This document shows positions 1 through 64,000 of a stretch of DNA of 64,000 nucleotides, piece by piece (positions within the stretch are counted from its first letter, which is position 1; every line of letters begins with the position of its first letter). This DNA is from Cyrtodaria siliqua (Eukaryota; Mollusca; Bivalvia; Adapedonta; Hiatellidae), in the NCBI GenBank assembly GCA_037043455.1, contig JAWPHD010005597.1:62001-126000 (forward strand), in the 5' to 3' direction. The notes under the pieces were generated by a model that searched no databases, was not told the origin of the DNA, and saw only the letters and a program-made list of their open reading frames with translations. The translations under genes and the position numbers were made by a program.

Positions 1-119
1 TCACGGGTGGATTGATATCAGATGAGAGTATGAAACCTTGCGTTAACTGTGTTGCAAAAGTGTTCGTCTGATTTACACTTGCAACACTCAACTAGAGCAA
101 GTCAACGGAAACCCTTACA

Positions 120-560
120 AAATATCCGTATTTTCGATATCTCAATGATACCTCAAGGTCAAGGTCATTTTCAGAACTGTATTAACATCCTCTCATCCTC
201 AATACGCTTCATACACTGTTCAGCTTATAACCATGAACGGTCTAGAAGGATATCTGTACACAAGCCATTTTCAGGCAAAACACTAAGCCCTGACCTTGAC
301 CATGATGCTGAAGGTCAACAACTCTTCCCATATCGTTTCATCTTCTTACCCCGAATGGTCTGGAAGGAGATCCGTCCAAATGTAATTTTAAGGAAAAAAA
401 CGAAATTGTTAACTTGGACGGTCAAGTTCAAGTTTCTTATCTTAAATGAAAACCTCTTGACTTAATCATAATTTCTGTAAAGACGGATTTTTAATATCTC
501 GAACCGTCCAGGAAGAGTTCCGCCCACAAGGGAAAGACGGATGGACGGACAACACGTTGT
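120..560. repeat. Degenerate ~120-150 bp repeat with AAGGTCAAGGTCA blocks
   Basis: Three diverged copies of a block start near 235 (gaacggtctagaagg), 353 (gaatggtctggaagg) and 501 (gaaccgtccaggaag). They alternate with stretches containing 'aaggtcaaggtca' or its complement, around 152-166 and 290-300. No credible coding frame runs through it. The look is that of an old dispersed or tandem repeat, and I have no family name for it. Confidence 0.45.
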
Positions 561-3500
561 TTCTTATGCAAACGCATGATTCCATGGAACATGGCCGTTT
601 ATATCTGTAAATACATGATGTGTTACGCAGAAGGTCTGATGCCATTTCTCCCAAAATACGTCTGTGTCAATCCGTTATCACTCATTTCCAATTCATGTCT
701 AACAAAAAACGTGTCTTGGTTTAAATTATCGACATTTATCCTTAGTGTTGCTTGTGTCGATGCATTTTTTACATGGAGCTAAAACTGCCTTCACTTCATA
801 GTGGAAATATTGCTAAACAGAGACATCATTTTAATCCGACAATTTCATTCATAGTTTATCTAAACTATGGTGCAACGCTGCACATCGTCCTTCTTTTGGA
901 TCTTACGAAACTGGCTAATAAATACCTGTTTCAAGAACACTGTCGTGACCTGAGTCATTTTCCATGGCTACTCTATTTTTGAAGTTAGAAGCACCATTTA
1001 CCCTCATCACATTGATAATTGTTGTATTTACAATTACATAAAATGCTCAGAGTCGCAAGCGGTCCGTCATGAACTGCAGGAAGAATTTGCACTTTAAAAG
1101 TCACAAATAGTCTTTCCACTGTCATGTTGCTCCAGATACCGATAAATGTTCCATTTTCGCAGTGACGATAGGTAAACTGGCTTGTAAAAAACTTGTTTTA
1201 CATGACTTCTACGAGCATACAGGTATTACTATATTGCGCAGTTAGCATGTTTAGAATATTTTATGCTGACGAAATAAGGCAGCATATTTCCCAGCGTCGC
1301 GAGATGTAATGTCCAATCAACCAGTCTTTCCGCTCTAATACTGATTAACATTAACATAAGCTGTCAGCACCAACTTCTGAGATATCCTGGGCAATATTAC
1401 CTGATATGGCAAATTGCGTGGCGTCATCAGCCTTATCAACAGATGCTTTATCTTAATCATTTTAAAAGAGTTTCTCTAATCTGTGTCAAAAGACGTTCTT
1501 TGTCATCGCTGTGAGGCAAACAAAAAGACATTAGTGCTTCATATGTTGGTGTTAGCCCACGAACACGTCTGTGGTATTGTTTCCAGCCAACATATTCTCA
1601 ACTGTAGAAGAAGCATATACATTAGAGTCTGTAAGAAAATATATTAACCCACCGTCACCCCTAGACCATTTTACTTGATGTGCAACTGCATCAATTGCTG
1701 GTCCATCGTCTGCATCGATTTTTCTTTGCCTGACTTGATAGACGTGTAGATGGTGGCCTTATCGGTTGGACTTGTATATATCTTTAATGGGAGCAATCGT
1801 ATTAGGCTCATGAACTGGGAAAAGGCCAAAAATGTATATTTTGATCAGATGTCGTATCAATAACTGGAGTGTTTGAGTTATGTTTCGTCGAGGCATAGAT
1901 CTCAGGAAAACTCATGTGAGGTATTTGCTATTAATTTCAGTTACAATAGTGAAAAGTATCTTGGTGGGACTGGTCTTTTAGTTGACTTTTAAAAAGTAAT
2001 TGCAGTTATTAATATAGCTTGTTTTCGTGCGAAATTGTACGTGACCGTTCCTTACTTCTTCGAATTAAAATAGACTACTTTCGTCAGTCTTTCGCTTGAA
2101 AGTACACCCTTGCTAACGGCTGAAATCTACTGTTTACGCATTAATATCAATAGTGTCGACCACTTCATAGACACGTTTAACTCCGTTCATATCATCTCGC
2201 TTTCTTCGACATTAGTCATGGTGTAACGAACCGCTGTATAACTGGCACAGCAGCTAAATTAATTCAGAAGATTGGTTAGCTTCTTTGAGCCAAAGTCATA
2301 TACCTAATATTCGATGGTAGACTGCATCCTGTCGAAGAAAATCAACTTTCCAAAATCTATATTTGTCTTCACAAGTGAAATGGATTCTGCCTAGTTAAGA
2401 CGAATGCACCATTGGTAATGGACACACTGGACGGTTAATGCAATGTACTTTTAACTGACATTGCAATTAAAACAAAACGCTTTTGAACTTCTTAGTTACT
2501 CAACCCATGTCAATGCATTTTAGCGAGGATTGTGCGCATATAAAATCGATTACATTACAATCAGCGTGGTTGTCATGTGTGTATTGTTCAGAATGATGAG
2601 TAAAGCTAATTAAAAATTCAATATTTTATATATTCGTTAACAAACTTATATGATTAGTACAACACCATTAAATAATTATCTCCCTTTATATGCAGTTTAA
2701 AATCATTTTGGATATCCAAACATATTTTAAAATGTGTGTGTGATATTTGAAATCATACGTATAGAATCAATATATTGCATACTATAACAGTAACATTAAA
2801 GCAACAACAACCGCAAAGGACTTTCGTATTATTAGTAGCATATATGTTTAAGCATTAAAATATAAAATTCGGAGTAGGAAAAATTTCGACATAATTTGAG
2901 AAAGTTCATACGTCTTAGATATTTTTTGTTTGTAGTAAACCTGTTCTCGCATATTTTATTACATTTCTTAACTAAAATGAATGAATTAATTAATTTTAAG
3001 TAAACATGTATTAAACAAAATAAAATTGTCATATTTTTAAGGGAAAATTCGGTATTTCTAAATATAGTATTAGACCTGTACAACTAACTACGATAACGAC
3101 TATGACTTCAGACTAAATTCTAAGCACGAGAAAATGTTGGGGGCTGATCTCAAAGTTGTAAACAACCTGGGTTTTAGTAGGCTCAGAGGGGTTTGTGTAG
3201 AAAAAAGCTAATAAAAAATCGAATTAAAAAATGCATATTATTTATATTTCTGTCGATTTATATTTCTGTCAATATATCAGTCATATGCATCGACCTTTCA
3301 GACTATATTTTCTCCATACGGTCTTCGATACAACCACCCAGACTCGGCTGGAGTTTTAAAGGGGCTTGCCTGAATAAGTGATCACTAAAAACGTTTTGAG
3401 AGGAGGGTACACATCAGATGCAGATCCAAGATTTTGGTTTGAACATTTGTATGTGGGAGGGGTGGAGGCGGGGGAAGCGGAGGATCCTTCGAAATAAATG

Positions 3501-3703
3501 TTTTTTCTACATGACGTTTAGTGAATTCTGTTAAATTCAATGATGACTAACAGTAGAAATGTCGCGCGCCCCAGGTAATCCGGCATGCATAGGTTAAACT
3601 TGTGGGATTTTAGAGGGTCGGGGTGCTGTGGTCCGCCTTATCCCTGAATCCGTCTTAGTACAGGATAAATACACTTTTATCCCCTATGTCTTAAACTAAA
3701 ATT
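561..3703. other. Intergenic or intronic AT-rich stretch, nothing recognised
   Basis: Only short open frames with no protein-like composition occur here on either strand. I saw no RNA gene, long repeat or splice-bounded exon that I could defend. Confidence 0.5.
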
Positions 3704-3787
3704 GCCGCCATAGCCGGGATAGTGAAGACGCTGCGTCTAAAACTGTCTCGCCTCTCAGTCCTGCGGGTTCGAATCCCACTGGGAGCT
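3704..3787 (+). repeat. tRNA-like SINE head (B-box)
   Basis: The segment 'gggttcgaatccc' at 3765-3777 matches the RNA polymerase III B-box and T-loop. A tRNA-sized stretch precedes it, but the A-box region (near 3711) is poor and a full cloverleaf with a 7 bp acceptor stem does not form by eye. It is more likely the head of a tRNA-derived SINE than a working tRNA gene. Confidence 0.4.
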
Positions 3788-4937
3788 CGAATTGTCAAGT
3801 GAGAAAGTGTCAATTATTAATGTGTTTTTTGTGGTGTGGAAAAATATTGATATTTCCTATTTTAGATGATCTAAATATAATGAGTGAAACTAAAACTACC
3901 CATTATTTACAAGAATATTCATTGTGGGACAGCAATTTGTGCTATCCTAGGTTACGCACCTGGATACATTTAAAGAGTCAAACGGCAATGTTGATCATTT
4001 TTTTAAGTCACGGCATTCTCTTAGTTTTTATTAACTTTTTACACATTGAATAGTGCAAATAAATTGCTTTACATATTCCTAACTGTTGATTATTTTGCAA
4101 CAATTAATATATTTAAACCTATGGTAGTACTGAAAACTCAATTTGTACTACTTTTTATTTCAATATCTGACTTTTAATACAAGCCTCTTTGGGGTTTTGA
4201 AAAACAGAAAGATCGTGCAGCGCGTGCGCTTATCGCCTTGAATGCACACTAGAACAATCGAATTTATCAGTGAAATGGATGAGGCCGCCACTATTGAAGG
4301 TTAGTTTTTTCTTTTACGTAATACATGATTGCTACTTTATTAAAGAATTGTTTAGATTATTTTATGGGATTTATGCGGTTTTAAACGTCGGTAGTAAATG
4401 GCGTAATCCACGAATCGCGTTATTGGTTTATGGTAAATTTGCCATTGATTACCGGCGTTTAAAACTCATAAACGCCGAAAAAATACGCTTCGTTGATTTG
4501 TCCATTTAATACCGGCAAAACCGAATAAACAGCGGGGCAAAAAGGCGAATTAATTGTATTTACATTATTTTCCCGTCGCTATAATAGTATCAGCAACAAC
4601 ACTAATGATAACAAAAGAAAAAAAGAGAAATAACTACTGTCAATGTCTTTTCATGCAGTGAAATATCCATTTTCTGTTAAGACGCACCGGATGCAAGCGC
4701 CGTGTCTCCATGCAGTGCGTACAGTTCGTTCACCTCCTTGAAACGGAATAACCACTTTCTATGCGTGCGCAACCGAGCGTAAATAGTCCCACCTACTTGA
4801 AAAAAGAAGTATATTCGAGATTAAACGCTATATTGTTTCAAAGGAAAGTATCAAGAAAATGCAAAAAATATTAAGTTAATTAAACCAGTTTGCAAAGATG
4901 GTATAAAACGAATATCAACTTAATTAGGTGAGGCTTA
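3788..4937. other. Non-coding stretch, nothing recognised
   Basis: AT-rich DNA with short spurious frames only. A local 'taaacgtcgg...ccggcgtttaaa' pairing near 4382-4466 is present, but it is too short and loose to name an element. Confidence 0.4.
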
Positions 4938-6020
4938 GACCCCCAGTGGCCTACTTTGCCACTGACCGTTCCAAGGCGGTAGCCCTATTGTCAACCCTTT
5001 TGTGTTTGTGATGTCGTTTGCATTTATTATTGCTTTTGCCTTTTTGTTTGTCTGTTTGCGTGTTTGTTTCTGTGTTTTGTGGTTGACTGTCCTCCTTGAA
5101 TGCTACTTTCCCTGTCCGATCTTTTTATATTTCTTTAGAAAAGGAAGCGTGGCGAATAACTGGTCGATTGTAAAAATGATATATTGCTATGCAGACCATC
5201 TCATCATATCATGTATGCCAACTAGTTTAATAAATCCTAAAATAATGATGGTTGGCTATTTGGTTGAATTGTGGTATTTTAGCACATTTTAGCTATATAT
5301 GACGGTCGATTTTTTGTAGTAGTGGCAGACCACGCACTTTTCCCTACAAGTTCATGTAGTGTCAATAATAAATTTCATTGGCCTATATATAGTGATGTGC
5401 AAACGCTTGGTCGAGCATTCAAGGCGTATTGCCTGTTGAGAAAACCCCTCTGTTTTAGTCGGTATTTCTTATCGTAATCCTTACCGTAATCGTTACCGTA
5501 GTTAGTTGTACAGGTCTATTATTCCTTATGTTTAAGAAATATTTTTAGTTCAACATGGAATATAGCATACACAATTATGTTACGTACGTAAGACATGTAA
5601 GAAGATGTTTATATACATTTGTTAATGAAAAATGAGCTATCATTTTTCTAAAACTTATAATCTTAGTCGGCAGCTAATATTTTGCTGAAATGTGTTATTT
5701 ATGGGTTCTGGTGTTCAGGCGCCGTTTTTAAAAATAGTGTACCACTTTGTGCAAGTAGTTTTGGTGAGATCGTTTATCCCAAGTACAAATAATGACCTTT
5801 CATTTGATATATAATAAACAAATATAAAAAGATCGGACAGGGAAAGTAGCATTCAAGGAGGACAGTCAACCACAAAACACAGAAACAAACACGCAAACAG
5901 ACAAGCAAGAAGGCAAAAGTAATAATAAATGCAAACGACATCACAAACACAAAAAGGGTTGACAATATGGCTAACGCCTTGGAACGGTCAGTGGCAAAAT
6001 AGGCCACTGGGGGGTTTAAA
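4938..6020. repeat. Inverted repeat pair (~196 bp arms, ~690 bp spacer)
   Basis: The arm at 4938-5133 recurs in reverse complement at 5824-6020 with only a handful of mismatches by eye. Both arms run from a 'ccccagtggcctac' end through 'gaccgttccaaggcg' to 'ctgtccgatc'. The spacer holds no gene I can support. It could be a foldback transposon or two opposite copies of a dispersed repeat; no target-site duplication was found to decide. Confidence 0.6.
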
Positions 6021-6647
6021 CCGGTTCTAGGGTGCACAAAACCTCACACTTACCCTACTGTCATCCCATTAAAACAGGACAGTGTAAATAAAGAAATCCC
6101 CGCCATGATCTAATCTCTAACCAGCAAGGAAGCATCAATAGGCAATATAAGTAAAACACAAATATGCTCGTGTAAATATAATACACGAAAACAATAGCCT
6201 AGAAAGCCACAATGAAGGTACTCAATGAATTGGCAGAAGCCAGAGCAACAAGAGAAAAAAACATTAAGGGCACGACAAGAAAGATCATAGACAAACATCA
6301 AACGCCACCGTCCCAATGGACTTCAGGTAGGTGTCATCATAGGGTCCACAGCCTGTCCGGTCATCGTACAATTAAAGAGGAAAGCATAGTGGCGAACTGT
6401 AAAAGGGTCCACCACATTTTCTAGCTGGTCCCAGCTAACTACTTAACTAAGCGTCAATTATGGCAACTGAGTTGATGATAATGAGTTTAGGATAATGACT
6501 GTCTGTTAATAAATTAACTTTAACTCTTTATTCTATCTAACATATTGAAACGAAATTATGCATTTTTGGAAATATTCAATAAGTTGTAATGAACCAGTTA
6601 GCAACAAGTTTTAAACTATACAAACTGTATGCATTCATAAATAGAGG
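6021..6647. other. Non-coding stretch, nothing recognised
   Basis: No coding, RNA or repeat feature that I could support was seen here. Confidence 0.4.
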
Positions 6648-6803
6648 ATATTTGTTGGTTTGGAATGAATATAAGATTTATTTTCATCGAGAAATGATAA
6701 AACCTATATTTTCACGAGTGCTTTAACACGAGTGAAAATATATGAGTTTTCTCACTTCGAAATGAAAATAAATCTTATATTCACGACAAACCAACAAATA
6801 TTT
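6648..6803. mobile_element. MITE-like near-perfect hairpin, ~156 bp
   Basis: The left arm begins 'gatatttgttggtttg' and continues through 'ataagatttattttcat' to 'attttcacgagtg'. The right arm is its reverse complement and ends 'caaaccaacaaatatt'. The arms are about 75 bp with a loop of about 6 bp (cttt aa). Such full-length foldbacks are typical of non-autonomous DNA transposons. No clear target-site duplication was identified. Confidence 0.6.
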
Positions 6804-7703
6804 TATTTATTATATACTCACAACCTTGAAACATATGCTGAAAAAACATAATGCGCCAAAACAATAACGCCAATAACGTCAACACTCCAACGTCAACAGC
6901 GGCATTACGTCATTTTCGGTATTTCACATGTGAAATATAAACAATTAAAATATAAGGTTTTATTTTAATCATAAAATCCACTATTTCACTGTAAAGTAAA
7001 TAATAAAGTAAGGATCTTTGTTTGAAACGTTCCTTCAATAAGATAGGTTGAGTTACTCAAAGTAAAAGAAAGCAAAATAAAAATGCAAAATGCACGAAGT
7101 TGAATCATCATCAGGGAAACCCCAAAATAACTGTCATCTTGTTAATTGCTGGTTTTCTGGAATTTCTCATGAATGTCAAACTTTAACTTCTTCCCAAACA
7201 TAGAGGATGTTTGAATACATTTATGACGTACACGTTTACAGCAAAATAAACAATAAAATATTCGTAATGAGGCTGATGATGCAATTTGAATTGATACTTT
7301 CTGTTTTTACTCAATATATATTGTTGCCTCATTTCTTTAACTATTATATGTTTATTATGCTTCACTAAGTTCATATGTTTATCTTTTGTTTATTGGAGGA
7401 CTGTTACAATATGAGTGCATATGTACTTAGAGTTTTTAACTGTGATTGTCGGAGTCTCACTTTCCCTGATTTTGAATTGGAATTGTTGATAGATTTTTGC
7501 CAAGCGCATCACTTTTAATCGATGCGTATATCTAATAAATGATATTTTACTAGTTTTATTCTATTGTCAAAGAATAAGTCGTTTTGGCTTTTTTTCATCA
7601 AAATCCATCAAGTATTAGTGAAGTTATAATTTTACAGGGTGTGTATTTTGATTAAATTTGCCAATATTTACCAGTGCAGGCCTAACTAAATGTATAGATT
7701 GCT
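6804..7703. other. Non-coding stretch, nothing recognised
   Basis: AT-rich, with only short frames that look random in composition. No RNA gene or repeat was recognised. Confidence 0.4.
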
Positions 7704-7899
7704 TATATAAGACAGAGTTCAAAACTACGTCACTACGTGCAATACGAGCAGTCCGAACAGCATGACATTTGTATGGATGACGTGTTAGTCAGATACACGT
7801 CTAGGGACTGTATAAATTGGTGTCGAAATGATAAGATTTTGTCACAGTATCGCAAACCATTCTCCAGGGTAGTAGTGACCAGTACCATAACGGCAGGGG
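7704..7899 (+). promoter_or_regulatory. Possible TATA promoter followed by a first exon
   Basis: TATATAA lies at 7704-7710, with a 'tacgtcac' CRE-like octamer about 20 bp downstream. A frame open from about 7737 runs to a strong-looking splice donor, G|GTAAGT, at 7900-7905. No matching protein is recognised. The combination suggests a promoter with a short first exon on the plus strand, but each signal is common by chance and there is no transcript evidence. Confidence 0.2.
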
Positions 7900-7905
7900 G
7901 TAAGT

Positions 7906-8563
7906 CGAATTTATCTTATTTGTTGTAAATTAATGTCATATTTAAATTGTAGTTCGGAAGTATATATCTGTCGGTGAAAACATAGATAGTTTAGCAGGAT
8001 ATTGGCTTCATTTCTAGTACGTTTTCAAACGTCAGAATATATTAGCAAATTAGTGTCTGATAGATTAGTGTGGCATATATTTACATTATTGATAATGCCG
8101 GTTGTTCTGTAGATAGTAAATGAAATACGCGATTCAGATTGTAAGTGCTCTTTCTACGGAGGTGTCTAACTGTCATTACTTCATTGCATAAAAGTTATTG
8201 TTTAGTGTGGAGTGTAAATCTATTTGAGGTTGTTTATTAGGTTGTTTATTATATTGTCATTATTATTAGTCAATCCCTCTGAGGTTGCTGTACTATTATA
8301 ACCTATAATTCATTCAGTCATGCTGTGTATGCTTTGAAAATGAAGTATAATATTCATGGTTGAATTACTTTGTTGTAAGTTTTCAGCTACTTCTAAAATT
8401 GTGAGGTTTCATTGTCGATAAATTACATCTGTAATTGTATTACACGTTTTGTTAAAGTTTAGCATAATATTGATTCGAAGAAGGTTTAGAATTCGGGTTT
8501 ATTAATTCTAAGTAAAGATTGCTTTATTATGTATAGTGATACCTTAGTGCTATTATAGAATAC
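7906..8563. other. Non-coding flank of the Polinton, nothing recognised
   Basis: T-rich DNA up to the left end of the mobile element. No feature could be supported. Confidence 0.4.
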
Positions 8564-8820
8564 ATATATATGTATTTTGGGCGTCCTGCTGTAATTTTTC
8601 GGCTTCACTTTGTTTTGCCTCAAATTACAGCAGAACGACCCAAAATACATATATATAAAAACTCCTACCAGAAGTTGCTGAAATAAGCTGGGTTAGAGTT
8701 ATAGTCTGAGATTTTTTAATAAAAGTTGATTTGTTATTAAATTTACACCCAAATCAACGAATAAACACGAAATCAACAAAACATGATTTTCTTTTAAAAA
8801 ATCATATAGTTTGATTCTCC
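8564..8820. repeat. Left Polinton TIR, with internal hairpin
   Basis: It matches the reverse complement of 22635-22887 with a few mismatches and an ~11 bp insertion (tgttattaaat) near 8735. The outermost ~90 bp fold on themselves: the arm from 'gtattttgggcgtcctgc' at 8572 pairs with 'cagaacgacccaaaatac' ending near 8650, around a ~24 bp loop. The inner end overlaps the last codons of the first minus-strand gene. Confidence 0.88.
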
Positions 8821-9449
8821 GAGCTTGAATACAAAGGTGGTGGATCATACTCAAACACATTACTAAAACAATACATCACACATTTTTTAGACTTTTTTGT
8901 AAGGTTGCCATTGCTTCCTTTCTTCTCTGCTCCACTAGTTTTTTTTATTGAACCACTAATTTCAGCTTTCTTTTTGGTGTCCTGTTTCAAACTATAATAT
9001 TTATCCAACTCATCCAAAATCAACTTAAACTCTTGCTCAGATATCTGTGCATCACTCAATGCTTTTGATATCAATGTGTTTATGCTATTCAACTTATACT
9101 CTGCCAAAGTTTTTATTTCATAATGTTTTTGAGCTTTTGAATTAAGCTTGCGTCTGATAAAACTAATACAAACACCTGTAGCTCCACATACTATTGCTGC
9201 TATTTCCAAAGGTAACAAAACTGGAACAATAAGTCCAATCTCAGCCATAATAACACCTGTGGATATTAAGGTAGTGCTAATTCCATCTGTGATATTAATA
9301 CCACGTTTATATTTTTTATAAAGAGACTTGCGTGTGTCTCGCTCTGTAATTAATTTTTGTTCAATCTCTGAAAAAAAAAATAATCTATAATTTTGTCCGT
9401 CTTCCACTGGCAACTCAGGATATAAACTTGGTGCTGTCGGTTGCTTCAT
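8802..9449 (-). CDS. Polinton membrane protein with three late-domain motifs
   Basis: Intact 215-residue frame, the outermost gene at the left end. The N-terminus carries PTAP (residues 4-7) directly followed by LYPEL (9-13). The C-terminus carries PPLY (204-207). These match the three classical late-domain classes known from retroviral Gag and matrix proteins: P[T/S]AP binds TSG101, LYPxL binds ALIX and PPxY binds NEDD4-type ubiquitin ligases. Two hydrophobic segments lie at about 59-79 and 82-98, followed by a helical, lysine-rich tail with a CVMYC cluster near 190. My inference is an envelope or egress protein recruiting ESCRT. Both motif-bearing ends would need to face the cytosol, which a two-segment hairpin topology allows. 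I recognise the protein as a type seen in invertebrate Polintons, but know no assigned function. The start is the only ATG before the hydrophobic part and sits just past a T-rich gap. Confidence 0.75.
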   Translation of the reverse strand: MKQPTAPSLYPELPVEDGQNYRLFFFSEIEQKLITERDTRKSLYKKYKRGINITDGISTTLISTGVIMAEIGLIVPVLLPLEIAAIVCGATGVCISFIRRKLNSKAQKHYEIKTLAEYKLNSINTLISKALSDAQISEQEFKLILDELDKYYSLKQDTKKKAEISGSIKKTSGAEKKGSNGNLTKKSKKCVMYCFSNVFEYDPPPLYSSSENQTI

Positions 9450-9469
9450 TTTTTTTTAATAATAAAAAT

Positions 9470-9963
9470 TTAAATTAATTCAATTAATAATGACGCCACC
9501 GTATTTACAGCGGTAGCGTTGGCAGTCTTGCATACAAAGTTAATAACAGAACCAGCAGCAATATCTAAAGGTCTATCAAAGTTATCATGATTGCGTGGGA
9601 TGATGTGAAGCGTTATGCCATAATTTGGTTCTTCAACACCATTAACAGAAACTACTACAGATACGTCACCAACTAATCGTTCACTTGCTAAACCTATTAC
9701 CACAATACGCCCACGGCGTGTCATTACATACCCCACATTTGTTTCTGCTCCACCGTTACCAAATGAGAGTATTCTATTCAACATAAGTGGGCCCTTAGCC
9801 TCTGCAAATATTGTAATAATCCCATATTTAAGATTATCAACTCTATCTTTTAACGGTTTAAACGGTTATTACTAGGCACAACTCGCCTATATAAATCTAA
9901 AACATCAGTGGCTACAGTATTTAAGTGTTCTATCTCAGGTATTGTTGCTCCAAATATACTCAT
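9470..9963 (-). pseudogene. Small beta-rich Polinton protein, frameshifted
   Basis: The intact downstream frame (9470-9784, 104 residues) looks beta-rich, with alternating hydrophobic residues, e.g. around 'VVVSVNGVEEP'. Translation can be followed upstream in that frame to about 9850. A second frame beginning at an ATG at 9961-9963 gives an N-terminus of about 37 residues that stops at about 9850. The two meet at a 'taacggttt aaacggtt' duplication, so a one- or two-base indel there splits a gene of about 160 residues. No function is recognised; its place between the penton and late-motif genes suggests a minor virion protein. The short frame alone could be translated from its own ATG. Confidence 0.55.
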
Positions 9964-9986
9964 TGTTTTTTTTAATAAATTAATTT

Positions 9987-10625
9987 TTAAATAATTTCTA
10001 AAACACAACTCATAGGTAAGCCGTGATTATTTATCTTCTTGCCATGCTCGTCTCTGACTTCTATTGTCAATTCAGTAATTGCACCACCCGAAAGACAGCG
10101 ATATTTAGGATAAAAACGTGTATATACAATATCCCCAAACTGCTTATTTACCACATGTATAACCCCTATACTAGTGCTTGGCGCACCATTGAAATAATTA
10201 CTACTCGTATTAACTTGTTCCAGATAAACATATAGCTGTTTATAAGGAGCTAAATCAATTGATTGTTTTCCACTATGAGTACCTTTTAACCATTTCCTGT
10301 CATTGAATCCCAGCATTTCTGAAATACCGTTTGATAATCGTGTCTCTGTTGGTGTCTCTAAAGATGATATACCATTCCATGCATCAACGGTTAGGGTAAC
10401 ACCCAGTCCTTCAAATATATATCTCAACTGTTGAAAGTTATAGTGTCCATCTGGTATGTGATACGTATGGTCTGGTTTTTTTCTTTTTATGACTTCATGA
10501 TTAATATTATACCAACCGATAGTGGATATAAAATTATTTAATCCAACGCGCTTATCTCCATCTCTATTATCGATATACTGTTGTAAGTTAATAGAGTTGT
10601 CTATGTTTGAAATTGTATGAATCAT
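9987..10625 (-). CDS. Putative penton (minor capsid) protein
   Basis: Intact frame of 212 residues. The second half has the alternating strand pattern expected of a single jelly-roll. It ends with a charged turn 'RDEHGKKI' and a final 'LPMSCVLEI' strand, a C-terminal arrangement I associate with the Polinton minor capsid protein. Polinton pentons are predicted to occupy the five-fold vertices of the icosahedral shell built by the MCP. The middle carries 'LGFNDRKW' and 'LAPYKQLYVYLEQ'. It is divergent from the plus-strand gene starting at 10659, with a 33 bp gap that must hold both promoters. The size is slightly short for pentons. Assignment rests on remembered family pattern, not on a search. 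Confidence 0.55.
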   Translation of the reverse strand: MIHTISNIDNSINLQQYIDNRDGDKRVGLNNFISTIGWYNINHEVIKRKKPDHTYHIPDGHYNFQQLRYIFEGLGVTLTVDAWNGISSLETPTETRLSNGISEMLGFNDRKWLKGTHSGKQSIDLAPYKQLYVYLEQVNTSSNYFNGAPSTSIGVIHVVNKQFGDIVYTRFYPKYRCLSGGAITELTIEVRDEHGKKINNHGLPMSCVLEII

Positions 10626-10658
10626 TTTTTTTAATATTTATAAAAAATACAAATAAAA

Positions 10659-11231
10659 ATGATTTCAAAAGAATTCAAATATAGCCCAGATGCTCACTAT
10701 TATCTAAGTAGTTTCAGCAAAAATATGATAGATATAATAAATCAAAACATAGTCATTACATCAAACGGTAAAGATTTTAAAGCATCATTCCCCAATGTCT
10801 TTGAAAAATACAAACTCCCATACGTCAAATCAGATGCTATAGTCCAACGCTGGGGAACATATCGGATGTCATTTTGGCAGAATCAGTTGAATTTTGTTAT
10901 TTGGTGTGCGACAACTGGGTGTGGCACTGATTTTAACAATCATCTGAAAGCTGATGCCCTGGTTGGTTCGTTATTTCGATTTCATGTCTATGACCAAGTC
11001 AGAAGAATATTATTTGAGATGAATGTACAATGCCGCAAGACTCAATTTGGAATGCGTTTAGGAACACATATAACTGAAACGCATACGAGAGAATATGTAA
11101 GGAGTTTAATGTTGACTTAAATTCGGACTGGAGACAGAAACTAAGCTATAATGACGGTCTAGGAACAATTTATAATTTCTGGACAAATATTGGTTATCAT
11201 CCTTTGATAAATTCTGTATACGACTAACAAA
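10659..11231 (+). pseudogene. Polinton conserved protein of unknown role, frameshifted near 11117
   Basis: The first frame gives 153 residues from an ATG in good context, including 'VIWCATTGCGTDFNNHL' and 'FRFHVYDQVRRILFEM'. It stops at 11118-11120, but an adjacent frame continues without interruption to a stop at 11229-11231 with similar amino-acid character. I take this as a single-base frameshift near 11117. Only a few bases separate it from the next gene, and the two may be one longer protein in the ancestral element. No enzymatic motif is visible. I checked it for an adenain-type protease pattern (His, acidic, Gln, Cys) and found none. Confidence 0.5.
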
Positions 11232-11234
11232 AAC

Positions 11235-11940
11235 ATGAGTTTTACAGTCTACGAGAGCGATAAAACATACCAAATTGACTACATAGCACAAGGCTCTGAG
11301 GCTGATACTAGTTGGTCTACTTTTATACTAGATAGTTCATCCGGTTTCACAAGAGCTGGTGTAGAAAGAATAAATGACAGCATAAAAACATACTGCTGGG
11401 CAATCCTTGGCTCACAATCACAAACAAGAACAGATATACTTGGTACTGGAACGGCATTTGATGCTCAAAAACAATTTCTGGCAAATGTAGAGGATGCAAT
11501 AAACAGCCCCATTGACTTGCCCAGTCAAATTTCAAGATATGAAACCACCCTAAAATATGCAAGAAGCAAAGTCAATTTTGTCTGTGGAAGTAGATTGTAC
11601 ATGTCTCCGAGTGACATGGAGTTGAGAATTGTAACAATACAAGACTACAATAATGAAATTGTAATAGCAACCGATGCGCAAGCATTAGGACTGAATAATG
11701 ATGTGAATGTAAAACCAGTACCGCCAAAAATTGTTCAACCTTTTCAAGGCACCACAACAAAGAAATTTTTGCCGGAACATCCTGACTTTGATAAATCATT
11801 GATACATACAACTGTGGAGCATCCAAACCCACCAGAGATAAAAAATGAATAGCGATTGAACACGAAGAAAACAAAACATCTATAATTGTTGGTACTATAG
11901 TAATAGGTCTTGCTGCATTACTTATTTACGAGATTTACTG
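11235..11940 (+). pseudogene. Polinton tail-anchored protein, frameshifted near 11850
   Basis: 205 residues are open from the ATG at 11235 to 11852. They include 'SSSGFTRAGVERINDS', 'YARSKVNF' and 'DYNNEIVIATD', a conserved pattern I recall from invertebrate Polinton proteins of unknown role. After the stop, another frame continues to 11940 and encodes a hydrophobic stretch ('IIVGTIVIGLAALLIY') typical of a C-terminal membrane anchor. A one- or two-base indel near 11850 therefore probably removed the anchor. The 3' end overlaps the convergent minus-strand gene by about 19 bp. The likely role is a membrane or virion-associated protein; this is inference. Confidence 0.5.
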
Positions 11941-13238
11941 AACCACTCTTTGGCTGCCACATATAATAATCCGGACACAAACACAAGCAGTGCCCATAGA
12001 TGGTTACCAAGCCAATTAATCACATTACCTGTTGCAGATAAAAGCCATGATACTATTGCACCAATGACTCCTGGAAGTGCTGCAGCAGCTTTACCAGCTA
12101 AATTAGCGAGAAGTTTACCAAGATTACTTAGTTGTTTTTTTATCCAGTCCTTGACTCTTGTTGGATCAGGTTTTGGAGTTGGCTTTGGAGTTGGAGTTGG
12201 CGCAGCACTTGATGTGGGAATAATAGCATTAATTATCACCCCAAGAATCATACCAAATGCAGTCAGGATACTAACAATAGTAATACCTTGCTCCCTAAAC
12301 AAGGTTTTGGTCCTCTCACCAAGAGTTGTATCCTCGTTTAACATTTTGTTTATTGTTTCTTTTATTCTGCTTACTTGGTTACGGAAAGCTTCTCTGTTTT
12401 CATTGATAGCATCCATCCTTGCACCTCTCTCAACTTCAAGGTCTTTGATGCGGTCGCTAATTCTATTTATCTGGAATTCATCATTATCAGTCTTAGCTTG
12501 TTCTAACTTTTGTTTTTCTCTTGTCATGTCTTTATCAAGTTGTGTGAGTTTTGCCAAGTTATTGATATTTTCTTCCTTGACAGTTGTCATCGCTTTTACT
12601 ATTCCATCCATTTCACGCTTGTCTACATTTGTTTGTGCTTCAACACCAGAAAGTTCATCCCAATCATGAAGTGACTGTACTGTGTTATCCATAATATGTG
12701 ATAAATCTTGTAATGGAATAGCATCCACGTCTGGTAAATCGTTTCTTGTGCTCTCCAACGCTTGTCGAGCTTTTTGTGATAATTTTGTTTTACTGTTATA
12801 CTCTGGCAAATTCAAAAATTGTCTTACAGCCATTGTTCCCCCAGAACCATATTCTTTTGCCAAAGAACTAAGAGCAAGAAATGTTGCACCACCTTGCTTG
12901 GCAGTTATTCTTATTTTTTTATCACCAACATCCCAGTATAATGTTTTACCATCATCTGATACTTTAAACTGGTCATAATCCATTTTGTCCGATGCCATCT
13001 TATATCGTTTTCCTATTTCATTATAACAGATTTTTGTAAGATTTTTCTTGTAATCTTCAAGTTGGGATTCTCTCACTTCCCCCCGAAGGTCATCAAGATG
13101 ATCGCTTTGATTAAGAAAACTTCTCTGAACAGGTTCATCTGGAATCATCGGAAAGTCAATATTTTCTTCGTCACCAAAATATTCATCCATATCTGGATTA
13201 AACGTAGGATTGTCAAACTCAGCTCCACCTTCAGCCAT
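11922..13238 (-). CDS. Large Polinton membrane-active protein (coiled coil plus hydrophobic C-terminus)
   Basis: Intact 438-residue frame. Order of parts: an acidic N-terminus (1-60); a basic, lysine-rich middle; a long coiled-coil-like region (about 205-300); a transmembrane segment (about 319-340); a proline/threonine/lysine linker (341-359, PTPTPKPTPKPDP); then an alanine/glycine-rich amphipathic part and two more hydrophobic segments (about 388-404 and 408-429) before a basic tail. The C-terminal layout looks membrane-disrupting or fusogenic, as expected for a capsid-associated protein that helps particles cross membranes. This is inference from composition and from recall of similar proteins in Polintons. 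It is divergent from the MCP, with a gap of about 47 bp. Confidence 0.6.
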   Translation of the reverse strand: MAEGGAEFDNPTFNPDMDEYFGDEENIDFPMIPDEPVQRSFLNQSDHLDDLRGEVRESQLEDYKKNLTKICYNEIGKRYKMASDKMDYDQFKVSDDGKTLYWDVGDKKIRITAKQGGATFLALSSLAKEYGSGGTMAVRQFLNLPEYNSKTKLSQKARQALESTRNDLPDVDAIPLQDLSHIMDNTVQSLHDWDELSGVEAQTNVDKREMDGIVKAMTTVKEENINNLAKLTQLDKDMTREKQKLEQAKTDNDEFQINRISDRIKDLEVERGARMDAINENREAFRNQVSRIKETINKMLNEDTTLGERTKTLFREQGITIVSILTAFGMILGVIINAIIPTSSAAPTPTPKPTPKPDPTRVKDWIKKQLSNLGKLLANLAGKAAAALPGVIGAIVSWLLSATGNVINWLGNHLWALLVFVSGLLYVAAKEWFSKSRK

Positions 13239-13285
13239 TGTTTATTTTATTTAATTTTAAAAAATATATTCAAAAACTAAAAACA

Positions 13286-14543
13286 ATGTCAGCTTACGGA
13301 AACAAACTCAGCCCTTATAGAAAACTAAGAAAACCTCTTGCTGTCCAGGGCATCCGCACAAGTGTAGTAATAACTAATAATCCGCCAACAATAGACCAAA
13401 ACCAGCAACTGCATGCGGGATTTCCCAATCTAAGTGCTAATGATGTGATAGTTCCTCGTACTGCTCGTCTTGCCGTTGAAATATAACTTAAAAGCAGCAA
13501 AGACCCCAACGCTATTGTATATCAGAATCTGGGTAGATCAATTGTGAAGAAAGCGACAATAAAAATAAGTGGCAATGAAGTCATGACAATACATGACAGT
13601 GATATATATCATTGTTATGTAGATTTATGGAAAAGCCCTATCGAACGATTAAACATGGCTTACCAAGGTATTGTTGGTAAAGCAAACATGCTAAAACATC
13701 AAGTTGGTGCGAGAGATAAATACTCAGACGCCGAGGATGAAGCTGTAGCAGCAGCTTATAGAAATATATTTTGTATGCCACTGGACTTCGAAATGTTAGA
13801 AAGTCATATGCCATTTTATCAAGCGGGGCTTGGTGATAGGTTATAATATGAATTAACGTTTAACAGTTATATCAAAGTGATCAAAAGCAGTGATGTTGAT
13901 GCATGTAATAAAAAATATCTGCTTGGAATTTGATAAGGTTAGTGATGCTGAATTAGCCAGACAAATAAGACATCAAACCAATGGTAATATATCATTTATG
14001 TATGACCGTATCTTGCAACATAGAAACATAACAGCAAAAAAATCTGATACCCTTTGGGATATCAACATTAATCAACCAGTAGGAGCATGAAAGATATTCT
14101 AATGCTGTTTGAAGACCCAGACAGAACAGACAAGGAATCCTTTTACAACCCAAAGATTGAAAATGTTCAAGTGACAATAGAGGGCGTACCAAATCAGTTG
14201 TATAGTCAGGGCATGAAGGCATATCAACATTGGGATGAAATCAACAAATATTTTGCCTTAACATCAAAAAGAAACAAAGAGAAAGACATAGTGGCGAAGG
14301 ACTTATACTTTACTAATGTTTCTCTTCAGACCTATCTAACAAAATCATATGATTTGTGGCTTGACCTTAGAACATGCGATGACAATTTATTACAACGCAG
14401 TGGTAGAACAATAAAAAACGGCAGTGACAGCATAACGATACTAATAAATAAAAAACAGAAGCAGACCAACCTTTAAATATTTATATATATATAATACAAG
14501 ATGCGAAAACCAATTTCGAAGATGGAAGAAAAAGAAGTACGAT
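13286..14543 (+). pseudogene. Polinton major capsid protein (double jelly-roll), broken into five frames
   Basis: Consecutive frames at 13286-13486, 13487-13846, 13847-14090, 14087-14476 and 14470-14543 together read as one protein of about 415 residues. Recognisable pieces in order are 'GRSIVKKATIKISGNEV', 'DLWKSPIERLNMAYQG', 'FCMPLDFEMLESHMPFY', 'YELTFNSY', 'LMLFEDPDRT', 'FYNPKIENVQVTIEGVPN' and 'LYSQGMKAYQHWDEI'. These are hallmark stretches of the Polinton MCP, which forms the pseudo-hexagonal capsomers of the particle. The breaks are small indels, several in A-runs, so no full-length capsid protein could be made from this copy. It is immediately followed by the packaging ATPase, a typical late-gene pairing. 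Confidence 0.88.
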
Positions 14544-15171
14544 ACTAAATATCCTAAATATCCACACAGTGCCATTATCTGTGGTCAGACAGGCTGTGGT
14601 AAAACAGAGTTTGTTCTTGACATACTTGAACAAGAGTATGCTGGACTTTTTGAAAATATAATTATATTGTGTCCAACCATAGAGTGGAACGAGGCTTATA
14701 AAAATAGACCCTGGATAGGTGATGTAAGACACCCGAGAGATAAAAAAATAACAATTGTCAATTCCGTGAGCAACGGTAAAGAAATGCTGCAAGAACTGTT
14801 GTGTTTATTTTTCAAACAATATGCTGGCAAGCCCACACTATACATCATTGATGATTGCTCAGCCACAAAAGAATTAACAAAGAAAAAAGATAAGTTATCA
14901 GAGTTGGCATTCTCTGGTCGTCACGCCAAACAATCAGTGTGGGTCATTTCACAGAGATATAATTCTGTATTAAAAGATTTGAGGGAGCAAGCAAAATGGT
15001 TGTGTATGTTTTACACCAAGGACAGAGATAGTTATGAAAATTGTTTGAGAGAAAATGATGTTATTCCGACGCTGGAGGAGAGAACCAGAATAAGAAAAAG
15101 CTTTAGCAAAAACTAAATATTCCAAGTCAATTTTGAGGACTGACCAACCAACTGCTTATTTGGTTAAATAG
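14523..15171 (+). pseudogene. Genome-packaging ATPase (FtsK/HerA-like), frameshifted at its 3' end
   Basis: The first recognisable residues are 'YDTKYPKYPHSAIICGQ'. Walker A is GQTGCGKT at 14582-14605. Walker B-like 'LYIIDDCS' and the downstream 'VWVISQRYNS' fit A32/FtsK-type viral packaging ATPases, which drive DNA into the capsid. The start runs directly out of the end of the MCP coding region with no clear ATG, suggesting a small deletion at the junction. A stop at 15114-15116 follows a frameshift in an A-run near 15095. The correct C-terminus continues in a neighbouring frame to 15171, with 'RTDQPTAYLVK' at its end. Confidence 0.87.
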
Positions 15172-15172
15172 T

Positions 15173-15450
15173 TTCTTACGCATTGCTAACAGCAATGCTT
15201 TTTTTCTAACAGCATTGCTTTGTTGATAATAGTAATACTAACAGCAAAGTAGCAATGTTAATAGCAATACTGACATGAAAATATAATGAAAATATCGGGG
15301 GAATATAGTAATGCTTATAGCATTGCTCATAGCAAATTGGCATTGCTCATAGCAAATTAGTAATGTTAATAGCAATGCTTGCAGCAAATTAACAATGCTA
15401 ATAAAAAAATAACATTGTTAATAACAATGCTATTAACAATACTAACAATT
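15173..15450. repeat. Cluster of short palindromic AGCAATGCT-type units
   Basis: More than fifteen variants of 'agcaatgct', 'agcattgct' and 'aacaatgct' are spaced by roughly 12-20 bp, often as 'catagcaa' or 'taatagcaa'. The core is close to self-complementary, so adjacent units can pair. It fills the gap between the ATPase and the next gene and runs into frames that read 'NNANKK...'. It could be a late promoter or terminator cluster or simply a slipped microsatellite. Confidence 0.55.
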
Positions 15451-15534
15451 ACTAGTTGCGTGGTGAATATCGCAGCTGGTTGTTTTGTATTTTATATTTA
15501 TTCCAAGGTAAAAAATAAAATTATTAATATAAAT

Positions 15535-16296
15535 ATGAATGCGGAAGAACTATTAAAAGATATCATACCCGAAGTTTTCACGGAACAAAGTTTCACAGAT
15601 GAATCAGAGCAACAAGAAACAAAAAAAGAAAGATTATCAATCATAGTGGCTGGCGGTGGTAGCCGTCAATATTTGGGTAGAGACATACAACTCACAAATA
15701 TAGATAGCATGCCCCCGGATGAAATTAACAAACTTTACTGCAGATATGAAGCACGGCTTGGGGCAAGTATGACCAAGACTTTAGGCAATTCTTTTATTAA
15801 CTTGTATGTGATGGGAGTATCAAAATATTTCAATGTAACCAATCCACCAAAACTGATAGAAGATTTGGAGGAAGACCCATTTATTAATCATGCTTTAACA
15901 AGAGAGTGAAGTTGATCAACCTGTTGATATACCTGTTGAGGTTGATACACAACCTGTTAAACAACAAAAAGTAAAAAATCCAAAACGAATAGAGGCTGGA
16001 AAAAAGGGAGCAGCGGCAAGGAAGGCAAAGCGTTTGGTAGAGCAAGATGCAAAGCAAATAAATAAAATAACAAAAATAACAATAGGTGAAGAAGAACCAA
16101 AACAAATCAAAATAAACGTATACAAAATTATATTCCACCGTGTGTGGTTTTATGCATTGCTGGGTTGGGTTTGTATATCTATAACAAGAAATCGGTTGCT
16201 ACACATGTTGCTACGCATGTTGCTATGCATGTTGCTACACAACCTGTTGCTGCGGTTGCCACTCTACCAAAAGACCCGTTTGCTATTAATAATTAA
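15535..16296 (+). pseudogene. Polinton structural/membrane protein, two frameshifts
   Basis: The preferred start is the ATG at 15535 (MNAEELLKDIIPE); the frame is open upstream only through the palindromic repeat. It stops at 15909, but the adjacent frame continues with Pro/Val repeats ('VDQPVDIPVEVDTQPV') and a basic block 'NPKRIEAGKKGAAARKAKR', then shifts again near 16160 into a hydrophobic 'IAGLGLYIY' followed by 'VATHV' repeats and a stop at 16294-16296. The basic GKKGA block followed by a C-terminal membrane segment is a pattern I recall from other Polintons. The total would be about 250 residues. It is likely a DNA- or membrane-binding virion component; this is inference. Confidence 0.55.
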
Positions 16297-16308
16297 TTAA
16301 AAAAAATA

Positions 16309-16547
16309 ATGATATAAAGAAAATTGACGGAAAACAAGTTGTAAATATGTTGTATCACGCTGGAGTGGAAACACTTTTAACTATTGGATATTCTGAGATT
16401 GGCAGAAAACTACTAAGAAAACCAGCTCCTAAAGTGGATTTTAATATGACAGATTTTGGGATGCTGTCTGTGGATATAATGTTAGCAATGGCTACAAAGG
16501 ATATGTTGATTAAGCAAGGTATTATTCCTGCGGATATTATGAAATAA
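16309..16547 (+). pseudogene. Small Polinton membrane-associated protein, 5' frameshift
   Basis: The main frame reads from about 16321 to the stop at 16545-16547, about 75 residues, with 'AGVETLLTIGYSEIGRKLL' and 'GMLSVDIMLAMATKDMLIK'. The alternation of small hydrophobic stretches suggests membrane association. The best upstream ATG (16309) is followed by a stop after two codons in its own frame, so a one-base shift in the A-rich start region is likely. The internal ATG at 16347 could still be used. It lies 22 bp before the next gene, as in a late-gene block. No function is known to me. Confidence 0.5.
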
Positions 16548-16569
16548 TTTAAAAATATATATAACAAAA

Positions 16570-16988
16570 ATGGCGAGTGCAGTAGCAATGATGATAGGTG
16601 GGGCATTTACAAACGCATTGACGTTTAGCGGTTCAAATTATTTCTTTTCAAAAATGGGAAGTCATTCAGATGAGGAAAGACAAAGACATGACAAAGCTGT
16701 AGAACAATTGGAATCAGCACAAGCGGTGTGGAATAAAAACAGAACAGAGAGATTAGATTTTAATAATAAGCAACTGCAAAAGGAGCATCATGCAGAGCAG
16801 GCATTGGTAATGTGGACCAGGCTATGAAGCAGTATTATTATATAACTGGTAAACAGTTGCTTTCGGAACCGGAGCCTAAGTTGAGTGATGTTTATACACC
16901 ATCTCCGGATCAACAGAATAGAGAAATTATGTTTATTGTGGTGGGCATGGCTGCAACTGGATTTGTGGCGTATAAATTGATTTCATAA
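16570..16988 (+). pseudogene. Polinton small membrane protein, frameshifted near 16810
   Basis: It starts MASAVAMMIGGAFTNAL, an alanine/glycine-rich hydrophobic N-terminus, followed by a charged helical middle ('DEERQRHDKAVEQLESAQ'). The first frame stops at 16827. Another continues from about 16810 to a stop at 16986-16988 and contains 'PEPKLSDVYTPS' and a C-terminal hydrophobic segment 'IMFIVVGMAATGFVAYKL'. The join is a single-base shift near 'gcattggtaatgtgg'. The ancestral product was about 139 residues with hydrophobic ends and a coiled middle. I recall the pattern from Polintons, where its function is unknown. Confidence 0.55.
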
Positions 16989-17011
16989 AAAAAAATATTA
17001 AGAAACTATAA

Positions 17012-17320
17012 TTACTTTGGAACGACTATGTCATATGCATGATACTTTTTTTCGTTGTTCATAAATGGTTTCAATCCAAGTGGTCGAATATAATATGGTG
17101 GTTCAGCACTCTTCTCTATTTTATTTTTGAGATGATCAGGCGCCCATACTTCACCGTTGTCTAATAATGTCAATACCATGGATGGACCATATCCAGTATC
17201 CAGTATTTTCGTATCTGTAATAGTGTATATTTTATTCTTTTCTAAGTATGTCCATTTCTTTGTGCTATATTGATTTTGCTCTTCGAGCAGTTCATCAAAT
17301 CGTGCAGTTGTGATTTCCAT
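17012..17320 (-). CDS. Small conserved Polinton protein, possibly OB-fold
   Basis: Intact 102-residue frame. The core 'TGYGPSMVLTLLDNGEVWAP' followed by 'YYIRPLGLKP' has a beta-barrel-like rhythm. Such small proteins with a 'YGPS..LTL..G..VWAP' signature occur near replication genes. An OB-fold single-strand-binding role is a guess, not something the sequence proves. It is transcribed against its neighbours and lies 46 bp from the integrase start, sharing that gap as a divergent promoter. Confidence 0.45.
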   Translation of the reverse strand: MEITTARFDELLEEQNQYSTKKWTYLEKNKIYTITDTKILDTGYGPSMVLTLLDNGEVWAPDHLKNKIEKSAEPPYYIRPLGLKPFMNNEKKYHAYDIVVPK

Positions 17321-17365
17321 TTTTTTCTTGATAGTTATATAAATTTTAATCTTTAGTAAAAAAAA

Positions 17366-18277
17366 ATGGAAAAGATTTATTACAGCCCAAAAGGATTTTG
17401 GAGAGGTTACTCAGCAGTTAAAAAATTGTCTAAAGAGGCTGGTGTTAGTGAGAAACAAGCATTAGAATAATTTTTGAAAAAACAAACTGTGTGGCAGATT
17501 TATTTACCCGCACCAAAGAAAATAATTAGACCCAGATTTGATGTTTCCACTAAGAATGGAGTGCATCAAGCTGATTTGTTATTTTTACCGCATGACACTT
17601 TTGGCTTTGGCCGTGGACGCAAGACATATAAATATGCGTTGACTGTGGTTGATATTGCGAGTAGATACAAAGAAGCAGAACCACTGACTTCCAAGAATAA
17701 TAAAGAAGTTGCCAAAGCATTCGAAAAAATATACAGTCGGCATCTAAAATATCCAAAGATATTACAAGTTGACCCGGGCAGAGAATTCATGGGTGCAGTA
17801 TCGCAGTTGATGGCAAAACATAATGTAAATATCAGACGAGGCAGAACAGAGATACACAGAGATCAAGCTATTGTGGAAAGATTTAACAAAACATTAGCTG
17901 AAAGATTGTTTGGTTATCAGTATGCTAAGGAAATAGATTTGCAAAAACGCAATAGAGAATGAGTAAAAAAATTACCAGAAGTTGTCAAAGCAATAAATGT
18001 GGAGACAAAAAAGCCCCCTCCTGTTGAAACAAAAACATTAAAAGATGATCCTATCTGTATGAATGCCAGTGTAAGATATTTATATCAACCCGGGGAACAA
18101 GAGGGTGAAAGACGCAGAGCAACTGATCCAATGTGGAGTGTAGATATTCACAGGATTAAAAGTTATATGGTGACGCAAGGTATAAGAGTATATTATTTGA
18201 AAGGAGCACCACAGAGAGGATACGTCAAAGAAGAACTACTTATTGTTCCTGCTGATACCCAAACGCGTATGTCGTGA
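17366..18277 (+). pseudogene. Retrovirus-type DDE integrase with two in-frame stops
   Basis: One frame of 303 codons, interrupted only by TAA at codon 35 (17468-17470) and TGA at codon 199 (17960-17962). The catalytic triad is visible as D70 (HQADLLF), D136 (QVDPGREF) and E171 (AIVERFNK). The C-terminal part ('VRYLYQPGEQEG', 'MWSVDIHRIKSY', 'GYVKEELLIVP') is the SH3/chromo-like tail of Polinton integrases. This enzyme inserts the linear element DNA. No indels are present, unlike neighbouring genes, so the gene is broken only by point changes. The tail overlaps the 3' end of PolB by about 38 bp on the opposite strand. Confidence 0.9.
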
Positions 18278-21200
18278 TACCGTTAGGTGCTATGTATCTT
18301 TTAGTGTCTAATGGTGATAGTGTTACTTTGTTTACTGTTATACCATATATCTCATGCTTTATTGATCGTATCATATTCATCTCATGGGTGTATTTTTTCT
18401 CGTTGAATAGAGCATCTTTATAGTTTTCAAAGTTGATATGTTTTTTGATTACTATTTTTACACCCTTTGCTTTTTTAATGTGTTGTTCATCCGCTCGTAG
18501 AATGGAATAGAGCTTTGGTCTTAATCCAACATACTCAACTGAAGGAACCAGCACATTCGTCTTTCATTTTACCTAATACTTTTTTATTGGTATCATCATG
18601 TAATGGATTTTTACTTGGAAAGTCACTAAAGTCATACTCTTTTTCATTTCCTGCATGTCTTTATACACATATTCTGTTTTGATATCTACCAGCAAACTGT
18701 CAGCGTCTGTGTATAATAAAGTACAGTCATCTCCGTACCTTTTTTTTTTCAGAGTATTATAGTACCAGTCATACATCATGTGCTTTGAAAAGTCAAGTAC
18801 AGACATTCCAACATAGATAGGTTTGTTAAGTATTAATTAGGTTTCATCAGAAAAATGTATACGTCTGTTAAAGTTGGGTTTGGCTATAATTTTTCTTATT
18901 TTTTTCATTTTCAGACCATCTGTTCTCACTAGTTTTATATCAGTTCGCTTGCGTAGGTTTTCCATTGTTTTGCCAAACACAGAGTTGTTCATAAGTTTGT
19001 AAAAATCTTTTTCAAAGACTGATTTAGCTAGCTTTCTAAAATCTGTGTTTAAGCAAATATATGATTCCATCCATGGTTTTTCATTGAATTCTAATACTCT
19101 ATGTATTTTCTTTATTTTCATACCCAAAGATAAATACAGTTGCAGGTTTTTATAATGTATCACATATTTTTCTTTGTCCATAAAATTGGGGACAAGTTTC
19201 TCTATGTTTATCATGTTATTATTTTCTAGCAGCTCTGTCTGGTACTCAGACAACCATTCTGTTTTGACTGCTAATCTTTCAGGTGCAAGTGGATAGTCAT
19301 TGTGGGATTTATGAAGTTCTTTGGGGTATTCCAAATCCACTTCTAGTATTTGTCCTTTACCTTGTTTTGGTTTAGAAAATGGTCCTTTATTGTTTTTGGC
19401 TTTCCATTCAAACCCATAATATGGAAGTGACTGACTCATTGCCCATCCATAAAGGTTATTAGCGTCATAATACATTATATGGTTTTTTTCTTTGTCAGGA
19501 TCATAGCCATTGACATGTGGATTACTTGCTTTGGCGTATCTTTTTGATACCATACTTATACCACCGCGCATACCTTTTTCTATAAATAAGTGCATGTCAA
19601 TGTCTGTTAAAAGTTCCAAATCTATTTGTGTGTGTTTTAGTAAAGCATCCCAAGATAAACCTGGTGCTGTATAGTAATGTAAAGGGTCAAGCTAGTATTC
19701 ACTCATACATGTTTTTCTAAAAGTTTGAAATACATCAGCCAGTAAAGTTACATCAGTTTTTAGATAGAGATCGTGATAGTCTCCCAATCTTTTGCAATTT
19801 AACTCTTTCCATACTTCCTCAGCATGTTTATAATAGTTAAGACTTATACCTTCATCTCTAAGACTACTACAAACTTTTCTATAGGTGGTAGTTGTGTTTC
19901 CTCGAATCTTTCCACACTGTCAATATATTCATAAGGATAAACACCTTTTCGTAAATGTAAATCTGTTTGTTCTCCGAACTGATTTTTGGTAATTTTAATA
20001 TCAGATTTATCCGTAGCATCAACCAATCTCTCTAGAGACGAAGCCATAAACTGAAAGCTATCCAAGAACCTTATTTGTCCAACGCTATTTTTCAGCATTA
20101 TTTGGGATGCATTTAATATTACCTCACATTTTATGTATTTTTTGCATTATAAAATGACTGTCACATCCTTTGAGGTTATGAAATACAACAGGTATGGGTG
20201 TTTTACCTGGTTTTATTTTTAGTTTCAGGTTACATTTTTTTTGTGCTGCACCTCTATATTCACCTGTAAAATGACAGTGGTCTCTTACGTTACTGTTTTT
20301 ACCTTTTCCTATTTTATTATTACATATCCAACATTGTGTTGCTTTTTCATGATCTTCCTCATGTTGTTGTGTCATGATTAATGGTTTTGGGTTAGTAAAA
20401 ATGTTGTTAATTTTGATTTTTTCACGTTCTAAGTGATTTAAAAACTTTTCAACAACATCTTCACCTCTGTAAATAACAGATTCTTCCGCTTTGCCATCAT
20501 ATCTGACAACCTGGTATCCAAAACCACACGCTTCGTGTTTATTTTGAATTTCAGATTTCTTTCCAAATTTGATTGATTGCGGTTTGATTATACTTTCAAA
20601 ATCAGCATATACTCGTATTGCATAAGGCACAGGCATCTGATTTTGATGATTTTTAAATTTTATGTGATTTTTACCTTCTTGCGGCATTTCTATTCTGCAA
20701 GAATTTTTGTTGATACCATCACAGTCTTCTTTGTGTTTGGTAAGTAGTCCTTTCCCAGGAAAGCCGTAAAGGCAACGATCGCAGAAGTAAGTTTGACCAT
20801 GGTGTTTGTTTTGGTCATAGAGTAGTTTATTCAGATTTTTAATCCAGCAATAGTGATATTTTGTTGTTAATTTTTGCTCACTGGGATAATCATCAGGGTT
20901 ATAGTTGTCATATATAATTCCTTCTTCATTCTCTGAATCAACTTTTTCAACCTCAGCGTCTTCAGATATTAAAAGCAGATGAATTCGCTCAATATTTGTT
21001 GTTTGTTCTGATATGTGATATGGGAAAACAATTACCTTTTTATTTTTTCCTGTTATGATATATCCATAAACGTTGATAGCAAGGTTGTTTTGTTTCTCTA
21101 TTTTGGGAATTTGAGAAATTGGAGTGGGAAAGTCAATACCATCCATATTCAACTTACCCATGTGTTTCTTATCATTAGATATTGGATTATTTTTATCAGG

Positions 21201-22019
21201 CCACAAAGCAGACACCAATGCCACTTCCAAGCACTTATTATCTTCATTCTTAACATTGATTATTGCTTTCTTGTCAGCTAATGCTTTAGGTAGAGGAATA
21301 TATGAAGAACCTTTTAATGGTTCATACTTTGGAATATTCAAATAAAACTTAACACAGTGATCAATCTCTAATCCTGATGCTGTGTTTGTAAATCTTTCAA
21401 GGCTCTCTTGTATATATGCAGATGATTCATCGTAAAACTCATTTATTGTTTCGGAGTTTAAGATTGCATTTTGTTCGCTGTTTAATACTGCTGTAGTGTA
21501 TTTTTTGGTAGCACCATCATCTTTGAATAGATTTACAGTGAGACCTAATTCAAACTTCAATCCATTCGTCTCTGTCAGCTCTTTGCTGATTTGTTTTGTG
21601 ATAATGGATTTCTTACCACGAAATAGTTTTTGAGAGTCTTTGTATTTCTCGACAGATATCTCGTATGCTTTGAAATAACCACATATTGGTTTGTCAACCA
21701 GTTTTAATTCTGAAGTAGATTTTTTATCTTTAAAAACTTGTTTTAGTTCATTTATAACATTTTCTCGTAATTTAGCATATTTCTGCTTTTGTTCATTTAT
21801 AACATTTTCTTGTAATTTATCATATTTCTGCTTTTCTCGTTTACGTTGTTTTTTAGCACGTCGTCTCTTGAGTAAATTTTCTAATGTTTGAGAATTAACC
21901 TCTTTTGGAGTTTCCTTTGAAACTTCTTTAAGAGCATCTGCCATCTTTCTAAGCTGATCATCATTAATTATTCCTTCCCGGTGTATTTGTAAAATGTATT
22001 TCACGCCTTCAGTACTCAT
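18240..22019 (-). pseudogene. polB: Protein-primed family B DNA polymerase (PolB), frameshifted in the 3' half
   Basis: The N-terminal 631 residues are intact (20124-22019): a lysine/glutamate-rich coiled coil; a block 'KAIINVKNEDNKCLEVAL' resembling a conserved Polinton pre-polymerase domain; a Cys2-His-Cys finger near 'YFCDRCLYGFPG'; Exo I 'YADFESI'; an HNH-like cysteine/histidine cluster 'RDHCHFTGEYRGA'; and Exo II 'FHNLKGCDSHF'. Further pieces follow in shifted frames: 'IRFLDSFQFM' with 'RKGVYPYEYIDS' (19844-20098); polymerase motif A 'MYYDANNLYGWAMSQ' and motif B 'KLMNNSVFGKTMEN' (18837-19619); motif C 'YTDADS' (18573-18806); and the C-terminus (18240-18554). The catalytic aspartates are present. 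At least four breaks disable it. It would replicate the linear element from protein-primed ends. Confidence 0.93.
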
Positions 22020-22090
22020 TTTTGTAATATATATTAAATTATTTTTTCTTCTTAATATAAAAAAATATTTATTATAACAAAAAAAAGAAA

Positions 22091-22188
22091 ATGGAAAACA
22101 CTAAGAAAATTGAAAACATTTGCCAATTTCTCAAAGTTGGATATCACGAGCCTTGTAAAAATAAAACAACAAAAGATTCAAACTATTA
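22091..22188 (+). pseudogene. Truncated duplicate of the zinc-protein 5' end
   Basis: Identical in its first ~30 codons to the gene starting at 22343, then cut off by the duplication joint, beyond which the reading frame enters the reverse complement of PolB. It arose with the 252 bp tandem duplication. Confidence 0.8.
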
Positions 22189-22271
22189 TCTGCCATCTTT
22201 CTAAGCTGATCATCATTAATTATTCCTTCCCGATGTAATTGTAAAATGTATTTCACGTCTTCAGTACTCAT
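22189..22271 (-). pseudogene. Truncated duplicate of the PolB N-terminus
   Basis: It encodes about 27 residues nearly identical to the PolB start (MSTED instead of MSTEG), then runs into the complement of the zinc gene. A duplication by-product that still has a copy of the native upstream region. Confidence 0.8.
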
Positions 22272-22342
22272 TTTTGTAATATATATTAAATTATTTTTTC
22301 TTCTTAATATAAAAAAATATTTATTATAACAAAAAAAAGAAA

Positions 22343-22579
22343 ATGGAAAACACAAAGAAAATTGAAAACATTTGCCAATTTCTCAAAGTTGGATATCACG
22401 AGCCTTGTAAAAATAAAACAACAAAAGATTCAAACTATTGCAGTTTACATAAATGCAGATTAAAGCAAAGTAAAGTTTTACCGTGTTTAAACTGTGGAAA
22501 AGGTACAAGTGCAAAATATCAAATATGTGTTGGTTGTGGTGCTCATATGTTAGATAAAAACATAGATACTGGGAAGTAG
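22343..22579 (+). CDS. Small zinc-ribbon Polinton protein
   Basis: Intact 78-residue frame with metal-binding pairs. 'YCSLHKC' is preceded by 'CQFL' and 'PCKN', then comes 'CLNCGKGT' with 'CVGCG' at the C-terminus. The CxxC...CxxC spacing fits a small zinc ribbon that could bind DNA or act as a transcription factor. I recall similar short Cys-rich proteins next to PolB in Polintons. It is divergent from PolB; in the ancestral layout both shared a ~70 bp promoter gap. It is the rightmost gene, ending 55 bp before the right TIR. Confidence 0.6.
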   Translation: MENTKKIENICQFLKVGYHEPCKNKTTKDSNYCSLHKCRLKQSKVLPCLNCGKGTSAKYQICVGCGAHMLDKNIDTGK

Positions 22580-22634
22580 TAAAACCATATAATGTTGAAT
22601 GTATTAGACTGAGAAATATTGAAATTTGATGCGG

Positions 22635-22887
22635 AAGAATCAATTTATATGATTCTCTCCTAAAAAATCCTTAAAAATCATATTTTGTTGATTTCATGTT
22701 TATTCGTTGATTTGGGTGTAAATCAACTTTTATTAAAAAATCTCAGAATATAACTCTAACACAGCTTATTCAGCAACTTGCGGTAGGAGTTTTTATATAT
22801 ATGTATTTTGGGTTGTTCTGCTGTAATTTGAGGCAAAACAAAGTGAAGCCGAAAAATTACAGCAGGACGCCCAAAATACATATATAT
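22635..22887. repeat. Right Polinton TIR
   Basis: Reverse complement of the left TIR (8564-8820), ending 'cgcccaaaatac' then an AT tract. The outer ~90 bp again form a hairpin between 'gtattttgggttgttctgc' and 'gcaggacgcccaaaatac', around the same loop sequence (ttgaggcaaaacaaagtg). Confidence 0.88.
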
Positions 22888-23996
22888 TACATGGTGTGAA
22901 AATATTGTATGACTGAGTATATATTTTGTAGCCGTATACGCTAGTAGCGCAGGCAGACCGTATTGTCGGGAGCGTGGTCTACGGGGTCGTAGACGGGGAA
23001 CGCCGTCAAAAGACGCGGGAACTACATCATTTGCTATTTGGTCGACATACCAGGCGGGAGCAACGGAGACGCAAGGCAAAAGGGCCTAGTTACACAGTGA
23101 GTAACGCAGATAGTTACTCAAATAACATCACTGGATGTGGAATACCGGGACTTGAGCCATCGCCGGAAGGGTCGTGCGAGAGGGCCACGCGTGGGAAATA
23201 CATCACCGGAAGTATGTATGGTACCGGGACGAATAGTAACCGCTAATGAGGGGCGTGCATACAACGTGGAAGTGAATTCGCGGAAGTGAAGTATTAGTGC
23301 CGGACACTGAACTGTACTGGAAGGACTCAGCTAGAAATAGCTTTGAGATATAAAACAGCTGTGGTATAGCATACATATATCATAAATACAGATATTCAGT
23401 TTGATTAAAACCGAACAGTTTAATGTGTAATTAAGTGAATAGGGATTCCATCTGACGTGTATTGAAAAAGAGTACGATAATGGACCTTTGGAAACGGTCG
23501 AGCACGACACATACGAAATATTACTGTCTCGGTTTGATTGAGACTGTTCATGAGCGGTAGTGAAATATTCTACCTACCGCTCACGCCCTCTAGCCCCGGG
23601 TTGAGCAAAACTCAATATTCATAAAAATCAACATTACAGAAGTTTAACCATCCCGAAAATGGCAAGCATATGGCGGTGGATATAGCAATATTTATATATT
23701 TATTTCATCCCCTAATTCATTTAAAAATTCTTTAAAAACGTTGATATTTCTACTTTGTCATTTATATTCATTTGTATTGTCATCTTGTTGTAAATAATTT
23801 GTAAATTTATTTATTCTTGATTCTGCCTTGGTGAGTTGTCTCCGCTTGGTCAATCTTGTTACAACAAGGACGGAAATTCTATTCGATTGAAGGAACTGGT
23901 GACCTCACCACTGTTTCTTACATTTGTATTTATTTTGACAATACAACATAGAACGAGTTTATTTTTTGTACACAAACCTAAGTTTTACACACTTAC
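22888..23996. other. Host flank with a GC-richer segment, no gene supported
   Basis: 22926-23330 is clearly GC-richer than its surroundings and contains open stretches in several frames, but nothing recognisable. A small hairpin 'tgagcggtag...ctaccgctca' lies at about 23550-23583. A possible acceptor (ttttgtag) near 22925 and donor (GTGAGT) near 23095 would frame an exon of ~170 bp. I could not name a product. Confidence 0.35.
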
Positions 23997-24116
23997 TGGA
24001 TTTGCCGTTTGACCTTCGTCGGTAGACCATGAAATATACAAGTATACCAATAAATACTATCAATACAATGACACCGACTGCAGCACCAGAAATTGTTCCT
24101 TCGTCAACATGTATAT
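23997..24116 (-). CDS. Transmembrane exon of an EGF-repeat receptor
   Basis: A 120 bp exon between an acceptor (tttcag) and a donor (GTAAGT at 23991-23996). It encodes a short acidic stalk (DIHVDEGTISGAA), a single membrane-spanning segment (VGVIVLIVFIGILVYFMVY) and a stop-transfer sequence YRRRSNGKSSK. The phase fits the upstream 48 bp exon exactly. With the upstream EGF-like exons this looks like a single-pass scavenger or engulfment receptor of the MEGF/SCARF kind, with its N-terminus outside the cell. Cytoplasmic exons were not identified downstream. Confidence 0.7.
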
Positions 24117-24848
24117 CTGAAATGTTTTATCATTTACATTAATGCATTATATATATCGTATGCAATAAATGCAAATTAATTTGTATAACTAAAAAGCATG
24201 TTTATGTCAACAACATGCAATTTCCAAGAAGATGTTAGAAGAACTGTTCAGATTTAGGGTATTCTAACTGCAAAAATTGTTCAAGCAATAACTGATACAG
24301 AGGTCGTTTGAAACAAATGCATATTTAGAACATTTTGTAAAATTTCATTTGCATGCGTTTAAAATCGCATATTAGCCTTTATTTGTTCGATAGAAAAATA
24401 GTTAATCGAATATTTAAGTATTCGCACTTCTCATGTACGAGCATATTTTACGATATATCTGAAAATTCAGTTAAATCTCGTTTTAACTAGTTTTAACTAA
24501 ATTGCGTCGGTCCTCATTACATCAGCTTTGTTTGATTATCTGGAAGGATGTCAGAATGTGAGCTGTGTGTTTAGGTAAAAACATTATACCACTATGGCTG
24601 TAATGTCGCCTTATGTATGTTTGATACGACGAGTTCGTCGACGAGTTCGTCTATCAGTCACTGTTTGAAAATATTGTTGGATGTGTAAACTGGTAAAGGC
24701 ACGATACTTTATAAATAATATGTGCCGTTATTTTCATTTGGTAAATGTAGAGGTAACAGCCATTAACTGTAGACAGTATATAAATGTGTTCAGATTTAGG
24801 ACATTTTTTTAAAGATAATTTTATTTATTTGCATGAAGTTTTACTTAC
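24117..24848 (-). other. Intron
   Basis: AT-rich sequence between the two adjacent splice-bounded exons, with no recognisable coding. It contains a small 'cgacgagttcgt' direct repeat near 24631-24652. Confidence 0.5.
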
Positions 24849-24896
24849 CATCTGTTGTTGTTTTCTCTGGTATATAAGTGGTGGATCTCTCCATAC
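24849..24896 (-). CDS. Juxtamembrane exon of the EGF-repeat receptor
   Basis: A 48 bp exon flanked by a pyrimidine-rich acceptor (tttcttacag) and donor GTAAGT. It encodes a Ser/Thr/Lys-rich linker, 'MERSTTYIPEKTTTD'. Entering and leaving phase 1 joins it in frame to the TM exon. Linkers of this kind separate the EGF modules from the membrane. Confidence 0.65.
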
Positions 24897-25000
24897 CTGT
24901 AAGAAAAAATAAATATAACAAACCAAATGCGATAATACAGCTATAAAAACAAACATTTTAAACTAAATATATTTAACTTGTTCACATTGATCCCCTTTAA
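24897..25000 (-). other. Intron, with a possible decayed splice donor
   Basis: Short AT-rich stretch. The end of the next exon upstream is followed only by a weak 'gttaaat' donor. Confidence 0.35.
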
Positions 25001-25132
25001 AACCTCATTGGAAGTCATCACAGTGACCATCGTTATCACAGTGACCATCAGTAGTCCTACAAGCTTTAGTGTTGGGACAATTTACATTGCAACGTGCTGT
25101 GCATTCTTTCCCGTGCGTTCAAGGGTCACATT
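24990..25132 (-). pseudogene. Decayed EGF-like exon of the receptor
   Basis: A proper acceptor (tttag) leads into a cysteine-rich frame of EGF type: 'GKECTARCNVNCPN', then two 'DGHCD' units. There are in-frame TGA codons at the fourth or fifth codon (after ECDP) and again after 'DDFQ', at positions where related modules would have Gly/Trp and Cys. The donor is not convincing. Because EGF exons here are phase 1-1 they can be skipped without shifting the frame, so loss of this exon need not kill the gene. The alternative is that the whole locus is a pseudogene. Confidence 0.55.
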
Positions 25133-25897
25133 CTAAATAATAGAAAATTATATGCTACAGGTAAGAAAATGATAGTGGGTGCATTTCACAGAAATGGCAT
25201 CTACTCCTACTAAAGGAATGCTCAATTAAAGCGAACGTATACTTTTTAACACATTCCTTAAACATATGTTATCAAGAAATAGCAACTGCCCAAATTGTAT
25301 ATTGATGCGATAAATCAAATCCTATGGATGTTGCTGAGATAACAGTATGTTAATACATCAATATAATATCTTTATTGCCTTGCTTAAACATGCTGCAATT
25401 GCTCATGCCTTTAGAACATATCCACAAAGAATAAACCATAGTAAACCGTCATTTATATATATGCATATACTTGATACAAAGACGCCCTTTCAAACAAGGT
25501 ACCCAGTCATCGGAGGTTTGTTATCTATAAAGCAACAACACATGTATACACTGATATTTTGGTCGATATATATTACACATGATTATTGTATACATGTTTT
25601 ATTATATATTATTTTATTATATTTACAAACATTTATATAATACATCTTGAAGATATACATGTATTTTTAAGAATATAAAATATAAATATTTTAAGCAGTT
25701 TTAAAAATGCAAATCATACGTTTACACCCTGGTAGATTTCCATTAGTACTTGTACCATTGAAACTGTCATACGGACAACCATAGATCATACATATGATTG
25801 TACTGAATTGTCATAATCACGTGATTTAGTAAATCTGATTTTAAACAACTGTAAATCATCCTTCAAGAATTAAATGTATTTTTCGAAACATCCTTAC
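25133..25897 (-). other. Intron
   Basis: AT-rich with no splice-bounded coding segment that I could support. Confidence 0.45.
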
Positions 25898-26035
25898 CTT
25901 CAACACATGTTGGCGTATCCTTGTATCCAGCCTTGCATCCACTAGCACATGCACCATCAACAATATTGCAATGTCCTTGAAAGCAGTGGCCACATGGCGT
26001 CTTGCAGTTCTCTCCATAAGTTCCTTCAGCACATG
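25898..26035 (-). CDS. EGF-like repeat exon of the receptor
   Basis: 138 bp (46 codons), phase 1-1, bounded by 'aaag' acceptor and GTAAGG donor. It encodes a cysteine-rich module: 'CAEGTYGENCKTPCGHC', 'GHCNIVDGACASGC', then 'KAGYKDTPTC'. The spacing matches the laminin/MEGF class of EGF-like domains found in tandem in phagocytic receptors. No lesion is visible. Confidence 0.72.
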
Positions 26036-26401
26036 CTTTAAATATTATCAGTGACTATTAGCTGTGTGTCTTTATTTCTCAATCAACGTTCAAAGACATT
26101 AAATTGTGCAAACTGTATTTATATACCCCGCAGACACATCAGCGCATAGGATCCAAACAAACAAAAACACATAAAGTTGAAATTGGTCGCAATGGACATT
26201 AAATTACATGTTTCGTGTTAAACAATTAAAACAAATTACACCCAAACATATAGCAACACTATTAACGGATAATTATTGAGAGACCCTCGTTTAAACAAGA
26301 TACATATTTACTCTTCTCACTTAATTTTATTTTCTTCATAGTTATATGTAAACAAGTGGTAGCTGCCTCAGATAGTAGTGGATAATGTTCCTTGGACATA
26401 C
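26036..26401 (-). other. Intron
   Basis: Non-coding, AT-rich. Nothing else recognised. Confidence 0.45.
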
Positions 26402-26545
26402 CTTGGTCGCAGCGTTCTCCCATCCAGCCAGACCTACACTGATACAGACATGTACCATCAACGATGCTGCAGAAAGTCTGTCCGTATTTGCAATTACCGC
26501 TACACGTCAGAGCACAATCACGCCCATACCAACCAGGTTTGCATT
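26402..26545 (-). CDS. EGF-like repeat exon of the receptor
   Basis: 144 bp (48 codons), phase 1-1, between acceptor 'ataag' and donor GTATGT. It contains 'CKPGWYGRDCALTCSGNC', 'FCSIVDGTCLYQC' and 'RSGWMGERCDQ', again an EGF module of the MEGF/SCARF type. It is the most upstream exon I found; a signal-peptide exon is not visible in the window, so the gene's 5' end lies beyond, is missed, or was lost to the repeats at 28 kb and above. Confidence 0.72.
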
Positions 26546-28189
26546 CTTATAGTTATAAAATGTATGTTTTAAATAAATCACACTTCTTTAACATATACCC
26601 CTACGGGATAACGGTGTGCAAGTGTAGTTTGGGTTCCTCACCCAAGTGCCCTTAGAGGTCAAATATACTAAAAATCAATAACTATATTAACACTCTCAAT
26701 GTCCCATATTGTTACACTTAATTTGATATATGTACTCGCCTATGAACGAATTATTTTATTATTTCAAACGCTGACGTCTGTCAAGGGATTGAATTTTGTT
26801 TGGGTGAGTTGGGAAAGTGGGTAGGTTATATGGGTCATACTTTTTATTTGTCTAAAATTAAATATTATGATGATGGCATTACACTGTATACTTTGCGTTC
26901 CGCATATATCACCCGTGGGCCCGAGGGAAGGGCATCAAAAGGTCAAATATACAAAATGAAATTGCAATGTCATTTGTCTCTTATTTATAACATGGCATAT
27001 AAACTTGTCTATCAAAAATACAAAGCATATCAAACATGTCTATTATATTGAACTTATAGTTGTGCCATGGTCTCAGATGTGGGGGTTGTGGGGTTTGGGA
27101 GATGGAGCTCGCTTGGTCAAAAATAATATTTCTTTTTCAAATTAAATGTTATGATGATGGGATCACACAGTCTATTTTGATCCAGGGTTAGTGTGTTAAA
27201 ATACACGTTTAATGCTCTTTTGAAATTTTTCGTATTGGCGAGCATCAACGTGTATTGATTATTGCACATTTTACGACTGGACTTTCCCAACGGAATCTGT
27301 TGGGAAGGTTTCACGCTTTTAAACAGCATTGTTTGTATATTATATATGCACAGGTTGAAAGAAGTTTTTTTTTTTAGTCGATTGGTGTTTCAAAATTTAC
27401 CTGACACGATTAAATATCTCAGATTATCCAAATTTATCACGAATATATTGACACATTTCCGAATTATCCAAAGTTACCGCCATCTTGTTTGAAATTCTTA
27501 CCCAGAGTTCAATGCGCATATTAGTTCACCATACGCAACCCACCATGCACCGTCGATAGAATAGAACAGAACCGTTTATTGCTACAATCGTAAAACATTG
27601 TGTACATAGTGTGTTTAAAAAACACATATTTCATGCCGATTCAAATTTTTAATTATATTTATAGTATTGTTAACATTACTTGTTCTTTTCGTTTATTATT
27701 CTACGGTAATAAAGAGTATATAAAATATATGAAAATTAGCAGTTTGGTAAAGATAAGAATAATGAAGTTGCAAGAGTGTTCACAAGGACGACGACGGGCG
27801 ACGGACAACTGACAACGGACAACTTGTCATCCCATAAACCCTGGGTGGGGGTGGGGGTGATGGATGGGGGATTTGAAAACAAAATCACCTTGTTCAGCTC
27901 TACCAAACACACAACTATTTCTTTTTATAAATCACAACGTCCCATCCTAGCTCAGCTAAATTTGGGTCTTGGTTTCCTTATAGTATGTTGTAAAGGGTTG
28001 CTTAAGTAATGTTGCCTTCCGCAAATTCTGGGCTCCCATGGAACCCAAATTGTGAAGGCCCATAAAATATGCAATAAAGGCAGATCTAGGTTTGCATTTA
28101 AGCTGGTGTATATATAGTTATAATTTTGGTTTGGGATCTTATATCATTATGCATCTTATTTGTACTTCACCCATATTTGGGCATGGGCT
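26546..28189. other. Non-coding with dispersed repeat fragments
   Basis: Two short related segments ('aggtcaaatatac') lie near 26656 and 26941, each after a 'cctcaccca' or 'cccgtgggc'-type block, and a 'gacgacgacgggcgacgg' patch lies near 27784. These look like remnants of dispersed repeats. No gene was supported. Confidence 0.4.
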
Positions 28190-28854
28190 CCCTCCTCCCC
28201 CCCCCCTCCATTTTTTTACATATTTCTGTTGTTTTGGTCAATTCTTACACATATAGATATGTTGCCCCCCCCCGCCACCTCTCCAACCCCCACCCCCTCC
28301 TCCCACCCCCCCACCCACCCCCACTCGACACTCATTTAATTATTTTTTTACATATTTTTGTGTTGTTTTGGTAAATTCTTACAAATGTAGCTATGTTGAC
28401 CCCACCCCCACGCCCGCCTTCCAATACCCCAGGCCCCCCCCCACCCACACTCGAAACTCAATTTGTTTATTTATTTTTTTTAACATATTTCTGTCTTGTT
28501 TTGGTCAAATCTTACACATATATCTATGTTACCCCGCTCCTACTCCGTCCCCGCCCCCGCTAAACCTCCCCGGCACCCCGCCTCCCCCCGACTCTCAACT
28601 TTTTTTCTTCTTCATATTTCTGTAATGTTTTGGTCAATTTTTACACATATACCTATGTTGCCCCGCCCCCACCATCCTCCTCCCCCGCCCCCACCTACTC
28701 CAATCTGTATTTTTTTCTTCATATTTCTTTGCTGTTTTGGTCAATTCTTACACATATTGCTATCCCCGCCACGCACCCCCTCCCCCCACCCCCCACCACC
28801 CCGACACTAAACTCCTCCCCGCCCCCCCCCCCCCCCCCCCCACTCCAGACTAAG
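28190..28854. repeat. C-rich tandem array (units ~103-144 bp), left part
   Basis: About five units share 'catatttctgtnttgttttggtcaatt' split as 'catatttctg' plus 'ttgttttggtcaatt', then 'cttacacatat', a variable poly-C/CA stretch and 'actcgaaactca'. Unit starts are near 28218, 28341, 28485, 28614 and 28717. The C-tracts change length from unit to unit. The same array continues at 31762, beyond the inserted LINE. Confidence 0.8.
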
Positions 28855-28865
28855 CTATATATGTT
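28855..28865. repeat. LINE target-site duplication, left copy
   Basis: ctatatatgtt here recurs at 31762-31772 on the other side of the LINE, with the A-rich (T-rich on this strand) tail directly inside the left copy. Confidence 0.7.
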
Positions 28866-31761
28866 GTTTTTTTTGTGATTAATTTCTTTTATTCCATGTA
28901 AGACATAATACAATGTTATACAAAAGTTGTTCAGGTATCAATACCAACTATATGATTTTGAAACATAACACATTGTATGGTTACTATAAATAACAGAACA
29001 TTAATACAATGTCTTACAGGTAATCTTTTAAGTGTGAATATAAAAAAAAATAAAGACGAATGAAAGAAAGTAAAAAAGGAGAAAAGATAAGAAAAAGTAG
29101 GTTTACAGATGAGAAACTGTATGCATATATTTTTCTTATTTTTATTTTACATGTTTACCAATTTAATTTCGTGTGACCTAAGTTTGTTTTTGTTTATTGC
29201 AATAATTCTTTCTATTTGCTTGTTTTTTTGTAAATATGGTATGAATGCTGCAATACTGGGAATTGTTCTCGTGTATTTATTTTTAAAAATAAAATATTTA
29301 GCAAGTAAAATTATACAGTTTGGTAGGTTAGATTTTGATGAGTTGTATAACCCGAACGATATATTTTGATAACAGATGTTAAAAGGTTGATTGTTTGCAA
29401 TACAAAAATTATGAACTTGAGTCCAAAAGGCTCTTACAAAATGACATTCCCAAAACAAATGTTCTAGAGTTTCCGGATGTCTATCACAAAATTCACATAA
29501 ACTGGAATTAACTATTTTACATTTAAATAAAAACTGGTTAGTAGGTAAAATTCTCATAATGTATTTGTATTGAAATGATCTTAGTTTTGTGTCTATGGTA
29601 CTTTTGAAAGGTAGACAATGAATGGTTTTCCAGTTAAGATTGTTAAATATTTCTTCCCATTTAAGATGAGGTTTTATTTCATTATCATTATTAATTAGCT
29701 GAATTTGAATATTATATAACAATCTATTTGGAGAGTTACATTTCTTCACTTGGTGTAATAAAGGTGTTTTTTCAATTTCTATTACATTTTCTGTTTTAAT
29801 AATTTGTTTCCATCTTTTTGGTATACTTTGGGTAATAGTAAAATAATTGAGAAATTCGGAATCACTTATATTGTATAATTGTCTTAATCTTTCAAAAGTA
29901 TAAAACGACTTTTGTCTAGAATCATATATATCATTTATTGTTTTAATTCCTAGCTGTAACCATGATTTGTAAAATAATAAACTGCCTTTATTTTTAATGA
30001 AAGAATTATTCCATATGTACTGTTTAACTAAATTAACATCTTCAATATTAGAATTAAAATTAATTGTTGACCATGATTCAATAATGTTACATAAAAACGG
30101 CGTTTCGCTGAACATAGAATAACCATCTTTGCAACTGAAATTACTCTCAAAGATGAAGTTTCCGCCATATTTTTCCATTGAAGACATGTATATTTACTTC
30201 CATTCACCATTATTGTTTATATCTGTTAGTCGTTTAACCCAACTTGCTTTTATTGAATTTATAAAAAGTTCTATATCTATCATCTTCATTCCACCGTTTT
30301 CAATATTTTGTATAATTGTTTTACGCTTAATTTTGTCTGGTTTTCCCTCCCACAGAAATTCGAACATTTTATTTTTAATTAGGTTTATAGTGTTTATGTT
30401 GGGTGATTCAAGCACAGTTAGTGGAAAAATTAGTTTTGGTAGTGCAAATGTTTTAATTACTGAGATTTTACCTAAAATCGACAATTTATGTTTCTTCCAG
30501 TTATCAAGGCAGTTTTGAAATTGTTCTATTTTTGGATTGTAGTTTAAATCTTTATTTTTATTATTATCGTTCGTGAAAACGATTCCCAGTGTTGATGCTT
30601 TTTCATTAGTCCAAGCAAATTTTTTTTCTTTTCAAAATATTATCATGGATTTCTTTAAAGAGCCTGCACGGAGAATAATCGATTTCTTAGAATTTAACTT
30701 TAAACCGGAAATGGAGCTAAACTTATCAATTAATAATATTAAAGATTCAAATGAAGATTTATTTCCATTTAACATAAATGTGGCATCGTCTGCAAAAGCA
30801 GTGTATTTGATAGTGTTTTTGAGTACCTTTACGCCTTCAATATTGTTATCGTTATTTACAGCTTTATATAAAATTTCTATAGCTAATATAAACAAATATG
30901 GAGACAATGGGCATCCTTGCCTAACTCCTCTTTTTATATTAAAAAACTCTGAGTAATAACCATTATTTGACACACAACTTTGTGCGTCATTATAAAATAA
31001 TTTTATCCAGTTGATAAATTCGTTACCAAATTTAAAATATTGTAATGTTTTAAAAATAAAACCATGGTCAACACTGTGGAACGCTTTTTCAAAATCAGCG
31101 AAGAAGATCAGTCCCGGTCTATTGTCGTTATTCAAGTTGTCAATGCATTCAAAAATTGTCCTTATATTTTCACCAATGTAACGTCCTTTTAAGAATCCTG
31201 TATGACTGTTATTAATAATGTCTGGTAATACTTTTTTCATTCTGTTAGCTATAGTTTTTGTCGCACTTTTATAGTCTACATTTAATAAGCTTATTGGTCT
31301 CCAGTTTATCAATAGTGAAAGGTCTTTGTCTTTTTTAGGTAGAAGCGTTATAATACCTTGCTTCTGCAATGGTGTTAAAGTGTCATGCATGTATGAGTAA
31401 TTAATTGATTCAATGTAAAACTGTTTTATGTCATTCCAAAATATTTTATAAAATTCTGTTGATAACCCATCGGACCCTGGACTCTTGTTATTTTTCATGT
31501 CTTTTAAAGCTATTTTACACTCATATTCAGTTAAAACACCATTACATAATTCTTGTTGATTATCATTTAATTCATTAATATTATGATTATTGAAAAAATT
31601 GAAATTTTCGTCGCTTGTTTGAACCTTGCTGTATAGTTCTTTATAAAATCTTTTTGTTTCTTGTAATATATCTTTTGATTTTGTTAACTCCAAATTATTG
31701 CATGTAAGTCTATTTATTTTTTTAGATTCTGCCCTCTTTTTTTCTAAGTTTGAAAAATAAA
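28866..31761 (-). mobile_element. L1/Tx1-like LINE, 5'-truncated
   Basis: A non-LTR retrotransposon on the minus strand, inserted into the C-rich array. The 3' tail is A-rich (ttgtttttttt on the plus strand at 28863-28874) and lies at the left target-site duplication. The 5' end at about 31761 starts inside or just before the reverse transcriptase region, so the endonuclease domain is missing, as expected from incomplete reverse transcription. Frameshifts inside the coding part show that it is dead. Confidence 0.88.
29147..31740 (-). pseudogene. LINE ORF2: reverse transcriptase and C-terminal zinc knuckle
   Basis: The RT part (30632-31693) shows 'NNKSPGSDGLSTEFYK', 'INWRPISLLNVDYK', 'GFLKGRYIGENIR', motif A 'FFADFEKAFHSVDH', 'GVRQGCPLSPYLFI' and catalytic 'FADD'. 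The sequence then continues in other frames (30194-30484 and 29147-30187). The last carries the Cys-Cys-His-Cys knuckle 'CEFCDRHPETLEHLFWEC', typical of L1/Tx1-type elements. Two frame breaks (near 30640-30490 and 30190) interrupt the reading. Motif A has His where Asp is usual in 'KAFDS', another sign of decay. No endonuclease domain is present. Confidence 0.88.
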
Positions 31762-32420
31762 CTATATATGTTTTTATGTTTCTGTATTGTTTTAGTAAAT
31801 TTTATTATCTCTACTGGCCAAGTTCGAAAACCAACCAGATCGGACCAGTAACGGCGGAGTTACGGCTCTTATACTTCCACTCGAAACTCGATATATATAA
31901 AAGAAATACATATTTCTGTCTCGTTTTGGTCAATTCTTATGTGGCCCTGCCACCACCCTCCCCCACTCCCCGCCTGCCCAACTTGAAACTCGATTTTTAT
32001 ATATTATTTACATATTTTTGTGTTGTTTTGGTCAATTCTTACACATAAAGCTATGTTGCACACCCCCACCCATTACGCCCCTCCCCCGACTCCACCCCCA
32101 CTGAAAACTTTTTTTTTCATATTTCTGTGTTGTTTTGGTCAATTTGTGTTACCCCCACACCCCCACCCCAAACCATCCCAACAGACCATCATCACTTCCA
32201 CCCGAATGTTGTTGTTTTTTGTCTTTTTTTGCATATATCTATGTTGTTTTGTTTTATCAGTTTATCAATATGTTTCGCCCCACATCCATCCCACCACCAC
32301 CCGAATTTTTTTTGTTTTGTTTTTACATATGTCTGTGTTGTTTTGTTTTATTAAATATACAACTATATCAATTCTGCGCCCCCCCCCCCTCTCCCACCCC
32401 CATTGGTTTATGGGCTCCCC
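31762..32420. repeat. C-rich tandem array, right part
   Basis: It continues the array seen at 28190-28854 after the LINE: 'catatttctg', 'ttgttttggtcaattcttac' and poly-C blocks, with unit starts near 31905, 32010 and 32118, then more diverged ones near 32230 and 32327. It begins with the second copy of the 11 bp target-site duplication (31762-31772). Confidence 0.75.
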
Positions 32421-34531
32421 TCACATGGAGGACAGGGGGAGGGAAATTGTTTTCATTTTATCTTCCATTATTGGATATTAAAATTTTAATTTGAACGCAA
32501 TCATTTACATATAAAGCAATTTAGATTAAATTCAGATACATAGATGAAATATCAATAAAAAACAACCTGAAATGAGGCCACAATAAAAAATCGCCAGGTA
32601 TCCTCTCCCTCCTCGAGTTGCCTTTCGACCACAATTTTTTTTTAAATGACAGCAACTTTGGATTAAAACTTATAAAAATAAATGAAATGTCACCCTGCCC
32701 CAAATTTTACTACAATTTGTATGAGATTCTAACAATAATTTTTATATCGGCCCGAGTTTCTATACCCACCCCCACCCCCCACCCCACCCTCACATTGTTT
32801 TAGCCTTGTTTTCTGATGGTATATACTGGCTATACCATTTATTATTCTCTGAATAGTCGAGCTGCGCTGTTCTCCTACAGCTCTTGTTTAATATAAATTT
32901 CCATATTTTACAGATTATTTAGTGGGTCGCCCCCTGAATCCACCCGTAAACTCACCCCACCCCTACACACTAAATGAAATGAACATAGCAAAACAAAATA
33001 AACAAGCTTAAGTTAGGTCATGGACATACAGTAGGTCTATGGTTAGGTGCTGTTTCCCCCAGATCAGGCTATAAAACAAGCGAGATTTTTTAATTTTTCT
33101 TTTAAGAGAATGTCTGAAGCGATAATATATAATAAATATCCCGGCACCCTTCGCCCATTACCTTTTGTTAACCTAAGACTTGAAAACGTTATACTAGATA
33201 CATTATACACAACGCAGTTTCGTGACACGTTGTCTACAGTGGAAAATGTGTACTTATGCGCATGCGCATGCAACGTTGGGAGAAACGCGCACTTGTCAAT
33301 ATATTGTCAATACACATGTATAGCGATCTACGAAAAACCGATATATTATGTAAAATATGCTTCGGGAAAAAATAAAACCGAAAGTAAATGGTAAATAACT
33401 TATTATTTTGTTAGATTATCGTCATGGTTTACGCACATAAGTCTGATAAGCTGCTCAATTTCGTTCGAAAATCACATGGGTGTTGGAGCGTTTTTTCCAG
33501 TCGGGTTTTTTGCAAAGGAAATTAGGCGTATATGCAGTTACATAGAACGTCAGAATAATAAAAAAAAACTGCATAGGAGCCAATTTATTAGGCTAATCCA
33601 GGGTCATCAGCTTGTCTCTGGAATGGGGTCAATTGATCAACTACACAAACACCCTAAAAATAATTTATTCATTTACCGTGTCATGCATACAGAATAACAT
33701 AGATAGTACTATTTGTGTGATGAGTATCCAGAACAAGCAACACAAACTATGTAACCCTAGATTTAGATACAGTGGTTTTAGATACAGTGGTGAACAATTA
33801 TTTGTTGACTATACTGACCTGTGTAAAGAACGTGTGTGGATTTGCGATGGCGTGACTTCGTATTGGTTCTAATTGGTATATGTAATACATGTAGTATTAA
33901 CAATAGTAGTATGTGTTATAGTTTGTTCTTAAATTGATAACTTTATTTCATAAAATATGCATATTTATACCATTACATGTATACACTGTTACCGGGAATT
34001 ATTCTTCGACTTCCATGGGGGTAGCTATGATTGCAATAACTTATGCTTTTATAAAGGCGGAACAATTGACACATGCAATTTACTATCCAGTTTGTAAATC
34101 GTGTCACCCTTGAAACCAGCGTACTAGACAAATACAGTATATGCATATAGCAACATGATGTCATGCGTAGTAATACGTATTGCTACCCGCATACCGAATC
34201 ATAGTGTTTCAATATATTCTGTGATAACACGCAGCAATGTAAAGCACTGTTAAGACAAAACTGGATCAAGTGGGATAATGAAACAACAACTATGTAAGCA
34301 ATAACCATCTGATTGTTATTACAGGTATACAAATCCCACTAAAAGTCATAAATCAATATAATACAAAACTACGACAGTTGCTAAAGAAGATGCTACCACA
34401 GTGACTTTTAAAACAGTATACACCAATTAATAACCGGTGAGAACACCTTTGTCAAAAACAACACCACCAACATTTGCAGTAACTGAAAGAATTGAGACCT
34501 ATTAGCTTCTGATAAAACTATTTACGTATAT
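32421..34531. other. Non-coding interval between the two arrays
   Basis: A short C-rich patch lies at 32765-32795 and a 'tttagatacagtgg' direct repeat near 33761-33791. No gene, RNA or mobile element was recognised. Confidence 0.4.
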
Positions 34532-37179
34532 GAATGTGTGGTTTTGGATAGCTCTGTATTTCTCCATGTACATGTTTTGTTTGTTTTGAATGCGTGGTTT
34601 TGAATAGCTCTGTATATATCCATGTACATGTTGCTTGTTTTGAATGAATGGTTTTGGATGGCTCTATATATAGCCATGTATACATGTTGTTGTTTTTTTG
34701 TTTTGAATGCGTGGTTTTGGATGGCCCTGTATATATCCATGTACATGTTGTTTGTTTTGAATGTGTGGTTTTGGATAGCTCTGTATATATCCATGTATAT
34801 GTTGTTTGTTATGAATGCGTAGTTTTGGATGGCTCTGTATTTATCCATGTACATGTTGTTTGTTTTGAATGCGTGGTTTTGGATGGCCCTGTATTTATCC
34901 ATGTACATGTTGTTTGTTTTGAATGTGTGGTTTTGGACGGATCTATATTTATCCTGTACATGTTGTTTGTTATGAATGCGTGGTTATTGATGGCTCTGTA
35001 TATATACATGTACATGTTGTTTGTATTGAATGCGTAGTTGTGGATGGCTCTGTCTATATCCGTGTACATATTGTTTGTTTTGAAAGCGTGGAATTGGATG
35101 GCTCTGTATTTATCCATGTACATGTTGTTTGTTTTGAATGCGTAGTTGTGGATGGCTCTGTCTATATCCATGTACATATTGTTTGTTTTGAAAGCGTGAA
35201 TTTGGATGGCTCTGTATTTATCCATGTACATGTTTTTTGTTTTAAATGTGTGGTTTTGGATAGCTCTGTATATATCCATGTATATGTTGTTTGTTTTGAA
35301 TGCGTAGTTTTGGATGGCTCTCTATTTATCTATGTACATGTTGTTTGTTTGAATGCGTGGTTTTAGATGGACCTGTATTTATCCATGTACATGTTGTTTG
35401 TTTTGAATGCGTGGTTATCGATGGCTCTGTATATATCCATGAACATGTTGTTTGTATTGAATGCGTAGATGTGGATGGCTATGTCTATATCTATGTATAT
35501 ATTGTTTGTTTTGAATGCGTGGGCGTGGTTTTGGATGGCTCTGTATGTATCCATGTACATGTAGTTTGTTTTGAATGCGTGGTTTTGGATGGCTCTGTAT
35601 TTATCCATGTACATGTTGTTTGTTTTGAATGCAAGGTTTCGGATGGCTCTGTATATATCCATGTACATGTTGTTTGTTTTGAATGCATGGTTTTGGATGA
35701 CCCTGTATTTATCCATGTACATGCTGTTTGTTTTGAATGCGTGGCTTTGGAAGGCCCTGTATTTATCCATGTACATGTTGTTTGTTTTGAAAGCGTGCTT
35801 TCGGATGACCCTGTATTGATCCATGTATATGCCGTTTGTTTTGATTGCATGGTTTTGGATAACCCAGTATTTATCTATGTACATGTTGTTTGTTGTGAAT
35901 GCGTCATTTTGGATGATCCTGTATTTATTCATGTACATGCTGGTTATTTTGAATGCGTGGTTTTTTGCTGGCTCTGTATTTATCCATGTACATGTTGTTT
36001 GTTTTGAATGCATGGTTTTGGATGACCTGTATTTATCCATGTACATGCAGTATATTTGACTGCGTGGTTTTAGATGGCTCTATATTTATACATGTACATG
36101 TTGTTTGTTTTGAATGCGTGGTTTTCGATGACCCAGTAGTTATCCATTTACATGCTGTTTTTTTAATGAGTGGTTTTGGATGGCTCTGTATTGATCCATG
36201 TACATGTTGTTTGTTTTGAATACGTGGTTTTGAATGGCTCTGTATATATCAATGTAAATGTTGTTTGTTTTGAATGCGTGGTTTTGGATGGCTTTGCATA
36301 TATCCAAGTACATGTTGTTTGTTTTAAATGCGTGTTTTAGGATGGCTCTGTATTTAACCATGTACATGTTGTTTGTTTAGAATGCGTAATTTTGGATGGC
36401 TCTGTATTTATTCATGTATATGTTGTTAATTTTGATTGCGTGGTTTTGGATGGCCCTGTATTTATCCGGGTACATGTTGTTTGTTTTGAATGCGTGGTTT
36501 TGGATGGCTCTGTATATATCCATGTACATGTTGTTTGTTTTGAATGTGTGGTTTTGGACGGATCTATATTTATCCTGTACATGTTGTTTGTTTTGGATGC
36601 GAGGTTTTGGGTGGCCCTGTATTTATCCATGTACATGTTTGTTTTGAATGCGTGGTTTTGGATGGTTCTCAATTCATCCATGTACATGTTGTTTGTTTTG
36701 AATATGTGGTTTTGGATGACCTTGTAATTATCCATGTACATGCTGTTTGTTTTGAATGTGTGGTTTTGGATGGCCCTGTATATATCCACGTGTATGTTGT
36801 TTGTTTTGAATGCGTGGTTTTGGACGGCCCTGTCTTTATCCATGTATATGCTGTTAATTTTGAATGCGTGGTTTTGGATGGCCCTGTATTTATCCATGTA
36901 CATGTTGTTTGTTTTGAATGCGTGGTTTTGGATGGCTCTGCATTTATCCATGAACATGTTGTTTGATTTGAATGCGTGGATTTTGATGACCTTGTATTTA
37001 TCCATGTTCATGCTGCTTGTTTTGGATGCTTGGTTTTGGATGACCCTATATTTATCAATGTACATCCTGTTTGTTTTAAATGCGTGGTTTTGAATGGCTC
37101 TGTATTTATCCGTCTAGTACGTGTTGTTGTTTTTTAATGCGTGATTTTGGATGGCTCTGTATATATCCATGTACATGTT

Positions 37180-40100
37180 GTTTGTTTTGTATGCGTAGTT
37201 TTGAATGGCTCTGTATTTATCCATGTACATGTTGTTTGTTTTGAATGAGTGGTTTTGGATGACCTGTATTTATTCATGTATACGATGTATGTTTGGAATG
37301 CGTGGTTTCGTATGGCTATGTTTTGAATGCGTAGTTTCTTATGGCTCTGTAATTATCCATGTACATGTTGTTTGTTTTGAATGCGTGGTTTTGGATGACC
37401 CTGTATTTTTCCATGTATATGTTGAATTCGTGGTTATGGGTCACCCTGTATTTATCCATGTACATGCTGCTTGTCTGAATGCGTGGTTTTGGATGGCTCT
37501 GTATTTATACATGTACATGTTGTATGTTTTGAATGCGTGGGATTGGATGGCTCCTTATATATCCATGTACATGTTGTTTGTTTTGAATGCGTGTTTTTGG
37601 ATGGCCCTGTAATTATCCATGTGCATGTTGTTTGTTTTGAATGCGTGGATTTGGATGACCCTGTATATGTCTATGTGCATGTTGTTTATTGTGAATGCGT
37701 GGTTGTGGATGGTTTTCCGTATTTATCCATGTGCATGTTGTTTGTTGTGAATTCGTGGTTTTGGATGACCCTGCATTTAATCATGTACATGTTGTTTGGT
37801 TTGAATGCGTTGTTTTGGATGGCTCTGTATTCATACAAGTACATGTTGTTTGTTCCGAATGCATGGTTTTAGAAGGCCCTGTATTTATCTATGTACTTGT
37901 TGTTTGTTTTGAATGCGTGGTTTTAGATGGCTCAGTATTTATACCTGAAAATGGTGTTTGTTATGAATGCGTGTTTTTGGATGGCCCTGTATTTATCCAT
38001 GTACATGCAGTTTGTTTTGAATGCGCGGTTTTGGATGGCCCTGTATTTATCCATGTACATGGATATTGTTTTGAATGCGTGGTTTTGGATGGCTCTGTTT
38101 TTATCCGGGTATGTACGTGTTGTTTGTTTTGAATGCGTGTTTTTGGATGGTTCTGTATTCATCCATGTACATGTTGTTTGTTTTGAATATGTGGTTTTGG
38201 ATGACCTTGTAATTATCCATGTACATGCTGTTTGTTTTGAATGTGTGGTTTTGGATGGCCCTGTATATATCCACGTATATGCTGTTAATTTTGAATGCGT
38301 GGTTTTGGATGGCCCTGTATTTATCCATGTACATGTTGTTTGTTTTGAATGCGTGGTTTTGGATGGCTCTGCAATTTATCCATGAACATGTTGTTTGATT
38401 TGAATGCGTAGATTTTGATGACCTTGTATTTATCAATGTACATGCTGTATGTTTTAAATGCGTGGTTTTAAATGGCTCTGTATTTATCCGTCTAGTACGT
38501 GTTGTTGTTTTTTAATGCGTGATTTTGGATGGCTCTGTATATATCCATGTACATGTTGTTTGTTTTGTATGCGTAGTTTTGAATGGCTCTGTATTTATCC
38601 ATGTACATGTAGTTTGTTTTGAATGAGTGGTTTTGGATGACCTGTATTTATTCATGTATACGATGTATGTTTGGAATTCGTGGTTTCGTATGGCTATGTT
38701 TTGAATGCGTAGTTTCTTATGGCTCTGTAATTATCCATGTACATGTTGTTTGTTTTGAATGCGTGGTTTTGGATGACCCTGTATTTTTCCATGTATATGT
38801 TGAATTCGTGGTTATGGGTCACCCTGTATTTATCCATGTACATGCTGCTTGTCTGAATGCGTGGTTTTGGATGGCTCTGTATTTATACATGTACATGTTG
38901 TATGTTTTGAATGCGTGGGATTGGATGGCTCCTTATATATCCATGTACATGTTGTTTGTTTTGAATGCGTGTTTTTGGATGGACCTGTAATTATCCATGT
39001 GCATGTTGTTTGTTTTGAATGCGTGGATTTGGATGACCCTGTATATGTCTATGTCCATGTTGTTTATTATGAATGCGTGGTTGTGGATGGTTTTCCGTAT
39101 TTATCCATGTGCATGTTGTTTGTTGTGAATTCGTGGTTTTGGATGACCCTGCATTTATCCATGTACATGTTGTTTGGTTTGAAAGCGTTGTTTTGGATGG
39201 CTCTGTATTCATACAAGTACATGTTGTTTGTTCCGAATGCATGGTTTTAGAAGGCCCTGTATTTATCTATGTACTTGTTGTTTGTTTTGAATGCGTGGTT
39301 TTAGATGGCTTAGTTTTTATACCTGAAAATGTTGTTTGTTATGAATGCGTGTATTTGAATGGCCCTGTATTTATCCATGTACATGCAGTTTGTTTTGAAT
39401 GCGCGGTTTTGGATGGCCCTGTATTTATCCATGTACATGGATATTGTTTTGAATGCGTGGTTTTGGAAGGCTCTGTTTTTATCCGGGTATGTACGTGTTG
39501 TTTGTTTTGAATTCGTTGTTTTGAATAGCTCTGTATTCATCCATGTACATGTTGTTTGTTTTGAATGCGTGGTTTTAGATGACCCTGTATTTGTCTATGT
39601 ACATGTTGTTTATTGTGAATGCGTGGTTTTGGATGACCCTGTATTTATCCATGTGCATGTTGTTTGTTTTGAACGCGTGGTTTTGGATGGCCCTGTATTT
39701 ATCCATTTACATGTTGTTTGTTTTGAATGCGTGGTTTTGGATGGACCTGTATTTACTCATGTACATGCTGTTTATTTTGAATGCGTGGTTTTGTATTGCT
39801 CTGTATTTATCCATGAACATGTTGTTTCTTTTCAATGCGTGGTTTTGGATGGCGCTATATATTTATCCATGCACATGTTGTTTGTTGTGAATGCGTGGTT
39901 TTGGATGGCTCTGTAGTTATCCATGTGCATGTTGTTTGTTTTGAATGCATGGTTTGGATGACCCTGTATTTATCCATGTACATGATGTTTGTTTTCAATG
40001 CGTGGCTTTGGATGGCCCTGTATTTATCCATGTACATGTTGTTTGTTGTGAATGCGTGGTTTTCGATGACCCTGTATTTATTCATGTTCATGCTGTTTAT

Positions 40101-41330
40101 TTTGAATGCGTGATTTTGGATGGCTCTGTATTTATCCATCTACATGTTGTTTGTTTTGAATGCTTGTTTTTGGATGGCCCTGTAATTATCCATGTGCATG
40201 TTGTTTGTTTTGAATGCGTGGATTTGGATGACCCTGTATATGTCTATGTCCATGTTGTTTATTGTGAATGCGTGGTTGTGGATGGTTTTCCGTATTTATC
40301 CAAGTGCATGTTGTTTGTTGTGAATTCGTGGTTTTGGGTGACCCTGCATTTATCCATGTACATGTTGTTTGGTTTGAATGCGTTGTTTTGGATGGCTCTG
40401 TATTCATACAAGTACATGTTGTTTGTTCCGTATGCATGGTTTTAAAAGGCCCTGTACTTATCTATGTACTTGTTGTTTGTTTTGAATGCGTGGTTTTAGA
40501 TGGCTCAATATTTATACCTGAAAATGTTGTTTGTTTTGAATGCGTGTTTTTGGATGGCCCTGTATTTATCCATGTACATGCAGTTTGTTTTGAATGCGCG
40601 GTTTTGGATGGCCCTGTATTTATCCATGTACATGTATATGGATATTGTTTTGAATGCGTGGTTTTGGATGGCTCTGTATTTATCCGGGTATGTACGTGTT
40701 GTTTGTCTTGAATTCGTTGTTTTGAATGGCTCTGTATTCATCCATGTACATGTTGTTTGTTTTGAATGCGTGGTTTTATATGACCCTGTATTTATCTATG
40801 TACATGTTGTTTATTGTGAATGCGTGGTTTTGGATGACCCTGTATTTATCCATGTGCATGTTGTTTGTTTTGAACGCGTGGTTTTGGATGGCCCTGTATT
40901 TATCCATTTACATGTTGTTTGTTTTGAATGCGTGGTTTTGGATGGACCTGTATTTACTCATGTACATGCTGTTTATTTTGAATGCGTGGTTTTGGATGTC
41001 TCTGTATTTATCCATGAACATGTTGTTTCTTTTCTATGCGTGGTTTTGGATGGCGCTATATATTTATCCATGCACATGTTGTTTGTTGTGAATGCGTGGT
41101 TTTGGATGGCTCTGTATTTATCCATGTGCATGTTGTTTGTTTTGAATGCATGGTTTGGATGACCCTGTATTTATCCATGTACATGATGTTTGTTTTCAAT
41201 GCGTGGCTTTGGATGGCCCTGTATTTATCCATGTACATGTTGTTTGTTGTGAATGCGTGGTTTTCGATGACCATGTATTTATTCATGTACATGCTGTTTA
41301 TTTTGAATGCGTGATTTTGGATGGCTCTGT
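37180..41330. repeat. Higher-order repeats within the satellite (offsets 1378 and ~1195 bp)
   Basis: Irregular monomers act as markers. The set around 37471-38130 (including a 'tgttgaattcgtggttatgggtcacc' type, here cited only by its start 'tgttgaattcgtgg') recurs at 38849-39510, offset 1378. The part around 39073-39920 recurs at 40268-41120, offset 1195 and, after a 6 bp insertion near 40632, 1201. This shows recent unequal exchange or segmental duplication of 20-25 monomers at a time. Confidence 0.8.
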
Positions 41331-44298
41331 ATTCATCCATCTACATACTGTTTATTTTGAATGCGTGATTTTGGATGGCTCTGTATTTATCCATCTACAT
41401 GTTGTATGTTTTGAATGCGTGTTTTTGGATGGCCCTGTAATTATCCATGTGAATGTTGTTTGTTTTGAATGCGTGGATTTGGATGACCCTGTATTTACTC
41501 ATCTACTTGTTGTTTGTTTTGCATGCGTGGTTTGAGATGGCTCTGGATATATTCAGGCATAGGCTGTTTTGTTTTGAATGCGTAGATTTGGATGGCCCTA
41601 TATTTATGCATGTATATGTTGTTTATTTCGAATGCGTGATTTGGATGACCCTGTATATATGCATGTAAATGTTGTTTGTTTTGAATGCTTAGTTTTGGAA
41701 GTCTCTGTATATATCTATGTACATGTTGTTTGTTTTGAATACGTGGTTTTAGATAGCCCTGTGTTTATCCATGTACATGTTGTTTGTTTTGAATGCGTGG
41801 TTATCGATGGCTCTGTATTTATCCATGTACATGTTGTTTGTTTTGAATGCGTGTTTATCGATGGCTCTGTATATATCCATGTACATGTTGTTTGTATTGA
41901 ATGCGTAGTTGTTGATGACTCTGTATATATCCATGTACATATTGTTTGTTTTGAATGCATTGGCGTGGTTTTGGATGCCTCTGCATGTATCCATGTACAT
42001 GTTATTTGTTTTGAATGCGTGGATTTGGTTGGCTCTGTATTTATCCATGTACATGTTGTTTGCTTTGAATGCGTTGTTTCAGATGGCTCTGTATATATCC
42101 ATATACATGTTGTTTGTTTTGAATGCATGGTTTTGGATGACCCTGTATTTATCCATGTACATGCTGTTTTGTTTTAATGCGTGGCTTTGGAAGGCCCTGT
42201 ATTTATCCATGTACATGTTGTTTGTTTTGAAAGCGTGCTTTTGGATGACCCTGTAATTATCAATGTACATGTTGATTGTTTTGATTGCATGGTTTTGGAA
42301 AACCATGTATTTATCCATGTACATGTTCTTTGTTTTGAATGCGTGGTTTTCGATGATCCAGTACTTACACGTGTACATGCAGTTTTTTTAATGCATGGTT
42401 TTGGATGGCTCTGTAGTTATCCATGTACATGTTATTTGTTTTGAGTGCGTGGTTTTGGATGTCTCTGTATTGATCAATGTACATGCAGTTTATTTGATTG
42501 CGTGGTTTTAGATTTATATATGTACATGTTGTTTGTTTTGAATGCGTGGTTTTCGATGATCCAGTAGTTATACGTGTACATGCTGTTTTTTTATTGCGTG
42601 GTTTTGGATGGCTCTGTATTTATCCATGTTCATGTTGTTTGTTTGGAATGCGTGGTTTTGATGGCTCTGGATATATCCAAGTACATGCTGTTTGTTTTGA
42701 ATGCGTGGTTTTAGATGTCTCTGTATTTATCAATGTACATGTTGTTTGTTTACAATGCGTTATTTTGGATGGCTATGTATTTATCCATGTTCATGTTATT
42801 TGTTTTGAATGCGTGGCTCTGGATAGCTCTGTATTCATCCATGTACATGTTATTTGTTTTGAATGTGTGGTTTTGGATGACCTTGTATTTATCTATGTAC
42901 ATGTTGTTTGTTTTGAATGCGTGGTTTTGCATGGCTCTGTATTTATCCATGTACATGTTGTTTGTTTTGAATGCGTGGTTTTAGATGACCCTGTATTTAT
43001 CCATGTACACGTTGTATGTTTTGAATGCGTGGTTTTGGGTGACCCTTTTTTTATCCATGTATATGTCGTATGTTTTGATTTGGTGGTTTTGGGTCACCCT
43101 GCATTTATCCATGTACATGTTGTTTATTTTGAATGCGTGGTTTCGTATGGCTCTGTATGTATCCATGTACATGTTGTTTGTTTTGAATGCGTGGTTTTGG
43201 GTGACCCTTTTTTTATCCATGTATATGTCGTATGTTTTGAATAGGTGGTTTTGGGTCACCCTGCATTTATCCATGTACATGTTGTTTATTTTGAATGCGT
43301 GGTTTCGTATGGCTCTGTATATGTCCATGCATATGTTGTTTGTTTTGAATATGTAGTTTTGGATGGCCATGTATTGAACCAACTACATGTTGTTTGATTT
43401 CATTCCGTGGTTTTTGATGGCTATGTATTCATCCATGTACATTTTTCTTATTTTGAATGCGTGGTTTTGGACGACCCTGTATTCATCCATGTACATGTTG
43501 TTGTTTTCAATACGTGGTTTTGGATGGCCCTATATTTATCCATGAACATGTTGTTTGTTATGAATGCGTGGTTTTGGATGGCTCTGTAGTTATTCATGTA
43601 CATGCTATTTATTTTGAATGCGTGGTTTCGGATGGCCCTGTATTTATCCATGTACATGTTGTTAGTTTTGAATGCGTGGTTTTTGATAGTTCTGTATATA
43701 TCCATGTACATGCTGTTTATTTTGAATGCGCGGTTTTGAATGACTTTGTATTTATCCATGTACATGATGTTTGTTTTGAATGCGTGGTTTTGGATGGTTC
43801 TGTACATATTCATGTACATGTTGTTCGTTTTGAATGTGTGGTTTTGGACGGCCCTCTATTTATCCATGTACATGTTGTTTGTTTTGAATGCGTGGATTTG
43901 GATGTCTCTGTATTTATCCATGTACATGTTGTTTGTTTTGATTGCGTGGTTTTGGATGGTCCTGTATGTATCCATGTACAAGTTATTAGTTTTGAATGCG
44001 TGGTTTTGGATGACTCTGTATTTATCCATGTATACGTTGTTTGTTTTGAATGCGTGGTTTTGGATGGCACTGTATTTATCCATGTACATGTTGTTTGTTT
44101 TGCATGCGTGGTTTTGGATGGCTCTGGATATATTCAGGCACAGGCTGTTTTGTTTTGAATGCGTGGATTTGGATGACCTTGTTTGTTTTGGATGCGTGGT
44201 TTTGAATGGCTCTGTATTTATCCGTCTACATGTTGTTGTTTTTTAATGCGTGGTTTTGGATGGCTCTGTATATATACATGTACATGTTGTTTGTTTCG

Positions 44299-44304
44299 AA
44301 TGCG
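44299..44304. repeat. Target-site duplication of the nested element, left copy
   Basis: aatgcg here and attgcg at 55225-55230 flank the element and match 5 of 6. The 6 bp length is the one known for Polintons. Both copies are part of the satellite consensus gaatgcgtgg. Confidence 0.6.
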
Positions 44305-44519
44305 AGTAGTATAGATAGTGGGGGTACCAGCGCAGTTTCCCCATCACGGGGAACGAGAACAACTAGTGAAATATGCCAGTGGGGACTCAGGCGATACTCT
44401 CATTTACACACAAAGATCTAAATGTAAGCCACGCCTAAACCAACACCAACATATTTCATTAGTTTCCTCAAGCACCCCGCGAGGGAAACCCCGCTGATAC
44501 CCCCACTATCTATACTACT
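44305..44519. repeat. Left terminal hairpin, 215 bp
   Basis: It begins agtagtatagatagtggggg and ends with the reverse complement, so the whole segment folds back. Secondary palindromes sit within the arms (gtttccccatcacggggaac). The overall form recalls the T- or Y-shaped terminal hairpins of parvovirus-type genomes, though no parvovirus gene is present. Confidence 0.75.
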
Positions 44520-44537
44520 AATCAATCCGGTTTGCCA

Positions 44538-44737
44538 TTTTAGGAGAGCGCAATTTTATTTTTTGTCTACTTTCGGCGAATCTACTTTCGGCGAAGTTTT
44601 TCAATAACATTTGCAACTCGTTAAGCAAAGTCAGACGGAACCGGGCAGTAGTCTTCATCATCACTCTGCATATCATTTTTTACCATGGAGTATTTTATAT
44701 TTTCCTGCACTTTTCTATTTTGTATTTCAGTTCAAGA
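44538..44737. promoter_or_regulatory. Outer terminal motif block, left
   Basis: The 17 bp motif ttttaggagagcgcaat at 44538-44554 is followed by a T-tract and two sites ctactttcggcgaa at 44567-44580 and 44582-44595. The block is repeated in inverse at the right end (54794-54991) and, in part, at both ends of the inner unit. The tttcggcgaaa core is itself nearly palindromic. It is a possible binding site for a replication or integration protein. Confidence 0.6.
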
Positions 44738-44993
44738 AACTCTTCCCTGTTTTTATCCAGCTCACGTTCATAATTATCCATTTCAACCAGCAATCGTATT
44801 TTTTGGTGTCCATAAAATCATCACGGACTACCTCATATTCTACTTGGAGTTGCTTACCTCTCATCAATTATCTTCTATATTTTTCTGTTAAATGGTTAAG
44901 TTTTCTGCAAACCCTTTCTAATCTTTCTTGTTCCATTATATAATACTATATATAATTATTTGTAAACCCTTGAATGCTACTCAACTATTACAA

Positions 44994-45180
44994 TTAACTG
45001 TATGCTAACGTATCTTGTCCGTTATCTAGTATGTACCGTTTATCATCATAAGCTGATAAACTTTTTTTATTTATTGCATAGCTGCTTATGTTATGCTTTT
45101 GTGATCTAATAACTTTCATCTGATGATGAGCTTCTTTTACCGTAAACAAAATCTTTTTGTAATCGTCATGTGCTATCTGT
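44994..45180 (-). pseudogene. PolB C-terminal fragment
   Basis: About 62 residues ending at a true stop at 44994-44996. The stretch 'DDYKKILF', 'MKVIRSQKHN' and 'LSAYDDKRYILDNG' lines up with the C-terminus of the PolB in the first element ('ENYKDALF', 'MNMIRSIKHE', 'LSPLDTKRYIAPNG'). That region follows the polymerase catalytic core in Polinton PolB. The homology is cut off exactly where the inner unit begins (45182). It is therefore the remaining 3' end of a PolB gene that once ran rightward into the element, with its stop facing the left terminus. It cannot function alone. Confidence 0.78.
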
Positions 45181-45412
45181 TTTTTAGGAGAGCGCAATCT
45201 TTTTTTTTTCTACTTTCGCCGAAGCTACTTTTAACGAAATTTCCCAATCACACGACCCAAAACGGCATCAACACCGGGTCTTCTAACAAGAGTATTTCTA
45301 CATTTTGCAATATTGAACGGGAGGCAAGATGAGTTAGACAAGCTATTTTCATCCGACATTACAACAAACATACAGCAAGAATAATGCTACAAGCACCAAG
45401 AATAATCTAACT

Positions 45413-45930
45413 ATGTTCAATCAGAAAAATACAAGCAAGCATAGCATCAGGAAAAAAGATGGGGGAAAGATATCAAAGAATTGCAAGACGAATTGAAAAT
45501 CCTAGTAGCCCAAAGAAAGAAAAAAGAGAGCAGAAACAGCAGCAGGGATGAGACGGGGGAGAAATGTCAATTACAAAAACAATTACAGGGATTAGATGGA
45601 ATATTGAAAATCAAGAAAGACCAAAAAGAAGACCAAGAAGAAGACCAAAATGACACCGACGATACACGAGAAATGTCAGATGATAGTACAGATCAAAATG
45701 ACACCGTAGATAGTACAGAAGATATTCGGAATGAATTACGATATAGATTCGAGGATTTTTGGACAAAAATGTAAAACATGGTATGCAGAAAAGGGAAGAT
45801 CTGTATGAAATCGTATGAAATCGCAAACATATCTATGCTGTTGAAAAAACTTGGATATATAGCTGAAAAAGATAAACAAGAAATACTCGATTGGTTGAAC
45901 AAAGTTTCTGTCACAAATCAATACAGATAA
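45413..45930 (+). pseudogene. Acidic coiled-coil protein of the inner unit, left copy (gene A)
   Basis: The best ATG is at 45413, but its frame ends within ~80 bases. The main frame (45445-45774) encodes a basic helical start ('KELQDELKILVAQRKKK'), then a glutamine/lysine stretch and a highly acidic Asp/Glu/Thr run ('DQKEDQEEDQNDTDDT'). A second frame continues to a stop at 45928-45930 with a helical tail ('LKKLGYIAEKDKQEILDWL'). Frameshifts therefore split a product of about 160 residues. It is not recognised. Charge and helical character suggest a DNA- or protein-binding accessory factor. It precedes gene B in the same direction, with a ctactttcgg-type site between them (45940-45953). Confidence 0.5.
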
Positions 45931-45939
45931 TCTCATATT

Positions 45940-45953
45940 TTCACCGAAAGTAG
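45940..45953 (-). promoter_or_regulatory. Internal terminus-type site ahead of gene B
   Basis: ttcaccgaaagtag is the reverse complement of the ctactttcggtgaa variant seen at the element ends. It sits 38 bp before the gene B start, with an AT-rich TATA-like stretch (atattataca) between. The mirrored copy is at about 53951-53964. It could be a promoter element or an initiator-binding site. Confidence 0.5.
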
Positions 45954-45991
45954 AAATTTAATCTAAACCTATATTATACATGTTATATACA

Positions 45992-48683
45992 ATGAACTCA
46001 GAAAAAGCTACCAAAGAAAGGAACCTGGAGATAGACGGGAGCACCTTGGGGATTCGCTCGAGCAGATATCTAGCATACTATATAGCAAAAGAAAATGCCT
46101 ACGACAATAACCTGGTATCAGATATTTCAAAGGTGGACTACACAAATGGGAATAGTGGAAAAACAAAACTGCGATCCATCCCAGGGTTAGAAAAAGCTTT
46201 CATCGATGATATTTATGTATTTGGGTATCTAGGAAAAACAGATATTCAAGCAAAACAAGGAAAGGTGATGTTAACCGAAGGAAAAACAGGCGCTGCAAAA
46301 AATATTGTACAAACAATAGCAACATTTGTGTCAAAATCAATTGAACGTGGACGAGACTATTGTAATGTCAGAATCTATTGTACATTGAACAAGAATCAGA
46401 ACATCAGTATCTCGAAAACTATAGAAATAATTGAATCGTATACAAGTAGTAGATCAAGAAAGAACTGGTAACGTATGTGGAAAGGAAAACCAATAGGAAA
46501 TGTACTCGCAAAGATAGATGTGTCAAACATTCCCATGGGTGTAGTGGAAAAGAAGAAAATGAATCTCTGTCGGCTTCTAGAAAGCGTGGGACTAGGAATA
46601 TACTCTATAGATTACACAAGGGACTATTCTGGAACAATGAAAAGATCCAGTCTGGTTGATTATTTCAACTTTGACAGAACGAAGAGCCTATTTTTTGGAA
46701 TGCAGAGTGAAGAGCCCACAATTCTAGAGAATACGAAATCAGTCGGAAATAAGGTCTTCACTACTATACAAACGAGAGGTGAAAATGTCGTGAGAACAAA
46801 AATATACAACAAGATTGTCTCAAACTTTGAAGCGGGGGATGTACAAAAAGTATTCGGAGGTCATCTGGTTGATTTTGTTGATTCTAAATCTGAACGTTTG
46901 CGAAATACATTTTCACACCCGGATGTGCAAAAACGAGGATGTACTAGAGTTGAACTTTCAATATACGGAGACCACAACCATTTGTCAGGAACACATATTC
47001 CAAAAGAAACTGTAGAAGAACTCCCGGGTATATTCTGCATACAACCAGCACAAAATCAATGGGCAAATCTAGCAGAGAATATTGATAGAAATATGATTAT
47101 ACTAGACAGAGTTCAAAATACTTTGTACATTGTTTGGTATTGTAAAACTCACACTGGTAGAATTGTAGGGACTTCATTCTCACCAAAAGTATCATGGGAA
47201 AAAGCAAAGAAGTATGCTGTGTCAGCATTTGGCTTTCTTCATTGCCCAGTATTTGTGCTTTATATACTGCGATACGAATATGAAAAATTTCTATTTGCCC
47301 CGCTAGAATGCTACACTAAAGAAAAAGATACGAAAACACTCCTTTGTGGTCAAAATCCTTCCAAGGCTAGAACAACGAAGATAGAACCAACAGACTACCT
47401 CCCACCAACAAATTGTGTAGAGTGGATATGGAAGAGAAAGGGGAAGAATAGAATAGGTGATGAGAAGCCTCCATTTCAAATTCTTCGACAAGAAACAGAT
47501 AGAAAGATATCAATGAACTCCACCAAGAAAAGAGAAAAGATAATTGCACAGATATTTGAAGAAGAGGAAAAGGGAAAATGGGTAGAGGTGAACAAAAAAG
47601 TACAGGAAATAGTTTGGGAGGAAAAAGAAGAGGAGTTGAGTGAGTTGGGTAAAACATATGAGAAAAATAGAAATAGAATAGAAAAGATTAGAAAACGAGT
47701 AGAACAATTGTATTGGATTTTCCCGATTGTATAGAATATGTTAGTCGCATACCTACCGGAAAATACTATCTGGTGGGGTTTGCAAATTATACCAAGAAAA
47801 AATATGATTCAAAAATTTGCTATTTGAAAAACGATGCCGATCATCATACAGTCTATGCTACTGAAGGATTGAAGAGGATTTGTAAACAAGTAGAAGAGCT
47901 CGGACTCACAATTGATGATAACTGGAGCGACTCACGTTCACGCATACTAGACAAAGTACTAGAGGAAATATTTCCTCCTACAGAAAATACATGGAGTGGA
48001 AAAACAATACAATGGAATCCGACAAAGATATTGGAGATTAACTGTAGCAAAAATAGAAAAACTATACTAGAAAGTGAAAAGGAGTATCTAGAGTCAAATG
48101 AATATTTGTTGGATTGTGATGAAAAGTGAAAAAGGCAGTGAGTTGTATTTCTATGCCAGAGGGTGACTACATGTGCAGGAAGTGTGTGCGGCATAGAAAG
48201 AAAACAATACCATGTTTGTACTATGAAGAAAATGATGTTCCAGGTTTTGGTTACTATCTAGAAAAAGAAATGAAGAAAGTTACAGAAGAAACGAAGTCAC
48301 CAATTGTAGTACACCTTGGAAAAGAAAAGACAACACCTACAAAGAAGGAAGCCAGATTAGCAATTACAGTACTAGATGATATAGTAGAAAATAGTATTGA
48401 ACAAACGGCTCCTCCGAGTTCTACAAAACATGTCAAAGATATTCCGAAAACAACATACAAAGTATGCAAATATTCTAGAACGACATTTCGTAGGAAAGAT
48501 AGAATATATTTATATGTGATCATTGACGGCAAAGAAGTAGGGATATATGGCTACTACCTACAAAGAGAAATGGAAAAGTATCTAGGGGATGGAAAGAAAA
48601 AACATATCTTGATCAGTATTGGAATAGATAGAAATACTCCAATAAGAATGTCTGATGTTGATGTTATTTGGACAGAATGTTGA
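45992..48683 (+). pseudogene. Gene B of the inner unit, left copy: large unrecognised protein with initiator-like features
   Basis: One gene of about 900 residues, interrupted by TAA at 46472-46474, a frameshift near 47720 and a one-base loss near 48126. Order of parts: an N-terminal domain of ~160 residues; a block with 'IYSIDYTRDYSGTMKRSSL'; 'RTKIYNKIVSNFE'; 'SHPDVQKRGCTRVELSIYG'; a hydrophobic core 'NTLYIVWYCKTHTG'; a long Lys/Glu-rich helical region; and a C-terminus with 'CISMPEGDYMCRKC' and further cysteines. The combination of D-Y-T-R-D, K-x-Y-N-K and T-R-V-E motifs is reminiscent of Rep_trans-like rolling-circle initiators, and I recall similar uncharacterised invertebrate proteins. 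That link is weak. I see no Walker motifs. Confidence 0.5.
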
Positions 48684-48699
48684 GATTTCGATTCAGATG

Positions 48700-48862
48700 A
48701 TTGGGGAAATTTCACCGAAAGAGAACTTGCTAAACTTCAGGTGCATCTCTACATTTCATTTCGGTAGAGGTATACCAAACGGGGTTCTCGTAATGTTTTT
48801 TCCTAGGACATGCTAGCAAGAGGACTTACCAACTTTCAGATGTGTCTCTACGTATTTTTCGG
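48700..48862. repeat. ~105 bp subterminal repeat at the inner end of the left arm
   Basis: 'gaacttgctaaacttcagg...catctctacatttcatttcgg' is followed by a related unit 'gacttaccaactttcaga...gtctctacgtatttttcgg'. The right arm has the same two units, and its second is longer, running into the spacer (about 51000-51044) with 'tagagatatatcaaaatggg'. The left second unit was cut by the 25 bp array. Confidence 0.65.
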
Positions 48863-48867
48863 TTCTC

Positions 48868-50999
48868 GATTCTGTGATATCTCAGTATTATTGATTCAAG
48901 GCTGTTCCAGTATTCTTGATTTGATGATATCTCAGTATTCTTGGTTTGCTGATATTTCTGTATTCATGATTTGATGAATCTCCAGATCTCTGATTTGCTA
49001 CTATCCTGGTATTCTTGATTTGATGATATCTCCAGATCTCTGATTTGCTGCTATCTCAATATTTCTGATTTGATGATATCTCGAGATATCTGATTTGATG
49101 ATATCTCAATATTTCCGATTTGATGATATCTCAATATCTCTGATTTGCTGCTATCTCAATATTTCTGATTTGATTATATCTCGAGATATCTGATTTGATG
49201 ATATCTCAATATTTCCGATTTGATGATATCTCCAGATTTCTGATTTGCTGCTATCTCAATATTTCTGATTTGATGATATCTCGAGATATCTGATTTGATG
49301 ATATCTCAATATTACTGATTTGATTATATTTCGAGATATCTGATTTGATAATATCTCAATATCTCTGATTTGATTATATCTCAATATTTTTGATTTGATG
49401 ATATCTCGAGATATCTGATTTGATGATATCTCAGTATTTTGATTTGATGATATCTCAATATCTCTGATTTGCTGCTATCTCAATATTTCTGATTTGATGA
49501 TATCTCGAGAATTCTGATTTAATGATATCTCAATATGTCTGATTTGATGATATCTCCAGATCTATAATTTGCTGCTATCTCAATATTTCTGATTTGATGA
49601 TATCTCGAGATATCTGATTTGATGATATCTCAATAGATATCTCGAGATATCTGATTTGATGATATCTCAGTATTCTGGATTTGATGATATCTCAATATCT
49701 CTGATTTGCTGCTATCTCAATATTTCTGATTTGATGATATCTCGAGATCTCTGATTTGATGATATCTCAGTATTCTTGATTTGATGATATCTCAATATTT
49801 CTGATTTGATGATATCTCGAGATCTCTGATTTGATGATATCTCAGTATTCTTGATTTGATGATATCTCAATATTTCTGATTTGCTGCTATCTCAATATTT
49901 CTGATTTGTTGCCTCATATTCTGATTTGATGATGTTCCAGTATTCTTGATTCTGTGATATCTCAATATTCTTGATTCTATGATATCTCAGTATTCTTGAT
50001 TCTTGATTCTGCCATATCTCAGTAATCTTGATTTGATGCTGTTCCAGTATTCTTGATTCTGCGATATCTCAGCATGCTTGATTCTATTATATGTCAGTAT
50101 TCTTGATTCGATGCTATTTCAATATTCTTGATTTGATGCTATTTCAGTAGTCTTGATTCTGTGATGGATTCCGCGCTATCTCAATATCTCTGATTTGATG
50201 ATATCTCAGTATCTCTGATTTGCTGCTGTTTCAGTATTCATGATTTGATGATATCTCAGTATCTCTGATTTGATGATATCTCAGTATTCGTGGTTTCCTG
50301 CTATTTCGGATCCCTGATTTGATGATATCTCGGTATCTCTGATTTAATGATATCTCAGTATCTCTGATTTGATGATATCTCAGTGTCTCTGATTTGCTGC
50401 TATTTCAGTATCTCTGATTTGATGATATCTCAGTATCTCTGATTTGATGATATCTCAGTATCTCTGATTTGCTGCTATTTCGGTATCTCTGATTTGCTGC
50501 TATTTCAGTATCTCTGATTTGATGATATCTCAATATCTCTGATTTGATGATATCTCAATCTCTGATTTGCTACTATTTCAGTATTCTTGATTTGATGATA
50601 TCTCGAGATCTCTGATTTGATGCAAGTTCAGTATTCTTGATTTGGTGGTATCTCAGTATTCTTGATTCTGTGATATCTCAGTATTCTTGATTCTGTGATA
50701 TCTCAGTATTCTTGATTCTGTGATATCTCAGTATTCTTGATTTGCTGCAAGTTCAGTATTCTTGATTCTGTGATATCTCAGTATTCTTGATTCTGTGATA
50801 TCTCAGTATTTCTTGATTTGATGATATCTCAATATCTCTGGTTTGCTGCAAGTTCAGTATTCTTGATTTGATGATATCTCAGTATTCTTGATTGTGTGAT
50901 ATCATATTATTCTTGATTCTGTGATATCTCAGACTGCTTGATTTGATGCTATTTCAGCATCCCTGATATTTTGATATCTCTGACTGGGTGATATTTCAA
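48868..50999. repeat. Central 25 bp tandem array
   Basis: About 85 copies of a 25 bp unit, tgatttgatgatatctcag plus tattct, with variants using 'gctgctatctcaatattt' and others. Many joints give the perfect 16 bp palindrome gatatctcgagatatc (for example near 49075, 49267 and 49395). Without spacers and with diverged units it is a satellite, not a CRISPR. It separates the two inverted arms. Confidence 0.92.
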
Positions 51000-51224
51000 C
51001 ACGTAGCTCCACAAACATTACCAGAACCCATTTTGATATATCTCTACCGAAAAATACGTAGAGACACATCTGAAGTTTGGTAAGTCCTCTTGCTAGCATA
51101 TCCTTGGAAAAACATTACGAGAACCCCGTTTGGTATACCTTTATCGAAATGAAATGTAGAGATGCACCTGAAGTTTAGCAAGTCCTCTTTCGGTGAAATT
51201 TCCCCAATCATCTGAATCGAAATC

Positions 51225-53923
51225 TCAACATTCTGTCCAAATAACATCAACATCAGGCATTCTTGTAGGAGTATTTCTATCTTTTCCAATACTGAGCAAG
51301 ATATGTTTTTTCTTTCCATCCCCTAGATACTTTTCCATTTCTCTTTGTAGGTAGTAGCCATATATCCCTACTTCTTTGCCACCAATGAACACATGTAGAT
51401 ATATTCTATCTTTCCTACGAAATGTCGTTCTAGAATATTTGCATACTTTGTATGTTGTTTTCGGAATATCTTTGACATGTTTTGTAGAACTCGGAGGAGC
51501 CGTTTGTTCAATACTATTTTCTACTATATCATCTAGTACTGTAATTGCTAATCTGGCTTCCTTCTTTGTAGGTGTTGTCTTTTCTTTTCCAAGGTGTACT
51601 ACAATTGGTGACTTCGTTTCTTCTGTAACTTTCTTCATTTCTTTTTCTAGATAGTACCCAAAACCTGGATCATCATTTTCTTCATAGTACAAACATGGTA
51701 TTGTTTTCTTTCTATGCCGCACACACTTCCTGCACATGTAGTCACCCTCTGGCATAGAAATACAACTCACTGCCTTTTTCATTTTTTCATCACAATCCAA
51801 CAAATATTCATTTGACTCTAGATACTCCTTTTCACTTTCTAGTATAGTTTTTCTCTTTTTGCTGCAGTTAATCTCCAATATCTTTGTCGGATTCCATTGT
51901 ATCGTTTTTCCACTCCATGTATTTTCTGTAGGAGGAAATATTTCCACAAGTACTTTGTCTAGTATGCATGAACGTGAGTCGCTCCAGTTATCATCAATTG
52001 TGAGTCCGAGCTCTTCTACTTGTTTAAAAATCCTCTTCAATCCTCCAGTAGCATAGACTGTATGATGATCGGCATCGTTTTTCAAATAGCAAATTGTTTA
52101 ATCATATTTTTTCTTGGTATAATTTGCAAACCCCACCAGATAGTATTTTCCGATAGGTATGCGACTAATATATTCTATACAATCGGGAAAATCACAATAC
52201 AATTGTTCTACTCGTTTTCTAATCTTTTCTATTCTCTTTCTATTTTTCTCATATGTTTTTTCCAACTCACTCAACTCCTTTTCTTTTTCCTCCCAAACTA
52301 TCTCCTGTACTTTTTTGTTTTCCTTCTACCCATTTTCCCTTTTCCTCTTCTTCAAATATCTGTGCAATTATCTTTTCTCTTTTCTTGGTGGAGTTCATTG
52401 ATATCTTTCTATCTGTTTCTTGTCGAAGAATTTGAAATGGAGGCTTCTCATCACCTATTCTATTCTTCCCCTTTCTCTTCCATATCCACTCTACACAATT
52501 TGTTGGTGGGAGGTAGTCTGTTGGTTCTATCGTCGTTGTTCTAGCCTTGGAAGGATTTTGACCACAAAGGAGTGTTTTCGTATCTTTTTCTTTGGTGTAG
52601 CATTCTAGCGGGGCAAATAGAAATTTTTCATTTTCGTATCGCAGTATATCAAGCACAAATATTGGGCAATGACGAAAGCCAAATGCTGACACAGCATACT
52701 TCTTTGCTTTTTTCCATGATACTTTTGGTGAGAATGAAGTCCCTACAATTCTACCAGTGTGAGTGTTACAATACCAAACAATGTACAAAGTATTTTGAAC
52801 TCTGTCTAGTATAATCATATTTCTATCAATATTCTCTGCTAGATTTGCCCATTGATTTTTAGCTGGTTGTATGTAGAATATACCCGGGAGTTCTTCTACA
52901 GTTTCTTCTAGAATATGTGTTCCTGACAAATGCTTGTGGTCTCCGTATATTGAAAGTTCAACTTTAGTACATCCTCGTTTTTGCACATTCGGGTGTGAAA
53001 ATTGTATTTCGCAAACGTTCAGATTCGGAATCAACAAAATCAGCCAGATGACCTCCGAATACTTTTTGTACATCCCCCGCTTCAAAGTTTGAGACAATCT
53101 TGTTGTATATTTTTGTACTCACGACATTTCCACCTCTCGTTTGTATAGTAGTGAAGACATTACTTCCGATTGATTTCGTATTCTCTAGAATTGTGGGCTC
53201 TTCACTCTGCATTCCAGAAAATAGGCTCTTCGTTGTGTCAAAGCTGAAATAATCAACCAGACTGGATCTTTTCATTGTTCCAGAATAGTCTCTTGTGTAA
53301 TCTATAGAGTATATTCCTAGTCCCACGCTTTCTAGAAGTCGACAGAGATTCATTTTCTTCTTTTCCACTACACCCATGGGAATGTTTGACACATCTATCT
53401 TTGCGAGTACATTTCCTATTGGTTTTCCTTTCCATATACGTTCCCAGTTCTTTCTTGCTCTACTACTTGTATGCGATTCAATTATTTCTATAGTTTTCGA
53501 TATACTGCTGTTCTGATTCTTGTTCAATATTCAATTACAGATTCTGACATTACAAAAGTCTCGTCCACGTCCAATTGATTTTGACACAAATGTTGCTAGT
53601 GTTTGTACAATATTTTTTGCAGCGCCTGCTTTTCCTTCGGTTAACATCACCTTTCCTTGTTTTGCTTGAATATCTTTTTTTCCTAGATACTCAAATACAT
53701 ATATATCATCGATGAAAGCTTTTTCTATCCCTGGGATGGATCGCAATTTTGTTTTTCCACTATTCCCCTTTGTGTAGTCCACCTTTGAAATATCTGATAC
53801 CAGGTTATTGTCGTAGGCATTTTCTTTTGCTATATAGTATGCTAGATATCTGCTCGAGCGAATCCCCAAGATGCTACCGTCTATCTCCATGTTTCTTTCT
53901 TTGGTAGCTTTTTCTGAGTTCAT
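51225..53923 (-). pseudogene. Gene B of the inner unit, right copy
   Basis: Mirror copy of the gene at 45992-48683, starting at an ATG whose complement is 53921-53923. The lesions differ from the left copy. A stop and frame change near 53530 split the N-terminal domain, frameshifts near 52970-53090 break the middle, and more lie near 52250 and 52085 (a TAA in place of a lysine or similar). In turn it reads through the left copy's stop (ARKNWERIWKG) and has no break near 51780, where the C-terminal 286 residues (51225-52085) are one open frame. Neither copy alone is intact. The independent breaks show that both were full genes when the duplication formed. Confidence 0.5.
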
Positions 53924-53975
53924 TGTATATAATATAGGTTTAGATTAAATTTCTACTTTCGGTGAAAATATGACA

Positions 53976-54416
53976 TTATCTGTATTGATTTGTGACAAAA
54001 AAGTTGTTCAACCAATCGAGTATTTCTTGTTTATCTTTTTCAGCTATATATCCAAGTTTTTTCAACTGCATAGATATGTTTGCGATTTCATACAGATCTT
54101 CCCTTTTCTGCATACCATGTTTTACTTTTGTCTGTACTATCATCTGACATTTTCTCGTGTATCGTCGGTGTCATTTTGGTCTTCTTCTTGGTCTTCTTTT
54201 TGGTCTTTCTCGATTTTCAATATTCCATCTAATCCCTGTAATTGTTTTTTGTAATTCATTGACATTATTCCCCGTCTCATCCCTGCTGCTATTTTTGCTC
54301 TCTTTTTTCTTTCTTTGGACGGCTAGGATTTTCAATTTGTCTTGCAATTCTTTGATATCTTTCCCCCATCTTTTTTCCTGATGCTATGCTTGCTTGTATT
54401 TTTCTGATTGAACATA
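53976..54416 (-). pseudogene. Gene A of the inner unit, right copy
   Basis: Mirror copy of the acidic coiled-coil gene at 45413-45930. It lacks an internal segment of roughly 65-70 bp within the Asp/Glu-rich run (deleted between the gacaaaag and agtacagatg-type stretches) and has extra frame changes. The helical tail region (IANISMQLKKLGYIAEKDK) is preserved. Confidence 0.45.
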
Positions 54417-54653
54417 GTTAGATTATTCTTGGTGCTTGTAGCATTATTCTTGCTGTATGTTTGTTGTAATGTCGGATGAAAATATCTTGTCTAACTCATC
54501 TTGCCTCCCGCCTATCGTTCAATATTGCAAAATGTAGAAATACTCTTGCTAGAAGACCCGGTGTTGATGCCGTTTTGGGTCGTGTGATTGGGAAATTTCT
54601 TGAAAGTAGCTACGGCGAAAGTAGAAATAAAAAAAGATTGCGCTCTCCTAAAA

Positions 54654-54791
54654 GCAAAGCAAGAAATATTCAGGATTGAAAAAGTAATACGACGTGATTA
54701 CAAAAAGAAACAATCGTTGATTAAATGGAAGGGTTACAATGAAGATTTCAATAGTTGGGTTCCATTCAAGGATATTGAAAATATTAAATAA
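54654..54791 (+). pseudogene. Chromodomain fragment (integrase C-terminus)
   Basis: About 40 residues, 'FRIEKVIRRDYKKKQSLIK', then 'WKGYNEDFNSWVPFKDIENI', and a stop at 54789-54791. This is a chromodomain: hydrophobic start, W-K-G-Y-x-x-x-F-N-S-W core and closing acidic helix. In Polinton and retrotransposon integrases such a domain forms the C-terminus and steers integration. It starts exactly at the inner-unit border (54653), so the catalytic part was lost. The 3' end points to the right terminus, mirroring the PolB tail at the left. An unrelated chromodomain gene is possible, but less likely given the context. Confidence 0.78.
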
Positions 54792-54793
54792 TA

Positions 54794-54991
54794 TCTTGAA
54801 CTGAAATACAAAATAGCAAAATGTAGGAAAATAAAATACTCCATGGTAAAAAATGATATGCAGAGTGATGATAAAGACTACTGCCCGGTTCCGTCTGACT
54901 TTGCTTAACGAGTTGCAAATGTTATTGAAAACCTTCACCGAAAGTAGATTCGTCGAAAGTAGACAAAAAATAAAATTGCGCTCTCCTAAAA
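54794..54991. promoter_or_regulatory. Outer terminal motif block, right
   Basis: Inverted copy of 44538-44737, with attgcgctctcctaaaa at 54975-54991 and ttcaccgaaagtag and ttcgtcgaaagtag sites just inside. The two arms diverge abruptly inside 'cttgaactgaaatac', where the gene remnants begin. Confidence 0.6.
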
Positions 54992-55009
54992 TGGTAAACC
55001 GGATTGATT

Positions 55010-55224
55010 AGTAGTATAGATAGTGGGGGTATCAGCGGGGTTTCCCTCGCGGGGTGCTTGAGACAACTAATGAAATATGTTGGTGTTTGTTTAGGCGTGG
55101 CTTACATTTAGATCTGGCTGTGTAAATGAGAGTTAAGCCTGAGTCCCCCCTGGCATATTTCACTAGTTGTTCTAGTTCCCCGCGATGGGGAAACTGCGCT
55201 GGTACCCCCACTATCTATACTACT
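55010..55224. repeat. Right terminal hairpin, 215 bp
   Basis: It starts agtagtatagatagtggggg and closes with the complement ending ctatctatactact. It has the same length and fold as the left terminal hairpin, with substitutions scattered in both arms. Confidence 0.75.
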
Positions 55225-57048
55225 ATTGCGTGGTTTTGAATGGCTCTGTATTTATCCATGTACATGTTGTTTGTTTTGAATGAGTGGTTTTGGATGACCT
55301 GTATTTATTCATGTATACGATGTATGTTTGGAATGCGTGGTTTCGTATGGCTATGTTTTGAACGCGTAGTTTCGTATGGCTCTGTATTTATCCATGTACA
55401 TATTGTTTGTTTTGAATGCGTGGTTTTGGATGGCTCCTTATATATTCATGTAAAGGCAGTTTGATTTGAATGCGTGGATTTGGATGGCTCTTTATTTATC
55501 CATTTACATGTCGTTTGTTTTGAATGCGTGGCTTTGGATGGCTGTATATATATCCATGTACATGTTGTTTGTTTTGAATGCTCGGTGTCGTATGGTTCTG
55601 TATTTATCCATGTACATGTTTTGAATGAGTGGTTTTGGATGACCTGTATTTATTCATGTATACGATGTATGTTTGGAATGCGCGGTTTCGTATGGCTATG
55701 TTCTGAATGCGTAGTTTCGTATGGCTCTATATTTATACATGTACATATTGTTTGTTTTGAATGCGTGGTTTTGGATGAACCTGTATTTATCCATGTATAT
55801 GTTGAATTCGTGGTTATGGGTCACCCTGTAGTTATCCATGTACATGCTGCTTGTTTGAATGCGTGGTTTTGGATGGCTCTGTATTTATCCATGTATATGT
55901 TGTTTGTTTTGAATGCGTGGTTTTGGATGGCTCCTTATATATTCATGTAAAGGCAGTTTGCTTTGAAGGCATGGATTTGGATTGCTCTTTATTTATCCAT
56001 TTACATGTCGTTTGTTTTGAATACGTGGCTTTGGATGGCTCTGTATATATCCATGTACATGTTGTTTGTTTTGAATGCTCGGTTTGGTTTCGTATGGCTC
56101 TGTATTTATCCATGTGCATGTTGTTTGTTTTGAATGCGTGGTTTTGGATGGCTCAGTATTTATACCTGTACATGATGTTTGTTTTGAATGCGTGTTTTTG
56201 GATGGCCCTGTATTTATCCATGTCCATGTAGTTTGTTTTGAACGCGAGGTTTTGGATGGCTCTGTATTAATCCATGTACATGTTGTTTGTTGTGAATTCG
56301 TGGTTTTGGGTCACCCTGTATTTATCCATGTACATGCTGCTTGTTTGATGCGTGATTTCGGATGGCTCTGTATTTATTCATGTACATGTTGTTTGTTTTG
56401 AATGCGCGGTTTTGGATGGCCCTGTATTTACTCATGTACATGTTGTTTATTTTGAATGCGTGGTTTTCGATGACCCTGTATTTATCCATGTACATGCTGT
56501 TTATTTTGAATGCGTGATTTTGGATGGCCCTGTATTTACTCATGTACATGTTTTATGTTTTGAATGCTTGGTTTTGGATAACCCTTCATTTATCCAAGTA
56601 CATGTTGTTTGTTTCAATGCGTGGTTTTAGATGGCTCTATATACATCCATGTACATGTTGCTTGTTTTAAATGCATGGTTTTAGATGGCTCTATATATAA
56701 CTATGTATATGTTGTGTGTTTTGAATGTGTGGATTTGGATGGCTCTGTATATATCCATGTACTTGTTGTTTGTTTTGAATCCGTGGTTTTTATGGCTCTG
56801 TATTTATACATGTACATTTTGTTTGTTTTGAATGCGTGGTTTTTGATTGCCCTGTATTTATCCATGTAAATGTTTTTTGTTTTGAATGCGTTGTTTTGGA
56901 TGGCCCTGTATTCATCAATGTACATGTTGTTTGAATTGAATGCTTGGTTTTGGATAGCCCTGTATTGATCCATGTACATGTTGTATGTTTTGAATGCGTG
57001 GTTTTTGATGGCTCTGTATTCATTCATATACATGTTGTTTGTTTTGAA

Positions 57049-57404
57049 GTAAAGTAAACACTGTTGTTAGTCTAGGTTAAAATACTCAGTGAGAGATTTT
57101 AACACACACTCCGTGATCACAAATCACGGTGTAATTACGTTGTATAATTAATACGGATAGCTTACACAATAATCACATAATAACGAAGGTAGAACACTAC
57201 ACTTCAGTTATAGAGTAAGCTTGGTGTAGTTACAGCAATAAGGATACACACAACACTCATCCAGATACATTTGACTGTAACATGAATATCAATAGAAAAA
57301 CACTTGGGGTAAAACTCTCCAGGGAGAGTTCACTAACTGGGAAAGTGAACCGTCTGAGGTCAACTGGGCCGTCTACTATGTGCAGACCCTTGCAACCCCC
57401 CACA
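57049..57404. repeat. Non-satellite 356 bp block, copy 1
   Basis: Starts gtaaagtaaacactgttg and ends cttgcaaccccccac. It replaces part of a monomer rather than simply interrupting it. It contains a hairpin (ccgtgat...atcacgg) and ctctccagggagag. No coding frame or known family was recognised. Confidence 0.7.
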
Positions 57405-59535
57405 ACATGTACATGTTGTTTATCTTGAATGCGTGGTTTTGGATGGCTCTGTTTTTATTCATGTATATGTTGTTTGTTTTGAATGCGTGGTTTTGGATGG
57501 CTCTGTATTTATCCATGTACATGTTGTTTATTTTGAATTCGTGGTTTTGGATGGCTCTGTATTCAGCCAGATACATGTTGTTTGTTTTGAATGCGTGGTT
57601 TTGGATGGCTCTGTATATATCCATGTACATTTTGTTTGTTTTTAATGCGTGGTTTTGGATGGCTCTGTATTTATCCATGTACATATTGTTTTTTTGAATG
57701 CGTGGTTTTGGATGGCTCTGTATTTATCCATATACATGTTGTTTGTTTTGAATGCGTGGTTTCGGATGGCTCTGTATTTATCCATGTACATGTTGTTTGT
57801 TTTGAATGCGTGGTTTTGGATGGCTCTGTATTCAGCCAGATACATGTTGTTTGTTTTGAATGCGTTGTTTTGGATGGCTCTGTATATATCCATGTACAAG
57901 TTGTTTGTTTTGAATGCGTGGTTTTTATGACTCTGGATATATTCAGACACATGCTGTTTTGTTTTGAATGCGTGGATTTGGATGGCCCTGTAGAAATCCA
58001 TGTACATGTTGTTTATTTTGAATGCGTGGTTTTGGATGGCTCTGTATTTATCCATCTACATGTTGTTTGTTTTGAATGCGTGGTTTTTGGATGGCTCTGT
58101 ATTTATCCATGTACATGTTGTTTGTTTTGAATGCGTGATGTTGTATTGCTCTGTATTTATCCAGGTACATGTTGTTTGTTTTGAATGCGTGGTTTTTATG
58201 GCTCTGTATTTATACATGTACATGTTGTTTGTTTTGAATGCGTGGTTTTGGATGACCCTGTATTTATCCATGTACATGTTGTTAGTTTTGAATGCGTGGT
58301 TTTGGATGGCCCTGTTTTTATCCATGTACATGTTGTTTGTTTTGAATGCGTGGTTTTGGATGGCTCCTTATATATTCATGTAAAGGCAGTTTGCTTTGAA
58401 GGCATGGATTTGGATTGCTCTTTATTTATCCATTTACATGTCGTTTGTTTTGAATACGTGGCTTTGTATGGCTCTGTATATATCCATGTACATGTTGTTT
58501 GTTTTGAATGCTCGGTTTGGTTTCGTATGGCTCTGTATTTATCCATGTGCATGTTGTTTGTTTTCAATGCGTGGATTTGGATGGCCCTGTATTTATCCAT
58601 GTACATGTTGTTTGTTTTGAATGCGTGGTTTTGGATGGCTCAGTATTTATACCTGTACATGATGTTTGTTTTGAATGCGTGTTTTTGGATGGCCCTGTAT
58701 TTATCCATGTCCATGTAGTTTGTTTTGAACGCGAGGTTTTGGATTACTCTGTATTTATCCATGTACATGTTGTTTGTTGTGAATTCGTGGTTTTGGGTCA
58801 CCCTGTATTTATCCATGTACATGCTGCTTGTTTGATGCGTGATTTCGGATGGCTCTGTATTTATTCATGTACATGTTGTTTGTTTTGAATGCGCGGTTTT
58901 GGATGGCCCTGTATTTACTCATGTACATGTTGTTTATTTTGAATGCGTGGTTTTCGATGGCCCTGTATTTATCCATGTACATGCTGTTTATTTTGAATGC
59001 GTGATTTTGGATGGCCCTGTATTTACTCATGTACATGTTTTATGTTTTGAATGCTTGGTTTTGGATAACCCTTCATTTATCCAAGTACATGTTGTTTGTT
59101 TCAATGCGTGGTTTTAGATGGCTCTATATATATCCATGTACATGTTGCTTGTTTTAAATGCATGGTTTTAGATGGCTCTATATATAACTATGTATATGTT
59201 GTGTGTTTTGAATGTGTGGATTTGGATGGCTCTGTATATATCCATGTACTTGTTGTTTGTTTTGAATCCGTGGTTTTTATGGCTCTGTATTTATACATGT
59301 ACATTTTGTTTGTTTTGAATGCGTGGTTTTTGATTGCCCTGTATTTATCCATGTAAATGTTTTTTGTTTTGAATGCGTTGTTTTGGATGGCCCTGTATTC
59401 ATCAATGTACATGTTGTTTGAATTGAATGCTTGGTTTTGGATAGCCCTGTATTGATCCATGTACATGTTGTATGTTTTGAATGCGTGGTTTTTGATGGCT
59501 CTGTATTCATTCATATACATGTTGTTTGTTTTGAA

Positions 59536-59891
59536 GTAAAGTAAACACTGTTGTTAGTCTAGGTTAAAATACTCAGTGAGAGATTTTAACACACACTCCG
59601 TGATCACAAATCACGGTGTAATTACGTTGTATAATTAATACGGATAGCTTACACAATAATCACATAATAACGAAGGTAGAACACTACACTTCTGTTATAG
59701 AGTAAGCTTGGTGTAGTTACAGCAATAAGGATACACACAACACTCATCCAGATACATTTGACTGTAACATGAATATCAATAGAAAAACACTTGGGGTAAA
59801 ACACTCCAGGGAGAGTTCACTAACTGGGAAAGTGAACCGTCTGAGGTCAACTGGGCCGTCTACTATGTGCAGACCCTTGCAACCCCCCACA
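59536..59891. repeat. Non-satellite 356 bp block, copy 2
   Basis: Nearly identical to 57049-57404, exactly 2487 bp downstream, with two or three substitutions visible (for example near 59692 and 59801). It was carried by the segmental duplication, not by a second insertion. Confidence 0.8.
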
Positions 59892-62800
59892 ACATGTACA
59901 TGTTGTTTATCTTGAATGCGTGGTTTTGGATGGCTCTGTTTTTATTCATGTATATGTTGTTTGTTTTGAATGCGTGGTTTTGGATGGCTCTGTATTTATC
60001 CATGTACATGTTGTTTATTTTGAATTCGTGGTTTTGGATGGCTCTGTATTCAGCCAGATACATGTTGTTTGTTTTGAATGCGTGGTTTTGGATGGCTCTG
60101 TATATATCCATGTACATTTTGTTTGTTTTTAATGCGTGGTTTTGGATGGCTCTGTATTTATCCATGTACATATTGTTTTTTTGAATGCGTGGTTTTGGAT
60201 GGCTCTGTATTTATCCATATACATGTTGTTTGTTTTGAATGCGTGGTTTCGGATGGCTCTGTATTTATCCATGTACATGTTGTTTGTTTTGAATGCGTGG
60301 TTTTGGATGGCTCTGTATTCAGCCAGATACATGTTGTTTGTTTTGAATGCGTTGTTTTGGATGGCTCTGTATATATCCATGTACAAGTTGTTTGTTTTGA
60401 ATGCGTGGTTTTTATGACTCTGGATATATTCAGACACATGCTGTTTTGTTTTGAATGCGTGGATTTGGATGGCCCTGTAGAAATCCATGTACATGTTGTT
60501 TATTTTGAATGCGTGGTTTTGGATGGCTCTGTATTTATCCATCTACATGTTGTTTGTTTTGAATGCGTGGTTTTTGGATGGCTCTGTATTTATCCATGTA
60601 CATGTTGTTTGTTTTGAATGCGTGATGTTGTATTGCTCTGTATTTATCCAGGTACATGTTGTTTGTTTTGAATGCGTGGTTTTTATGGCTCTGTATTTAT
60701 ACATGTACATGTTGTTTGTTTTGAATGCGTGGTTTTGGATGACCCTGTATTTATCCATGTACATGTTGTTAGTTTTGAATGCGTGGTTTTGGATGGCCCT
60801 GTTTTTATCCATGTACATGTTGTTTGTTTTGAATGCGTGGTTTTGGATGGCTCTGTATTTATCCATGTACATGTTGTTTATTTTGAATGTGTGGTTTTGG
60901 ATTGCACTGTATTTATCCATGTATGTTGTTTGTTTTGAATGCGTGGTTTTGCATGGCACTGTATTTATACATGTACATGTTGTTTGTTTGAATGCGTGGT
61001 TTTGGATGACTCTGTATTTATCCATGTACATGTTTTTAGTTTTTAATACGTTGTTTTGGATGGCCCTGTTTTTATCCATGTACATGTTGTTTGTTTTGAA
61101 TGTGTGGTTTTGGATTGCACTGTATTTATCCATGTACATGTTGTTTGTTTTGAATGCGTGGTTTTTATGGCTCTGTCTTTACACATGTACATGTTGTTTG
61201 TTTTGAATGCGTGGTTTTGGATGGGCCTGTATTTATCCATGCACATGCTGTTTGTTTTGAATGCCTGGATTTGGATGGCCCTGTATTTAACCATGTACAT
61301 GTTGTTTGTTTTGAATGCGTGGATTTGGATGACCCTGCATTTACTATTGTACTTGTTGTTTGTTGTGAATGCGTGGTTTTGGATGACCCTGTATTTATCA
61401 ATGTACATGCTGTTTATTTTGAATGCTGGTTTTGGATGGCCCTGTATTTAACCATGTACATGTTGTTTGTTTTGAATGCGTGGATTTGGATGAACCTGCA
61501 TTTACCATTGTACTTGTTGTTTGTTGTGAATGCGTGGTTTTGGATGACGCTGTATTTATCAATGTACATGCTTTTTGTTTTGAATGCCTGGATTTGGATG
61601 GCCCTGTATTTAACCATGTCCATGTTGTTTGTTTTGAATGGTGGATTTGGATGACCCTGCATTTACCATTGTACTTGTTGTTTGTTGTGAATGCGCGGTT
61701 TCGGATGACCCTGTATTTATCAATGTACATGTAGTTTGTTTTGAATGCTTGGTTTTTTATGGCTCTGTATATATCCATGTACATTTTTTTTTGTTTTGAA
61801 TATGTGGATTTGGATAGCCCTGTATTGATCCATATACATGTTGTTTGTTTTGAATGCGTGCTTTTGGATGACCAGTATTTATCCATGTACATCTTGTTTG
61901 TTTTGAATGCGTGGTTTTGGATTGCACTCTATTTATCCATGTACATGTTGTTTATTTTGAATGCGTGGTTTTGGATGGCTCTGTATATATTCATGTACAT
62001 GTAGTTTTTATGCGTGGTTTTGGATGACCCTGTATTTATCAATGTAAATGTAGTTTGTTCTAAATGCGTGGTTTTAGATTACTCTGTATTTATCCATGTA
62101 CATGTTGTTTGTTTTGAATGCATGGTTTGGATGACCCTGTATTTATCCATGTGCATGTTGTTTGTTTTCAACGCGTGGTTTTGGATGGCCCTGTATTTAT
62201 CCATGTACATGTTGTTTGTTTTGAATGCGTGGTTTTGGATGGCCCTGTATTTACTCATTTACATGCTGTTTATTTTGAATGCGTGGTTTTGGATGACCCT
62301 GTATTCATCCGTGTACACTTGGTATGTTTTGAATGCGTGGTTTCGTATGGCTATGTTTTGAATGCTTGGTTTCGTATGGCTCTGTATTTATCCATGTACA
62401 TGTTGTTTATTTTGAATGCGGTGTTTTGTATTGCTCAGTATATATTCATGTACATGCTGTTTGTTTTAAATGCGTGGTTTTGGATGGCTTTGTATATATT
62501 CATGTACATGATGTTTGTTTTGAATGCTTGAATTTGGATAGCTCTGTATTTATTCCTGTACATTTGGTTTTTGTTTGTTTTGAATGCGTGGTTTTGGATG
62601 GCTCTGTATTTATCCATGTACATGCTGTTTGTTTTGAAAGTGTAGTTTTGTATGGCTCTGTATTTATCGTTGTTCGTGTTGTTTGTTTTGAATGCATGGT
62701 TTTGAATGGCCCTGTATTTATCCATGTACATGTTGTTTGTTTTGAATGCGTGGTTTTGGATGGCTCTGTATATATCCTTGTACATGCTGTTTGTGTTCAA

Positions 62801-64000
62801 TGCGTGGTTTTGGATGGCCCTGCATTTATCCATGTACATGTTGTTTGTTTAAATGCGTGGTTTTGGATGGCTCTGTATATATCCTTGTACATGCTGTTTG
62901 TTTTGAATGCGTGGTTTTGGACGACCCTGTATTTATCCATGTACATGCTGTTTGTTTCGAATGCGTGGTTTTAGATGACCCTGTATTTATCCATGTACAT
63001 GTTGTTTGTTTTAAATGCGTGATATTGGATGGCTCTGTATATATTCATGTACATTTTGTTTGTATGCGTGGTTTTGGATGACCCTGTATTTATCCATGTA
63101 CATAGAGTTTGTTTTAAATGCGAGATTTTAGATGTCTCTGTATTTATCCATGTACATGTTGTTTGCTTTGAATGCGTGGTTTTGCATGGCTCTGTATTTA
63201 TACATGTACATGTTGTTTGTTTTGAATGCGTAGTTTTGGATGGTTCTGTATATATCTATGTACATGCTGTTTGTTTTGAATGCGTGGTTTTATATGTCTC
63301 TGTATTTATACATGTACATGTTGTTTGTTTTGAATGTGTGGTTTTGGATGACTCTGTATTTATCCATGTACATGTTGTTTGTTTTAAATGCGTGGTTTTG
63401 GGTGGATCTGTATTCATCAATGTACATGGTGTTTGTTTTGAATGCGTGGTTTTGTATGGATCTGTATTTATCCATGTACATGTTGTTTGTTTTGAATGCG
63501 TGGTATTGGATGGCCCTGTATTTAACATGTACATGTTGTTTGTTTTCAATGCGTGGTTTTGGATGGCCCTGTATTTACCATGTACATGTTGTTTGTTTTG
63601 AATGCGTGGTTTTGGATGGCTCTGTATTTATCCATGTACATGTTGTTTGTTTTGAATGCGTGGTGATGTATGGCTCTGTATTTATCCATGTACAAGTTGT
63701 TTGTTTTGAATGTGTGGTTTTAGATGATCCTGCATTAATCATGTACATGTTGTATGTTCTGAATGCTTGGTTTCGTATGGCTTTTTTTTGAATGCGTGGT
63801 TTTGTGTGGCTCTGTATTTATCCATGAACATGTTGTTTGTTTTGAATGCGCGGTTTTGTATGGCTCTGTATTTATACATGTACATGTTGTTTGTTTTGAA
63901 TGCGTGGTTTTGGATGGTTCTGTGTATATCTATGTACATGCTGTTTGTTTTGAATGCGTGGTTTTGTATGTCTCTGTATTTATACATGTACATGTTGTTT

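What the first reader, a model, noticed from the sequence alone, without database searches (positions are those of the whole stretch)
44305..55224. A giant gene-bearing palindrome nested inside a gutted Polinton shell
Seen: terminal hairpins, ~433 bp outer inverted repeats, then two ~3.6 kb inverted arms, each with the same two genes facing inward, around a 2.1 kb array of palindromic 25 bp units, the whole flanked by a 5/6-matching 6 bp duplication in satellite DNA. Known: Polintons have 6 bp TSDs and AG...CT termini, but no described class that I know has a palindromic core with duplicated genes and a satellite centre. Inference: the inner unit may be a head-to-head dimer or replication intermediate of a linear, hairpin-ended genome captured by a Polinton.
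Basis: partly seen in the sequence, partly recalled or inferred. Interest (0 to 1): 0.9.

Follow-up and report, generated by a model that had tools for sequence, protein, structure and literature searches.

The report
Palindromic element wearing borrowed Polinton ends
This 10.9-kb stretch is one of a family of gene-carrying palindromic DNA elements whose two ends are pieces of Polintons (virus-like transposons), and it likely copied itself with its own predicted DNA-nicking protein while likely borrowing Polinton enzymes to enter the chromosome.

Summary
The palindrome is real and very unlikely to be an assembly accident. Thirteen further loci of the same 2.88-Gb genome were read; nine show two mirrored arms (three with deletions). 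In three full copies the repeat array is inverted too and its core is a palindrome. The outer 877 bp (left) and 571 bp (right) of the window copy are the left and right ends of one Polinton subfamily, so the 'Polinton shell' is supported. Other copies wear ends of another subfamily, or two left or two right ends. The inner element has a precise edge, GGAGAGCGCAAT, mostly directly after TTTTA of Polinton DNA. Whole units carry 6-bp target duplications (5 perfect, window 5/6). Arm differences fall equally on codon positions (97/96/94), while variants private to one element but in both its arms favour third positions (14/21/43): the arms were near-identical at insertion. The roughly 900-residue protein is an undescribed family with relatives in a sea slug; its model resembles Rep_trans initiators and keeps their catalytic residues, but a profile comparison did not confirm kinship. 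Mechanism proposed, not shown: nick-and-join capture of Polinton ends, copying around an inner hairpin, integration by Polinton integrase.

The parts
44299..44304 (.). left target duplication AATGCG (right copy ATTGCG at 55225-55230)
   Evidence: other copies ACCAGT, ACTGGA, AACAAC, CATCAA, CAGTAC are 6/6
44305..45181 (+). left cap: left end of a Polinton (433-bp TIR plus subterminal region)
   Evidence: 94.9% over 884 columns to the left end of Polinton C1062
44305..44520 (+). terminal hairpin, left
   Evidence: z -13.1
44538..44598 (+). about 61-bp stretch inside the TIR like the inner element's edge, with two 15-bp repeats TCTACTTTCGGCGAA; present in the Polinton of subfamily A read here, absent from that of subfamily B
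45182..45186 (+). TTTTA at the left joint (present in uninterrupted Polinton DNA)
45187..54648 (.). inner palindromic element, both edges GGAGAGCGCAAT
45300..45965 (+). region of a smaller upstream frame in the left arm (charged, coil-like by eye), broken; mirrored at about 54540-53940
   Evidence: no family search run on it
45980..48683 (+). left-arm copy of the long gene (predicted Rep_trans-like protein with C-terminal repeats), broken by stops and frame changes
   Evidence: homologues; model
51225..53923 (-). right-arm copy of the same gene, broken at other places
48863..50980 (+). central 25/50-bp array, one direction only in this copy
54649..54653 (-). TTTTA at the right joint
54654..55224 (-). 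right cap: right end of the same Polinton subfamily (integrase tail plus TIR)
   Evidence: 92.7% over 578 columns to the right end of Polinton C1062; 96.7% over 182 bp across the tail
54654..54791 (+). last codons of a Polinton integrase with a chromodomain-like tail (label recalled, no family search)
   Evidence: frame; the integrase-side frame of Polinton C2379 runs into the same residues
55009..55224 (-). terminal hairpin, right
   Evidence: z -13.8

Best explanation
The stretch is a palindromic mobile element with Polinton ends attached to both of its edges, and it likely propagated as a satellite of Polintons: its own predicted Rep_trans-like protein would nick and join its GGAGAG edge to TTTTA sites in Polinton DNA, copying around an inner hairpin would make the second arm, and Polinton integrase would insert the capped molecule. 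Shown by sequence: two mirrored arms in nine further loci, a palindromic centre in three full copies, sharp joints, Polinton caps of several kinds, 6-bp duplications, and a pattern of arm differences that fits arms near-identical at insertion. Predicted: the protein's fold and active site. Inferred and untested: nicking, strand transfer, copying around the hairpin, integration in trans and any packaging.
For: Family trait: 6 of 6 contigs with two full-length arm hits within 20 kb have them facing inward (which scored 40 of 309 candidates); two arms in 9 of 13 loci read. Full copies: the array turns direction around a core in C10528, C4477 and C1331; the C1331 centre is 94.7% self-inverted over 867 bp. 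Caps: Polintons C1062 and C2379 carry PolB and integrase matches and their ends match the caps. Joints: uninterrupted Polinton DNA reads TTTTA at 14 of 18 joints, i.e. at 9 of 12 distinct sites, against about 0.9% of positions. Second sample of 20 loci: edge found in 15, TTTTA before it in 8, ATTTA in 4, CATTA, TATTA and ATTCA in 1 each. Duplications: 6/6 in C65, C1331, C1706, C4477, C10528. Arm differences neutral, lineage under selection. In C1331 the two Polinton caps are 98.1% alike over 1,619 bp, like the arms (98.5%), so there the cap is part of the palindrome. Protein: first Foldseek PDB hit of both models is the Rep_trans protein RepDE (E 0.045 and 0.0042); K-x-Y-x-K, acidic motifs and R-x-E are conserved, matching residues named in PMC4797284. 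Iteron-like 15-mers: 8 in the window, all in the element (4 of them in the caps), 0.04 expected.
Against: Profile comparison with ten inovirus Rep_trans proteins found nothing (probability 0.2%); family searches gave only chance-level matches (one relative also carries kelch repeats); no Foldseek hit below E 0.001; TBP chains score higher than Rep_trans by VIA (8.4 against 6.3). Caps differ between the two sides in window, C65, C9636, C1706 and C2655, so one copying event does not explain those. Not every joint is simple: C1261R has only 52 nt of Polinton-like flank, in C16336L the Polinton match stops 266 nt before the edge, C10528R lacks the edge, and the Polinton match comes within 2 nt of the edge in 9 of 15. 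Some joint sites recur (577 in window, C10528, C637; 1725 in C1331, C3268), so capped forms may descend from one another and captures are fewer than joints. Two of eight elements have an arm closer to another element than to its partner (window, C3640). None of 16 arms tested (of 22) keeps a frame of 850 aa.
Confidence: 0.6

Rival explanations
1. An ancient chimera: one palindrome entered one Polinton once, the interior was lost, and the compound has since spread as a non-autonomous Polinton, with later recombination swapping its ends with resident Polintons.
For: Several joint sites are shared between loci; Polinton-type ends are abundant (2,643 and 2,222 first-look candidates, 40 scored each), so exchange is easy.
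Against: Twelve distinct joint sites, nine at TTTTA; left/left caps in C4477 and right/right caps in C1331; caps of subfamilies whose TIRs are only about 80% alike on inner elements 3-4% apart.
Confidence: 0.25
2. An ordinary foldback transposon or inverted duplication made by DNA repair, unrelated to any replication cycle.
For: Long inverted repeats with tandem arrays are known from foldback elements (recalled; PMC4079207 seen in a search listing only).
Against: Arms carry a gene whose lineage variants show third-position excess, and the same palindrome recurs with 6-bp duplications and sharp edges.
Confidence: 0.07
3. The palindrome is an assembly artefact.
For: Palindromes are hard to assemble; no reads were available.
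Against: Arms differ by 1-3.6%, gene lesions of the two window arms differ, and nine other loci show two arms with different flanks, five of them with perfect duplications.
Confidence: 0.02

Closest known systems
Polinton/Maverick elements
   Same: terminal repeats, AG...CT ends, 6-bp duplication, integrase tail
   Different: no polymerase, complete integrase, ATPase or capsid gene found inside; the interior is an unrelated palindrome
Bidnaviridae (PMC4061559, abstract and outline seen)
   Same: there a parvovirus genome is proposed to have integrated into a Polinton and gained its terminal repeats
   Different: bidnaviruses gained PolB and lack the endonuclease; here a Rep-like gene is kept and PolB is absent
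Rep_trans (PF02486) rolling-circle initiators
   Same: predicted fold and catalytic residue pattern
   Different: not found by profile comparison or Pfam; about 900 aa with a long helix and extra C-terminal domains; eukaryotic
IS200/IS605 single-strand transposons (recalled)
   Same: precise edge placed 3' of a short fixed target
   Different: different enzyme fold expected; here both edges are identical and carry Polinton ends
Foldback elements and oyster Helentrons with satellite-like arrays (PMC4079207, PMC7492417: search listing only)
   Same: long inverted arms or internal tandem arrays
   Different: no gene-bearing complete palindrome among them known to me

Membership tests
Polinton/Maverick | terminal inverted repeats of Polinton type | tested here: met
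   TIRs 93-94% to those of Polinton C1062
Polinton/Maverick | 6-bp target duplication | tested here: met
   6 of 6 elements with both ends resolved, window 5/6
Polinton/Maverick | protein-primed PolB and complete rve integrase gene | tested here: not met
   only the integrase tail remains; arm frames gave no Pfam polymerase or integrase hit
Rep_trans (PF02486) | match to the Pfam model | tested here: not met
   absent from the complete lists for seven window pieces at E up to 1 and for P0002; among 61 members it is not in the 25 families shown of 28 (E up to 0.1) or of 56 (E up to 10); three and 31 families were not shown
Rep_trans (PF02486) | catalytic fold | tested here: inconclusive
Rep_trans (PF02486) | R/K-x-Y-x-K strand and three acidic metal ligands on separate strands | tested here: met
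   K268, Y270, K272 in 60 of 60; D64 43/43; D201 57/58; E319 58/60, gaps set aside, on separate predicted strands; the pairing with RepDE D46, D142, E214 is my reading of PMC4797284, not a superposition
Rep_trans (PF02486) | nicking and rejoining of DNA | not testable with these tools
   needs protein
Bidnaviridae | PolB, parvovirus-type capsid and SF3 helicase | not tested
   no specific search; no Pfam hit in the arm frames scanned

The most novel reading that the evidence does not exclude
A new class of eukaryotic mobile DNA: a hairpin-tipped replicon that steals the telomeres of Polinton viruses by nick-and-join at TTTTA, becomes a complete gene-bearing palindrome each time it copies itself, and rides Polinton integrase (and perhaps capsids) as a satellite.
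Probability: 0.45. Interest if true: 0.95.

Novelty: categorically new. Interest (0 to 1): 0.88.

Why it matters
It would show in action a step like the one proposed for the origin of bidnaviruses, a small replicon taking Polinton ends, and make it testable. It also describes an undescribed protein family with 304 relatives at E up to 0.001, a eukaryotic element that is a complete palindrome with genes, and a possible satellite or parasite of Polintons.

Tried and rejected
Rejected: assembly artefact (different lesions in the two arms, nine other loci, perfect duplications in five); simple insertion into a Polinton followed by deletion (left/left and right/right caps); a clear parvovirus NS1 link (the best NS1-type rows in the viral fold library were E 0.86); flip/flop inversion of the terminal hairpins (same orientation 94%, inverted 71%).

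Led nowhere: viral contigs and genome-contig scans found no relative; a PDB profile search gave nothing below E 0.1; the Propionibacterium phage B5 replication protein chosen as a yardstick proved to be Rep_1, so ten inovirus-type Rep proteins were used (one checked as Rep_trans); hhalign against these was negative. A further genome-wide search with the inner edge did not complete, so I read the joints of 20 loci already listed instead. Four of 13 loci could not be judged for a second arm: C1261 shows one arm; the stretches of C7521 and C637 and the contig of C16336 end first. Of 23 arm flanks, 18 went into; the five left out (C10528R, C1261R, C16336L, C2655R, C3640L) lacked the edge or lacked Polinton sequence reaching the joint. 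In one search, 5 of 20 stretches lacked the edge, and two of the 15 Polinton matches are weak (C1196, C12272). My notebook says 15 of 18 TTTTA joints; the recount is 14 of 18. The frame test took 16 of the 22 arms.

Full report
What is there. Window 44305-55224 is an inverted repeat whose arms pair along their length except for one outer stretch and small gaps. From outside in: a 6-bp duplication (AATGCG/ATTGCG) in 54-bp satellite DNA, a 433-bp terminal repeat that begins with a 215-nt hairpin, unequal outer stretches, two 3.6-kb arms and a 2.1-kb one-directional array of 25/50-bp units. The long gene of each arm is broken, at different places in the two arms.

The same genome. The window lies in a 2.88-Gb assembly without a name. 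A search with 1.7 kb of the arm scored 40 of 309 candidates and listed 41 matches at 90-96%, apart from the window itself at 100%. Six contigs hold two full-length hits within 20 kb, and in all six the copies face inward. I read 20 stretches from 13 loci. Two arms are present in nine: C65, C10528, C4477, C1331, C1706, C19438, C2655, C3640 and C9636. In C2655 and C3640 the second arm lacks ORF2, in C9636 it is reduced to the edge region and the cap, and in C19438 one arm was read only in part. Four loci could not be judged. In C10528, C4477 and C1331 the array turns direction around a core; in C65 it turns near one end without a visible core; in C1706 the directions are mixed; the other arrays read run one way. 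The three centres read are palindromes: 94.7% self-inverted over 867 bp in C1331, 86.3% in C4477, and 97.8% outside a roughly 270-bp loop in C10528. The window copy keeps only one direction of array, so it has probably lost the other half and the core.

The shell. The 396-bp terminal sequence of the window has 2,643 first-look candidates; the 40 scored are 91-100% alike, the window's own two ends included. Among them I count eight inward pairs 14.7-17.1 kb apart, three of 22-25 kb and one of 3.75 kb. One pair, C1062, encloses PolB and integrase matches to the window's other Polinton, and frames that look capsid-like to me. Its left end matches window 44305-45186 at 94.9% and its right end matches window 55224-54649 at 92.7%. 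Thus the shell is two ends of one Polinton subfamily. C65 wears ends of another subfamily: 94.4% and 90.1% to Polinton C2379, of which I read only the two ends (PolB and integrase matches); its TIR is only 78-80% like the window's, although the inner arms of window and C65 differ by only 3-4%.

The joints. Laid beside uninterrupted Polinton DNA, the joints are sharp: Polinton sequence runs through TTTTA and then switches to GGAGAGCGCAAT. Polinton DNA reads TTTTA at 14 of 18 joints, TGTTA, ATTTA and TATTA at one each, and one joint (C1331L) is deviant. There are 12 distinct sites, nine of them TTTTA in at least one reference, where TTTTA occupies about 0.9% of positions (binomial 9e-17; shared descent makes this only a guide). 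In a second sample of 20 stretches, 15 contain the edge; TTTTA precedes it in 8, ATTTA in 4, CATTA, TATTA and ATTCA in one each. All 15 flanks have a Polinton match, two of them weak, and it comes within 2 nt of the edge in 9. Caps are left/right in window, C65 and C9636, left/left in C4477 and right/right in C1331; in C1706 one cap is a left end and the other lies within the TIR, so its side cannot be told. The subfamily-A Polinton carries a 61-bp piece of the edge inside its TIR at a TTTTA, absent from the subfamily-B one.

Insertion. Six elements have both outer ends resolved: C65, C1331, C1706 (the right end of C1706 lacks the outermost 8 nt), C4477, C10528 and the window. The first five have perfect 6-bp duplications, the window 5 of 6. 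Polintons C1062 and C2379 have perfect ones too. In the other four two-armed loci (C2655, C3640, C9636, C19438) the ends were not resolved.

Arms near-identical at insertion. In eight elements the two ORF1 arms differ by 1.07-3.62%; in six of the eight each arm's nearest relative is its partner (exceptions: window and C3640). Differences between partners fall at codon positions 97/96/94. Variants found in both arms of one element and nowhere else in the sample fall 14/21/43, those shared by two or more elements 17/14/29, and those in one arm only 128/136/135 (window alone, over a longer stretch, 26/24/25). So the lineage was under selection, both arms then carried the same private changes, and decay since insertion looks neutral. 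In C1331 the caps are part of the palindrome: 98.1% over 1,619 bp.

Mechanism. Inferred: the protein cuts its edge at TTTTA/GGAGAG and joins the 5' edge to a TTTTA 3' end in Polinton DNA; copying around the inner hairpin doubles the molecule; Polinton integrase inserts it. Like caps on both sides (C1331, C4477, and C3640 as far as read) fit capture before doubling; unequal caps (window, C65) need a capture at each edge. The 15-bp repeats at TIR, edge and gene start (8 in the window, all in the element, 0.04 expected) could be binding sites.

Known or new. Six literature searches of an open-access library listed nothing that I could recognise as a Polinton-capped palindrome with a Rep-like gene; subscription journals are mostly missing and bioRxiv is not held. 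The nearest idea in print that I saw is the bidnavirus origin (PMC4061559, abstract).

Noticed in passing
window 8564-22887: A second, different Polinton-like element (A32-type ATPase, rve integrase, PolB-like frames); its terminal repeat of at least 119 bp also looks like a hairpin by eye.
   Followed up: partly
L043/L044 (C1062), L045/L046 (C2379): Two Polinton subfamilies whose TIRs differ by about 20% although their left subterminal regions are both 93-96% like the window's; TIRs may turn over fast.
   Followed up: partly
L044:5024-5521: Frame in the Polinton with a phospholipase-A2-like stretch (label from memory, no search run).
   Followed up: no
window 30632-31801 minus: Reverse transcriptase frame, RVT_1 E 9e-36.
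   Followed up: no
C-terminal part of the long gene (window 48132-48683; P0002 residues 604-685): Repeated small beta domains whose strand order in the model resembles an OB fold; possibly single-strand DNA binding (by eye).
   Followed up: no
C1706 right end (L033): Right terminus starts 8 nt inside the usual end, again at AG, directly after a perfect duplication.
   Followed up: no
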